Source: Hydra vulgaris (lineage: Eukaryota > Cnidaria > Hydrozoa > Anthoathecata > Hydridae). From it: 64,000 bases of DNA. The stretch lies in assembly GCF_038396675.1 (NCBI RefSeq), contig NC_088921.1:4441001-4505000 (forward strand). Direction: 5' to 3'. The notes under the pieces were generated by a model. The model had not been told where the DNA came from. It ran no database searches and was given only the letters and a program-made list of their open reading frames with translations. Below, piece after piece: positions 1 to 64,000 of this stretch. The stretch's first letter is position 1. Each line of letters begins with the position of its first letter. The position numbers were made by a program, and so were the translations under genes.

Positions 1-689
1 GACTTTAATAAACAATCGCCTAAAATGTTTCTTCTTTTTCAATCAAATAATTCAACAAGAACTTTTTACTAGTTACTCTGACTTATAAACAATTGCCTTA
101 AAATATTATTCTCTTTTTCAATCAAATAATTCAACAAGAACTTTTCATTGATGTAAATAAATTGAATTTTTTTCAAGGTTTTAATTTATTTTAAATTTTC
201 TATAATTTATCTTATAAACAATAAAACAACTAATTTTAACTATACTTGCATCGAGTTTTTAAATCTAACAGTAATTTTAGTTTTTCATAATTTAATATTA
301 GTAAGACACTCGTTACAATAAAAAAAGCACGTCTCGGCTTAAGCGGCGTAGCGATAAAACAAATGAACGGGTCATTTCAGAAAAACCTTAGGCCACTTTA
401 TTACTAAAACAAGTCAAGAACCAATTTGCATCATCTGTGGTTAAAGTTCTCCTAATAAATCAAATAAATTTTTGCTGATGACTTAACTTTATACTCCTGT
501 CTTGACAAAAAGTCTTTTCTTTTCGGTCGCTTAGAACAGGCAGCTGATTTTGAATCTAATTTCACTTCTGTAACAGATTTAAGCTTACAGTGACTTGTAA
601 ATTTAAACTCCAACAAAACTCAGTTATTTACTTTAAACAACTATCGCAGTACTGTCGACACTCCTATATTCCTATATATATTCCTAAAT
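1..689. other. AT-rich flank without a recognised gene
   Basis: I see no convincing ORF or RNA gene here. Two related AT-rich stretches (about 10-60 and 85-140, both containing caatcaaataattcaacaag) form a short direct duplication. The right part probably belongs to the upstream portion of the LINE fragment that becomes readable at 690. Confidence 0.4.
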
Positions 690-1053
690 ATGATGAATGG
701 CAACCCTCTCACTGAGTTTTCTTTTTTACGCCTTCTTGGATTTTTGTTTACTACTGACCTTTCAAGGAAACCATATATACAATCGATTGCTATATTAGCA
801 TCTGCTAAGTTTGCTTCGCTTTATTGTGCTCGCCATTTTTTCTATCCTGACTCCATTCTCTATCTTTACAAATATCATACTCGCCGTTATCATATTTGGG
901 CAGATTCTTCTGTTGATGCTCTTTCTCTTCTAGACAAGGTCCGAAAACGCCTTGTTAACGTAGTTGGAACCGCCCTATCTACTAAGCTTGAGCTTTTTTT
1001 CCATCGTATTAAAGTTGCATCTCTTTCTCTTTTCTACAAAATACTATCATGAT
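690..1053 (+). pseudogene. LINE reverse-transcriptase C-terminal fragment (part 1)
   Basis: This 120-residue reading frame resembles the region downstream of the reverse-transcriptase catalytic core in jockey-type non-LTR retrotransposons. It contains a SLLDKVRKR stretch followed by VASLSLFYK, which in such elements precedes the C-terminal tail. The frame stops at 1050-1052 because a hAT transposon was inserted at this point; the coding sense resumes right of that transposon at 3378. Family assignment rests on remembered motifs, so the exact clade is uncertain. Confidence 0.6.
1046..1053. repeat. 8-bp target site duplication of hAT (left)
   Basis: ATCATGAT occurs directly left of the hAT terminus and again at 3370..3377 directly right of it. 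An 8-bp duplication is the hallmark of hAT insertion. The target is itself palindromic. Confidence 0.9.
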
Positions 1054-3369
1054 TAGGGTTTCTGTCAGCTGTTTAACAGTAACAGTAAAACAGCTGTTTT
1101 TTCGCCAAAAACTAAGAACAGCAAACAGCTGTTTTTTTGTAACTGTTTTTTATTGCTTTTTTTTTAAATTTTGATATGTTACCGCGATTACATTTTACTT
1201 TTCTAAAGTTAAAGTGATTTGAAAGAAAAAATTTCCTTACAAGTAACTACTTTTTTAAAAAAAAATCGCGGGGCTTTTCCCTTCGCTTTGAAGAAAGTGA
1301 TTTTGTCACAATTTAAGTTAAAATAATAACTTATTATAACAAATAATTATTTAACAAAAAGTAAGCTATATTACGAATTAAGTTTAAGTATCTTGCACTA
1401 TTTAATACTTATTTAGATTTCAGCTATGTCTTTTGTTTGGGATTTTGCAATTAAACGCAAGAATGCAAAAACAAAAGATCTCGAAGGTCAATGCAAACGT
1501 TGCAACAAAGTTATTAAGTGTTCTGGTAATTCAACGACCACATTAAAGAGGCACTTGATTTCACATGGTATTACGTTTCATAAACCACCTGATACAGCTG
1601 AATCCAGTCAACAAGCTGTAACTGAAAAGAGAACAATGATGATCCCTGAAATTTTTTCTAAAAAAATGACACTTAAGGAGATAGTAAGTGACTTGGCCAC
1701 TGAAAATATTTCAATACATGCCATCACAAACAGCAAATATATCCGTTTATCCATATCACGAGACAATTTTAAGTTGCCAAGAAACGAGAGCGACGTCATG
1801 AAATTAATTCACGATGATTATGATGATAAGAAACAAAAAATGATTGGCAATATCAAATAATTGCTGCAGAAGAATGCAAAGTTTAGCTTTTTGGTTGACG
1901 AGTGGACAAGCATACGAGGACGGCGATACTTTGGAGTGAATCTTCACAATAATGTTAATAAGCTGACTTCTAAGACAGGACTTGTTCGCATATTAGGCTC
2001 ATGCTCAGCTATGGATATGATAGAAATTATGAAAAAACATTTTTTAAGTTTTGGTTTATCAATGAAAACCGATATTGTTGCTGCTACTTTGGATGGTGCC
2101 TCTGTAAACAAAAAATTTATTCGTCATGCTGAGATAGAGGGGCAATTTTGTCTAAATCACGGAATTCATCTTGCCGTTTGCGATACACTCTATAAGAAAA
2201 ATAATCTAGTGGATGATTTGGAATACATTGATAGCGATGATGTATCAGAAACAGATGAATTTGACGAGAATGGTGACCTTCAATTCCTCGAGGAAAATTT
2301 TTGTGGTGTCGAAACTGATTACAAGGACCTTCTTAAGAAATCACGAGAACTTGTTAAATTTATAAAAAAATCATCTGTCAAAAACCATGCGTTTCAAATT
2401 CACGTCAAAAATGAGTTAGGGCATGAGAAAGAACTTCATCTCGACGTTAAAACTAGATGGAACTCAATTCCAACAATGCTTGAGTCACTTATACAAACAG
2501 AAAATTCTATTCGAGCAACATTATTTGACTTTAACTCACTTCATCAAAGCGCTTAAAAATTTGCTCAGAGCTTTAGATCCTGTAAAACTTGCAGTGGAGA
2601 ATTTAAGTCGAGAAGACGCAACATTAGAGACTGCTGATACAATCATCATATTTATGTTAAAAAAGCTTTCAATGATGAACAACGAAATAAGTAAAACATT
2701 GTACGAGAACTTAAAACGCCGAATTGATGAGCGCTGGACAAGCGATATAATGAATCACTTGCGAAGCTTGAACGATCCTTCCACGACACCGTCAAAAAAC
2801 ACTTTGATTTTTGCTGGAAAACTTGCATCTCGCCTCTTTGGAATCAATAACGAGGAAAATGATGATGAAATGACAGTCACAGAGATTAACGATGCCGTGC
2901 AAGAAAGTTTATCGCTTCAAGATGAACTTAACATGCTTCTTCAAAAAGAAAAGTCATCAAAAACATTGGGGCAAGATAAATTCAAATGGTTAAAAAGTGA
3001 ATTTGTCCTTTTCAAAAATACAGGCAAACAAACAGAGCATCTACAAATGCTTTACAATGCATTACTTTCAATTAAACCAACATCAACTGACGTTGAGCGT
3101 GTTTTTTCAGTATGCCTAAATTACTGTACAAAAATTCGATCACAATTATCGGACAAATCACTAAATGCACTTGTGTTCCTTAAATATTTTTATAACAAAT
3201 CATGTAAGAAAAGTCATACAATATAGTATTTAAATAAAAAGTACATAAGTTTACTATTTTCTTTGTATTTTTTAAAAAAACAGTAAAACAGCTGTTAACA
3301 GCTGTTTTTTGAAAAATTAGGAACAGCAAACAGCTGTTTTTTGAAAACCACTGTTTTTCAGAAACCCTA
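1054..3369 (+). mobile_element. hAT DNA transposon, non-autonomous by decay
   Basis: The 2316-bp element begins TAGGGTTTCTG and ends with the inverse CAGAAACCCTA, and is flanked by the 8-bp duplication ATCATGAT. Both subterminal regions (about 1066-1140 and 3280-3340) carry repeated AACAGCTGTT palindromes, probable transposase-binding sites. It encodes one transposase reading frame that is interrupted by a stop and a frameshift, so this copy should not be autonomous. It is inserted in a LINE reverse-transcriptase fragment. Confidence 0.9.
1426..3226 (+). pseudogene. hAT transposase with BED zinc finger, broken
   Basis: The N-terminus carries a BED-type finger (C-K-R-C about residues 22-25, then H-L-I-S-H), followed by the RNase-H-like hAT catalytic region, where a VDEWTS stretch near 1891-1908 looks like the first catalytic block. 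The far C-terminus has the hAT dimerisation domain (LLSIKPTSTDVERVFS near 3066-3113). An in-frame TAA lies at 1858-1860, and the frame shifts between about 2520 and 2556, so three ORF pieces (1426-1860, 1861-2556, 2423-3226) represent one gene of normal hAT length. The start is the first ATG before the BED finger. Confidence 0.88.
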
Positions 3370-3640
3370 ATCATGATTGCTACTCAAAGGAGCTATCATC
3401 CGTAATTCCATTAGCTAAAATTCATTCTAGCTTGACTTGTCTATAAACTTTTATTCGTCTAGTTTTAACCGCGCACTCTTTCCCTTTGGAACTAACTCCC
3501 ACTTTCATGTTTTCCTATCTTATACAACCTTCAACATTTTAAGTTTTCTGTCAACCGTTTTCTTGGTCTATAACTCCTTTATTTTTTTCTAGTAACTCCC
3601 AACATTTTATTGGTTGCTTGCAGCCAGAAAAAAAAAAAAA
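3370..3640 (+). pseudogene. LINE reverse-transcriptase C-terminal fragment (part 2)
   Basis: The first eight bases are the hAT target duplication. After it, a degenerate frame continues the C-terminal tail of the LINE at 690..1053, shifted by one frame relative to the left piece. Recognisable coding resemblance fades near 3560, and an A-rich run at 3629-3641 may mark the 3' end. Confidence 0.5.
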
Positions 3641-3956
3641 AGGCCTTACAGCATGCGTTGTATTGAAACACCTTAAGTCACTGACTTGTAGTGTTTCTTA
3701 CTCTGGACAACCAATAGATTTTACATGAAGCACATAATAACTGCAGAAATCCAGTTAAAGTGCTTATTTATATCAAAATTTATTGTAAAAAATAGTGATA
3801 GTGGAAAAATTGCATTAGCTCGTAGAGAGAAATTTTTGCAAATCCTATTGGTCAAACCCGGAGTATAATACACTATTACAAATTTTTTAGTTTTGTTTTA
3901 TTAAGGAATCTTGTTTCGAAAATAGTATTTTAACAGTCAAAAATCAAACAAACAAA

Positions 3957-4657
3957 ACCATATTTCATTATGAGTATAAAACATTTCGTAATAACCTCCA
4001 ATCTAAACTCAAAGAAAGCAAAAAAAAAATACTATGATAACTATTTTACTGAAAACATAAAAAATATAAAAGCAACCTGAAAAGGCATTAAAAACATTAT
4101 TAATATTAAAGCTAACTCACAAACAACTCCTATTGTAATCATACAATAAAACAATAACAAACCCCTTTGATACTTGCAATGCTTTTAACAACTACTTTAC
4201 TAACATTGGTGAGGATATCCAGGCAACAATTCCTTCATCCATGAATCATTTCACATATTACTTATCAAATTCTTTTCAAAAATCTTTCTTTATAAAACCT
4301 ACTGACGAACATGAAATTTCAAAAGTTATCAACTCTTTAGGCTCAAATAAAGCTTCTGGAACAAATGGTCTGCCTGTTAAAATTCTAAAACTATTAAAAA
4401 CGGAACTCTCAAGAATTCTTTCTAACATTTTTAATATCTTGTTCTCAAGTGGTATTTTCACAGAAAACTTAAAAACTGCCGAAGCTGTACCTATTTTTAA
4501 AACTGATTCAAAACTTTTAATATCAAACTATAGGCCAATTTCCCTCCTCTCCAACATTGATAAAATTCTTGAAAAGCTAATGTTTAACTGCTTATACAAA
4601 TTCTTCAATGAAAATAAATTGTTTTGTGAATTACAATTTGGTTTTCGAACAAACTAC
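3957..4657 (+). pseudogene. LINE reverse transcriptase, 5' half (target of the Polinton)
   Basis: This is the finger/palm start of a non-LTR reverse transcriptase. In the frame open from about 4166 the SNKASGTNGLP and NYRPISLLS motifs are readable at about residues 53 and 109 from 4166, and the frame reaches the conserved FGFR motif just before the Polinton terminus. The downstream half, including the catalytic FADD motif, is at 42422 onward. The 5' part (3957-4165) is degenerate. It is not part of the viral element. Confidence 0.8.
4654..4657. repeat. Target site duplication of the Polinton (left)
   Basis: CTAC here is repeated at 42422..42425. If duplication is taken as 6 bp, AACTAC occurs at 4652..4657 and 42420..42425, but then the two element ends differ by two bases. 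The uninterrupted target frame is the LINE reverse transcriptase. Confidence 0.75.
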
Positions 4658-5202
4658 TTGATGAGATATATTAATCGGATTTTTTTTTTCTTCTTCTTAT
4701 GATGATAATGGCGCCCTAAGAACGTGATTGGTTGTAATGGATTTCACATGACCAAAAAGGTGAGGGGTACTGACCGAAAAGGTGACGGCGTTAAATGTGG
4801 CGTCAAGGGGTGTAACAAGTGACAAGGTGACAAGTGACAAGTGACATGGTGACAAGGTGACATGGTGACATGGTGACAAGTGACAAGGTGACATGGTGAC
4901 AAGTGGTGACAAGTGGTGACAAGTGACATGGTGACAAGTGGTGACATGGTGACATGGTGACATGGTGACATGGTGACAAGGTGACAAGTGACAAGGTTAC
5001 AAGTGACATGGTGACATGTGAAAATGACGCATGCGTGACAGGGTCATTCTTGTCACAGTGTGCATGTTGTGACATGGCGATTTAAAAAAGAATTAAAAAA
5101 TCGCTTATATTATTGAATTTATTAAAAAAAAAAAACGGTTTATAATCTCGATAGGGTCGTTTGCCATAAATTAAGCGGTTGAAAAAGAAAAAAAATGTTT
5201 TT
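4658..5202 (+). repeat. Left terminal inverted repeat of the Polinton
   Basis: It starts TTGATGAGATATATTA and runs through a poly-T/C tract, a unique block containing GGCGCCCTAAGAACGTGATT, a GTGACAWG minisatellite, and an AT-rich block ending ...AAAAATGTTTTT. The right end (41873..42421) is its inverse with a few substitutions and a different number and order of minisatellite units. The near identity outside the minisatellite suggests recent insertion or gene conversion. Confidence 0.92.
4815..5030 (+). repeat. GTGACAAG/GTGACATG minisatellite in left TIR
   Basis: Tandem 8-9 bp units GTGACAAG, GTGACATG(G) and the compound GTGACAAGTG alternate without a fixed order. The inverse array in the right TIR (about 42050..42270) has a different unit order. 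Stop-free ORFs over this array in several frames are artefacts of the repeat. Confidence 0.9.
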
Positions 5203-5308
5203 GTTCTTTTTCACGTTTGTTATTGTTTGGTCGACGAATATCAAAACGAACGAAAAAAAGAGTCAGTTGTAAACGAATAAATATATTATTTTTAACATTT
5301 GTTCATTT

Positions 5309-5668
5309 TTATTTTCCAATTCGATTAATTCCGTACGAAATTCCGCCAGATACTAATCCGCCTAAAGCTGCTTTTCCAATTGTGGGTAATATCGAAGCTC
5401 CTAATGTGGGTAAAAGTCGTGCGCCTAACGCGGTCAAAATGGGTAAAAATTTTCCTCGTAACCGTTTTTTGAAACGGCGAGTGCGTCTTTTTTGAAACGA
5501 GCGTCTGTTATAATGTTTTTTTATCATTTTGTTCTCGTTTTTCTGCAATTTTATAAGCTTTCCATGGATTAAAAAATGGTAGTAAAAATCTTCCTTGTAA
5601 TTTTTTTCAAAACTGTTTTTTCGTTTGATTCGTTTGATTCGTCTTTTACGTGATATTTTTTTACGCAT
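5309..5668 (-). CDS. pX-like basic core protein(s), possibly two genes fused by drift
   Basis: The 119-residue frame has two parts. The N-terminal ~47 residues are a lysine/arginine cluster (MRKKISRKRR). An internal ATG at 5525-5527 opens a 72-residue unit with an arginine-rich head, an RLRGKFLPIL motif and a hydrophobic glycine-rich tail. The same R-G-K-F-L-P-I-L motif is in the neighbour at 5822..5971. Small Arg-rich proteins with this motif next to a hydrophobic tail resemble adenovirus core protein pX (mu precursor), which condenses DNA in the virion; the link is by resemblance only. The N-terminal part may be a separate gene whose tail lies in another frame (about 5525-5590). Confidence 0.6.
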   Translation of the reverse strand: MRKKISRKRRIKRIKRKNSFEKNYKEDFYYHFLIHGKLIKLQKNENKMIKKHYNRRSFQKRRTRRFKKRLRGKFLPILTALGARLLPTLGASILPTIGKAALGGLVSGGISYGINRIGK

Positions 5669-5821
5669 TAGATAATTAATTGACAAGAGTTTGTACAAGT
5701 TTTCGAACAATAAATTTTTGCATAAACAGAGGGAGAGAACCTCCGCGTATTTTCTTTTTAAACTGTCTTTTGTAAAGTTTTCTTTTTCTCATTGTAAAAA
5801 AAAAAATCAAATGTTAATTTA

Positions 5822-5971
5822 TTATCGAGGCAATATAGACGATAATAAAGTTGGCGCCAACATAGCAGCTAAAATTGGAAGAAATTTACCGCGCATTCTT
5901 CTTTTTAAACGTCTTCTACCGGCACCTTTTAGTGGGGGTAAATAAACTCTTCTTCGTCCTCTTCTAACCAT
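5822..5971 (-). CDS. Small pX-like basic core protein
   Basis: This 49-residue protein starts MVRRGRRR and has a second basic cluster, then RMRGKFLPIL and a hydrophobic end. It is a clear paralogue of the unit at 5309..5527. Its start overlaps the end of the preceding basic gene (5964..6125) by 8 bases, a compact operon-like arrangement. The likely role is DNA condensation or membrane interaction inside the virion, as in adenovirus pX; this is inferred from composition and motif. Confidence 0.6.
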   Translation of the reverse strand: MVRRGRRRVYLPPLKGAGRRRLKRRMRGKFLPILAAMLAPTLLSSILPR

Positions 5972-6125
5972 TTCTTCGTTTTTGTAGGTAATCTAAAGCG
6001 TAACCTCCAATATCAGATTTTAAAAATCGTTTGGCTGAGTTTCTAACTTTTGTTAAAAATCCTTTCCCTCTTGTTCTTTTATGTCTTCAACCTCCTTTTC
6101 TCGTTCGACAACGTCTACAAGTCAT
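5964..6125 (-). pseudogene. Small basic protein, interrupted by TGA
   Basis: A 54-codon frame begins MTCRRCRTRKGG, hits TGA at 6087-6089, and continues open with a lysine/arginine-rich stretch to a TAG at 5964-5966. It lies between the capsid gene and the two pX-like genes, reads the same way and overlaps the next start. Size and charge fit the same core-protein family. The CRRC near the start could bind metal. Confidence 0.45.
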
Positions 6126-6242
6126 TTTTATAAAGTAAAAAAAAAAATACAAATATTGTTTTTTTTTTATTAATATTATATATACATGAATAATTTAAGT
6201 ACAAGGTCATTTTAATTAAAGTAAAAATGTTTGAATTGAAAT

Positions 6243-7946
6243 TTATGACGATTTAAATTTAGCGGGCGCATAGCTATAATTTTCATTTTGCTGAACTCCA
6301 GTTTGAACAATGGCAGATTCGTATTGCAGGTACAAAGTAAGAACTCCTTTAAATGTGTCTATAAATTGAAAATGAATCTGAAACGCGTTGTTTCCTGCGA
6401 TTGTTGCTGGAGGTTTGTCGTTTGCATATCCAAAATCGCTTGGGCAGTCAATGACTAAAGGCTCTGTTAAATTTGCAGTTCTACTATAATAGTCGCTTGG
6501 TAATTTAATAAACGTGTCGTCGTCATTCGTGTAAAAGTCCGCAAAATTATTGAGATTTAAAGTAGAAGCTGAATTTCCTTTGCACCAAGCGACATAGCTT
6601 CTATAACAAAACTGTTGATCTTCTAATTTGTTGCCCAAATCAATTTCAACAGTGTCACCTGGTGAATTGACAAAAGTTCTTCTATAATTGTTTAGAGTAA
6701 TTTTTTTAATATAAGTGCAAGTTATTTCTACAGGTGTAAGGCACGCTTTACTTAAATGATCATTTTCTTTTTTTGACATTAATGAAACAATGATAGTGTG
6801 AGGTACCAAGTCAGAAGTTTTTATGTTGCCCAAGTTAATTGTAATTTCAGTCGTTCCTTCAACGTTTGTAATAACTTGTTCAAAATGTGGCATTCTGACA
6901 ACCGTGTAAGGCGTGTCGGGTTTGCTATTTAAATATAAAGCCTTTTCCAAGGGAATGCTTGGTTTAATTTGATAAGTATTGACCCAAATAACTGGATTTC
7001 TTATTGCGACTCCAACTCCTGCTAATGCGGTGGCGTCGGCATCTGTATAGGGTCTTACTAGTTCTAACAATTGATTCATGTCGTTTTCAATAAAAAATTC
7101 AAGCTTAAATTCTTTAGCTTTTCCAAAATATTCTTTAATTTGAAAAAAAGGGTCCAAAAGTTGAAGAGGGACTCTAAATCTGTAACCTTTATCACTTGTC
7201 ATTAAAGCATTATAAGCTTTTAGCTCGGTTTGGTAACCTGCGGCTGCTCCATTATTGGCTCTAATAATGGCGGCTGCGTCAGCAGATTGACATAATGTTT
7301 TTGTTTCGGCCCAAGTTGCAAAACTCTCCATATTTTCTGAAATACCCATATTTCTGTTAATAATGTTATCTCTGAAATTTTTCAAATAGTTTTTTTTTAC
7401 CAACATTGCTTTAAATCTGTCAAACGAACGGTTATAATTGACATTATTAGCAGGTACAGAATTGTTCATTTGCAAATTGGGATACAATCTCATTGTTTTA
7501 ATCAAGTAGGATATAAAATTTTGCGTTATACAAATTTTGTCGAGTAAAGCTTTTTCTTCGTTGGTTGTTCCAAATTTAGTCAGTGTGCTCAAATTTTTAT
7601 ATAAAAAACAATCAAATTCCAACCAGTAGTCTTGCGGAATATTCCATTCGTTAAGTTTTAAAATAAATGTTATTAAAGTACTGAAATCAGAAGACATATC
7701 AAAAAAAAACTTTTGATATCCGACCGAGATTACTTCGTCTTGAGCTTCTCCTCTTTTAAAACCGGGATATTTTTGACTGAGTTGCTGTTTAAATTCGGCG
7801 CTTATATTGCCATTGGTAGCTTCTTGAAGCAATTTATTTTCATTTTCAGCTTTTGCTAAAACGTCTTCAAGAGTAATTTGTCCGTCCACATTGGGAGTAT
7901 ATCGATTTCCGTCGCCTACTCTTTGGTATTTTGCTGTTGAAGACAT
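6243..7946 (-). CDS. MCP: Major capsid protein (double jelly roll, hexon-like)
   Basis: This intact 567-residue ORF is one of the longest in the element and lies where Polintons carry the major capsid gene. The middle (about residues 270-300) has RVPLQLLDPFFQIKEYFG followed by KEFKLEFFIEND, matching in layout the region at the start of the first jelly roll in Polinton/adintovirus capsid proteins. The C-terminal half is beta-rich with alternating hydrophobic residues. The protein should form trimeric pseudo-hexameric capsomers. Its ATG lies one base after the stop of the upstream gene (TAA-A-ATG). I assign it from length, position and motif feel; a structure prediction would settle it. Confidence 0.75.
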   Translation of the reverse strand: MSSTAKYQRVGDGNRYTPNVDGQITLEDVLAKAENENKLLQEATNGNISAEFKQQLSQKYPGFKRGEAQDEVISVGYQKFFFDMSSDFSTLITFILKLNEWNIPQDYWLEFDCFLYKNLSTLTKFGTTNEEKALLDKICITQNFISYLIKTMRLYPNLQMNNSVPANNVNYNRSFDRFKAMLVKKNYLKNFRDNIINRNMGISENMESFATWAETKTLCQSADAAAIIRANNGAAAGYQTELKAYNALMTSDKGYRFRVPLQLLDPFFQIKEYFGKAKEFKLEFFIENDMNQLLELVRPYTDADATALAGVGVAIRNPVIWVNTYQIKPSIPLEKALYLNSKPDTPYTVVRMPHFEQVITNVEGTTEITINLGNIKTSDLVPHTIIVSLMSKKENDHLSKACLTPVEITCTYIKKITLNNYRRTFVNSPGDTVEIDLGNKLEDQQFCYRSYVAWCKGNSASTLNLNNFADFYTNDDDTFIKLPSDYYSRTANLTEPLVIDCPSDFGYANDKPPATIAGNNAFQIHFQFIDTFKGVLTLYLQYESAIVQTGVQQNENYSYAPAKFKSS

Positions 7947-7947
7947 T

Positions 7948-8565
7948 TTATTTTTTGGAAAATGAAAGAAGGATATTTTTAATATATTTATTCTTCGTCG
8001 GAATTAAATCAAACTCTTTTTGTTCAATTTCTTTTTTTTTTCTCGTTGTTGTTTTGCAAAAGTGGACTGGATAGTATAGCTCGTTGTTGGATTATACAAT
8101 TTTTACACAAACCGTATATTTTGTCAACTGCGGTAACTTCTTGATAACATTGAGAACAAACGTGACTGGGGAAACCAGTTTTATATAAAGTGTTTGTTTT
8201 ATTTTTGTTGCTATTGTGTTCAGTGTCGCTATCAGACGAATTGCTATTTTCAGAAACTTCTTCAATTTTTCTTTTCCGATATATTTTTTTGTTTTTTTTG
8301 GTTCAGAAGGTATTGAGTGATTGGATTGCTTTATTTGATCGTTCGATTCTGAATTATTTTGTTTATTTAATATTTTGCATTTTTCATCAAGTTCCAATTT
8401 TACATTTTCAACGACGGTTTTTGTTGGATATTGTAAGAGTTGATTTTGCAAACGCGCGATATGATTTTTTAATTGATTAATTTGATCGTTTGGATTAACC
8501 GAGAGTTCAATATCGCAGTCGATCAAATTTTTGTTAAAACGTGTTCCAAGAGTTTTAAACGGCAT
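7948..8565 (-). pseudogene. Coiled-coil plus CxxC zinc-ribbon protein, frameshifted
   Basis: The first ~95 residues include a coiled-coil segment (NQINQLKNHIARLQNQLL region) and a polar, lysine-rich linker. Near 8285, in an A-rich run, the frame shifts. The alternative frame continues with an acidic/serine-rich stretch and a zinc-ribbon-like C-S-Q-C ... C-K-N-C at about 8088-8150, and ends at TAA 7948-7950, one base before the capsid gene. The unshifted frame ends at 8092 with an unrelated tail. Function unknown; placement between the two capsid-type genes suggests a virion or scaffold role. Confidence 0.6.
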
Positions 8566-8581
8566 GATGTTTGATTAAATT

Positions 8582-9634
8582 TTAGTTGTAAATTGGTACC
8601 ATTTGTATTTTTAAAGTCGGATTGAAATAAACTTTGCTACTTATATTGGAAAAGGTAAGCGGTTCTTTATTTGAATTTAAAAAAGACCACTTTGTTTGTT
8701 TCCAATCGCCGATATCGACAATGTCAAATGTCGCTATTTGTCCTTGAATTTCGGTTTTGCGATTTTTTGTAAAATCGATATTAACTGTTATTTGTGTAGA
8801 GTTGTTATAGTCTGCAAAATTAAAAAAAGAGACAATATTTGAATCAAATTTTCTGTTTAAATACATGCCGCAGTTGGTTGCATGATCACATTTGATAAAA
8901 ATATAATTATCTGAGCTATTCAGAAAGTTTGAAACAGTGTTATTAAAGTTGCTTATTTGTGTTAATGCGCACCTTAAAAAAGAGAATTTTCTTTTTGGAA
9001 TTTTAAAATCTTGATTCATAGAGTTGACCATACTTTGATCGACCGACATTGTAAACGGAATAATCTCGTTGGTTAAGCTATATTGATCTCTTTGTAATAA
9101 GAGTGTGTAAGGAATCGCGTTGTTTGCAAGTGGTTGATACATTTTTAAAATGATATTTTTCAACGGTAAACTGTTTGCCCAAGACGATATGATTGCGTTA
9201 CTCGAATTTTTTTGATAAATAAACTGACCGTTGAGCAATGTGCTATAAAACGTCAATTCTTTTGCGTTTTTAACGTTTAATATGACTTTTGATCTGTTTA
9301 ACCATGTTTTGTAACTGGGTGTAGTAGTTCTTTCAAAAGAGGCCGTAGTTAAAAGTGGTACTTTAATCGAAGGAGAGTAAATGGGTTTTGTTTGTTTGCA
9401 ATAGAGTAAAACTTCGATAAAAGTTTCTGCGTTATATTTTGTAATTAAAGATAAATCAGCTGTGACAATATTATACACATCTAAAGGTAAGTTTGATGGT
9501 AAAACTTGAAACGGTGTGGCAGACAGATCGAGTGTTCCCAATGGTAAATTATTTTGATTTAAAATATGGTAAGGTGAATACGAATTTGATTTCAACTCAA
9601 CTGTTCTTTCAGCGTGGGCATTTAAGAGTGACAA
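8582..9634 (-). CDS. Probable minor capsid (penton-like) protein
   Basis: The 350-residue ORF has no recognisable enzyme motif and a beta-rich look with many N, S and T residues. In Polintons a penton-like single-jelly-roll protein lies next to the major capsid gene, and size, position and orientation fit. The frame opens with TTG at 9632-9634, with an ATA two codons further upstream at 9638-9640 overlapping the stop of the preceding gene, so the ATG may have been lost by a point change. Structure prediction would be the test. Confidence 0.55.
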   Translation of the reverse strand: MSLLNAHAERTVELKSNSYSPYHILNQNNLPLGTLDLSATPFQVLPSNLPLDVYNIVTADLSLITKYNAETFIEVLLYCKQTKPIYSPSIKVPLLTTASFERTTTPSYKTWLNRSKVILNVKNAKELTFYSTLLNGQFIYQKNSSNAIISSWANSLPLKNIILKMYQPLANNAIPYTLLLQRDQYSLTNEIIPFTMSVDQSMVNSMNQDFKIPKRKFSFLRCALTQISNFNNTVSNFLNSSDNYIFIKCDHATNCGMYLNRKFDSNIVSFFNFADYNNSTQITVNIDFTKNRKTEIQGQIATFDIVDIGDWKQTKWSFLNSNKEPLTFSNISSKVYFNPTLKIQMVPIYN

Positions 9635-9636
9635 AC

Positions 9637-10302
9637 TTATTTTTTTGGCGATAATAATCGTCTTTCAAATGAAGGTTGACACCAAAAGGAATAAAAGTTG
9701 TTAAATTTGTCAGCTGGAATGCAAGAGCGATTTTTTAAAATATCATAACCTCGTAATAAAATTTGATTGCTTTTAGGATCTGTTCCTTCGTAAACAAAAT
9801 CTTTGAATGCGATATTGTTTAAATTTAAATTGAGTAAATTATTAGGTAAACTATAATTTAGAGCAGCTGTAAAAATATCCATCATTTTTAGTTCCCGTTC
9901 AGGCCATATAATTTGTTCAACGTTAAAAAAAGGTATTGGTAAAGAAGGAAGCGGTATATCTTGCAAACTAAATCGATAATATTTTCGCTCGTTTGTTTTG
10001 GGAAAAAAAATTTGATAAAAACTTGCCAATAGCTCTGTAGGTTCAAATCCTGTCGCTGAGGAGCTTATGTAAAGATACTTGGTCGATATAGATATAAAAG
10101 CTGCTTTAAGGAAAACTGCAAAATCTATTACAGACTGTTTTTCATTTGTATCAGTGTTTACATGATTGTTCCAAATTTTCCACAACGCGTTAATAGAAAT
10201 AGGTACAGAAATGAGTTCTGTTTCGATATTGAATACGTTGCCAACAGTTTTAATTGTGTTTGTATTTGTTAATATTTTTAATAAAAAAATGCAATTTGCC
10301 AA
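9637..10302 (-). CDS. Unknown virion-block protein, 221 aa
   Basis: Not recognised. The frame is open from 10302, but an ATG in another frame just upstream (10318-10320 region) may be the ancestral start followed by a small indel, so the N-terminus is doubtful. The product is hydrophobic at the start, then mixed. It sits between the penton-like gene and other leftward genes with only a few bases between stops and starts, so it is probably co-transcribed with the capsid block. Confidence 0.5.
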   Translation of the reverse strand: MANCIFLLKILTNTNTIKTVGNVFNIETELISVPISINALWKIWNNHVNTDTNEKQSVIDFAVFLKAAFISISTKYLYISSSATGFEPTELLASFYQIFFPKTNERKYYRFSLQDIPLPSLPIPFFNVEQIIWPERELKMMDIFTAALNYSLPNNLLNLNLNNIAFKDFVYEGTDPKSNQILLRGYDILKNRSCIPADKFNNFYSFWCQPSFERRLLSPKK

Positions 10303-10349
10303 GGAACAATGTGTTTCATTTTGGACGATTTAACGCTTTCTGAACTGCT

Positions 10350-10813
10350 TCATAAATTATTTACATAAACATCCAAGTCTACACTTAAAATATTCGAATC
10401 ACTCGTGTTGGGTACCATTACATTTAACGCATTTTTAGTAACAGCTCCCCCATATTTAGGCGTAATCATAAAATGTATAAAAGGGCGAACAAAAGTTTCT
10501 TCTGCTCTGTCTAAAATGACATCTTTTTCAGGTGAAAGTTTGTTTATATCTCCTGCAGTCACATTGGGATGTTTAACATAGATTAAAAAGTTTTTGCTAT
10601 TTTGCGTTGATAAAGAAAAATTATACAAATTGTCATATCTTGATTTAGTGACATCGTAATCGTATTGTAACAAATTTGTAAAATCTTCTATTGCAAATTG
10701 AGCATTTGTTGTTCTGTTTGAAAAAAAACCAAAATAAGTTAATCCGCGTTCCCAGGATTTGGATGGATCGATGGTCGAACGGATAAGATACAGTCCGGAA
10801 GGATTATTTTCAT
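10350..10813 (-). pseudogene. Unknown virion-block protein with damaged start
   Basis: A 107-residue ORF (10350..10673) is open further upstream to about 10811. The only nearby ATG (10811-10813) is in another frame, so a one- or two-base indel sits right after the start. That ATG is one base downstream of the previous gene's TAA (10814-10816), the usual tight spacing of this block. No domain is recognised; the C-terminus (SVDLDVYVNNL) is typical of beta-structured virion proteins. Confidence 0.5.
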
Positions 10814-11392
10814 TTATTTTCTTTTTAAAATACCATAAAAATTATAGTTGGGAACGTCGATGAAAGAGTAACTTTGTAATAACAACTTAACATTGTCTTT
10901 ATCCAAACTAAATTTTGAAATAATTGTGTTTTCGCTAATATTTACATAACGCAGATGCGTGTTAGAATCAAACAAATTTTTCAAATTTAAATATTTTGAA
11001 ATTGCAAGATTTTCATTTTTGTTGTGATAATTTGAAAAAAAGTCCGATAACGTAAGCCTTCTGTTTAAAGACGTATTGAAAAGCTCTTTGCTTCTGAAAA
11101 GTCGTCTTATGAAAAAATCATCTTGATAAGGACTTACTGTTAACGAACCGTAGAGTTTAATGTCAGCTATCACGGAACTAAGTTCGTTAAGATGTTTATA
11201 GGTCATATTTTCTACATCTAATATGTCGTAACAAGGGAAAGTATTGCCATGCAAAGTCGAATGATTGACATACAAGACAATCTTTTTTGTTAAAAAATAA
11301 AATAGAATTTTTCGAGTTGGATTTGAAATCATATCATTTTGTACGTCTATTAACCATTGTTTAATAGTCATTGGATTCCATACTTGAACCAA
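10814..11392 (-). CDS. Unknown virion-block protein, 192 aa
   Basis: Not recognised. The product is a mixed-composition 192-residue protein without transmembrane segments or metal motifs. Its start overlaps the end of the upstream 95-codon gene by 32 bases. The gene belongs to the leftward late-type block between capsid genes and integrase. Confidence 0.55.
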   Translation of the reverse strand: MVQVWNPMTIKQWLIDVQNDMISNPTRKILFYFLTKKIVLYVNHSTLHGNTFPCYDILDVENMTYKHLNELSSVIADIKLYGSLTVSPYQDDFFIRRLFRSKELFNTSLNRRLTLSDFFSNYHNKNENLAISKYLNLKNLFDSNTHLRYVNISENTIISKFSLDKDNVKLLLQSYSFIDVPNYNFYGILKRK

Positions 11393-11648
11393 AACTATTT
11401 TCTGATATCGACAAATTTTCGTCTATACGAGTTAGATTTGTAGGAACGTCCATTGACATTAAATGAACGACTGTGTTATCTTTAAAATTAGGTTCATCTA
11501 AATCGTTAGCTGATAAAGGTAAAGTAAAATCATTCAAAACATTATAATGCGTACTTTGTTCGTTTTTATTTTTAATTTCGTTAAAATAAAAAGTACTACA
11601 AGTATATTTATTCAAACCCAAAACATCATCAAAAGTCAAGTTGTTCAT
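11361..11648 (-). CDS. Small unknown protein, 95 aa
   Basis: Not recognised. It is acidic and polar. Its ATG overlaps the integrase TGA as ATGA at 11645-11648 and its own end overlaps the next gene, so integrase and the following genes appear translationally coupled or tightly packed. Confidence 0.55.
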   Translation of the reverse strand: MNNLTFDDVLGLNKYTCSTFYFNEIKNKNEQSTHYNVLNDFTLPLSANDLDEPNFKDNTVVHLMSMDVPTNLTRIDENLSISENSFGSSMESNDY

Positions 11649-12931
11649 TTTACTTTGAGTTTTTTATGTAAAGATTTTTTCAACGGTTTGTAAAATGTGT
11701 TTATATATTCGTCAAAGTTTTTATAATAAATGTCTTTATCGTTTTCGTCGATCGGAAACAAATCTTCTCTTTTTACTTTACAAGTCGTATTTAAATCGTT
11801 TACTCGTCCTACTTTATATATATAAATCGGTAAGTAACCGTCTACTGACGGGTTGGCGCGTTTGGATACTTTTAAAATGATTACTTTTTTAGAGTCCCAA
11901 TAACTCCAATCGCGAGTTGAAGATTTGCTAAACGTGTCTTGTGGATCTTTTTTATATTTTCTTAAATAACATTCTGTTCCGACCATCAACGGCTTTAAAA
12001 TTTTTAATTTTTGGTTTTTGTATTCTTTTTCAACTCTGTTTAACATGTTCGATTTAAATGCGTATTGTCGTCTTTTGTCGAAAGCGTATTGATCTATCAT
12101 GCGTAACGCTTTACCGTTTGCGTAATTAACATCCAATTCCTCAGGGCTAATGCCTGTGGTTACTTTTTCTTGTCTGTTTAATTTTTGTTCCATTTGCTCA
12201 AGAAATTTACTCCAATTGTGTTTTTTTAGTTGACCTAATTTTGCCAATTTTTGATACAGCAATTTTAATCTTCCGATAGCCGCTTCGGCCAAATAAGCTT
12301 TACCATAATTTTTAGAATGGAAATGATGTATATTTTCTTTTTCGCACCAATCGTTCATTTTGTTGTTAAAAAACTCTGTTCCTTGGTCAGTTTGCAAATA
12401 TATAAAAATTTTATTGTCGGCTCTGTCGATATCTTTATATATAACTTTAAAACTGTTAAACACTTTTTCAGCGCTTTTATTTTTGGTCGCTCTTAAATAA
12501 ACTTTTCGCGATACTCCGTCTACAACAACCCAACAAAATTCAGGTCGATGGGGACTAAAATTTAAATTAAAACTGTTCATGTCGGCCAAATCAGCTTGAA
12601 AATATTCGTGCGCATTTTCGTACGAATAACGGTGAGTTTCATAAACATATGGTTTTCATGGAGCTTGTATTTTTAAAAACGCGTTTGCTGTTTTTATAAA
12701 TAATAATGTTTGATGGGACCATGCGGTAATCATGCCTTCCCATTTTGCAAAAATAGAATTGGTGAGTAATTGATTCAGTTCTTCATATAATTTCAAATCT
12801 GTGCCGTTTTTTTTTATAGAGTCGAATTGCGTCAAAACCTTTTTAACTTGAATTGTATTTGTTAATCCAAATAAACAACTTGACAAGTTTGTAATTTGTT
12901 TTGTTACAAAATGGTCGATTTTGTCTCGCAA
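11645..12931 (-). pseudogene. int: Retroviral-like (rve) integrase, one in-frame stop
   Basis: The RNase-H-fold catalytic core is clear: first Asp in YFQADLADM, second in LQTDQGTEF, and the Glu in KAYLAEAAIGRLK, giving a D,D,E triad. A beta-rich SH3/chromo-like C-terminal domain follows (about the last 110 residues). TGA at 12656-12658 splits the 428-codon frame just upstream of the first catalytic Asp, in the W/FLK-x-Q linker that precedes the core in Polinton integrases. The piece before the stop (12659..12931) is helical. Integrase joins element ends to target DNA. The stop makes an active full-length product unlikely unless read through. Confidence 0.88.
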
Positions 12932-13365
12932 ATTTTCGGTTTTTTTTTCAGTTTTTTATCTCTCAACTTGTATTTTGGTTCCGATATAACTTTTTTAATT
13001 TGTGTTGCTTTGTGTTTTTCACTAGAATTCGCTTTGTGTTTTTCGCTAGAAGTTGATTTTGGTGTGTAAGTCAATTGAGCTGCCAGTTCTTCAAAGGGTT
13101 CTTCTTTTTTTAAATCTGAAAATAAAAGCGAATCTGATGGAAACGTTTGTGGAAGAACAGACTTGGGATAAATGTACAAGTTTAAGTTTTTTGGCAACGC
13201 CATGTCTTGTTTTAACATGGATATAAATATTTCAACACTATCATCGTAAAGTGATATATCAAAGCAATTTTTATAAGCGATTAATAAGGGTTTTAAACGT
13301 GCAAGATTAGAATTGTACAATGTACCCATTATCATCATCATTTCTAATAATGATTTTTGTTTCAT
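12904..13365 (-). CDS. Unknown protein with SSEKHKA repeat and basic tail
   Basis: The 153-residue product has a helical N-terminal half and a C-terminal third very rich in lysine, with a short tandem duplication (SSEKHKAN then SSEKHKAT, about residues 108-123). It overlaps the integrase frame by 28 bases. A basic tail suggests nucleic-acid contact or a tegument/core role. Not otherwise recognised. Confidence 0.5.
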   Translation of the reverse strand: MKQKSLLEMMMIMGTLYNSNLARLKPLLIAYKNCFDISLYDDSVEIFISMLKQDMALPKNLNLYIYPKSVLPQTFPSDSLLFSDLKKEEPFEELAAQLTYTPKSTSSEKHKANSSEKHKATQIKKVISEPKYKLRDKKLKKKPKICETKSTIL

Positions 13366-13371
13366 GTTGGG

Positions 13372-14992
13372 TTAGACATCATAAAATTGATTTGAATTTT
13401 TGATCATTTCGTTCAAAAACATTTCATAATCTTGCACGTGTTGAAATACATTTTCTTTAAGCAGTACAACTTCGTCAGTTTCTCGAAACGGTAAAGAAGG
13501 AACATCTGAAAAGAAAGTTTTAAATGTTAGATATAACATATTTTCTCCAATGGGCGTGTTACTAACAGCGTTTTCATTATAGTTGGATATCAAAAGTTCG
13601 TATATATTTTGATTTTGTAACAAATAATGATTTTTACGAATATATTCTTTTAAAATATCATATTCGTCGCCTCTAAACATTTCAGCGTATTTTACAAGCC
13701 ACGAATTGACCAAAGATTTTGATTTTGACAATATATTAAATGCTTTTTCGGCTGAATAACTTTGAGTGTTTATCGAATCAGATTCTAAAAAGCCGACGTT
13801 AGTACAGTATAAGGTTCACTTTCTAGTAAAGCTTTGTATGAAACTTCCAAAGTTATTTTTTTTTTGTTGCGAAATGGCAAGTTGTATTTTTGAATAAAAT
13901 TCCACAGTTTAGCAAAGGTAAGATGTTTAATTTAATAATAGTCGGCAACAAATCTCAATTTTCCAATAGTGTTTGGAGATGTTAACAAGTTTAAAAATTC
14001 GTTTAAATAAAACGAATATTGTTTAGGATCGTTTATTTTTTCAAAAGTGGTATTTGTAATATTTTGTATAATGTTTGCCAACGATTCGTCTACGTCTACA
14101 ACTTTCGATAAATATATAATGTAAATTTTTAAATTATTCAAAGTAGCTCCTTCTGTTCTAGGTTTGTACACTTTTAAGGTTATTTGATGAGATCCGTATT
14201 GATAATTTATTTGATTTTGACACATATCTATCAAGTGATCAATGATATTATACTTTTGGAGTTCTTGCTGTTTCAAATCTTGATTGTTTGCTAATAATGT
14301 AACAACTTCAGACTTTTTCGGTATTTCGTTTGCAAATAAAAATTTATCCAACGGTGTTAAGACGTAAATTTTTGAGCAAGTTTGTTCAATATTTTTGGTG
14401 AGAGCAGAGTGAGGAAGTCGGTTTAAACTGTTTTAAACCAAAGATTGTTTTTGTTGTGACTCGATCGGGTTGTTGTTATCGGAAAAATTAGAAAATTTTT
14501 GCGAATTTCTCATCAACCGCAAAGTCTCGCTTATATTTTTTTGATCGACTTGCGAATTAAATTCGTTTTGTCTATTTTGGGATAAAATTTGACTAAAAGC
14601 ATAAGGATCTTGTCCAACGTTTATATAGAGTTTCCATTTTTCTTGATCTGCAAGTATTTCGCTCGCTACGTCGCCATTAAGTAAATTTTCCACAGGTAAA
14701 ATTTTATTCATATTTTGCTGAAATTGAATTTCGCCATGCAGCTTATTTTCTAAATCTATATTGTCGGCATAATTTTAAGATTGAGGCAAATCGTAAAAAT
14801 TCAATGTCGAAGAAATATTTGTATCATTTTCGCCTTGCGGTTCACTTGTTGCGTTTTCCAATGTGTTATTTTCTTGATGTTCTTCTAAAGCTCTATTTTT
14901 TTATAAATGTCGGTATGAAAAGCGTTTTGAGATAAAATTTTACGGAGAGTAAGTAAAGGAGACGAAAAATCATAAGGTTTATATCTACTCAT
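13372..14992 (-). pseudogene. Large unknown structural-type protein, broken in several places
   Basis: Three ORF pieces (14433-14711, 13932-14351, 13372-13731) and open stretches between them form one ~540-codon gene. It starts at ATG 14990-14992, which overlaps the TAG stop of the upstream gene. I see frameshifts near 14900 and 13800 and in-frame TAA codons near 14775, 14433 and 13932. The N-terminal third is asparagine/glutamine-rich, the rest helical. No family is recognised. Its size and location between packaging ATPase and integrase suggest a virion component. Confidence 0.6.
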
Positions 14993-15521
14993 AATGTAAA
15001 AAATATAAATTATCTTTAGTATAATAAAGTTCTTTATTGTAATCCGAATCAAATTGTTGTCTTAACAAATCGATAACAGTTTTTGTAGGTTGTATGTTAT
15101 CAAATGATATTAATTTATTAGAGTAATAATTTATGATTTCGTGAAAACGTTTGAAACGAGTAGAGTTGAAATAATCTTTTAATACGTTATAATTATCAGA
15201 AACAAAATCAGATATCGCTTGATTTCTTTCCTTCATTTTTTCTTTTTTCACAACCAATTTCCCGTTTTCGTTAAATTTTGGGTACGGATATAACGACTCT
15301 TTCACAAAAAGTTTAATTTCAAGACAGACGTTATCTTGAAAAGCGTTTTTGATTTGTAATCTTTCATTGTCAGATAATAACTCGCACTTGAGCATTTTTA
15401 CGGCGTTAAATCGAGTTAAAATTTCTTTTATCCATATTTTCATTTCGTTTTCATCAATATCTTTTCGACTTGTCATTTTTGGAATAAAAATTTTACCGCG
15501 TACAGCTAATTTTTTTCGCAT
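14985..15521 (-). CDS. Unknown protein, 178 aa
   Basis: Not recognised. The first ~20 residues are basic (MRKKLAVRGK), the remainder helical and charged. Its TAG overlaps the next start (ATGAGTAG at 14985-14992). It follows the packaging ATPase by about 30 bases and reads the same way. Confidence 0.55.
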   Translation of the reverse strand: MRKKLAVRGKIFIPKMTSRKDIDENEMKIWIKEILTRFNAVKMLKCELLSDNERLQIKNAFQDNVCLEIKLFVKESLYPYPKFNENGKLVVKKEKMKERNQAISDFVSDNYNVLKDYFNSTRFKRFHEIINYYSNKLISFDNIQPTKTVIDLLRQQFDSDYNKELYYTKDNLYFLHYE

Positions 15522-15550
15522 GTCTTGTCGTTTTGTTGTTTTTTTCTCTT

Positions 15551-16306
15551 TTATGACGTTATATTGTTCGTAATCGCTTTGTAATAGTTTGAAAAATTCA
15601 TCGCTTTCCCATTCAATTGTCTGAATTTTATTTCGTTGTTATTATCAAAGGTGATGATGCATTTATAATGCGATAATAAATTATTCCAAGACGAACTTTG
15701 TTTAAAAGGAACCAAATGAAAAATTGTTATCGTTCCAACACCGTGATGTGATCCGCTCGTGCAGGCGCTTACATATTTTTGACTCTTTAAACAAAAAGTG
15801 CTAATGTCGTAAAAAAATAATATTGTTTTTAATAAACGGTAGTCACTATTTTGAATTCCAAATTTGTCTTTGGAAAAACCGATAACGCGTTGAACAATTT
15901 CGTCCAACTTATCAGGACTGTCGACTGTTAAAATATCATAGGCTTGTAAATTATTTTTTGGGGAGTTTATAATGTTTTGCAATATTTTGTGCTGTGCTTC
16001 ACTCGGTGCTCTCATTTGAATTAGAAATACCATTTCTGCATCAGGATATTTTCCTAAGTGAATTAAATCGCGAGCCATGGTCGATTTTCCGCTATTAGTT
16101 GGTCCAGTTATAATTGTATTTTCAGGATAGACGTCTTTGCATGGTTAAAAAATGTTAAAATTTGGAGCTTCATTTGGACAATTTGGCTCTTTGGACTTTC
16201 CTCTAATTTGAAAACTGTCAAAACCTTTTTCTTTCAAAATTTCTGTTAACGATTTCGAAGCTTGATTTAGAGTGTCTGATATTTTAGTTTCTGTCTCCTT
16301 GTCCAT
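15551..16306 (-). pseudogene. FtsK/HerA-type DNA packaging ATPase, one in-frame stop
   Basis: The Walker A motif GPTNSGKST is just upstream of 16078, and a hydrophobic strand ending in Asp (TILFFYD) is a probable Walker B. SHHGVGTITIFHLVPF matches the sensor region of A32-like ATPases, where Polintons have a similar HH motif. These ATPases pump DNA into the procapsid. The frame runs from ATG at 16304-16306 and is interrupted by TAA at 16145-16147, upstream of Walker A; the downstream part from 16078 stays open for 175 residues. About 250 codons is normal for the family. Confidence 0.82.
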
Positions 16307-16384
16307 TTTTTTGTTAAACAAAAAAAACTTTTTTTTTTAATCATTTTTATTTCAAGTCAATTTATAATATAGTACAAAAAAAAG

Positions 16385-16675
16385 TTAATAGTATCGAGTT
16401 AAAATTGAATTTTTTAAATCGTTTCTTCCCATGGCAACCAAAGCTGACATGATCATATCCATATTGCTGTGTTTTTGCATATATCTTTGGAGCATGTCAT
16501 AAGCTTTGTCCGTTACTCGATTATGATCATTGTCAATCATTTCAATTTCGTGTTCGCTTACATTTAAGTATCTGGCACATCTTTTCCATTCGCTCGCTAT
16601 ACCTTGTGAAATGTCTGTTAACATTCGTCGCATTTTTGCTCGTGCTGTTAAGCAGTAAAATGCTGTCGAGTTCAT
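16385..16675 (-). CDS. Stand-alone Death-domain protein
   Basis: The 96-residue protein is almost entirely one Death domain. It has the conserved core EWKRCARYLNVSEHEIEMID (helices 2-3), a following helix with YDMLQRYMQ, and a closing MSALVAMGRNDLKNSI helix like the L..IGR.DL ending of metazoan Death domains. Such domains assemble by homotypic contact in TNF-receptor, FADD or MyD88-type complexes. A short free Death domain is expected to act as a decoy or adaptor; that role is inference. The gene is intact. It stands between the ATPase and a tail-anchored protein gene. Confidence 0.82.
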   Translation of the reverse strand: MNSTAFYCLTARAKMRRMLTDISQGIASEWKRCARYLNVSEHEIEMIDNDHNRVTDKAYDMLQRYMQKHSNMDMIMSALVAMGRNDLKNSILTRYY

Positions 16676-16751
16676 AATATTATTTATTTTTTTTAAAAAA
16701 AAAGTTGAAAAAAAAATAAATCAAGTTTTTATATTCAAACAATATTTATTT

Positions 16752-17360
16752 TTAAACATTTTGTTTTTTAACAAAACTCAAAAGAATACTGTAAACACTA
16801 AGAATAATTTCCAAATAAAAGTTTTTTTTGTTCTCCAATTTAATATCGTCGTTAACGTCTTTTTTTCTAAAACTGGCATTCACCATTATTTCCAATCCGA
16901 TTCTTATTTGTTCGACAGTGCTCGCAATTATACGAATAACGTTGTTTTTGCTGTCAAAGATGTCACTTTCTTGACTTACAATACCATCGTTGACAAGATG
17001 TAGTGCAAGTAAACTATTACCAAGAGTATTATTGAGATGTGACAATTCTCTTTTTAAAGGTTGTATTTGCCGTTCAAATTTTATTCGTTTTGCACTATAG
17101 TTTGAAATTAAAAAAACGGTTTTTGATGTCGACACACACATTTGTGCATGTGTTTCACATAATCTATTTTTATTTGCAATTTTCTTGTGAATACTTTTCC
17201 AAAAGGTAACAAAAGTCAATAATTTTGAGTCTTCCAATACATTTTCTAATATTTGTTTTAAAATTTTATAATTTGTTTCTCCTTTTGCGAGATCTCTATT
17301 AATTTGCAGATTTGAAATGTTTGCCAATTTTTCAGTAATTTCACAGAGAGCGCACTCCAT
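16752..17360 (-). CDS. Tail-anchored CxxC protein A
   Basis: The 202-residue ORF has C-A-L-C at residues 3-6, a C-E-T-H near residue 68, helical segments, and a C-terminal hydrophobic segment (LEIILSVYSILLSFV) followed by a short basic tail, like a tail-anchored membrane protein. The same plan (early CxxC, later C-x2-H, C-terminal membrane segment) occurs in the protein at 30689..31327, so the two look like distant paralogues. Function unknown. The membrane anchor plus the neighbouring Death domain suggest a signalling or envelope role, but I cannot show it. Confidence 0.55.
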   Translation of the reverse strand: MECALCEITEKLANISNLQINRDLAKGETNYKILKQILENVLEDSKLLTFVTFWKSIHKKIANKNRLCETHAQMCVSTSKTVFLISNYSAKRIKFERQIQPLKRELSHLNNTLGNSLLALHLVNDGIVSQESDIFDSKNNVIRIIASTVEQIRIGLEIMVNASFRKKDVNDDIKLENKKNFYLEIILSVYSILLSFVKKQNV

Positions 17361-17489
17361 TTTTAATTATAACAAAAAAATTTTAAATGTCCGATTTTAA
17401 ATTATATAATATTGGAATTAAAATGTTTTTATTAAACGTTGTCATTGTACTATAACGCTCGGTTTGTTTAACTATATTTTTTTCAATGT

Positions 17490-20400
17490 TTAGCAAATGT
17501 TGAATATGTTCATCACTACAAAATTATCAATGTCGGGTAAAACTTTGAGATTTGCATCAACAATTGGATAGAGGGTATGACAGTCTCGAATTTCGGTAAG
17601 TATACCATCATCAAAAACGTAGTTTTTTTGAGTAAATTTTTTTAGAAAACCAATGGTGTGCTGATTTATACCAATGATTTTAAAATTGACAGACATTCTA
17701 TTTTGTTGAATAGGTTGAATTTCGTTATCAAGTTGATCTGGCAAATTTCTAAAATATTTTTCTACTCGATATGTATTGTACGCGTTTATATAATTAGATG
17801 GCACTAATTTATAATTTGGCACTCCTTTTGCACGGTTTTTATGCTTATTTTCCATATTTTCGTTAACAGAATGAACACTGTAGCATTTTGGCCCTAAAGC
17901 AAATGTTTGAACTATAAACTGGGGTGGCGGAATTTCGTTTTGAAAATGATCGCTTTCTTTTGCATATTCTATCGAATAATAGGGGTGGTCTTTTGGATAA
18001 TTTGAATAGTCCATCCATTTTTGTCCAATTTTCGAGTTGTTTAACCATTCTTCGACATTGTGTCGAAAAAAAGTTTTTTCTTCTTCGTCTTTTTTTTGAG
18101 TAATAAAAAAGCAGCCTGAGTCTGTATCTGTTATAACTAAATGTTTTTCTGCTCCGTGTTTCCGCAAAGTTTCTCCAAGATCCCAGCTAAAACGACCGAC
18201 ATTGAGTTCGGCAAAAGATAAAATTTGTGAAGCGACAATTTTTAATGATTTGTTTTTCATGTTGCATTTATCTGACGATTTTATAATTAGAGATGATTTT
18301 ATCGAATCATCGTCAGATTTTAATAGATTAAATAAATCTCCCATTTCTCCATTGTTATTTAACATCAAGATGCTTTTTGTGTTGTAATTTATGCTTGAAA
18401 TGATTAACAAATCTCTAAAATAATTGTCATAAGTAAAATCTTCAGTTTCGTATTGGTCAATTAAAACTTTTTTTTTAAAAAAATCCAATTTGTAACGATT
18501 TGGTTCTATATTGTTAAAATTTTCTTCATTATATAATAAATTTTGAATATGAAGAGGCAGCAAACTTTTAATAGCTTGATCTGAAAATCCTTTAACTAAT
18601 AAAACTTTTCTAATTTCATGTATATTATTTATTAAATCTTGTAAAACTTTTTCTTCGTGAACTAAAAAATCAACATTTAATTTGGTTATTATTTGTTTTG
18701 ACAAAGTACCATAGTAGCCATTTGGCATTAATTTTGAAATGGCGTCTTTGACTTTATCATTATTTTTAACAGCTTCTTTTCTTTGTTCTATATTTTGCCT
18801 TACCATGTCTCGAGCAAGAGGATATCTCCATAGAGGTAAAACTTTATAAATTTCTAAAATTTTGCAACCGCAAGATTTTGTTAACCATATTAAGGTGTCT
18901 AAAAATTCGCATGTTTCGTGCGGACCTAATTTCATTAATAATTTTAGAGTTTTGTCTTTTTCGATGCCGTAATGCCCGTTTGCTTTCAAGTAACGTTTTG
19001 CCATTATTTCTGTCGGAGAATAATTTTCCAACGGAATACAATCTTTTTCAACCATGGGAGAAAAACCTCCTACTTTTTCTTGATATGCAGGGTCCATCGC
19101 GATTTTGCAATGTACCAACGCGCTAGTAGAAAAACCGTTCGGGTTTTTACGATAATATTTTTTTATCACATTGCCTAGTGTACGTCACTCATAATCGAGC
19201 GAATACTTCATCTGAAAAGGTAAAGATTTTAATTGAGCTCCTCCATATTGTCCGTTTTCGTCCATAAATAATAAACAACCTCTTATGTTATTATTTAAAT
19301 TCAATTCTTTTATTTTCGAATCAAAATAATCAGTGTCTAAAGCCTATCGTTGTGCTCCGTTGTTAGACATTCCTCCTCGAACACTATTTTCAATCATTTG
19401 TTGATGTTGAGCCGTTGGAGGGTATTGTATTTGAATTAAACCCTTTGTAGAGTTTAATTTACTTGTAAAACTAAACATGCTTAGATGAGACAATATACGA
19501 AAATTGGTATTTTTAAAAGTTCTTTTATTAAAATCAATAATAACAGAAGCAAGCGCGACAGTATCCAAAACTGTATATATTTGCAATAACGATTTTAAAT
19601 TTTTTATTTCTAAAAAACTCCATTATTTTGAAACTGTCGTGTATGAATCTTTAATTTTTTTAATTTCCTCTTTTAAATTTATAGATTTCATTAGATCGTT
19701 TTGGGCGAAAAGTTCAATTGGAGGCACACTTTTGTATTCAATGTTTAACAGTTCGTCATTAATTTGTGAATAGGCAAGCAGAGTTTTTTTTTAAAGCAAT
19801 TTGTAAATTCATCATCGGAAATTAAATTTTGAATTTGTGGATAAAACGGTTCTAAATAACGTGTCATTGTATTAATAATTTCACGCTGAGCTTTTTTGAA
19901 ATCATACTACTAGCTTGATCTAACGAAAAATTGAGCAATCTTAACGTATCGACAAATTTTATATGTTTTCCTATACATATTATATTCAGTTTGCTTGTGT
20001 TTTTTGCAATAACAAATACGTTTTCCATGTTGCTATATTTTAATAATGCGTCAAAAGATTCTGTTTCAGAATCAGCGCAATGATTATATAAAGGAATGTC
20101 GAGTATTTTTTTTAACCCTTCCATAATCATTATCCGGTTATCAAAGGAAGCGTTATGGGCAAAAATGGGACAAGCTAAATAATTATCAGTTCTGCCCAAG
20201 TTCTTGTTACAAAAATCATGCGCGAGTCCGTACGTTTCACCAGTAAAATGATCATGATCAATAACGGCATAGTCTTCAAAAGTAGAAAGTAACAAATTAC
20301 AACGAGCAAATAGTTTTTCTCGTGACTCTTTTATTCGAACTAAGTTGTCAAATACAATTTCGGTTTCATACTTGTTTTCAATATCGACCATGCATTGAAA

Positions 20401-22250
20401 CCACAATTGTGAATATGAAAATCTTAGTTTTGAAATAAAATATAAAAATGTGACAGGATCAATTTCGTTATTCTGTAAATATATCGATGGGACAGAAAAT
20501 TCAGACACACATTTTTGAAAGAGATTGTTTAAAAAATAAGGTTGATTATGAATAATATCAACTTCGTCACCTTCAAACCATATTTTTATTTTTTCTTCAT
20601 CCATTATGAGCGTACATAAAAGTTTAAGATGAGATAAAATATCATAAGCTGTTATTCGGACCGACTGACTTAATAATAATTCGTTTTTTACTCTGTAAGA
20701 ACGAAAACAAGTCCACCATTTGCAACATATATAAAAACATAAAGATATTTGATAGAGATCAGTTTTAATTTTTTCAGCTTTGTTCGATATCAAGTAATTT
20801 TGACTTTTTTAGGAGTCATAAACAATTCTAACTTGGATATTTTTTTAAATATAAAATTGACAACTCGAATACGGTGGTCAGAATAAATTTTAATATTGTT
20901 ATGGTTTTGCATTTCAAATTCTTGAAGAGTCTGCGGTTTGTTATAGATATCTATATATGATATTTTATCTATCGGGAGTCGACAGATACTGCACAACTGA
21001 TTTTCTTTTTCCCATATTAAATCTCTATATTCCTTTGAAATATTTAAAAATTCAAAGCGAGGTTTCAAAATTTGATATGAAAATCTCACCAAAGTATCTG
21101 TTAAAATAATAATATCAAAGACTCGCAACTCTAATTTTAACTGTTCTATATTTTCACAAGTATCTCTTGTGTTATTTAATTTTTCCCACAAATTGTCTCT
21201 ATGAGTCTTTTGTAAAATCGAGATGGCATTTTCAAAACAAAGTGGCAATTCGTTTAAAGGATTTTTTTGAAGACTGTCTATTGTGTTTTCGTAATAAAAC
21301 ACCCACTGTGTGTTAATATTTCCAAAAATATCCAAGCCAAAACATTCTCTTGCTAAACTTCCATTTACACACTGAATAACAACGCTGTGGCAATAATAAC
21401 TTAATTCTGATAACGGTGTTATTGTATCTGAAGCAATGTTATTACTTTGTAAAATAGCCGTTTCACAATCATAAGTAATGAAAAACGGAAAACAGTTTCG
21501 ACTTTCTCTAATAAATTGATCTTGTGGCTCGTAATAAGTCCTTTTGTCATTATAAATAAACTTGTCAGGAACGTAAAAACCTTTGCAAACTTTTTTATGC
21601 GAACTTTTTGCTGTTAATTTTTGTCCGCACTTCTCGCAGTGATAAATTCCTTCTTCATGGAAAACGGTATAATTTTCGTTAAGCATACTTAGTGCGTGAA
21701 AGTTTTCTTGTTTTTGAACTATGCAAATTTTAATGGTGTTGTCAGCATTTTTTCTTTCGTTTGCTTTTTGACGTTCTATTTCTGAAAGAAAGTCTTTATA
21801 TGGATTTTGGTCTTCTCTTGTTATATTTGCACTTTCGTAAATAGTTTCAAGTAATACTTCCAATTTTTTTTTGTATTGTGATTTTATTCGAGGATGTAAA
21901 AGCCGAACTCTTTTTGTTTGTTTTCTCAAATTAAAAATTTTAAAATTTAATTTGTCAAAAGGAGGTTCGTAAATTATTTCGCAAAATTCTAAAAGATGTT
22001 CATATGTCATATTGTAACATTTATTTTTTAAAGATTGTAAGGCCGTATACAAGTGACCATCTTCGGTGTTTTCAAATAAAATTCGATGTATTTCGTCTTC
22101 AGAACTAAAATCCGACAAGTTGTTTTCAAATAATTTAAGATTCCATTTTTTTAAGGTGTTGGTTTTCCATTTTCGAATTAACAAACCGATCATTAAAGCA
22201 GCATAAAAACAAAGACCTGAATCAAATAATCCGCTGTAATCTAAAAACAT
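17490..22250 (-). pseudogene. polB: Protein-primed family B DNA polymerase, broken
   Basis: Pieces 20790-22250, 19864-20793, 19344-19586 and 17490-19169 plus open stretches between them make one ~1580-codon polymerase. In order I see a C-x2-C ... H-x4-C finger (HCEKCGQKL region), ExoI FITYDCET, a split C-x2-C/HNH-like element ending DHDHFTGETYG, ExoII HNASFD, the SVRGGMS motif, motif A-like MDENGQYGGAQ and motif C DTDS. Interruptions are frameshifts near 20793 and in an A-run near 19795, TAA 19623-19625, TAG 19344-19346 and TGA 19185-19187. It would replicate the element from its TIRs with a terminal protein. This copy cannot make a full product. Confidence 0.88.
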
Positions 22251-22270
22251 TTTTTTTTTCTGATTAAAAT

Positions 22271-23191
22271 TTAAAACTGTCCACGTTCCGGACGACGAAT
22301 ATTGCCGTCATGTGGACGATTCCATTCTCCTTCCCATTCGTCCAATGTTTTGTCTTTATTTTTTTCATGATATTTTTCTGAAATTTTGTTTTTATTTTTT
22401 TCATAATATTCAAGTCTAGCTTTTGCAATTTTGTCTTTATTTTTATCATAATATTCAAGCTGTTTTTTTGCAATTTTGTCTTTATTTTTTTCATAATATT
22501 CAAGCGGTTTTTTTGCAGTTTTGTCTTTATTTTTTTCATAATATTCAAGCTGTTTTTTTGCAATTTTGTCTTTATTTTTTTTATAATATTTATGGCATAC
22601 ATCTGCAATTTTGTTTTTTCGATATTTGCAAAACTTCTTTTCATCATTGTCTTCTTCATTTATTTTTCTTTTTCCAGATAAATTAAAATTTCTTAAGTTT
22701 GACATTGAAGTTTCGGTCAAACGAATTAGACTTTTGATTTTAAAATTGCATAATCTGATGATGCGCCATTGACTGTCATTCTCTAAAATATTAAATACAG
22801 AGCGGATATTGTTATCTTTAACATACTGTAAATTTACAAGTCCTGTTAACGGCTTAATGAAATAGACAGGAGAATTGTAACACCTTTTTATTATCTTGCA
22901 CCAACCATTATCGATAGTTTTGGCACATAATGTCACAATATTAAAAGCGATAAGAAAATTTTGAAATACTTCTAAAAAAGATTTGCAATTGTCTAGTTCA
23001 ATTTCAAAACCGTGTTGGGTTTTTTCGTTGATATGAAAAACAATGTCATCAGGTGATTGAAGTTGATAATTCAATTCTTTTTCTTCAATGACATCTTCGT
23101 TTTTATAGTTGTCCATGATGTAATAAAAGTATTCGCTATAAATGTTTCCATTTTTTAAGGTTTCTTCATTTTTAGTTTCTTTGAAATTCAT
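22271..23191 (-). CDS. Protein with tandem 13-residue KNKDKIAKKxLEYYE repeats
   Basis: The first ~190 residues form an unrecognised domain with several cysteines. The C-terminal third holds about six near-identical 13-residue units of the type EKNKDKIAKKQLEYY, encoded by 39-bp tandem repeats (about 22380-22600), ending in a short tail. Such repeats form long charged helices. The start is preceded by T10-AG about nine bases upstream, the junction type of the non-structural genes. The gene lies between polymerase and helicase in a leftward block, which suggests early/replication timing. Confidence 0.6.
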   Translation of the reverse strand: MNFKETKNEETLKNGNIYSEYFYYIMDNYKNEDVIEEKELNYQLQSPDDIVFHINEKTQHGFEIELDNCKSFLEVFQNFLIAFNIVTLCAKTIDNGWCKIIKRCYNSPVYFIKPLTGLVNLQYVKDNNIRSVFNILENDSQWRIIRLCNFKIKSLIRLTETSMSNLRNFNLSGKRKINEEDNDEKKFCKYRKNKIADVCHKYYKKNKDKIAKKQLEYYEKNKDKTAKKPLEYYEKNKDKIAKKQLEYYDKNKDKIAKARLEYYEKNKNKISEKYHEKNKDKTLDEWEGEWNRPHDGNIRRPERGQF

Positions 23192-23212
23192 TGTTTATAC
23201 CTAAAAAAAAAA

Positions 23213-24451
23213 TTATTTTACAAATTGTTGATAATAACCGTTAACAAGTTGATTAATCTTTATATTTTTAAAAATTTTTTCAAGTTGATCTTTATTTTTA
23301 TGCAAAATATAAACATCGTTTATATTGCAAACTCTCGACAACGAAACATAATAAAGAGTAGGGTTAAATGCATTTTCATTAAAATTCAAAACTATCTTTT
23401 TCATGGTGCTTCCTTGCGCTTTGTGTACGGTTAACAAAAAGGCTAATTGCAGCGGAATTCCAACACGAGAAGCGATGGTCGAATGGGCATTGTCTAAAAT
23501 ATCTTCATTCACAGCTTCAATTTTAATTTCACGATTGTTCATCAATATCCAAACTCCGTCATTTTCAATTTGAATGACTTTTCCAATTGCACCATTACAC
23601 AAACCTTCCTCGACATTTATATTTTTAATCAGCATAACAATCGCATTGACTTTAACTGTAAGAACTTGATGAATTCGAAATAACGCCGACGCCTTTGGAT
23701 CTCTTATGACATCTTTGGAATAAAAAGTAAATTCTTTATGTTTAATATCTTTCATTTTCTTTTGATTATAAAATTGAACAGATAAATTTCTAAAAAACAA
23801 ACGCGTATATTCGTCGTTGATTGAATCCTCGTCAATAAAATGCCTTATTGTCAAATATTCTATCGAGTCGGCAGACACTTGACCTAAACGTAACTCGTTG
23901 AGCGCATTGAAAAATTGCAAGTCATCTTTTTGTCTAAAACACGTTGTTAAATTGAACACTTTTACAATATACTGTTTCCAAATGGAAGACTGAAAAGCAT
24001 AATTTCCGACAATGGGTTTTAATTGATAAAAATCGCCGCACACAATGACTTGGATCCCTCCAAATAATTCGTCTTCACATTTTCTAATTTTACAACCTAA
24101 TCGGTGCAATAAATCAAAAGTTTCAGCGTTTATCATTGATATTTCGTCAATAATAAGGACATCTGTTTGTAACCATCTTTTGTGTACTTCTGGATGCATG
24201 TACCGAACATAATAGTCATCACTTTTGGTGCCAGTTTCAATTCCAGCAAAAGAATGAACGGTACTCCCGTTTAATAAATAGGCGGCTATGCCTGTACTTG
24301 CTGTGACAGTCATTTGTTTATAAATTTGTTCACTTTTGGCAATCGCATCTATTAAATAACTTTTTCCACAGCCGGCTCCGCCTGTTATGAAAAAATTTTC
24401 TCCGTCATCTAGCCATTTAAAAGCTAATTTTTGTTCACTTGATAGTTTCAT
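23213..24451 (-). CDS. pif1: Pif1-like superfamily 1B DNA helicase
   Basis: The intact 412-residue ORF carries Walker A GGAGCGKS, motif Ia TASTGIAA followed by STVHSFAGI, Walker B IIDEISM, motif III GDFYQLKPI, and the C-terminal LTVHKAQGST and YVSLSRV motifs, all in the Pif1 order. Pif1-type helicases unwind DNA with 5' to 3' polarity, here probably assisting strand-displacement replication by the element's own polymerase. Helicases are present in only some Polintons/adintoviruses, so this fits a larger, more virus-like member. Length is close to a minimal Pif1 core. Confidence 0.93.
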   Translation of the reverse strand: MKLSSEQKLAFKWLDDGENFFITGGAGCGKSYLIDAIAKSEQIYKQMTVTASTGIAAYLLNGSTVHSFAGIETGTKSDDYYVRYMHPEVHKRWLQTDVLIIDEISMINAETFDLLHRLGCKIRKCEDELFGGIQVIVCGDFYQLKPIVGNYAFQSSIWKQYIVKVFNLTTCFRQKDDLQFFNALNELRLGQVSADSIEYLTIRHFIDEDSINDEYTRLFFRNLSVQFYNQKKMKDIKHKEFTFYSKDVIRDPKASALFRIHQVLTVKVNAIVMLIKNINVEEGLCNGAIGKVIQIENDGVWILMNNREIKIEAVNEDILDNAHSTIASRVGIPLQLAFLLTVHKAQGSTMKKIVLNFNENAFNPTLYYVSLSRVCNINDVYILHKNKDQLEKIFKNIKINQLVNGYYQQFVK

Positions 24452-24478
24452 TTTTTTTTTAGTTGACTAAAAAATAAT

Positions 24479-24691
24479 TTATTCTGAAAATGTAAACAAA
24501 AATAAAAATTTTACAAACCATAAAAAATACATGATTTTATCGTTGTTAAAAAAACTTTTATTATTTAAAGAAGACAAATAAGCTGTCAAAAATATTATTT
24601 CTTCTGGATTTAGACTTTTTGTATAAGTTTTAAATTCTTCCTTTGTTTGACAATGGATTACATTTTCAATAATTATTTGTTTGTTAATCAT
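24479..24691 (-). CDS. Tiny orphan protein, 70 aa
   Basis: Not recognised. The last ~15 residues are hydrophobic (FLWFVKFLFLFTF), possibly a tail anchor. Its ATG comes directly after TTTTTTTTAG, which itself follows the stop codon of the upstream gene (24702-24704). Confidence 0.5.
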   Translation of the reverse strand: MINKQIIIENVIHCQTKEEFKTYTKSLNPEEIIFLTAYLSSLNNKSFFNNDKIMYFLWFVKFLFLFTFSE

Positions 24692-24701
24692 CTAAAAAAA
24701 A

Positions 24702-25099
24702 TTAAAAATTATTTAAATAATTATAAGCTAAATAACAATATACAAATGAACTTAATTGTTCGTTCCAATTGGCAATATGATCGTTCATCTTAGTTAAAAA
24801 ATTACATTTTTCAAACATTTCCGAATTATAAAACGTATAAAAATTGTCAAAGTTTTCATTAAAATAATTGCCAAAATTTTCTTTTATCGTTTGAAAAACA
24901 ACTCTCTTAAATTTTGCGGATATTCATTAAAATCAACAACGTGCATAAAAAAACTTTGCCACGTGTCTTCATTGTCTTCACACAACAGCATGGAAACTTG
25001 AATTTCGTTTAATGTAGCTGAACAAAAACAATTTTGTTCGTATAAGAGTCGCAAAAAAATGTTCAATTTTTCTTCCGACATGATATGGAGAAGACACAT
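24702..25099 (-). pseudogene. Small orphan protein, frameshifted
   Basis: The ORF from ATG 25097-25099 runs 71 residues to 24884. Near 24890-24900 the frame shifts, and the alternative frame stays open with similar helical, asparagine-rich composition to TAA 24702-24704, immediately before the T8-AG of the next gene. No family is recognised. Confidence 0.45.
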
Positions 25100-25174
25100 T
25101 ATTTTTATAATTAAATAAAATAATCAAAAAAGTTAATCGTCATACCATTCGATATTTTCAACATTTTTTATTAT

Positions 25175-25758
25175 TTAATTTATTTCAGTCAACCATTTTT
25201 CTTTATTTTTATTATTGATATAATAAAAATAAAAAGCATCAAAACGTTGACAATAATAAAACGGACAACGGTTTTTAAAGTATTGTAATAAGATTAAAAT
25301 TTCAGCATTTGTCAAATTTAAACATTTCATTTCGAGCGTAAATAATTTAATCCAGTCGTCAAAATTTGAAAAAGAAACTTGATAAATGTCCGTGCTATAA
25401 TTTTCTTGTAAACATTTCAAAGCCGCTTGTTGAATAAATTTTAAAGAACAAACTTTATTAAATTTCCAAATCATTTCAACAAAACTGTCCAACTATTTTA
25501 AAGCGACCATTTTTCGACACTGCCAAAGACATAAACAAACAAACCAATCATCTCATATCAATATCTTTTATGAATTGGCGACCGACAGGTGTATTATTAA
25601 TATTGCACTTTGATGGAAAATTATTTTTATATATATCCGTTTTCTATAAATTTTTCACAATCTTGAAATCCTTTTTCGTTTTCAAAACATATTCTTTCTT
25701 TTGTGTTTGGAGAACAATTGATAACTTTTATTTTTACTTGACTAAAAAAAATTTTTTT
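25175..25758 (-). pseudogene. Helical orphan protein, degraded N-terminal half
   Basis: A 105-residue frame (25175..25492) is helical and has a passing resemblance to the helices after a BTB domain (KCLQENY, then ILILLQYF), but this is weak. Upstream, short open stretches in several frames reach back to a T8-AG tract near 25745-25755 without a usable ATG, so the 5' half appears decayed. Confidence 0.4.
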
Positions 25759-25773
25759 TTATAGACACATATA

Positions 25774-26268
25774 TTAAAGATTAAAAATATCGTTCATAAT
25801 TTTACAGTACATTAAATACAAATCATTTCTAACAAATTTTTCAAACTCGAGTTTACTATTTTCTTCAATCATTTTGCGATATTCTCGACACGAGTTTTTA
25901 AACTCGTCAATTTTCTCTTCTGGAATATTATTTTCTTTTAAAAAAGCAAACATTTTTTCGTAAGCATACAAAGAATTGTTTTGGAGTAAATCTTGATTTA
26001 ATTTAATACTTTGATTAAATTTCACAATAACATCATTTAGACTTGTTAAAATAATATTTATTAAAGATATTCCGTTGTGGTCAAAGTGCTTTTGCACTTC
26101 AGATTGAATATGACCTTTTACACGGACATATAATTCTCTATTATCGCTTTCTTCTTCACCATTGCCTTTACACTCGAACATACTGACAAACGATTCATAC
26201 AGTTCAAAGTTTAACCAAGCAAGATTTCTCCAAGATTTAGATTTGTATACTAAATTATATCGTAACAT
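25774..26268 (-). CDS. Helical orphan protein, 164 aa
   Basis: Not recognised. It is charged and helical. Its start follows the stop of the upstream gene through TAA-TTTTTTTT-AG-A-ATG (26266..26282), one of the clearest examples of the T8-AG gene junction. Confidence 0.5.
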   Translation of the reverse strand: MLRYNLVYKSKSWRNLAWLNFELYESFVSMFECKGNGEEESDNRELYVRVKGHIQSEVQKHFDHNGISLINIILTSLNDVIVKFNQSIKLNQDLLQNNSLYAYEKMFAFLKENNIPEEKIDEFKNSCREYRKMIEENSKLEFEKFVRNDLYLMYCKIMNDIFNL

Positions 26269-26279
26269 TCTAAAAAAAA

Positions 26280-26810
26280 TTAGAAAAAAGGTTTTATAAT
26301 TGATCCAAATACAGATTTGATTATTTTTTTATGAACTAAAAGTTTTTCTTTGCGTGTTACATAATTAAAATCTTGCAAGATTTGTCCTTTAAAGTCGTAT
26401 TGAAAACATAGTTCTAAATATTTTGAAACGGCAACATCCCTCTCTTTAATAAATTTATTTTCTTCATTTATTAAAATTTCCAATTCCAAAATGGCTTTGT
26501 GACATTTTTTAATTATTTTGAAAATGCAATCCATGTACAATAAACTTAATAAACTTTTATCAATGCTCTCAATATCGTGTTTTAACTCCATTAAAATTTT
26601 TGTTATTGTACCAGAGCTCCATTTTGTTTCCCAATCGTCTTTGACATATTTTAAAATTTTTCTAATTGCTTTGAAATGTTCATAATGTTTTGGATTTTCA
26701 TCGAAAACGCGGTTTCATATATACAAACATTCACATTTATGTTTTGCCCATTCCACGTTTTTATTAAAACTGCATTCATTACCAGAGTTGCTTTTACTGT
26801 TGCATTTCAT
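26280..26810 (-). pseudogene. Cysteine-containing helical protein, one TGA
   Basis: From ATG 26808-26810 the frame carries several Cys (MKCNS..., then a C-E-C) before TGA at 26715-26717, then stays open through the 103-residue ORF 26280..26591. The upstream junction is again stop, T8-AG, then GATATAAAAAAA and ATG. Not recognised. Confidence 0.45.
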
Positions 26811-26833
26811 TTTTTTTATATCCTAAAAAAAAT

Positions 26834-27138
26834 TTATTCTTTATAAAATTGTAACAAACATTTGTTTATTTCGTCAGAAATTTGCATGTTACAAGTCAAT
26901 TCCTTTAAATTGTCACAAAGTTTTGGTTATTTTCTTCTCGACTTTTGTTAAATATTGAAAACTGACGGTTAAAGTAATCAAGTAACGTCTTTAAAACTTT
27001 GACTTTCTTCGATAACGCAAATTCAAAAAAAACATAATCTTTATTCATGATTTTAATATTTTGAAAAGTATTTAAAATATCCAAAATTCCTTTATCATCG
27101 TCCCAACAAAAATACCAAAATAATATCGCGTTTGACAT
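26834..27138 (-). pseudogene. Small orphan protein, frameshifted near its end
   Basis: The ORF 26905..27138 (77 residues) shifts frame near 26925; the alternative frame continues to TAA 26834-26836 right before the next T8-AG. A TATAAAA at 27151-27157 lies only ~13 bases upstream of the ATG. Function unknown. Confidence 0.4.
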
Positions 27139-27299
27139 TCAGTTACTTTTTTTTATACCTGCCATTTTTTTTAAAAAAATTTTTTTATTTAAAAATTAAA
27201 AACAACTGTGAATTTCAAAAAAAAAATTAATGAATAAAAAAAATAAGCATAGCTTGAAAATTTTTTGTTCTAAAAATCAAAAAAAATTTTATATGATAT

Positions 27300-27755
27300 T
27301 TATTGTCCAGTCGATCCAAATCCTCCAACTCTTTTATTTTCAATAACGGCTGATGCTACATGAAACAAAGATTGACAACCTTCAAATTCGACTTCAACCT
27401 TTTGAGCTCGAACAAATGGTACAAATGTGATTTGAGCAATAAAACTTTTTTTTTCGACTTTATAAGGTTCTTTACTGTTATTAAAAAGCATGACTTTTAT
27501 CTCTCGAGTATAATCAGAATCAATGATGGCAGGCGAGTTGAATACCACTTATCCATATTTTAAAGCAAGACCTGATTTTGCAGTTATAAAACCTTGAATA
27601 TGGTTATCCATTTTAAATATAGAAACTCCAGTCGAAACAAGTTTTTTTTCAAACAGTTCAAGAATAACTTCTTATGTACTTCTCAAATCAAGACCGGCGC
27701 TACCCGAAGTAGCATAAAAAGAATGGTTTTCCAAATCTTCAATCAAAACTGACAT
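27300..27755 (-). pseudogene. dut: dUTPase, two in-frame stops
   Basis: The trimeric dUTPase motifs are in order: motif 1 AGLDL, motif 2 AKSGLALKYG, motif 3 IIDSDYTREIKV, motif 4 FIAQITFVPF, and the C-terminal motif 5 GGFGSTG that closes over the nucleotide. The enzyme removes dUTP, protecting viral DNA from uracil. In-frame TAA codons lie near 27673 (after motif 1) and near 27551 (after motif 2), so the copy is inactive unless read through. The start is preceded by TTTTTTTTAG. Length (~150 codons) is normal. Confidence 0.9.
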
Positions 27756-28080
27756 CTAAAAAAAACATTATATATCTAAAGAATTACATTTAAATAAAAA
27801 CATTTAAAATTTTAGCGCATACATACATTTCAAGCTCACTTGCACTCTGCTTTTTTTTTAAACTAAACAGTTCCTTTTATACTCTTTTTTAAAGCGAAAA
27901 GTACACAAAAAGACGTCATAGAGTTCAAAGTTCAACAATCGTACGTTGCTTATTGTTCAAAAAAAACTTGTTTTATTCTTGTTTTTTAATCTTGAATTTT
28001 ATTTGTTTAAAAAAAAAACAATGAAAAAAAAACATATAAAAGAAAGTTGTTTAAAATATTTTTTCATTCAACAAAAAAAA
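27756..28080. promoter_or_regulatory. Divergent intergenic region with TATA-like box
   Basis: This 325-bp gap separates the leftward dUTPase from a rightward gene. TATAAA at 28035-28040 lies about 45 bases upstream of ATG 28081. Long A and T runs fill the rest. It probably holds promoters for both directions. Confidence 0.45.
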
Positions 28081-28780
28081 ATGGCTAGCGTTGATTTTGA
28101 AATTACATATTGCAACGACAAAAGTTATTTGAAATTTGGCGATTTGGCTGCAAATACATTGTGGCTTTGTGACATTCAACGAGAGAAAGATGTCATTGCT
28201 GGGCAATATTCAAAATGCCCGGTAAAACCAGTCGCTCAATTCGATTTTACAAAAAAAGAAGTGGTTTAATTCTAATCATAACGATGAAGAATGGATATTG
28301 CTTCCTGAAAAATACAGGCAACAATGCAAAAACAGAGAAAAAATTCATTTTCTGTATAGAGCAGAAATAAAAACGAGTAAAGACGACAAAAGTTTTTTAA
28401 ATAAAAAAGGCGGCGAAAACAACTATCAAGCGTTTATACATCATGCGCAAAGTAAAGTGACAAAGAAATTTTTGAAAAATTTAAAGAGCGATTTGGAAAT
28501 TATTCAAAATAAAGCTTATGTGTACGCGTTCAACGTTACGAAAAATTATAAAGAAGTTAAATTTGCCAATTTTGCAATTCGACTTACAAAAAATGATGAA
28601 ATGTTTCATTATTCAGAATACGAAAGATTGGCCGCAATTGAACCTCCCATGATGAACGTCATTTTGAAAGAAAAAGGTTATCGAAATTTTAATCAAAATT
28701 TAAAAACAGCCGCGAAAGAAAATGCCATTCAAGAAACTGACAATAAAAAATTGAAAAAAGAGACTGAAGAAGAAGCTTAA
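28081..28780 (+). pseudogene. Unknown protein with acidic C-terminus, one frameshift
   Basis: Two ORFs (start ATG 28081; 28298-28780) join through a shift in an A-run near 28250-28260. The product has ~230 residues, ending in a lysine/glutamate-rich tail (KKETEEEA). A strongly acidic end after a compact domain is seen in viral single-stranded-DNA-binding proteins, but I see no diagnostic motif. It is transcribed rightward, divergent from the dUTPase. Confidence 0.55.
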
Positions 28781-28900
28781 TTTTAAATATTATTAAATTT
28801 TTTTTTGAGATATTTAAATGTATTGTTAATAAAAACTTGAAAAAAACCAGTTTATTACCAGAAACATTGTTTTTTTTATTCCCTTAAAAGGTAATTTCAA

Positions 28901-28912
28901 TGGGTATAAATA
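28901..28912 (+). promoter_or_regulatory. TATA-like box upstream of 28949
   Basis: GGGTATAAATAC lies 39-48 bases upstream of the ATG at 28949, a spacing matched at 28035 and 30649 for the next rightward genes. Confidence 0.5.
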
Positions 28913-28948
28913 CTTTGAAAATGTTAAAATACAGTCAGTTTTAAAAGA

Positions 28949-29882
28949 ATGACGAGCAAGCAAGTTGATCAATCTGTAGAGAAAGCGTTACAACTGTTTT
29001 ATCCAAATAATGAACTACATCCTATACTTCAAGAATTTCATCATTTGGATCACACGTATGAAGATTGGCTTAATATTATAAAAGAATATTTAACAAAATG
29101 GAATCTTCAAATAAATTTACCCGAGGAACAATATTCGGTTCTTTATCATGTTTTTATAATGAAAGATTATAATAACAATATGGACTTGTTTGCAAAATCG
29201 TTTAGAGAATGCATGTCATTTGAAGAACAAACGCTTAATTGGACTCGGGAAATGTATCAAGTTTGCGCTCTAATAAATGAAACTTTTTTAGAAATTATCA
29301 AAAAGGAATCAACACACCCGATATATAAATTGTACAAAGATAAGCTGGATGAATTTATTGCAAATTTTAAATACTTTAATCGAGCTTCGTTTAACACGTG
29401 GAAAAACAAATTAAAACTTTCTCTCAAATATTACTTTTTGTTTCCTTATTTGATTAATAATCATGGCGATTATTTGAATAACCATTACCGCGATTATGAA
29501 GAATTGCGAAAAAAAGTACATACCTTTAAAGTTTACTCTTCAAGCCAATTATGCCCGTTTTAGTTTTAATGACAAACTCTTTCACAATGGTTATTATACT
29601 ATATACACACCTATTCGCATTTATGATTATTTTTCAAAAACTGAAAAATACAAAATAGTGCAAGATAAAGTTTTAATTTACAAAGCTATTAATCAATGTA
29701 ATTTTTACCACAACTCGCCAATTGAATTGTTTCCGCAAGCAAACTGGTTTTCTTTTTTCAAAAGAAATTTTACAATATCTGCTATTCTTTACAAGAAAGA
29801 CGACAAACTTTACGATTACTTGAAGCATAAAGAAAGAAATATTGCAAACAAGGAAGAGTTGAAAATTGTCTTTCACTCATAA
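28949..29882 (+). pseudogene. Helical orphan protein, one frameshift
   Basis: The first 204-residue ORF (28949..29563) is strongly helical; its true continuation is in the frame of 29496..29882, the shift lying around the A-run at 29507-29520. Together they give about 310 codons. Tyr, Phe and Asn are abundant and there are no metal or nucleotide motifs. Not recognised. Confidence 0.5.
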
Positions 29883-29895
29883 AAAGAAACATTTG

Positions 29896-30576
29896 TTATT
29901 TTTTAATAATATTATATTTGGAAAAATTTTCATTTAAAAAAAATACATTTTCAAAACATGTACACGTATTCTTATTTTTACAGTTGTTATCCTTTAAAAA
30001 GTTTAAAAAATCTCGAAAATTGTTTGATGAATTTTCATCTCTATTAAAATAAAGTAAATCTTGCATGTATAATAACAACATTTTGGTTTCATATTTTGAA
30101 CAGTGATGTAAATGACAAATTTGAAATGTCAAATGAGTATAATGATATTCACATTTTTGTTCTCCATACCAATAAGGCATATTTTGCACTTTTGGAAATT
30201 TTAAATAATTCAAGTCAAAGAAATATAAATTGAGATTTAAAGATTTTAGAATACTTTTTTCAATGTCTCCTCCTTTAAACAATATTAAATTGTTTGTATA
30301 ATTTTTAAAAATAAGAGTCAAATATTCGTCAGTATTCCAACAAAAGATATGTTCGCCAGAAAAGGAATTATCAGGTTGATAAGTTAATCCGTGAATATGA
30401 CGATTGCAAAAGTTAAAAGTACTTTGTTCCTTGAAACTCGATTTATTAAAAGGTACACATGGTCAAATTTGAACGGGATAAATTTTGTTTCCATTAAACA
30501 TTCGCAAACACAGCTCTCTTAGACATCTTTTCCCCCATATATGTCGTTCTGTATTTTCAATATATTCGGCATCCAT
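29896..30576 (-). pseudogene. Orphan protein with LRELCLR motif, one TGA
   Basis: The frame from ATG 30574-30576 carries RCLRELCLRMF about residues 17-27, then TGA at 30463-30465, then stays open through the 141-residue ORF 29896..30321, which is rich in Cys and His (HLHHC, CKNKNTCTC). The LxxLCxR stretch resembles the BC-box-like motif of the 39.4-40.8 kb proteins. T10-AG lies just upstream at about 30587-30598. Confidence 0.45.
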
Positions 30577-30648
30577 AAACCATATCTAAAAAAAAAAGAG
30601 TTGTAAATCATAAATAACCTCTGTTTCTTTGAAAATTATTTTTGCAAG

Positions 30649-30656
30649 TATAAAAA
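30649..30656 (+). promoter_or_regulatory. TATA-like box upstream of 30689
   Basis: TATAAAAA is about 40 bases upstream of the ATG of the tail-anchored protein gene. Confidence 0.5.
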
Positions 30657-30688
30657 TGTAAAATGTGTTTAAATTTTAATTTAAAAAA

Positions 30689-31327
30689 ATGGAAAGAGTA
30701 GACAGTATAATTAAAAGAATTCACAACAACTGCGTTGTATGCGCTTTAGACGAAGTGAGTAAAAGATACAGCCAGTTTAATAAATCTGGCAACTCCTCTC
30801 CACATTCTCCTATTTCAGATGATGAACATACAAAAGATGAATACTCTAACAAATTGCTTCAAAAAATATTAAACTCCATACGAGCAAATCTTGATTCTAG
30901 CTCAATTGAAAAATGTTTCAATAATAGCAATTTTAAACACCTTTTAAACGAGCCTCAGGTTTGCTTTGACCATCAGAATCATTTTGAAAAATTAAAAAAA
31001 GACTATATGGATCAAAAAGACTGTATAGCAAAATATTATCATTCAAAACTTGTAGTTTTGGTCATGGAATCACAACCTAATAAAAGTCAGTTTGAAGCAG
31101 AAGGTGATCAAACAGACGGTTTTATAGATACGTTTAGTACAAAAGTGCTGCCAGCTGCTTCAACTCTAATTAAAAAACTCGAGGCAATTTTGCGAAAACA
31201 AACTGTTAAAAGAAGCATTGACGGGATAATAAAAGAAGAACCGACGGATAAAAAAACTTTATTTGTTAATATTTTACATGCTGTTGTTATAATATTTATT
31301 TCAAGTTTTTTTAGTATTGAAGAATAA
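30689..31327 (+). CDS. Tail-anchored CxxC protein B
   Basis: The 212-residue ORF has C-V-V-C at residues 15-18, C-F-D-H near residue 92, and a C-terminal hydrophobic segment (VNILHAVVIIFISSFF) followed by acidic residues. It shares this plan with the protein at 16752..17360. A serine-rich, acidic linker follows the CxxC. Its TAA overlaps the protease ATG (TAATG at 31325-31329), so the two genes are probably expressed together. Function unknown. Confidence 0.6.
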   Translation: MERVDSIIKRIHNNCVVCALDEVSKRYSQFNKSGNSSPHSPISDDEHTKDEYSNKLLQKILNSIRANLDSSSIEKCFNNSNFKHLLNEPQVCFDHQNHFEKLKKDYMDQKDCIAKYYHSKLVVLVMESQPNKSQFEAEGDQTDGFIDTFSTKVLPAASTLIKKLEAILRKQTVKRSIDGIIKEEPTDKKTLFVNILHAVVIIFISSFFSIEE

Positions 31328-32490
31328 TGTGCTTAAATGAGTCTTTAATTTCGTATTATTCTCAACCCGTGTATAAGAATTATTTTAAAGGTGTGTATGG
31401 CATTGACGAGTTAAGTCGATCCACAACCCATATTGACATTATTAAACGCATGAACAAAAACGGTTCTTTTATAATTTATAACAATGAAACAAGTAAAGAA
31501 GATGGTCAACACTGGCGAGCGCTGATAAATTTGGATGACGGTCATTTTTTTTGCTTTGACAGTTTAGGTCCAGAAAGCGTTCTTCGTCAAATTCCTTTTC
31601 ATCTAAGATATAACAGACATTTGTTTGAATCTGTAGACGAAGTTCAAACAAATTTAAAAATTAATACCTTGAATATAACTAATAACGAAATTGAAATTAA
31701 TTCTTATATAAAAAATACAAAACATTTTCCGTGCGAGTGGACACTTCATAATAAAGAATTTTATTGGTTTACACATTTCATCTTGAAATTTAGCGCAGAA
31801 ACTGGACAACAAAATGTCATGTTATCTTACAACAAAAATTGCTATCAATGGAATAACAGTAGTTTGTGTGGTGCTTTCGCGGCATATTTTTTAACAATTT
31901 TATTTAACATACCTGATTACAGATATGGTTCATCTATTTACATACCTTTACTTGACACTTTGTTAAACCGTCACTTTTTTGAAGTTTCTGAGCTTCATAA
32001 TTCTGAACAAATTCTGCTAAAGATGGCTCCATTCTTTAAATTTGTAAAAAAAGAATTCTTTCCTTATCTTGATACAACAGCCAAACGACTGTTTGAAAAA
32101 GACGTCTTGTTACCTTTATATTTCAAAAAACAAGAAAAACTGGAACGAGACTCGCTGTCGGCCAAATCCAAAGACAAAACAATTAATCGTGATATATATG
32201 AAGCACAAATATTGTCTGATAATACTGTACGCAATATTTTAAAAAGTCACGATTTGCTTAGAACAAATAATGAAACACAATGGAACAAAATCTCAATGCA
32301 GGATTTATTAGCTATACCTTCTATAATGAATGAAGAAAATATTTATTTAATGCAAAACGAAGAAAAAAAACAAATATACTTGAATAATTTTTCTCGATTA
32401 CAAACAATAGACAGATTTTTAGACAGACCTTGGGATGACGTGATCACAAAAGAACATTTAAAAAGGCTTTTTGATCTCAACTTGTTATAA
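31327..32490 (+). CDS. Adenain-like cysteine protease (maturation protease)
   Basis: The intact 387-residue ORF has the adenovirus-protease/Ulp1 catalytic order: His in DGQHWRALI (~residue 62), Asp in FFCFDSLG (~78), the Gln of NCYQWNNSS (~176) and the nucleophile Cys in SLCGAFAAYF (~183). This class cleaves capsid and core precursor proteins in Polintons and adenoviruses. The C-terminal ~170 residues after the core are an extension of unknown role. The start overlaps the upstream stop. Confidence 0.9.
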   Translation: MCLNESLISYYSQPVYKNYFKGVYGIDELSRSTTHIDIIKRMNKNGSFIIYNNETSKEDGQHWRALINLDDGHFFCFDSLGPESVLRQIPFHLRYNRHLFESVDEVQTNLKINTLNITNNEIEINSYIKNTKHFPCEWTLHNKEFYWFTHFILKFSAETGQQNVMLSYNKNCYQWNNSSLCGAFAAYFLTILFNIPDYRYGSSIYIPLLDTLLNRHFFEVSELHNSEQILLKMAPFFKFVKKEFFPYLDTTAKRLFEKDVLLPLYFKKQEKLERDSLSAKSKDKTINRDIYEAQILSDNTVRNILKSHDLLRTNNETQWNKISMQDLLAIPSIMNEENIYLMQNEEKKQIYLNNFSRLQTIDRFLDRPWDDVITKEHLKRLFDLNLL

Positions 32491-32494
32491 AAAA

Positions 32495-32746
32495 ATGCAA
32501 AGACAAGCTATATGTCCTTTACGCGACACTATCGAAGAACAATTGTGCAATACGTGTGGTGGTTACGGTCAATTATATTGTATTTTGGCAAAAGAAAATC
32601 GAAAAGCAGTTTTGGAAGAATTTAACAAATGTCTTGGCGTTATCAAGGACGATATATTATATGTTACATACGAGAAAAAGATATTTAAGTTACCAAAGAT
32701 TAACATAACTTGTGATTATTGCAACGGCAAAAAAAGTCTTTATTAA
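32495..32746 (+). CDS. Small double-CxxC zinc protein
   Basis: The 83-residue product has C-N-T-C-G-G-Y-G near its start and C-D-Y-C-N-G-K-K near its end, two half-sites like the CxxCxGxG knuckles of DnaJ-type zinc domains, so they probably pair to bind one zinc. The ATG at 32495 is four bases after the protease stop. An in-frame ATG at 32471 would overlap the protease; I prefer 32495 because of spacing. Confidence 0.55.
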   Translation: MQRQAICPLRDTIEEQLCNTCGGYGQLYCILAKENRKAVLEEFNKCLGVIKDDILYVTYEKKIFKLPKINITCDYCNGKKSLY

Positions 32747-32847
32747 ACGCAACAGAAACCAAAGTTTTCAAAAAATAAAAAAACATTTATTTTTGTATAT
32801 ACATTTTATTTAAATAAAAAATAAAATACAAATTAAAATTTTTTTCT

Positions 32848-33099
32848 TTATCGTACTTCAAAAGAGTAATCTTGCATATAAGGTTCGACAGCTTTTGTTA
32901 AATTTACCGTGTTTGGTTTTTTTCCTTTCCACGCTTTTTTTAAACTATACAAAAGAGAACCGACTTGCAAAGCATTTGACACGTTTTTCGGAGTTATGTA
33001 ATCGGCTAATCCGTGTCCCCGAGTTTTCTTTATTTTTCGTCTCAAAAAATGTCTTTTATTTTTAGCGCTTGTTTTTCTCATTTGCTTTCGAGTAGCCAT
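32848..33099 (-). CDS. Basic virion-core-type protein, 83 aa
   Basis: The N-terminal ~30 residues are highly basic (KNKRHFLRRKIKK), then TRGHGLADYITPKNV and a mixed C-terminus. Such basic-head proteins accompany DNA in adenovirus-like cores. Its start overlaps the upstream gene's end by 22 bases. Confidence 0.55.
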   Translation of the reverse strand: MATRKQMRKTSAKNKRHFLRRKIKKTRGHGLADYITPKNVSNALQVGSLLYSLKKAWKGKKPNTVNLTKAVEPYMQDYSFEVR

Positions 33100-33371
33100 A
33101 TTTGAAATGTATCTTTTATCACTTCAATAAAGTCATTATATAGCATTTCAAATTTTTTTTTTTTTTGACGAATTATAAATGTAATAATAGCCATATCAGA
33201 TGAACGTATTATTTTCATTTGATTGCTTGCGTCTACTCGGAAAAACAATTTAAAATTTTTATTTAAAGATTTTAACGTGCTATATGAAGAATCTAACGGT
33301 TGTAAATCCGAAACAGGCAAAGGCGAGGAAAAATTATTTTAAAACTCGGCCAAACATGTTTTGAAATCCAT
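33078..33371 (-). pseudogene. Unknown small protein, early TAA
   Basis: The frame starts at ATG 33369-33371, meets TAA at 33339-33341 after ten codons and then stays open for 87 codons. It overlaps the basic protein gene downstream. Not recognised. Confidence 0.45.
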
Positions 33372-33501
33372 GATTAAAACTTGTTATTTTTTTTAAAAGT
33401 TGCGTTGTTTATTAAAAAATTTTAAAAAGTCGCGTTATTTATTAAAAAAAAAATTAAAATTCAAACACTGTTAAATTTTAAAAAAATACAATTTTGTTTT
33501 T

Positions 33502-33885
33502 TTATAATAAAGGCAATTTCTTTCCTTCATATAAAACTCTATCATTATATTTTACAATGTACATATTTAATGCTACAACATATTCAAGTTCGAATCCGCC
33601 TAAAAAAGAAGTTAAACTCGAATCACCTTCATTTACATTACCACATATCATCTCGACCAAATGACCGTTTAAATATGAAAATAAAACAATATATTCTCCG
33701 CGATTCGAAACATCCATTCTGATATTTCTGATGTATCCTTTAACATCACGTTTCATGTCTTTTACCAACAAAGAAAATGTTTTTACGTCATTTTGCACAA
33801 TAGTAAAAAATGCGTTTAAAAAACAAGTTGAACATTTTTGTTTCTGATGACGAATAGTGCCAATTCGATGACAGCGTTTATACAT
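33502..33885 (-). CDS. Unknown protein, 127 aa
   Basis: Not recognised. It begins MYKRCHRIG with further cysteines (KCSTC) in the first 22 residues, perhaps a metal site, followed by a compact beta-rich domain. Its ATG lies one base after the stop of the pX-like gene (TAA-A-ATG), the same junction as capsid gene and its upstream neighbour. Confidence 0.55.
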   Translation of the reverse strand: MYKRCHRIGTIRHQKQKCSTCFLNAFFTIVQNDVKTFSLLVKDMKRDVKGYIRNIRMDVSNRGEYIVLFSYLNGHLVEMICGNVNEGDSSLTSFLGGFELEYVVALNMYIVKYNDRVLYEGKKLPLL

Positions 33886-33886
33886 T

Positions 33887-34048
33887 TTATTTTAAAAATA
33901 AAGTGTTAAACAGTGGTCCAAGCAATGGTATACTACCAAGTACGCTTCCTAAAATGCCTTGTCCGCGTTTTTTAAAGTGTTTTTGAGTGTTTACTCTTCC
34001 TCGTTTTTTAAATCTCCTCCTTCCATGATATTGTCGCGAGTTTTTCAT
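33887..34048 (-). CDS. Small pX-like basic core protein (second locus)
   Basis: This intact 53-residue protein has an arginine/lysine-rich head (HGRRRFKKRGR) and a hydrophobic glycine-rich tail (GILGSVLGSIPLLGPLF), the same architecture as the 5.3-6.0 kb genes, although 28 kb away. A role in virion DNA condensation is inferred. Confidence 0.6.
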   Translation of the reverse strand: MKNSRQYHGRRRFKKRGRVNTQKHFKKRGQGILGSVLGSIPLLGPLFNTLFLK

Positions 34049-34256
34049 TTTGTTAAAAAACACCTTTTCCGACTAAATTTAATCTTTAACTTTCTTTTGT
34101 TTTTTTATACTTGCTTTTTTATTTTTCTATTTCAAATCAAGTCTTTTTTACATATTCAATACTTTATTTTTTATCTTACTTCAAGTTCTTCATGAAGGAT
34201 TATTTGGTTTTGTTGATAAAATATTTTGTTGATATAAAATTTATGTTAACATTTAT

Positions 34257-34523
34257 CTAATGTTTTTTTGTCAAGACCCATTTATATATCGGCTGTCCTG
34301 CACGTCCATTTTTGATGTTTTGTCTATTTCTTTTATACGTTGCCTTTGTTTTTCGCTTGCAATAAAGAATTTTTTTACAATCCAATTGATCTACAACTAC
34401 TTGTAGATCTTTCATTCCCATTCCTAAATTTAATAAATTCACTGGTGGAGGACTGACAGGAAATACTCTAATATCAATTTCTCGCCTAGATGCTATTGAC
34501 CTTGTTCTTGACATTTTTTTCAT
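34257..34523 (-). CDS. Basic protein of the CKxI..CKR family, copy 1
   Basis: The 88-residue product is basic. Its second half (DCKKILYCKRKTK ... GRAGQPIYKW) lines up with the second half of the protein at 36433..36825 (NCKNIVMCKRNTN ... GRVGKKIKRW). The two are paralogues. A nucleic-acid-binding role is plausible from charge. No known family. Confidence 0.55.
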   Translation of the reverse strand: MKKMSRTRSIASRREIDIRVFPVSPPPVNLLNLGMGMKDLQVVVDQLDCKKILYCKRKTKATYKRNRQNIKNGRAGQPIYKWVLTKKH

Positions 34524-34760
34524 AAATTGTGTACATTTTGTTAAAATATATTTATACGAAATTTATAAAAGTATTTAATTTTACGCTGTATTTTTTCCTC
34601 TCTATACACGTTTAATTAACTTTACTTTTTTACGCCATTGTAATAATGATTTAAAATAATATTTGTGCCTCCCAACACTACCTTACTTTTACACCTTATT
34701 TGTCTTACTTGCATATCTTACTTTGTACACTTACTTTATTTTTCGAGTATTTTTTTCTTC
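34524..34760. other. T-rich spacer
   Basis: I see no gene. It is pyrimidine-rich on the plus strand with scattered TTACTT words leading into the tandem repeats. Confidence 0.4.
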
Positions 34761-35283
34761 ATTTTAACTTGCTTATTTTTCCTGCTTACTGACTTGTTTT
34801 TTTTTTAATAAAAAAATTTTATGTCCCCGGCACTGCCTTACTTGGCCTAACTTAATCATCTTACATACTTATTGTCTTACTTATGAGTAGTATTGTCTTA
34901 CTTATGAGTATTAACTTGCTTACTTATTTTCCTGCTTACTAACTTATTTATATTTCTTACTGAATTTTTTTTTTGCATGCTTAATTTTTGCCTGCTTACT
35001 TATAACTTCCAAGACAGACATTTTAACTGACTTATTTTTCTTGCTTAGTGACTTTTTTTTTTTGTAAAAAATTTTGTGTCCCCGACACTGTCTTACTTAG
35101 CCTTACTTATTCATCTTACTTACTTATTGTCTTACTTATGAGTAGGCCTACTTTTTTTTATTTAACCGCGGTTAACTTGCTTACTTATTTTCCTGCTTAC
35201 TAACTTAATTTATTTCTCACTTATTTTTTTTTTTTGCATGCCTAATTTTTGCCTGCTTACTTATAACTTTCTAGACAGACATC
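34761..35283 (+). repeat. Two tandem ~259-bp repeats
   Basis: Unit 1 (34761-35019) and unit 2 (35020-35283) both begin with ATTTTAACT, contain CTGCTTACT/CTTGCTTAGT variants, GTCCCCGRCACTG, a CTTACTTATGAGTA motif and end GCCTGCTTACTTATAACTT. Shorter TTACTTA words repeat inside each unit. The array separates the left and right gene blocks and holds no ORF. Confidence 0.75.
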
Positions 35284-35512
35284 ACCAAGTCTCGTGTATT
35301 CACCAGAACTATAGTGTTAACATATAACTTTCTAGACGGACATCACCAAGTCTAGTGCACTCACTATGACTATAGTGTTTTTACATATAACTTCCTAGAC
35401 ATTACATCACTAAACCGTACGGTTATAGTGTTTTTTACACATAACTTTCTAGACAATACATCACTAAACCATACGGTTATAGTGTTCACTAAACCTTACG
35501 GTTATAGTGTTT
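35262..35512 (+). repeat. Four ~60-bp tandem repeats
   Basis: Units share ATAACTTTCTAGAC, ACATCACNAA and a terminal TATAGTGTTTTTACAT. The last two contain an added CCGTACGGTTATAGTG and one is partly duplicated. The array directly follows the 259-bp repeats. Confidence 0.7.
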
Positions 35513-35547
35513 TTACATTTAATGACATGATAAAGATCGAAGTTTAA

Positions 35548-35632
35548 GGGCGAAGCTGAGATTTGAACCCACGAACGGTTCATGAATGGCGATTACAACA
35601 TAGTGCAGAATGCGAACGCACTATGCTACGTA
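35548..35632 (-). other. tRNA-like sequence with box A and box B
   Basis: Read on the minus strand it has TAGCATAGTGCG (box-A-like) and GGGTTCAAATC (box B, T-loop) at about the right spacing for a tRNA or tRNA-headed SINE. The acceptor arms do not pair and the D and anticodon stems are poor, so a functional tRNA is unlikely. It may be a SINE head or a pol III promoter relic. Confidence 0.4.
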
Positions 35633-35659
35633 TACGTGATGTGTTTATGTACTTTGAAA

Positions 35660-35990
35660 TCTTTTAAATTATTGTTTCGCTCTAAGAAAGAGAACAGCTA
35701 TTTGTTTTTCTAAACACTTTTCTCAGAAATCATTACTCTTTGAAGGGAATGAATAGAAAAAGAAAAAGCGTTTAATAAAGCTGAACAAACATTAAAGTTT
35801 ATTAAAGTTTTTATTAATTATTTTGATCAGAAATAAAAAAAATGTTTGTTATAACATATATTTAATATTTCTTTCAAATACATAATTCTTTTGTAATAAT
35901 TTATAAAAAAATAAATATAGCTGAGCAAATATTACTTGTTTTTTTCAGATAAATAGCAGTTTGTTTTGAAAAAAATATCAATTCGCCACA
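35660..35990. other. Gap before the accessory island
   Basis: No ORF. It holds a small direct repeat (ATTAAAGTTT) and a TTTTTTCAG at 35940-35949, possibly a splice acceptor in the leader of the next gene. Confidence 0.35.
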
Positions 35991-36422
35991 ATGAACACAA
36001 CAGAAGTTATCACTATATTTGATGATAAGGATTTGGAATTCTATGAAACGGTGTTAAAACCAGACGGAGTGCCTATTGAAGATTTTATTGCGGCTTATAA
36101 TATGGTCATGGATTCGATGAAAGAAAAAGAAATTGATGTGATTGATTTAACAGTCGAAGATAATGTTAGTCAAGTCAAAGATAACGTTACTCAAGTCAAA
36201 GATGAAGATTCAATCGACTTTAAAGTTACAGAGGTAAATATTTTTCAACCATAAAAATAAGTTTCGCTTTTTTTTTTCTTTTTTTTTTTTATTTTCTTTC
36301 ACTTTTTTTAGAGAAAAAAAAAGAAAAGAAGAAGTAAAAGCTATAAAGCACGGAACCATAAAAGAAAAATTTTATATCTTTTAAAAAGATACGGTTTTGA
36401 TAACCAGTGTGTAACATTATAA
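35991..36422 (+). CDS. Spliced SUMO-interaction-motif protein
   Basis: Exon 1 (35991..36233) and exon 2 (36312..36422) are separated by a 78-bp phase-0 GT-AG intron with a long polypyrimidine tract; the predicted product is 117 residues. Exon 1 has an acidic segment with VIDLTVED, a textbook SUMO-interaction motif (hydrophobic core flanked by acids), then a duplicated D-N-V-x-Q-V-K-D. Exon 2 starts with a dense K/R cluster, a probable nuclear-localisation signal. Without splicing the protein ends at 36254 with no basic tail. It may bind SUMO or SUMOylated host proteins in the nucleus; that is inference from the motif. Confidence 0.65.
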
Positions 36423-36432
36423 ATAGTTTTTT

Positions 36433-36825
36433 TTACAACTTTTTTGAGAATATATTGAGTTTTTTGTTTAATTTTCTTTGTATATAATTTTCTTCTGTTT
36501 GTCGCCAACGTTTTATTTTTTTACCGACTCTTCCCAGTTTTCGATTTGTTTTGTTATCTTTACATTTTTTATTTGTATTACGTTTGCACATAACTATGTT
36601 TTTACAGTTGCTTGGAAGATTTTGTTGAAGAGTAATCGGATTATTTGTTTGTGTTAATTTTGAAAACTTTAAGCGTGGCACCGTCGCTTTTGATCGCGCC
36701 ATATATTCTAAAACTAAATTTTTTATTTTATTTAAAAAATATTCAAACTGTTTTTTTTTTTCAAAATATAAAAAGTTACCGGCTGTTTCTTTAGTTCTAG
36801 GCGTATATCTTATTTTTGCCATCAA
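36433..36825 (-). CDS. Basic protein of the CKxI..CKR family, copy 2
   Basis: The 130-residue product is strongly basic. Its C-terminal half is paralogous to the protein at 34257..34523 (CKNIVMCKR then LGRVGKKIKRW). The N-terminal half is extra. The gene is convergent with the spliced gene, their ends 10 bases apart, and reads against the rest of the island. Confidence 0.55.
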   Translation of the reverse strand: MMAKIRYTPRTKETAGNFLYFEKKKQFEYFLNKIKNLVLEYMARSKATVPRLKFSKLTQTNNPITLQQNLPSNCKNIVMCKRNTNKKCKDNKTNRKLGRVGKKIKRWRQTEENYIQRKLNKKLNIFSKKL

Positions 36826-36913
36826 TAAAACTATTTAAAAATTTTTTCTTATATATATATATATATATATATTTGGCAGTAACAATATAACTTGCTTTGT
36901 TTAGAATATAAAA

Positions 36914-37225
36914 ATGGGTATAAATTCGAGAAGAGAATTGGAAAAAAGTATTGAAAATGTTGTGGGCGCTCGGTGGAAAGAAATGGCCAAATATTTTGGA
37001 TTTGCTGATAATACCATAGAAATCATTGATCACGATTACTTGCGTATTTATGATAAATTTTCAAGAGTATTTCAATTATTATTTCAACGCGAACAACACG
37101 AATGGGCAATCATAAACATTGTAAACAGTTTAAAAATATGGCTAAACGATGAAAAAAACCGTCTTGAACGCGACGAACTGTTTATAAGCAATTTAAACGC
37201 GTTGATTATTAAAGTTGATAATTAA
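36914..37225 (+). CDS. Death-domain protein (accessory island)
   Basis: The 103-residue protein has a Death-domain core: ARWKEMAKYFGFADNTIEII with the conserved W between helices 1 and 2, then a D-H-D-Y turn and three further helices. It differs from the 16385..16675 Death domain in the second half (QHEWAIINIVNSLKIW), so the two are not a recent duplication. It consists of the domain alone, without a receptor or kinase, and would compete for or bridge host Death-domain complexes. Intact. Confidence 0.78.
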   Translation: MGINSRRELEKSIENVVGARWKEMAKYFGFADNTIEIIDHDYLRIYDKFSRVFQLLFQREQHEWAIINIVNSLKIWLNDEKNRLERDELFISNLNALIIKVDN

Positions 37226-37501
37226 TAATTAATAGATTATTAATAAAATTTTGTAAATTTTCTCGGAAAAAATCTTTCTAAATTTCTCTTTTTGAAAAAC
37301 ACCTTTAATATTTTCTCAGAATTTTATCAATGAAAATCATTTTCTCTTTAAATTTGTTTTTACAGTTTACTGCCGTTTTTTATTTTAATCCGATCATTTA
37401 ATTTTGTCGTTTCACACTTGTTTAATAAATATTTACTTTTTTTATATAAGTTTAAAGTTTAGAAAAAAAAATTTCACACTTGAAATTTTCAATTAAAAAA
37501 A
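37226..37501. other. Spacer
   Basis: No ORF. TTTATATAAG at 37439-37448 may be a TATA element for the TRAF-like gene about 55 bases downstream. Confidence 0.35.
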
Positions 37502-38588
37502 ATGGAACCATTAATCAAGTAAGTTTTGTTTTTAAAAATGTTTTTTTTTTTTTGTATTTTCTTTTTCAAAAATGAGCTCATAAATTAATTCTTTAGTCAC
37601 AAAAACACTGAAAAAATATGCTGCTGTTATTGTGGAATGTTGTAAAATATCGAGAACCAGCTTGATCATCAACAAAACTGTTTGGAAAAAATTAATTCGA
37701 CTTCTTGCTTTTGCTGTGGAATCAATGTAAATAATTTAGAAACGCACGAATGCCGATATGAAGAAATTCAACCAAGCACCTTTTTGTGTTTTTTATGCGT
37801 CCATCAAATATCAACTGAAATAATGGCAAACCATGCCACAGATTGTTTATCACATTTAGAAGAAAGATTAATAATAAAGGCAACTGAAAATATAAACGAA
37901 ACCATAAAATCAAACACAAATGACTTTAACAAAATAATCAATAACTGTATGCTTTCACTTTCCAATTCAAACAAAAAAATTGCTCAACTGACAAGTTTGG
38001 TCACTTGCAAAAATAAAGAATTTGAAAATCATGTCAAAAGCTCAACGGAAAACTTGACAAATTTGATAAACGAAAAAAATAAAGAAATTGCAAATTTAAA
38101 ATCTCTTGTTTGCGATATGAAAATATCAAAAGAAAATTTTCCAATCACTGATAATCAAATTATCAAATGTGACCAAATGGATCTCAGATTACTGTCCAAT
38201 GAACCGTTTTATTCCGACCCTGCTTACACCACAGACGGTTATTTTTATCGAATAAAAATGTATGGGTACGAAATTGCTGAAAAAAAAATGGCCATTTACT
38301 TTCAACTTTTAAAATCTCCACATGATCACTTTTTTAAAATGGCCCTTTAATAGAAGAGTTATTGTTACTATGCGAAATAATGTTCACGAAATGAAAAAGG
38401 AAATTTCATTTGGTAATTATAACCAAGGTCAACTTGAAAATGCCGGATATTGTCGATACTTTTACCAACCTGTTTATGAATATAATCCGGGTATCGGATA
38501 TACAGAATTTATAAATCACGAACATTTGAAAAATTTTATTGTAAACAACATGTTGTATATTAATGTGTCTATTGAAAATCACATTTAA
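37502..38588 (+). pseudogene. TRAF-like protein: zinc fingers, coiled coil, TRAF-C (MATH) domain
   Basis: A short exon (37502..37518) is followed by a GT-AG intron (37519..37596) and a long exon. Three C2HC-type fingers appear (starting CCYCG near 37620, CFCCG near 37711, CFLC near 37790), then a coiled coil (~37860-38130) and a TRAF-C domain: EPFYSDPAY, GYFYRIKMYGY, MAIYFQLLKSPHD, WPFNRRV and a final INHEHLKNFIVNNMLYINV. This is the domain order of TNF-receptor-associated factors without a RING. An in-frame TAA lies at 37643-37645 and a frameshift near 38340, just before WPF. In host cells TRAFs link receptors to NF-kB/JNK. A RING-less version could act as a dominant decoy (inference). Confidence 0.82.
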
Positions 38589-38648
38589 ATATATTTTCTT
38601 TTTTAATTGTATTAAATAATTGATTTTAAAACTTTTTTTATTTTTTAG

Positions 38649-39055
38649 CAAAAAAAATTATTGAAAAATATTTCAGAGAACTTGCAGATCATCTTACGAG
38701 TGACAACACACGTTGTTTAAAATTTTGTCTATCTATACCGCTCCGTTTGAAAGAACAAATAAAAGATGGCTTTGATTTAATGGAACACTTTAACACATAT
38801 TCCATTTATCACGACAACAAAGAATTCATATCGCCTTAAAGCAAATTTAATCTTTTATTAGAAATGTTAGCAATAATCGGAAGAACGGATTTATATATAA
38901 AATATAAGAAGAAAATTCCTCAATTGCCAACATATGAAGACTGCATAAATTTATCAAATGGTCAGACGCCAAAAGCAGCGATAATTGACGGACAACCAAA
39001 CAAAAGCGATTACTATCCGGCCGAAGTTGTGGTTGCAAAACAAAAAGAACTTTAA
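38649..39055 (+). pseudogene. Death-effector-domain (DED)-like protein, one TAA
   Basis: The frame from the AG at 38647-38648 shows the DED pattern: LADHLTSDNTRCLKFCL, then KEQIKDGFDLMEHF, and after TAA 38837-38839 the closing LLLEMLAIIGRTDL with the RxDL charge-triad motif of DEDs. A ~50-residue polar tail follows. DEDs occur in FADD, caspase-8/10 and FLIPs; a single-DED viral protein would be FLIP-like in concept. No ATG is visible at the 5' end, which begins directly after a T-rich AG, so an upstream exon or trans-splicing is implied. The stop falls between helices 5 and 6. Confidence 0.68.
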
Positions 39056-39190
39056 ATTTTTATAACAAATGATACTTTATAATATAAAAAATTAATATTA
39101 ACTTTAATTTTTGTTGTTATTCACACGCAGTACAATATATATTATAATTATTATTTTAATTATTTTTGTCATTTTTTTTTTGTTTTAGAA

Positions 39191-39304
39191 CCAACTAAAA
39201 AAAATGCTCATAAAAATAAGGCAAATTCACAGACATTCACACGATTTCAGAAAATTTCAAAGATAAGTTATCAAACTGCTCTGAAGATTCTTTGCCAACG
39301 CTGA
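39191..39304 (+). other. Candidate short exon, lysine/serine-rich
   Basis: TTTTTTTTTGTTTTAG (ending 39188) precedes a 37-codon open stretch ending at TGA 39302-39304. It may be a terminal exon of the DED-like gene or a gene remnant. I found no good donor upstream. Confidence 0.3.
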
Positions 39305-39358
39305 GATTAGCAAATTTAAATCAAAATTGAACAAAGAAAAAAAAACAAAAAAGAAAAT

Positions 39359-40054
39359 ATGACGGAGAAAGAAACGAAGACTCTTAAAAGAAAATACAGC
39401 AGCAATTTATTTGTTATCAAACACAAACGTCCTCGAATGATAATGGAAAATGGAAAACATAGTTCATTTAATCCAGAGTTGAGACGATACACATACTACA
39501 CTGAAATGTTTATTAATAAAGCTCAGATATGGCTTGATAAAGATAATCTTCCTCGCACATTTCAAGAACTTTATACCGACAAACCGATACTTTCTTTATT
39601 AGATTTATGTAAACGCAAAATGGTATTTATTCGAATAAAAAAAGAAATGACAAATTTAACTCAAAATGTACTTTGTGTTCTCGAAAAATACTTTGATAAA
39701 AAAACTCTTCTTTACTACCTCGAAAAAAGAAAAGAAAATTCGATGAAAAAAAAAGTTGCCAAATATATACTAAAAACTGATAAAGTATCAACAAAAAACT
39801 TGGACAAGTTTATAAAACCTCATTTAAAATTTTTTATTTTGCAGCATAATGTTTTAATAAATTTAGTTTATTTATTTGCACAAGTATATTATGAAACTGA
39901 ATATTCAAAAAAAAAATATTATCACTTGAATAAAGATTATCTGCACCATTTTTTTAAAATTATTTTAAAAACTATGGAATGGTTTACCGATCAATATAAC
40001 TTTGTCATTTATGAAAAATTTATTTGTAATAATAGTATACTCGATTATCTTTAA
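39359..40054 (+). CDS. Accessory protein, BC-box-like, paralogue 1
   Basis: The 231-residue helical protein contains SLLDLCKRKM (about residues 79-88), close to the Elongin B/C-binding BC-box pattern S/T-L-x3-C-x3-hydrophobic. Its C-terminus (FFKIILKTMEWFTDQYNF) lines up with that of the next gene, so the two are paralogues from an old duplication. Viral proteins with BC boxes recruit cullin ubiquitin ligases; here that is a motif-based guess. Intact; TAA is 22 bases before the next ATG. Confidence 0.55.
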   Translation: MTEKETKTLKRKYSSNLFVIKHKRPRMIMENGKHSSFNPELRRYTYYTEMFINKAQIWLDKDNLPRTFQELYTDKPILSLLDLCKRKMVFIRIKKEMTNLTQNVLCVLEKYFDKKTLLYYLEKRKENSMKKKVAKYILKTDKVSTKNLDKFIKPHLKFFILQHNVLINLVYLFAQVYYETEYSKKKYYHLNKDYLHHFFKIILKTMEWFTDQYNFVIYEKFICNNSILDYL

Positions 40055-40076
40055 TAAAAGTTTTTTTTTTTTCAGA

Positions 40077-40820
40077 ATGAAAAACATTAAAAAATACACT
40101 CAAGAAGTTGGTGACACGGAAAATTATGAAGAACCTAAAGCTGATTTTTTTTGTGTTTTTCATCGAGATTTAGAAGAAAATATAGTCTGGGAAGAAATAA
40201 TTAAACGGAAAAAAGCAAAACGAGAAAACAAGTTTATTCCTTATTCTTACTATTTAAAAGAGGTGGCACAAAACACAAGAATTTGGTTTAATATTGACAT
40301 TTACGATCAAATCATGAAAGAAATAAAATGTTACCCCAATGGAGAAATTGATTTGTCATTAAAACAACTCTGTTTAAGAAAATTATCAATAAAAAAGTTA
40401 AAAAATAAAATGGAAGCAGTCATGGATGAAATTGAATCTATTTTGGTCAATTTCAAACTTAATTTTGACAAAATCTTGCGGAGATTTCATGACGAATATG
40501 GTTTTTCTGAATATAGGACACATAGAATATTTATAAAAAATTTAAACTATACTCGCGGACCGTATTGGCTATGGAGAACTTCTACAGATTTGTCTTTTTT
40601 TATTATACAAAAAGCTTTAATAAAAGGACTTCAAAGTATTTTTAGTTGTATTTTTGCAGAAATAAATTTTAAACTTTGTTTGGATAACCAATGCAAAAAA
40701 TATCTTGACAATATATTTAATATTATTTTAAAAACTATTTATTGGTTAAAAAATCAATACGAATTTATAAATGCAAATTATTTTCTTAATCATAAAATGA
40801 TTTACGAATATTTTGTATAA
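40077..40820 (+). CDS. Accessory protein, BC-box-like, paralogue 2
   Basis: The 247-residue protein contains SLKQLCLRKL, a good match to the BC-box pattern, and a C-terminal NIFNIILKTIYWLKNQYEF that parallels the preceding gene. I chose ATG 40077 because it follows a T-rich CAG (ending 40075); the frame is open further upstream but overlaps the previous gene. The stop at 40818-40820 is followed by TTTTTTTAG and the next ATG at once. Confidence 0.55.
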   Translation: MKNIKKYTQEVGDTENYEEPKADFFCVFHRDLEENIVWEEIIKRKKAKRENKFIPYSYYLKEVAQNTRIWFNIDIYDQIMKEIKCYPNGEIDLSLKQLCLRKLSIKKLKNKMEAVMDEIESILVNFKLNFDKILRRFHDEYGFSEYRTHRIFIKNLNYTRGPYWLWRTSTDLSFFIIQKALIKGLQSIFSCIFAEINFKLCLDNQCKKYLDNIFNIILKTIYWLKNQYEFINANYFLNHKMIYEYFV

Positions 40821-40829
40821 TTTTTTTAG

Positions 40830-41257
40830 ATGGATAAAAAAATTATAAAAAAAGGAAGAACAGGAAAAAGAAACAGGTATTGCGAAAAAAAAGAAACAGA
40901 AAACACGTTCTCAACTGAAGGTATGTATACAGTTACATTTATAAACATGTCAAACTTGAGCACAACCTAATCACTTTTTTTTCTTTTTTAGAAATAAATT
41001 ATGCCTACAAAAAAACAAAAAACGAAAAGGAGAAAGATATGAAAAGAAAAAAAATGAAAGAGCTTGAGAAAATTAAAAAAGACTTTGACAAACCGGGCAA
41101 AAGATATTTTTGCTCTGGTTGCTGTTTATGCAGTTGGCCAGAAAAACCATGCTGCTGGAAAGAATGCTCGTTTATATGGGATAGAGACGAACAATGTGCG
41201 GGATGTCATTTTTGCATCCCACATTTAAAACAAGAATTTTTTGAAAACTGTAAATAG
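40830..41257 (+). CDS. Spliced lysine-rich, cysteine-rich protein
   Basis: Exon 1 (40830..40920) and exon 2 (40992..41257) flank a 71-bp GTATGT...TTTTTTAG intron; the predicted product is 118 residues. The N-terminal two thirds are lysine-rich. The C-terminus has a dense cysteine cluster (CSGCCLC, PCCWKEC, CAGCHFC) able to bind two zinc ions. The ATG is preceded directly by T7-AG after the previous stop. Not a recognised family. Confidence 0.6.
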
Positions 41258-41451
41258 ACTTTAAACATTTTTATTTCATATTTCAATATTTTTTCTTTTT
41301 ACAAGTCAATTTTCAAGATTATATACTTTTTTATTGCAAAATTGGTATTTTTTATTGCTGTATTCTTTTATATCATGTCTGAAGCGGTCGAATAACAAAA
41401 AAGTTTTTTGATTTTTTAAAAAATCTTTTTTCCACCATGACTCTCTTTAAT

Positions 41452-41598
41452 TTAATAAACAGGGAAACTATAGTGCGTGCTATCGTACGGAATACCATTA
41501 TGATACTTGATCGTGCTATCGTCTTGAGGGTTGTACGGTTTCACGACTGATATTTTTTTCGGCTGCTCAAACTGTTGCAACGGTTTATTTTTCTCCAT
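41452..41598 (-). CDS. Small intact ORF near right TIR, 48 aa
   Basis: A 48-residue frame from ATG 41596-41598 to TAA 41452-41454 is proline/tyrosine-rich with a repeated PYDS/YDSTHYS character and less AT-biased codons than its surroundings. Its ATG directly follows TATTTTTAG, the junction type of other non-structural genes. It points leftward, convergent with the Cys-rich gene. Function unknown. Confidence 0.45.
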   Translation of the reverse strand: MEKNKPLQQFEQPKKISVVKPYNPQDDSTIKYHNGIPYDSTHYSFPVY

Positions 41599-41872
41599 CT
41601 AAAAATAATGTCAATGCCGAGTTTTTATCGATTATTTTTATCGTTTTCTTGCGTTTTTTTTTATACCATTTTTTTCAACACCTTTTTATTAACAGATTCA
41701 AATTTATAAACTTGAAAATTTTTTTCCTTTAAGAATAACCCGTTTAAAAATTTTTTTAGATTAGAATAAAAATGCCAATTTATTCACCATAATTGACACA
41801 AGAAGAAAAAAGATTTTATTGCAGAAGAAGCGCTCAGTTCTAAATTATCTTACAACTGTGAAGAAATAATAT
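41599..41872. other. Spacer before right TIR
   Basis: It holds TTTTTTTAGATTAG at about 41752 and a very short ATG frame at 41772 broken by TAA, perhaps a decayed small gene. Nothing else is seen. Confidence 0.3.
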
Positions 41873-42421
41873 AAAAACATTTTTTTTCTTTTTCAACCGC
41901 TTAATTTATGGCAAACGACTCTATCGAGATTATAAACCGTTTTTTTTTTTTAATTAATTCAATAATATAAGCGATTTTTTAATTCTTTTCAAATCGCCAT
42001 GTCACAACATGCACACTGTGACAAGAATGACCCTGTCACGCATGCGTCATTTTCACTTGTCACCATGTCACTTGTCCCTTGTCACTTGTCACCTTGTCAC
42101 CATGTCACCATGTCACCACTTGTCACCATGTCACTTGTCACCACTTGTCACTATGTCACCTTGTCACTTGTCACCATGTCACCATGTCACCATGTCACCT
42201 TGTCACCATGTCACTTGTCACTTGTCACTTGTCACCATGTCACTTGTCACCTTGTCACTTGTTACACCCCTTGACGCCCCATTTAACGCTCTCACCTTTT
42301 CGGTCAGTACCCCTCACCTTTTTGGTCATGTGAGATCCATTACAACCAATCACGTTCTTAGGGCGCCATTATCATCATAAGAAGAAGAAAAAAAAAAAGT
42401 CCGAATAATATATCTCATCAA
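41873..42421 (-). repeat. Right terminal inverted repeat of the Polinton
   Basis: This is the inverse of 4658..5202 and includes the complementary CTTGTCAC/CATGTCAC minisatellite (about 42050..42270), GGCGCCATTATCATCATAAG and the terminus ATATCTCATCAA. Confidence 0.92.
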
Positions 42422-43757
42422 CTACTCTACATCACTTGCTTTATTAAGTCTAACAGAAAAAGTTAAAGATTCTCTAGATGAAGGAATGTTTGGATGTGGC
42501 ATTTTTATTGACCTTCAAAAGGCATTTGACACTGTAGATATTAACATTTTACTTTATAAGTTATCCTACTATGGTATTAGAGGAGTCTCAAACTTTTTGT
42601 TCAAATCTTTCCTTACTAATAGAACTCAATTAGTATCCGTTAGTTGGATGAGCTCAGACCTAAACGATATCAAAGTAAGTGTTCCTCAGGGATCTGTCCT
42701 TGGCCCTTTATTGACATGTCTAAAGCTTTAAAATTTTGTAGAGTCCAACACTTTGCAGATGACACAAACCTTCTCTATTTTATTAAGCCTATAAAAAAAA
42801 TCAACAAATATGTTAACTATGATCTTAAAAAACTATGCCTCTGGCTAAATGCCAACAAAATTTCCCTTAACTCCAAAAAAACTGATTTAATATTAGTTAA
42901 AAGTCGTCACAAAAAATTAGATCAGCAGCTCAAAATTAAGTTAAATGGGAAAAAACTTTGGTGCAAATTTGTAAATTATTTGGGTATGAAGCTAGACAAA
43001 ATCTTAGCCTGGACTTACCATTATAACAGTTTATCTATAAGTTGAAGAGATCCCTTGCCATCCTGTCCAAGCTAAGACATTTTATACAACAAAAAACTTT
43101 GAAATCTATTTACTATGCTTTGTTTCACTCTCATCTCACATATTGCCTACTATCATGGAGTCAAAACATAAGTATTGTAATTTGCCTTTTATGCAGAAAA
43201 AAGCAGTCAGGGTTATTGAATTTCTACCAAAAAATGCACATACATTCCCATCTTTTAACACACAACAAATTTTAAAAGTGCATGATATAATCAAAATTGA
43301 AAACTGTTTATTTATTCAGAGCTGCCTAAACAAAAAGCTACCTCCTATATTTAATAAATGGTTTACTCTACGCAGTACAATTAGCTGTCAACTTACAAGA
43401 AATTCTTGCAGAGGTGCACTGAGTGTGCAAAAATATAATACAAAATCTTACGGCAAACATTCCTGTAAATACTCTGCATTAATGGACTGGAATCAAACTC
43501 AAAATAAATTAAAATTAATCCCTTTTAGGAATATTAAAAAATATGTTCTCAAAACCAAATTAAAATACTACTTGATATACATCAAGATAAATAGAAACAA
43601 CAGTAGTATCACTGGTGATAATAGATAAATCACCATAAAAAATATATAAGATACAAATATGAATATAGACTAATTGCAACCTTCTGTGAGTGTATTATTT
43701 ATTTTATTTGCTTTTTTTTTTTTTTTTTTGTTTTGTTTTGTTTTGTTTTGTTTTGTT
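42422..43757 (+). pseudogene. LINE reverse transcriptase, 3' half
   Basis: It continues the reverse transcriptase cut by the Polinton. IDLQKAFDTVD (first catalytic Asp), VPQGSVLGP and the catalytic FADD at 42752-42763 are visible, then the thumb and C-terminal domain to about 43628. A small deletion lies after VLGPLL (~42715), with further frameshifts near 43040 and 43190. The 3' end has a TTTTG microsatellite (43727-43757). Not intact. Confidence 0.85.
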
Positions 43758-44619
43758 CATAGTCGCTCTCCTCGACTTAGCCTAGCTATATGAGAGTGAA
43801 CCATCCAGAATGTAAGCTGTACAAATATTTTTTATAACGTATAACATTCTTATGTAAAACATCTATAATTCTGATGAATATATTGCTTTTTGTTGTAGTT
43901 GTTGTTGTATTTCTGGGGTGTAATTTATTCATATATATCTGCGGTGTAATTTGTTCATGTATTTCTGTGGTGTTTATTGTACATGTTTTTTTTTGTAAGA
44001 AATTTGAAGATATGATACAGAACATTGGAATCGTCCATAAATTATGCAACGCTAAATTTATTTTAACGACTTGAGGTTAAATAAAAAAAAAAACAAGCTT
44101 CTGTCAACGATGTATTAGAGCGAAAAAGTTAAATGAATGGAAAACATTCTTAATAAAGTAACAAATATATTCTGTGAGCGATAACGAAAGGAATGTAAGT
44201 GATTTTTCAAAAAGAATTGCTTTAATGATTTTTTGTTGTTGTTGTTGTTCTTTTATTACATTTAAAAAAATACAATCCGTTCTAAAATATAATCTACAGA
44301 AATATAATTAAAAAATACATAATCAATGTTAAGAGATAAAAAAACGCGTGGGCTCGTAGAAAACTGTAAAGTTATATCGTTAGCAACCGCTGAAAAGTTT
44401 ACGTGTTAAAGTTTCGCAAAGTAAAATATTTACAAAATAAATAAATTTTAAAGACATTTTTAAATAAATAAAGACATTTTTAATGAAAAATAAGACATAA
44501 AATAACTCAAGCTGACAAACTATTATACTAGTAGAAAAAAAAAAAAAAATTAGAAGCATAAACAATATAAAAAAATTCCTTTATAAATATAAAGGTGCGT
44601 TTTATAGTTTTATAATTAC
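43758..44619. other. Non-coding flank
   Basis: I see no gene. It contains short (TTG)n stretches (43887, 44236) and AT-rich sequence. Confidence 0.4.
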
Positions 44620-44826
44620 AAAAATTGTTAAAAAGCAATTAGAAAATTGTTAGAGAACAATTAGAAAATTGTTAAAGAAGAATTAGAAAATTGTTAAAGA
44701 ACAATTAGAATATTGTTAAAGAACAGTTAGATAATTGTTAAAGAACAATTAGAAAATTGTTAAAGAACAATTAGAAAACTGTTAAAGAACAATTAGAAAA
44801 TTGTTAAAGAACAATTAGAAAATTGT
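44620..44826 (+). repeat. 22-bp tandem repeat
   Basis: About nine copies of ATTGTTAAAGAACAATTAGAAA follow each other with few substitutions. Each unit contains the inverted pair AATTGTT/AACAATT, so the array can form serial hairpins. Confidence 0.85.
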
Positions 44827-46315
<1,489 letters not shown>

Positions 46316-46582
46316 CACTCAAAAAGTTTACTTTAAATGATGAAAATTTATATCCAAAACATTTATAAGGTTACTTTAAAATAAATATTATTTTTTATAA
46401 TTGAATTTTGAATATGAAAGTTTAAGTTTAAATAAACTGATATAATTTAAAACATTTTCAATTGTTTGTAATTATAATTAGTACTAAATGAAACGTGTTA
46501 TAAATCAACTGGATATGGAAAAATTGGAAATACAGTTTTTGTTCGTTGGCCTTGAGCAATGTTGTAATACTAACAGTTCGTT

Positions 46583-46734
46583 TTAATTTTAGGAAAGCCA
46601 ATGCAACAAATTACGAGATAAAAAATGCTATTGTAAACTGGTTTCACTATACCAAATGTAGTAACGGTGGCAGGACGCTACGTTTAAAAAGGTCGCGTGC
46701 TGACCCATATAATGATAATGAAAACAATGACTAG
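46583..46734 (+). other. Candidate terminal exon of a host gene
   Basis: TTTTAATTTTAG precedes a short frame (AIVNWFHYTKC, then GGRTLRLKRS) ending at TAG 46732-46734; AATAAA follows at about 46790. The W-F-x-x-(A/T)-K pattern is slightly like the end of a BEN domain. No upstream exon is visible. Confidence 0.25.
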
Positions 46735-47489
46735 GTCATCATATAGATAATGTATATGTTTACTCTTTTGTTTATAATAATGAAAAAGAAAATAAAAATG
46801 TTGATAAGTTTTCTTTTAGTTTTTAACATTCTTAGTACTTCTACTTTATATCTTTTCATTTACAATAATTTGCATAATATTAGGTGAAAGGGCTCGTATA
46901 ATTAAGAGTTATCTAAGTTGGCAAAACATTTATTTTAGGCCAACACAATGGACCGATGTCGCGCAAAGTTTAAAGTCAAAGTTGGCCTGTATAAGTTATC
47001 CAACATCAGTTCAACACTGTTGAGCCAATTTTGTTCGTTTTATCTCGCCAATTTTGGCCTATTTCAGTAGGTCACGTTGTATTAATGTTAAAATAGTTGG
47101 CAGCCAACGATTGGCCAATGTTGGACCAATCAGTGTGTGTTGCCATATCTGGTTTACTATACTTCTGGGTTTTAAAAAACTTGTATATTTAGTTTCCCAT
47201 TGCATATATTTCTAGTAAAATAGGAATATACTAGTTTACATTCTGTGAACAAGTTGGCATAGTGGTAATTTACGAAAGTTTATTAATCTAATTGAATGAC
47301 GCTGAGACGATAGCAACTTACTAATGCAATACCTTCCAACTTGACCCCAAATTTGACAGCTATTGCTGAGATGAGATGAGAAAAATGAATAATAAATATT
47401 CCTAAGTGTAACTTTTTAGACATAATGTCGAATTATTGAAAGCATACCTTTATGTCGAGATTGTATCTTGAATATTTCATCAATAAGAA
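46735..47489. repeat. Intergenic region with a TTGGC-rich repeat
   Basis: From 46915 to 47130 the words TTGGC/GCCAA occur about ten times in both orientations, suggesting a short MITE-like or palindromic repeat. The rest shows nothing. Confidence 0.4.
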
Positions 47490-49240
47490 AGTTCAATGAA
47501 AAATTGCAGTCAATTAACACTCCAAGATATTTAATAACTTTCTAAGGATATAGACGTTTATTATTAGTTTTGATTTCTACATTTTTAAAGAAATTCTTAG
47601 TGATGAAAAAAAAATTAGTTCTGTTTTTTTGGTATTGAGACCTATTAGTTAAGCATTTAAACTGTGAACTATATCTTCTATATCAGAATTTAAATTCTTA
47701 CATAAAGAACAATACAATTTGTTAATCAACAAGAGATTTGTTTTATTAACAAAAAGATGAACCGACAAGAATTAAACAGAATTGGTTAAACTGTTAACGT
47801 AAATTAAAAATAAAATTGGACTAAGAACAGAACCTTGAGGAACACAACACCACACAAAACTTATTAATTACTATAATCAAAACCATTTACAATAAAACCA
47901 TTTATATAAAACCACTTAAAAGTCGGTTTTGATCTGAAAGATAAGATCACAATCAGTCATTTACAATACCGCAAAGTCAATAATGTTCTAATTCAGAAAT
48001 CAAAATACTACGGTCAGTGGTACCAATAGCTTTTTATAAACTGATAAAAACACCACAAACGAAATGACAAGTATCAAGAGTTGTTTTTTTCTGTTATACT
48101 TGTTAATGCATGATAATCAGAATATTTTGATCAAAAGCCAAATTAAAAAACGTTTAAACAATAAATTTAATTTGGAAAAGAATACACTCTAGAAAAAATA
48201 AGTTTTTCAAAAAGCTTACTAATGTAAGATAAATGAAATATGTCCAAAGTTAGTGTATGAAATTTTAAAGCCAATTTTAAATACTGGAATAACAAAAGAT
48301 ATTTTAAAAATATCAGGAAATGTTCCATATATGAATAAGATACGAAACTGTTTCGAAAGAGTATTTGAAAACTTATAGTTAAAATCTATATGAATGTTTG
48401 TTGGAATGCTGTTTGGACCAATTGACTCTTTTGGATTCAATTTAGATATATGAGTTGAAGTTTCAATAATATTTGTTGGTGATAATAATAAACTATGTAA
48501 ATTTGGATATTTAAGGTACTTTTGAACGTGAGATGAATGAATATTGGATTTAAGTTTATGAGCAATATTTGTAAAAAAAAGTGTTAAATGATTTTAGAGA
48601 TTAGAGTCGGGTCTGTTATATAAGTTTTCCTTTATTGCAAATAGTTTGGGGATTGTTTATTAAAATTTTTGACATTTATTAGGATGTTAATGACGTTCCA
48701 AAGTTCGCAAAGATTTTTTTTTACTAACTATAATTAATGTAATCATCATATATTTATATCTCTTAAAAATACCATCAAACTTGTTTATATTAATAAGATC
48801 TTTAGACCTTAGCATTTTTTGTTGGAAAAGATTGCGCACTTGATTAAATCTTATAATTCTTTTTTGTAATCCATGGTGTGAATCGATGTTGGAAGCTTTT
48901 GATACTTGCTTTTTAAGTGGGGCATAGCAATCTAAAATCAATGTTGTTTCAGTAATAAACGTTTGGAAACATGAGTTTGTATCATTGGACTTTATAACAT
49001 TAACCCAGTCAATTTTTGATAAATCAGATTTTAAGTTTTCTTGGTTAAAATTTTTAAAACTCCTGCTATTTAAATTGACTCTACGTGGTTATCAATGAGA
49101 ATCGGATGAACTTAGGTTGCTCTTCTTTTTAACCTGGTTTCAGTTAAAGCAATAGTGGAAAAATCAAAAACAATTGATTATAGTATTATTTTGGAATCCT
49201 CAAAGAGTTTTTATAACGATGATATGTTTAGATGAAAAAA
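47490..49240 (-). pseudogene. Degraded LINE on the minus strand
   Basis: Reverse-strand pieces of a jockey/CR1-type ORF2: VPQGSVLSPILFLIYVN at about 47790-47845, a GPNSIPT ... VIPVFK block at 48219-48420, and the pre-RT segment (YAPLKKQVSK) at 48687-48941. Stops and frameshifts are frequent. It is a different, older family member than the LINE at 42422. Confidence 0.7.
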
Positions 49241-49540
49241 GGAAAGAGCTTTTATTTAATTAAAGTTAAGTGAACATTATTTGCTTATATCATAATATTT
49301 ACAAACTCTTGTAATGACTCTTCCAATTAAGAAGAAGCTTGTTTATCGGATTCTAAAACACGAGCGGAAACATACTTATTAATTTCATTACATTATTTAA
49401 ATAAAAAGACGGAAAAAGATTTGTAGACAGAGGGAAATCATCAGTTTTAAGAATTTTATGAGAATAAAATAACAATTTAAGTTTGTTATAAAGTACGTCT
49501 GTAAATAGAAAGATACTTTTAATGCAGTTTACACGATGCA

Positions 49541-49629
<89 letters not shown>

Positions 49630-49651
49630 TATGTATATATATATGTATATA

Positions 49652-49745
<94 letters not shown>
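49541..49745. repeat. (TA)n microsatellite
   Basis: About 200 bp of TA with a few TGTATA interruptions; it abuts the left end of the long-TIR transposon. Confidence 0.97.
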
Positions 49746-49750
<5 letters not shown>

Positions 49751-50049
49751 TCAGGCCTTGTTACCAGATTTCAATGCGTAACAAAAACGCGTAACGCATT
49801 TCTAAGTAACTCAACTCAGTTAATTTTATAGATAGTAACTCAAGTATATTTTGTATATAGAAGTAACTCAACCTAGTATATTTTGTATATAGAAGTTATA
49901 TTGCTCACGAGCGTCTTTTCAAGTACCACATTGTAAGTAAGAGCCATTTTCTGAGAAAAACCAGGCAATGCTCAAAAGTGATATCTTTTAATCATTCTCA
50001 ATTTTACATATTGCGTTGTTTGTAATATTAAAAAAAGCCTGTAAATTTT

Positions 50050-50530
50050 TTTTTTTTTTAATTTCTAGTTCCTGAGTTATGGTCGGTCAAACTTTTGCCC
50101 TCTTTATACTTGGAAAGTCACTTTTGGGGTTTTATGATTTTTAAACTAAGATTAAAAGCAATAAGACCACTGCACCCTAAGTTTCTTTTCATATTATGAA
50201 AGTATAGGTAGAACTTTAAAAAAAAAAAAAAAAAATCTGAGGTCAACCCTTCCTTTGTCTAAAAATCATAAGCTGAAATCACACATTTTTGAATTTGGGG
50301 CCTACTTTAAATGCATTTATCGCGGAGCGTAAAAAGTACCCGCGATCATCTTATTCTTTTTTGAAAGAGTATCTCATTGTTATTTGAATGATTTAAAGAA
50401 ACTGAGAGGATATTGTTTACAAAAAAGCTTATGAGTCATCAAAATGTCAAAAAATGTTTTAACTAGCGTTCAAATATCAGCCATTATGGGAAATGGGAAA
50501 GGTCCTAAGATTGAGTTTATAAATTTTCTA
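50050..50530 (+). repeat. Internal part of the left long TIR
   Basis: This segment is the inverse of 54800..55105 plus 56450..56600. Outer parts of the two arms have diverged. Confidence 0.85.
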
Positions 50531-51239
50531 TTACTCCTTATTACAATTTTTTCAATGCAAAAAAAAACTTAGGGGTAATATTACATTGTTGAAATAACGT
50601 TACGTCAAAATGATGCTAAATCTGTTTTGTTTTGTTTTTCATTTATACCATTGTCGACATGAAAAAATTTTTTTTCCAGTAAACATTAATAACTTGATGT
50701 TTATTGAACATTTACTTCTGAATTATTCAGAACAGAGAATGACCATTTTATGCTAATGGTAATTAAAAAAAAATAACACCTAGTTGCAAAAAGTATGTCA
50801 GAGCAAAAGGTTGTTGTTGAAAATGTTTGCAAAGTTAATGATGTCAAGTGTGGACCATATCCTCGTTTCAATGAAAAAAGGTTATTCAAAATACAAGATC
50901 TGACTTTAGATGTCTAAGCACACTTTGTAAAAATTAAAGTAAGAAATGCTCTTTGAAGTTGTAAAAAAAAAACCGTTAGCATCATATAGTAGTGTAAAAC
51001 GATTGTTGTTTAATTCCCTCAGTTTACTTTGCATAATATTTAAGTTTTATGTTTTTAGGTTTTAAAGGCGCACCAAGAGACAGAATGGACAGAAAAGTCT
51101 CTTATAGAAAACTGAGGGTGCATATAACTTTCTGATAACGACTATATATGTCCTTACCATAGATTTAACTTTGGTAAGAATTTGTTTACAACCGTATTTC
51201 AACAACAACAAAATTTAATTACTAAACTTTTAAAATAAA

Positions 51240-54200
51240 TATTTCTAATTTTGATTTTGATTTAAATTTAAGGTATTGGCTGGGTTCCTCCAAGAAGATG
51301 CTGTCATCCAATGCATGAACTAAGTGTTGGTAAAAATTCACCAGCTGTTAGAAGTGTTTCAATAAATATGTCAACAAATGTTTCAAAACATTACAACAAA
51401 AAAGTTCCTGTAGGTTCCGTATTTTGTCACAATCACCTTAAGTCAATGCGCATTTTTATTCAAACTAAAGCAAGTACTGCCACTAACGAAGAGTTAGTTG
51501 AGGACACAACTGATTTGATTTTGAGCCTAAAGAAATTTTATTATCTCGAGAAAAGGTTGAAGGTGCAACATCTACCGGTAACAACCTATCAGAAGCACTC
51601 CACATCAGCCTTTTTCAGTTTCAGATAAAGAATAAAATGATAGCTGATCTCAGCAATGGAACCAAATATAATTTACGAAGAAAATTTGAAAAAGCCAAGG
51701 TACAGCTTGCAAAGAGGTTCGCTGAAGCTGCTGCCCCAGACCAGAGTGAAGACTTTATCTCAATTGTTTTAAATAGATCTTTGGAAACTTCAGACAATGA
51801 TGCAGTACCTGATGATCTAAAAAAATTTGTTAAAATTTATGAAGAAAGTAATTCTACGGGTAAACATATTGTTCTGTGTTTAATTGAACATAAAAAATTT
51901 ATTAACAAGTTACTTATGAAAGTTTTTGGGTGCTCCAAATACAAGATAGACCAGGCACGAAAAATGAAGAATGCTAACTTAAGTATAACTATTCCTGTCA
52001 AAAGGAAATTACGCGAAATCGACTAGACTGGAAAAAAGCTGAACATTTTCTCGATTTCATACTTAACAGCAACCTTCTTCAAGATGTTGCATATGGAGTC
52101 ACAAAAATTAAATTTGACTCAAATGATGTATATAAAATATCTCGTGCAGTTTTGACAGCTAAAATGAGTCATACAATTGCATTTTATAATGAAGTTTGCA
52201 GAGGTGAGAACTACCCTCCTTTATCGGAAAGCAGTTTGTGGCGAATACTTCATGTTGTTAAACCATCTCAACGAAAATGTTTAGCGGGACTAACATTACT
52301 GCTGCAGCTATGAATGGTTTCTCTATGTTGCAAGATTTATCTTTGAAGTACCAGAATAGTGAGCTGTGTAATTTATTTGAACGCAGCAAACGATATTACA
52401 AAACTAATTTCCAGTTTAACTGCATTGTGACCTACTCTAATTCTATCTCCCACTGCCCAATATTTGCTTTGAGTGATTTAACCGACAAGCAATTGCAATA
52501 GATTTCAATAGCACCAAATGATGAGATTTGTTATGAGTGTGAAAAAATTAAACAAATCCTTAGTTGAGATAAAAAGATTAGCATCAAATAATTCTGCCAA
52601 CGAAGATACTATTTATGATTTTGAAATTGCTGAAAAAGATATCATTGATTATAAAAAACATTTAATGCGTGATTGTCAACAGAAAAGCCAAAGTTTTTGC
52701 TTTTGAAAGTTTTAATGAAGAAACTGGATTTTGGTTGAAAGACTATTGCCAAAAAGTTCTACCATCCAAATTCAGGGAAGGTCAAAAAGAATATTTTTTA
52801 AAAAAGGGGATGTCACTGCATGTAGACGTTTTCTTCAGGGTTAGGGGTTAGGGAAACACTATCAATTGCCCAATTAGTTCTTCCGAAGTTTGAGAATGAC
52901 CATTCAGGTGTTAATAAATTCTTTGCAAATTCTGACAATGCTTCGTCGTAACATGGCAACTTTATAATGGAAGCTCTTTTTATGTTGAGCAAAAATAACC
53001 AAATACAGCTTAAGCGCTACAATTTTAACGAACCTTTTCGTGGCAAGGATCAGTGCGACTGAGAAGCTGCCGGAGCAAAGTCATTGATTCGTAGCTTTGT
53101 TGATGCTGGTAACAATTTGATGTGTGCAGAGGACATTTATACTGCTTTACATTAAGGACATTGGCTGAAAAAATCTGCTGTTGGTGTTGCCACTATAAAG
53201 GGCAAAAGCAAGTTGAGTGGAACAAAAATAGCTAAAATAAGTCAGTATCATTCGTTTTCATAACTATATGACAATGTGGCGGTACCATGCAGTTGGCGAT
53301 GGAGTTAAACAAGAATATTCTAATGTTAATTTTGATCTGCAAATGTTTTTAACACACCCATATAGTGATACTGACAAGAAAACAAGAGTTTTAAAAAGCA
53401 ATATGAAGGAAAAGTTTCGCAAAGGTAGAACACTAAATTTGTTTCACTTTTGCTCTGAGCCAATTTGTAATGGATCATTCCATACATCAGAATAACTAGA
53501 AGAACACATGATGTCGGGAAGACACAATATCAGCACTTTAAAATCAGGAATGGAAACTTACATAGTTATAAACCAAACTCACAACAGGAGTTATTTGAAG
53601 AAGAATGTTCTGACATTAGCAAATATGTTAAAGGTTGGGCTTTACCAACACGCAGTACCTTCCGGTATAGTATGAGACAAAAAGATATATTATATAAACT
53701 CTTTATGGAAGGTGAAGTATCTGGAAAAAAAGTTTAGCCCGGAGCAGGTGCACCTTTTGATAAGAAAAGAGCTTCAAGTTTCAGAATACGTAACAACTCA
53801 GCAAATAAGATAACTATTTTCACGTTGGAGCAGGCTAAAAAAAGACAACAGATTAAATGAACCAATAGATGTTGGTAGTACTAATGCGGATAACGAAGAA
53901 GAAGAAGAGACAGCAGATCAAGGTAATAATTTTTATGTCTACTCTCATTAATATATATTTTAATATTATTTTGTAATAATAAATATTTGTACAAGTGTTT
54001 GCATAAATACTTATATTTTTCTTTTTGTAGATCAAGAAGAATTAGCAAATGAAGAATTTGAAAAGGAATTTATAAGCATTGCCATTGATTTATCTGGTGC
54101 ATTGCATGAAAACGATTGGATTGTTGTTATTTATATGGGCAATAGGTAACCCTGGATTATAAATAAGGTACTTCATTTTTATTCAATGTTTAAAATAAAT

Positions 54201-54570
54201 GTTTTTCATTTAAATAAAAACATTTTTTTTTAAACATTATTTGATTATATTGAATGTGTCACTAAATTTAAACGAAGTTTTACTTTTGTCAAATGAGAAT
54301 CAGATTTTTCAAACTATTTTTCAAATTAGAAAAATCATTACTCATATTAGGTTCTCAGTGATGGTTACATGGTGAGCTGTATGAAGTATGCTTCAGCAAT
54401 CAAGAAACTTTTTAAATGCCCAGCTTTTCCTAATGTTATAAAGTACAAAGACAGTGAAATCATTTGTGGAATACTACCACCTTTACCGTTAAAACAGTCT
54501 GGAGACTATAAGCTTATGGATGATCAATTTGAAAAAGCCCAAAAGGCATTTCAAGCAACAATGCATTAAA
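51240..54570 (+). pseudogene. Transposase-like gene of the 7.7 kb element, broken
   Basis: Pieces at 51311, 51637, 52277, 52518, 52669, 53268 and 54369 lie in shifting frames. Readable features are a C-H-x-H region at the start (CHNHLKSM), a helical middle, a segment with FRGKDQCD and SFVDAGNNLMCAEDI (~53030-53150), then YWRY-like MTMWRYHAVGDG, and a late segment (~53720-53850). I recall similar long ORFs in cnidarian genomes as transposon proteins but cannot name the family. Many stops make it inactive. Confidence 0.5.
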
Positions 54571-55105
54571 ATCAAAAATATAGGATATGTAAAACTGATT
54601 TATGACGCAAACAATGACATAATAAGATAAGGACATCATATAATATATTGATTAATTCTGCTGCTACATTCGGTTTTTTTTTTAAATATATAAAAAATTT
54701 AACTTTTTGTGGTGGAGTTATTTTAACAATGAAATATTACCCCCTAAGTTTTTTTTTCGCATTAAAAAAATTGTAATATGAAGTAATATAAAATCTGTAT
54801 CTTCAATCTTGGGACCTTTCCCATTTCCCATAATGGCTGATATTTGAACGCTAATCAAAACATTTTTTGACACTTTGTTGACTCATAAGTTTTTTTGTAA
54901 ACAATATACCCTCAGTTTCTTTAAACCATTCAAATAACAATGAGATACTCTTTCAAAAAAGTGTAAGATAAGTCGCGGGCACTTTTTACGCTCCGAGATA
55001 AATGCATTTAAAGTAGCCCCCAAATTCAAAAATGTGTGATTTCAGCTTATGATTTTTAGTCAAAGGAAGGGTTGACCTCAGATTTTTTGATTTTTTTTTT
55101 AAAGT

Positions 55106-55296
55106 TCTACCTATACATAATTCATAAGCCGTAATACATAAGCATAAGTCGTAATACAATTACGCAAATAATACAATTCAGCGTACTAACAATATAAAGC
55201 TAGGTTTCCAAAAGAAGATCATAAGGATCTTATCATCGGAACCTTAAAAAGTAATATTTATAACGTATATATATATAAAATAAAATATATATACAC

Positions 55297-55370
<74 letters not shown>

Positions 55371-56445
55371 GCAAAACACACATACACACACATATACATA
55401 TATACATATACACACACACACACACACATATACATATATATATATATACATATATACATATATATATATATATACATATATATACATACATATATACATA
55501 CATATATACATACATACATACATACATACATACATACATACATACATACATACATACATACACACACATACATACATACATATACACACACACATAAGAT
55601 TTAACGTATTTACATTATGCAAATATACAACACATTTTAATATATAATAAGCTGAAGATTTAACAAATACATTTTACATTTATTTTTAGTAGAATTTTAG
55701 AATGTTGTCCATAGAGAGAATTAATTTTTTTAACTTAATTTTAAAAACAGGAAGAGTAATAGAAGGATCAAAGTTAGGTAGTATTATTTTATTCCAAAGA
55801 TGGGGTGCACGATATGAAATACAAAATTGATTGAACTTAGTTCTACAAAAAGGTTCACTTAAAAAACTAAAATTTCTTAATGTGTACTTATTTATTGGTT
55901 TTAAAGAAAAAAGATCATTAAAAACAAATAAAGATAAATCGTTTTTCCATATAAAAGTAAAACATAAGACATTAAATACGTTCAGTTTATAAACATTTAA
56001 AACCTTCATATAATCAAAAAAATATTTTGAATGTGAAAAGCGATCCGCATAATTAACTACGCGGATTGCATGTTTCTGACGGCGATAAAGATGTTGTAAT
56101 TTACTTTTATCCGTACTTCCCCAGGCGATGATTGCATAATTTATATAATTGTGTATAAATGAATAATAGAGTTGGGTTAGGTTTTTTTTGTTTAGATAAT
56201 TTCGGGCTTTGTATAAAATGCCAATGTTTTTAGAAATTTTAGTGCTTATATGATCAATATGTTTTCTCCAAGTAATATTCTCATCAAGATAAACACCTAA
56301 GAATTTTATAACATTATCTCTTTTTATTATCGTTTCATCAATATAAATTTGAGGCATATTACTTGGTAAAAAACTTCCATAATATGATAATATATACTAT
56401 ATATATAGATATATAATATATATAGATATATAATATACTTCCATA
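55106..56445 (-). mobile_element. 5'-truncated LINE inserted in the right TIR arm
   Basis: A 223-codon open frame (55686..56357) is the C-terminal part of a jockey/CR1-type reverse transcriptase (VIKFLGVYLDENITW, YAIIAWGSTDKSKL, RRQKHAIRVV). The 3' side continues into CATA/TA/CA microsatellite (55266-55595). CTTCCATAATATGA occurs at both 56373 and 56436, perhaps part of a target duplication. The host TIR sequence resumes at 56446. Confidence 0.75.
55266..55595. repeat. Compound TA/CA/CATA microsatellite
   Basis: TA dinucleotides pass into CA and CATA repeats. All ORFs reported on it are low-complexity. Confidence 0.95.
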
Positions 56446-56719
56446 ATATGAAAAGAAACTTAGGGTGCAGTGGTCTCATTGCTTTTAATCTTAGTTTAAA
56501 AATCATAAAACCCCAAAAGTGACTTTCCAAGTATAAAGAGGGCAAAAGTTTGACCGACCATAACTCAGGAACTAGAAATATTTTTAAAAAAATAATTTAC
56601 AGGCTTCTTTTTTACCCTATTAGCATTACTGTATATAAAATTGAGCGCGATTAAACGATATCACTTTTGAGTCGACAGTACTTTTGCCTGATTTTATCAG
56701 AAAATGGCACTTAAAGCTA

Positions 56720-57466
56720 TTTCATTAACGCGTTAAAAATCATTCAATCAGTTTTTTATTTCTCACTAAAACAAAAATTAGAAATAAAATCTAAGTTCCT
56801 AATTAAAAAATCATTTTTATTATTTTTTTCAAATATGAACTAAATTTTATTTTGAAAAAAATATTTTTCTTATAAAACGTAAAATAATATTTGTTTATTT
56901 TCTTATAATTTTATCGTTGGTTTTTGGTTATTTTATTAACTGTTTATAAATTTTTTCTTATTTATTTTGTGAACTCTTTTTAATAATGTATTAAAACAAT
57001 AAAGAGTTTTTATTTATAATTTATTAGTTACTGATAACATATTCGTGATCATAATTTATTTTCATAAATTAAACGATTGTCATTAAAACTTTATGTTATT
57101 GAATTAACAATAAACAAAATATCTTATTAATAAAATATTTACATCAAAATAAATTTTTATATTTAAAAGAAATTTTTATATTTAATTCCTTAAGATAAAA
57201 CTTAAAACACTTTTTTTTTTAATTAATTTTTAACAACAACAAAAAAGTTATTAAACAAACTGTTTCTTTAACGAAAAATCGATTAGTTTAAAAATGCGGT
57301 TAAATGCTTTTTCTTACGACTTTATTTCTTGTGAATAAACGTCACGTTAACGACTTCAAAAGATTTAAAGATAAAAGTTTTTGCGTAGCGCAAAACTGCT
57401 GAACGCGTAGGCAAATTGCCTTTTCGCAGGCAAAATGCGAGCTGCGTAACGCTTCTTAACAAGGCC
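56720..57466. other. Outer right arm of the 7.7 kb element
   Basis: AT-rich non-coding sequence ending in a GC-richer block with GCGTAGCGCAAAAC, TAGGCAAATTGCC and the terminus TAACAAGGCCT. Confidence 0.5.
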
Positions 57467-57467
57467 T

Positions 57468-57808
57468 AATATATATATATCCACGTGGTGCATGGAACTC
57501 GAACAATGGATTGCGATATGTCGCGCTACGAGCTCGAATCTCCGAGCTTGTACGATGTATTTCCAAGGTAAAATATATTGCCAAGTACGCACCATTAATA
57601 TGAATTATAAACATTTCTAGGCATAAATAAATGTGTTAGTAACAGCCAAAAATCATCAAACTCGAGTTCACTCGTTGAACATTGAAGGCATACAAATAGT
57701 TGAAGATTTGTCTTTAAAATTAACTTTAAAGATCGAGTCTTATTTGTTCTTTCCTTCTTTTTACCTGACAATTATCATTGTTTTCAGTGACTGATTTTGA
57801 GCGTAGAA

Positions 57809-57809
<1 letters not shown>
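57468..57809. other. Spacer left of mariner
   Basis: It begins TATATATATATCCACGTGGTG and has no supported gene. Confidence 0.4.

Positions 57810-57885
<76 letters not shown>
57810..57885. repeat. (TA)n microsatellite, left of mariner
   Basis: Pure TA; it continues at 59179..59281, so the mariner landed inside it. Confidence 0.95.
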
Positions 57886-60324
<2,439 letters not shown>

Positions 60325-60397
60325 ACAAACAAACTTGTAAATCCATAACAAACTTGTAAATCCAAACTTGTAAATCCATACAAATTTGTAAATCCAT
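60325..60397 (+). repeat. Short tandem repeat AACTTGTAAATCCAT
   Basis: Four imperfect 14-20 bp units. Confidence 0.8.
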
Positions 60398-62030
60398 CTG
60401 CACTTAGTTGTGCACTTGTAATATTGTTTAGTAAAATGACAAAGTTCTATAATAAAATATTTGCGATTGAGTTTAACGGTTGAAGTACAAATCTATTAAA
60501 ATAAATAATGTAAAAGTTTTTAAACGTTGTGCAATTGTAAAAACTTGCACAGAAGTTGCATAAAAAGTCTTTTATTTAATCAAAGTATTTTATATACTAT
60601 CAAATTTACTTTTATATATTGCAACAAAATATTAATATGTATGTATCAATATTATAAAATACTTTTTTTTCTCATGGTATTTTAAACATTTTTCATTGAA
60701 TCAAAAAATTTCAAAATCATCGTATTTCAAATTTTTTTTTTCATTTATGTCACAGGTTTATATTCCAATTTACTTTTGTTGTCATTTTTGGCCTATCAAA
60801 CCTGACCCGTGTTGCTTCTATCACATTTGTACAGTGTTTCTTTTGTTTGATAGAAGCATAACATCAAGTAAAAGCGTGTTTTATAAACATATAATATTTT
60901 TATTTTATAAAGTAATAGATGGTGTTAAAATCTTCCGGTTGCATGGCTCAAGTGCTATTGTGGATGGACTTGAACAATTTTCCAAGTACTCATTTGCAAT
61001 GAGTACAACTCAAGCAAAGGTGCAAAATATCCTTTCAGTGAAGAAGTGTTTATTGAAACTCCTGAATTAAGTATAAAAATTTAATATTATTTACATTCTT
61101 TAATGTTTTTTGTAATATTCATTATTTCTTGTAATTTAAAAAATCGCGTTAACTTTTAAGTTAGTTACAATATACACCAAAGACACAAATGTCTTTGATG
61201 AAAACAGTTGTAGAAACTTTTTTCTAAATTATTGTTAAATAAAAATTGTTAATTAAATTACCCTCTCAGCTTCCTAATCCCTCAAAATCAGTTCAAGTTA
61301 ATAATATATCAGGGCAAGAAAATGTTGGCCAAAGTAAAACTAAAAATTAAAACTTTGCTTTACTGTGCACAACTTTTTTTATTTATTTTTTATAAAGATG
61401 ACTCATCAAGTACTTTATCGCTCTTAAGTATAAGAAAATCGAGACTGTTGCGATAACAATTAGCTGAAAAAGATTAAGTTTTATATAAATTAAAGTTCAC
61501 TATCCACTAAGAGACAAAAGTATCTAGGTTTATTATGTCAATTTATGAATTAAGTTAAATATTGCTAATAATATTAGTAATATGAATGTTATATATAAAA
61601 ATATATATATACAAATAACCAATGAACCCCTCTGTCTCCCGCGCTAACATCAGGGAAAATGTAAATTAGGTAACAAAAGTGCAGCAAAAAATAGGGTGAC
61701 TGCTACATAATATTTTTCAACGAAATTTGGCAGGTGCATAGATAAATGAATAACTTAAAAATAAAAATTAAATAGAAAAAATAAAGACTATATCCTGGAT
61801 ATAAATTTCACCACAGAAGTGCGACTAAAACTTTGACATCAATAAACTCGGTAATATATCAATTGAATATAATTAAAACGAAATCGAAAATAAGCTTCAA
61901 CTATTCTTCTTTCTAAAAATAATCTATGTTGATAACGAATACTAAAAAGTTATTTCAGAAAGCCTTCCTCAAGCACGCTAACTTTGAAGAGACTGCGAAA
62001 ATCGTGGCATAAAATTTTAGCACAAAATTC
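60398..62030. other. Non-coding or degenerate flank
   Basis: A 124-codon frame at 60696..61070 is hydrophobic, cysteine-bearing and unrecognised; I do not support it as a gene. Confidence 0.35.
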
Positions 62031-62109
62031 GGTTCGTACCTAATAATCTATATGCATATATGCACGTACCTAATAATATATATGCATATATACAAACCTA
62101 AAAAAAAAC

Positions 62110-63999
62110 AACCAAATTGTATACTTAACTTATTCATAGCTTCAACATCTATTACTTTGCCTGTTTCCATCAAAATACCAGAAAAAACACCATTGTTTGA
62201 AGAACAGCCTTGTCGCTGCCAAGTGCCATCACAAGATACTGCAACATCAATAATATTGGACACATAGTCTGGAATAGAATTTAAAACAAGATTACTCTTC
62301 AAATCTTTTTATTCTTGAGCAGCATCCATCATAGTGTCTTCAGCTACAGTTTTTACTGCATTAGTTAGTTTTATAACAATTTTATTATAATTATTAGCAG
62401 TCATTGGTTTAGGCATGTCCATTAATGAGACAAATCTTGAGAATCCAGAATAGCCTTGACCACATGATCTCATAGCATATACAGCCCTGGTATTAATATC
62501 AAAACATTTCTGTATATTCAATGTTGAGGTGTAAAATTCTCCATATTTACATTTACATCTTCAACACTTGTAGTACCATTTAAGTTCATATCTACAATAT
62601 TTGATTCCATATTTACATCCATATTAACATTATTTACTACTAACTTCTTTTTTACATTAAAATTTTTTTTTCCTTTTATTGTTTTTAGTTCTTTGTTTAA
62701 CTCTGCAAGCCTTCACCATTGTAAAAGATTTGTGATATATTTATGAGCTTTCCAGTAACTGTTTTTTATACTAAAGTTGTTTTGAACAATGGAAAATACA
62801 ATTTACTTGTAAAGATATATTTTTCATATGAAAAAATTGGATTTTGGACTAATTTTTAGTAAAGGTAAAAAATAGTGCCGTTGCTATGGCAGTTGTTAAG
62901 GAAGCTTAAAATACTAGGGTTCAATAAAATCTATTTTAATAAAGATTAAAAGAGCAATTCCACGACCGTCACAGGGTGACACCCGTCTTTTTTTTTGTCT
63001 TAAGCCTTTAATATTTTAATATTAAAATAGATATAAGAAGAATTTTCTTTGCTTTTTAGTTAGCTCATTATAGGTGCTACAAAAAACAAGAAGAAAAATT
63101 TGGGTGGATATATTGGCCTCCATTCATGCAAGAAAATATAAAACGTCACAGCGTGACCAATATTTTCTCATTGTTTTTAAGTTTTTAGATCAACACCGTG
63201 ACTCAGCTAATATAGATGAACTGAATTATTAACTTGGCATTAAACAAAAAGTTTAGACATTACTCTGACAAATTTTATAGCTAAACTACATTTTTTAAAT
63301 TAAATTTTAAACAGGCGCACCTTTATTTAACTAGTGGTAAACGTCACAACGTGACGTCACAGTGTGACCAGACACATTTGGGTAGTTATAAACCAGGTAA
63401 ATGGGCTGTTTTTATTAAATTTAAAACTTAGTGGAGAGGTATTAGACAAATATATAATTACATCTTCATAAAAATAGTTCTTACATAGTAGTCTTCAGAA
63501 CACGCCCATACTATATCAGTGTCTAATCGCGTCCATATTATATTGCTGTCATATAAACAACGTTTTAAAGTTTTTAAGTGATTTTATCTGTAGACATAAG
63601 TTGTTTAACTAAATACATGGCACTTGAATAGGATGGCATTTGTATTTTCCCATTATTGTTGTTAATTAGATTCGCTGCAAATATTCCTGGTTTTGCTAGT
63701 GCTTATTTAATTAACACATCAATTTTAAACTTTTAAATTGTATTTATAATATCTTCCATAGAAACAAAATAGACATTGAAATTAGTCTCATTTTTAACAG
63801 CTTCATGAAAAGTTATGGCATCAGTTATTAAATGTTTTCTCTGGATTATTTTTTGCGTTGCTATTTTTAACGGTCCCACCAATAGCATGTACCAATCCTT
63901 TCCCATGTGAAGCAGCAAAAAAGTTCCAGAATAATTTTAAATCATGTTGCTCTTCCAACCAGGGTATTGCTGATGCAATAAAACGATATTTAAATTGAT
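62110..63999 (-). pseudogene. Remnant of a transposon-encoded protein
   Basis: On the minus strand, ~63860-63998 encodes AIPWLEEQHDLKLFWNF then FAASHGKG; further down 62309-62521 (GQGYSGFSRF, NMPKP-like MDMPKPMTANNY) and 62130-62302 (VAVSCDGTWQRQGCSS) follow. The order and gaps suggest one or two decayed transposase genes of a type I recall from cnidarian and arthropod genomes (DGTW and SHGKG motifs). Stops separate the pieces and large gaps are non-coding. Confidence 0.45.
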
Positions 64000-64000
64000 T

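What the first reader, a model, noticed from the sequence alone, without database searches (positions are those of the whole stretch)
35991..41257. Accessory island of death-fold, TRAF, SUMO and ubiquitin-type proteins in a Polinton
One 5-kb block next to the right TIR encodes a Death domain, a zinc-finger/coiled-coil/TRAF-C protein, a DED-like protein with RxDL, a SUMO-interaction-motif protein and two BC-box-like proteins; a second Death domain lies at 16.4 kb. The motifs are read directly. The idea that this is a captured host-signalling toolkit that blocks apoptosis or TRAF/NF-kB responses is inference, but the concentration of interacting domain types makes coincidence unlikely. I do not know of a described Polinton or adintovirus with all of these.
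Basis: partly seen in the sequence, partly recalled or inferred. Interest (0 to 1): 0.95.

Follow-up and report, generated by a model that had tools for sequence, protein, structure and literature searches.

The report
Death-signalling gene cassette in Hydra Polinton
A large virus-like mobile element in the Hydra genome carries near one end a set of small genes resembling the animal's own cell-death and inflammation adaptors (Death domain, TRAF, death-effector domain), and related elements elsewhere in the genome carry similar sets in the same place, so it looks like a kept viral tool for handling the host's death response rather than a chance pile-up.

Summary
The island is real and lies inside a 37.8-kb Polinton-type element (4659-42420; 6-bp target duplication; 93% identical inverted repeats; inserted in a LINE frame that closes when the flanks are joined). 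It stands in the same order in the 18 other copies examined, single genes missing, so these are not host exons. Both Death domains, the TRAF-C/MATH domain and the DED are supported. The window's 63-aa "RxDL" ORF is the tail of a broken DED gene; 11 of 18 other copies hold a 137-138-aa DED protein. TRAF is also broken here, full-length in 7 of 19 copies. For 35 of 63 divergent capsid loci (47 of 77 in all; capped lists) a TRAF ORF lies 29-45 kb away on the expected strand; random 0.2. Between five such elements dN/dS is 0.15-0.32 for TRAF and DED. NCBI names 24 of 27 relatives found "TRAF-like [Hydra vulgaris]". Best reading: effector-less adaptor decoys that rewire death-receptor/NF-kB signalling. 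Direction (block or trigger) is untested. BC-box and SUMO readings remain motif-level.

The parts
4659..42420 (.). Polinton-type element, 37,762 bp, between the outer ends of its inverted repeats
   Evidence: target duplication and repeat ends; integrase core (rve 2.1e-7) and PIF1 helicase (5.5e-38); PolB motif C-like DTDS, EndoVII-like motif, Walker A; capsid-protein candidate in 77 scored places of the genome
4653..4658 (.). target-site duplication, left copy (ACTACT)
42421..42426 (.). target-site duplication, right copy (ACTACT)
4659..5202 (+). left terminal inverted repeat, contains short GTGACAAG-type tandem repeats
   Evidence: 93.2% over 558 aligned columns, 15 gap openings
41873..42420 (-). 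right terminal inverted repeat
16388..16675 (-). Death-domain-only protein, 96 aa, among the core genes
   Evidence: Pfam Death 3e-14; RIPK1 Death domain 2.5e-7; whether other copies keep it was not tested (search not answered)
35991..36254 (+). small acidic protein with SIM-like VIDLTVE; variable repeat length between copies
   Evidence: 17 of 18 ORFs hold VIDLTVE; pooled pN/pS 0.38
36914..37225 (+). Death-domain-only protein, 103 aa
   Evidence: 74 matches in the genome
37682..38350 (+). TRAF-like gene, first piece (two CCHC-type fingers seen by eye, coiled coil, start of MATH); broken in this copy
   Evidence: open relatives of 316 aa
38322..38588 (+). TRAF-like gene, second piece in another frame (rest of MATH domain)
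   Evidence: TRAF-mep_MATH 2.9e-7; TRAF chain 7ypc, E 0.012
38591..39055 (+). DED gene, broken in this copy (start seen in other copies is missing, one stop inside); ORF 38864-39055 is its last part with RxDL
   Evidence: relatives Pfam DED 1.3e-7 to 8.4e-7, caspase-8 DED
39359..40054 (+). orphan protein 1 with BC-box-like SLLDLCKRK, 231 aa
   Evidence: no known family or homologue
40077..40820 (+). orphan protein 2 with BC-box-like SLKQLCLRK, 247 aa, distant paralogue (30%) of protein 1
41039..41257 (+). cysteine-rich 72-aa protein, probably metal-binding (inference)
   Evidence: found in 16 of 18 other copies

Best explanation
A Hydra vulgaris Polinton lineage carries a kept cassette of adaptor domains stripped of their effector parts: one or two Death-domain-only proteins, a RING-less TRAF-like protein (finger-like Cys/His pairs, coiled coil, MATH) and a DED-only protein. 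Shown: presence, order, multi-copy nature, recurrence in divergent elements, low dN/dS for TRAF and DED. Inferred: made during infection or reactivation, each protein enters the matching host complex (Death domains with RIPK1/FADD-like adaptors, DED with FADD/caspase-8-like filaments, MATH trimer with TNF-receptor-type tails) and, lacking kinase, caspase or RING, caps or diverts it, so that the infected cell neither dies nor raises an NF-kB-type alarm before virions are made.
For: Element and insertion. Same block in the 18 other copies examined, with single genes missing: DED tail in 17 of 18, second orphan protein 17 of 18, Cys-rich protein 16 of 18. Domains. Divergent elements: a TRAF ORF at 20-50 kb on the expected strand for 47 of 77 capsid loci, 35 of the 63 divergent ones, 0 on the opposite strand; 300 random placements of the TRAF hits gave mean 0.22, maximum 2. 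Of 52 divergent Death-domain hits, 4 have a TRAF ORF within 2.5 kb downstream (random mean 0.014, maximum 1, 1000 placements) and 5 lie at the right distance and strand from a capsid gene (random 0.07, maximum 2); 7 distinct loci. Two tandem Death-domain-like ORFs with TRAF in L033, L034, L036, L037, and a DED ORF in the first three (Pfam). dN/dS between five divergent elements: TRAF 0.19-0.32, DED 0.15-0.28, Death domains 0.27-0.79. No RING model in Pfam for the five TRAF relatives tested. In the cnidarian Nematostella dsRNA induces apoptosis genes including caspase-8 and TRAF3-like (PMC11251625, passages).
Against: No expression, binding or cell-death data. The only tested viral TRAF in print that I saw promotes apoptosis, and has a RING (PMC3352826, abstract and section 18). 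30 of 77 capsid loci have no listed TRAF neighbour, among them 2 of 14 same-family ones, and 7 of 19 same-family TRAF places have no listed capsid gene; lists are capped, so absence is not proven. 45 of 52 divergent Death-domain hits are not tied to an element here and may be host genes; THO complex subunit 1 Death domains also match the profile (8.7e-7). Within the family pN/pS is 0.63 for the Death domain and 0.85 for orphan protein 1 on few changes. TRAF and DED are broken in this copy, and TRAF is full-length in 7 of 19. L037's Death domain scores only 0.0025 and one L035 DED-tail piece shows no DED match. dN/dS pairs are few, not independent, chosen through Death/TRAF hits, and were not tested for significance. 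AlphaFold models are low confidence.
Confidence: 0.6

Rival explanations
1. Same cassette, opposite sign: the proteins trigger or speed host cell death (release of virions, or killing of cells invaded by a competing virus, as a superinfection or virophage-like defence).
For: ISKNV ORF111L, a viral TRAF, binds TRADD and drives caspase-8 apoptosis (PMC3352826, abstract). DED and Death-domain proteins can seed as well as cap assemblies (recalled). An ORF in L038 has a full FADD layout, DED plus Death domain (Pfam 3.2e-14 and 4.9e-10; PDB FADD 7.5e-8), which could bridge rather than block.
Against: In the cassette itself the domains stand alone, without caspase, kinase or RING, the layout of known dominant-negative forms (recalled). 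L038 was not shown to lie in a Polinton.
Confidence: 0.2
2. Passive cargo: the elements carry TRAF/Death-domain genes with no benefit, and the numbers reflect element copy number only.
For: Many copies are broken (TRAF full-length in 7 of 19); pN/pS of orphan protein 1 and the Death domain is weak within the family; vertebrate Mavericks have accessory regions with diverse ORFs (PMC8097293, passages).
Against: TRAF stays at one place and strand between elements whose capsid proteins are only 57-61% identical, and dN/dS is 0.15-0.32 for TRAF and DED between elements; useless cargo should not stay open that long (inference).
Confidence: 0.08
3. The genes now serve the host: Hydra uses element-borne TRAF and Death-domain proteins in its own innate immunity.
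For: NCBI annotates relatives as Hydra TRAF5-like, TRAF3-like and TRAF2-like genes; many places are open over 300-394 aa.
Against: Copies sit at linked positions in mobile elements and many are decayed; no fixed, element-free gene was shown here.
Confidence: 0.1

Closest known systems
Polinton/Maverick elements and adintoviruses (a Hydra polinton, P1-HM, is named in PMC11071308, passage; vertebrate Mavericks, PMC8097293, passages)
   Same: Terminal inverted repeats, 6-bp target duplication (hallmark recalled), rve integrase, B-type polymerase motifs, accessory ORFs flanking the core
   Different: 37.8 kb against 12.7-24.6 kb for intact vertebrate Mavericks; PIF1 helicase; death-fold/TRAF cassette, of which my searches found no report (listings only, open-licence papers only)
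ISKNV ORF111L, viral TRAF of megalocytiviruses (PMC3352826, abstract and section 18)
   Same: Virus-borne TRAF with coiled coil and MATH domain
   Different: ORF111L has a RING and belongs to a fish iridovirus; here no RING was detected, finger-like Cys/His pairs instead, and it travels with Death-domain and DED genes in a mobile element
vFLIPs and PYD-only or CARD-only decoys (recalled, no call)
   Same: Death-fold domains without effector, acting by entering host assemblies
   Different: vFLIPs carry two DEDs; here one DED plus separate Death-domain-only proteins and a TRAF, as a set
Giant Gypsy-like retroelements of planarians with MATH_TRAF_C and BIR motifs (PMC6431247, passage)
   Same: Mobile element with TRAF-C-type cargo
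   Different: Retrotransposon, not a DNA virus-like element; no Death/DED set in the passage, and 'death' occurs nowhere in that text

Membership tests
Polinton/Maverick | Terminal inverted repeats and 6-bp target-site duplication | tested here: met
   ACTACT on both sides, repeats about 545 bp, 93% identical; the insertion splits a LINE reverse-transcriptase frame that reads on in the empty site
Polinton/Maverick | Retroviral-type (rve) integrase | tested here: met
   rve E 2.1e-7 (31.6 bits, 1 bit under the curated cut-off of 32.6) at 11648-12589
[quoted passage not shown]
   DTDS motif and EndoVII-like motif; Endonuclease_7 3.8e-5; frame broken in this copy, no PolB Pfam model hit on the pieces
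Polinton/Maverick | Double jelly-roll major capsid protein, packaging ATPase, Ulp1-type protease | tested here: inconclusive
   Capsid candidate 6246-7946 matches no Pfam model at E 1, no PHROG, no solved structure; named from length, place and multi-copy linkage; Walker A at 16082-16105; Peptidase_C48 0.0043, under cut-off
TRAF family | TRAF-C/MATH domain | tested here: met
   8.9e-15; 4.8e-20; TRAF 7ypc 7.7e-10, TRAF5 1.8e-5
TRAF family | N-terminal RING and TRAF-type zinc fingers | tested here: not met
   No RING or zf-TRAF model in Pfam for L003, L002, L005, L008 or L033 (only zf-C2HC_2 0.024 for L033). So a TRAF-C protein, not a canonical TRAF (human TRAF1 also lacks a RING: recalled)
Death domain superfamily, Death subfamily | Profile match to Death domain | tested here: met
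   16.4-kb protein 3e-14. 37-kb protein 0.0045 alone, under cut-off; of its five relatives four score 5.3e-6 to 2.5e-9 and L037 0.0025; joint profile to RIPK1 3.5e-8. The second tandem ORF of divergent elements is weaker: 0.0047, 0.014, 0.00019
Death domain superfamily, Death subfamily | Six-helix death fold | tested here: inconclusive
   all-helical model, five helices, mean pLDDT 57.9; no fold search could be run
Death domain superfamily, DED subfamily | Profile match and RxDL motif | tested here: met
   six relatives 1.3e-7 to 4.2e-6, all below the curated cut-off of 35.9 bits; L035 tail piece no match; RTDL in our family, RNDI in the others; caspase-8 DED 7.5e-4
BC-box / elongin C adaptor | BC box, Cullin box and elongin C binding | tested here: inconclusive
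   SLxxLCxRK shared by the two paralogues; no Pfam family model, no homologue; the BC-box consensus is recalled; binding not testable here
SUMO-interaction motif protein | Hydrophobic SIM core next to acidic residues, SUMO binding | tested here: inconclusive
   VIDLTVE in 17 of 18 ORFs; the SIM consensus is recalled; binding not testable here

The most novel reading that the evidence does not exclude
Hydra Polintons encode a near-complete set of death-receptor adaptors (Death domain, DED, TRAF-C, perhaps a FADD layout), kept by selection for virus function, and much of the annotated 'TRAF5-like' expansion of Hydra is viral. The extrinsic death/NF-kB pathway of a cnidarian would then be an antiviral front old and strong enough for a mobile DNA virus to keep a whole counter-kit against it.
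Probability: 0.5. Interest if true: 0.85.

Novelty: new variant of a known kind. Interest (0 to 1): 0.75.

Why it matters
Apoptosis modulators are known from large animal DNA viruses (recalled), but a kept Death/TRAF/DED set in Polintons would show that these elements act as viruses facing an animal cell-death defence, and would make that testable in Hydra. It also warns that counts of TRAF and Death-domain genes in cnidarian genomes may include virus genes: in this genome 35 of 100 divergent TRAF places examined sit at the expected distance and strand from a Polinton capsid gene (capped lists, so a lower bound).

Tried and rejected
Rejected: that the 63-aa RxDL ORF is a chance motif. I first judged it so because it appeared as an ORF in 1 of 19 copies, but my length filter had hidden the longer gene; one search shows 137-138-aa DED ORFs. 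Rejected: host exons. Led nowhere: viral-contig searches with the capsid protein, TRAF alignment and FADD-like protein (patterns matched, no relatives); protein search with the 16.4-kb Death domain (none) and with the two orphan proteins (3128 candidates, none significant); PHROGs and NCBIfam; capsid against PDB. Structure predictions were low confidence. Not done because machines did not answer or were switched off: genome-wide search with the 16.4-kb Death domain, with the DED family and with the FADD-like protein; DNA downstream of the divergent cassettes; fold searches.

Rows dropped: two second pieces of broken copies (72 of 74 places used); second pieces, N-terminal pieces and the unlisted rest (119 places used of 171 matches; the tool had scored 126 of 662 candidates); one second piece (77 of 78; 77 of 805 candidates scored). 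In the random placement (mean 0.22) the lengths of contigs C3, C4 and C5 were guesses and that figure was not rerun; one search used better values (C4 still approximate) for the Death-domain placements.
Full report
The window is G000:C2:4441001-4505000 of a 911.5-Mb, 15-contig genome. A protein search with a TRAF relative returned 27 proteins, all labelled Hydra vulgaris, on contigs whose lengths include 61,145,917 and 60,989,097, exactly those of G000 C13 and C6. I take the host to be Hydra vulgaris.

The element. Inverted repeats bound 4659-42420. The 6-bp duplication ACTACT stands on both sides, the repeats are 93% identical over about 545 bp, and joining the host flanks lets a LINE reverse-transcriptase frame read on. 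Inside are an rve integrase, a PIF1 helicase and a Peptidase_C48-like ORF (E 0.0043, under cut-off), an EndoVII-like stretch, a DTDS motif of a B-type polymerase and a Walker-A ORF. The 567-aa ORF at 6246-7946 is taken as the capsid protein by size, position and multi-copy linkage; no database confirmed it. The polymerase region is broken over several frames, so this copy is decayed.

The island, gene by gene. 35991-36254: small acidic protein with VIDLTVE, kept in 17 of 18 ORFs while the part behind it varies in repeat number. 36914-37225: Death-domain-only protein; alone it scores under the Pfam cut-off, but it hits RIPK1's Death domain (1.2e-4) and a profile with five relatives hits that at 3.5e-8 (THO complex subunit 1 Death domains follow at 8.7e-7). 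37682-38588: TRAF-like gene in two frames; the second piece passes the Pfam MATH cut-off, and the open 316-aa relatives score 8.8e-15 to 8.9e-15 for TRAF-mep_MATH (4 of 4 tested) and 7.7e-10 against a solved TRAF (L003). No RING or zf-TRAF model was found. 38591-39055: DED gene, broken here; 11 of the 18 other copies hold 137-138-aa ORFs, with Pfam DED 1.3e-7 to 8.4e-7 in the three tested. 39359-40054 and 40077-40820: distant paralogues (30%) sharing SLxxLCxRK, otherwise orphans. 41039-41257: cysteine-rich protein. A second Death-domain protein at 16388-16675 is strong (3e-14); whether other copies keep it was not tested, as that search did not complete.

Other copies. The right ends of 18 other copies, found through the Death domain, were fetched. 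SIM protein, Death domain, both TRAF pieces and orphan protein 1 match in all 18 (some only in part: the Death domain of L032 and orphan protein 1 of L030 are short remnants), the DED tail in 17, orphan protein 2 in 17, the Cys-rich protein in 16, the inverted repeat in 16, in this order. Full-length ORFs among 19 copies: SIM protein 17, Death domain 14, TRAF 7, orphan protein 1 11, orphan protein 2 8, Cys-rich protein 11; DED 11 of the 18 others. Within the family pN/pS is 0.37 (TRAF), 0.43 (DED), 0.38 (SIM protein), 0.48 (orphan 2), 0.63 (Death domain), 0.62 (Cys-rich) and 0.85 (orphan 1), on few changes, so only weakly informative.

Divergent elements. The capsid search gave 14 same-family places and 63 with 57-61% identity (77 of 805 candidates scored). 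The TRAF search, as used, gave 19 same-family and 100 divergent places with 35-49% identity (126 of 662 scored). For 47 of 77 capsid loci (12 of 14 same-family, 35 of 63 divergent) a TRAF ORF lies 20-50 kb away (observed 29.5-45.4 kb) on the expected strand, none on the other strand in that range; random placement gives 0.22. Two same-family and 28 divergent capsid loci have no listed TRAF partner; both lists are cut by the tool, so the counts are lower bounds and absence is not proven. Of 52 divergent Death-domain hits, 7 are tied to a TRAF neighbour or a capsid gene in the right geometry, against random means of 0.014 and 0.07; the other 45 are unplaced and may include host genes. Reading six such places: L033, L034 and L036 hold two tandem Death-domain-like ORFs, acidic ORFs, a TRAF gene with CCHC-like fingers (in two ORFs in L036; in L034 the frame is open over 352 aa but the first ATG gives 244 aa) and a DED ORF; L037 holds two Death-domain-like ORFs and TRAF up to the end of the stretch; L035 holds TRAF and DED-tail pieces, the latter without a Pfam DED match. 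L038 holds a Death-domain ORF and next to it a 175-aa DED-Death protein, the FADD layout; that L038 lies in a Polinton was not tested. Among L033-L037, dN/dS is 0.19-0.32 for TRAF, 0.15-0.28 for DED and 0.27-0.79 for the Death domains. The pairs are few and not independent, were chosen through Death/TRAF hits and were not tested for significance, but they are the best evidence that TRAF and DED serve the element.

Mechanism. Shown: a set of adaptor domains without effector parts, kept together. Inferred: they enter host death-receptor and TNF-type assemblies and cap or divert them. The sign is open. ISKNV ORF111L, the viral TRAF in print, binds TRADD and induces caspase-8 apoptosis (PMC3352826, abstract and section 18), but it carries a RING. 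In Nematostella dsRNA induces apoptosis genes including caspase-8 and TRAF3-like (PMC11251625, passages), so a virus of a cnidarian would meet such a defence.

Structure. AlphaFold2 on the Death domain (two sequences) gave an all-helical model at pLDDT 57.9; on the TRAF relative P0001 (12 sequences) a hairpin-helix start, long helices of coiled-coil type and a C-terminal strand-rich domain at pLDDT 52.2. Neither is good enough to decide, and fold searches could not be run.

Literature (listings unless stated; open-licence papers only). 'Polinton + death domain + TRAF': 0 papers. 'Adintovirus + apoptosis': 1, a birnavirus paper. 'Polinton + apoptosis': 31, 15 listed, none on this by title or abstract start. 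'Polinton/Hydra/Maverick/accessory genes', three of four: 25, 15 listed. 'Adintovirus + Polinton': 20, 15 listed; in PMC11071296 the terms death domain, apoptosis, TRAF and Hydra do not occur, in PMC11071308 apoptosis and death do not, in PMC8097293 apoptosis and death do not. 'Hydra + Polinton + TRAF': 3; in one, a passage reports MATH_TRAF_C and BIR motifs in planarian giant retroelements (PMC6431247); the other two were not opened. The adintovirus founding paper (PMC8502044) is not held, so a mention there cannot be excluded.

Noticed in passing
4201-4658 and 42427-42731: The element is inserted in a non-LTR (LINE-type) reverse-transcriptase frame, which reads on across the joined flanks (LINE identity by eye, no family search).
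   Followed up: yes
L038:1786-2313: FADD-layout ORF (DED plus Death domain, 175 aa, one open frame) next to a Death-domain-only ORF, with Lys/Arg-rich small ORFs on the other strand.
   Followed up: partly
L033, L034, L036, L037: Divergent elements carry two tandem Death-domain-like ORFs (94 and 102-109 aa) where our family has one at this place.
   Followed up: partly
G000: NCBI-annotated Hydra TRAF5-like, TRAF3-like and TRAF2-like proteins (24 of 27 hits) are relatives of element-borne genes; gene counts of Hydra TRAFs are probably inflated by Polintons.
   Followed up: partly
22350-22663: 45-bp tandem repeat inside the ORF 22271-23191, giving a YYEKNKDKIAKKQLE-type repeat.
   Followed up: no
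33505-33885 (-): Small ORF outside the island on the other strand, full length in 14 of 19 copies, pN/pS 0.37; no Pfam model above cut-off.
   Followed up: no
4833-5013 and 42030-42243: Both inverted repeats contain an irregular GTGACAAG/GTGACATGG-type minisatellite; alignments of the repeat to other copies are gapped.
   Followed up: no
G000 C3, C12, C8, C2 near contig ends: Several unplaced Death-domain hits with open frames of about 105 aa lie within about 1.5 Mb of contig ends.
   Followed up: no
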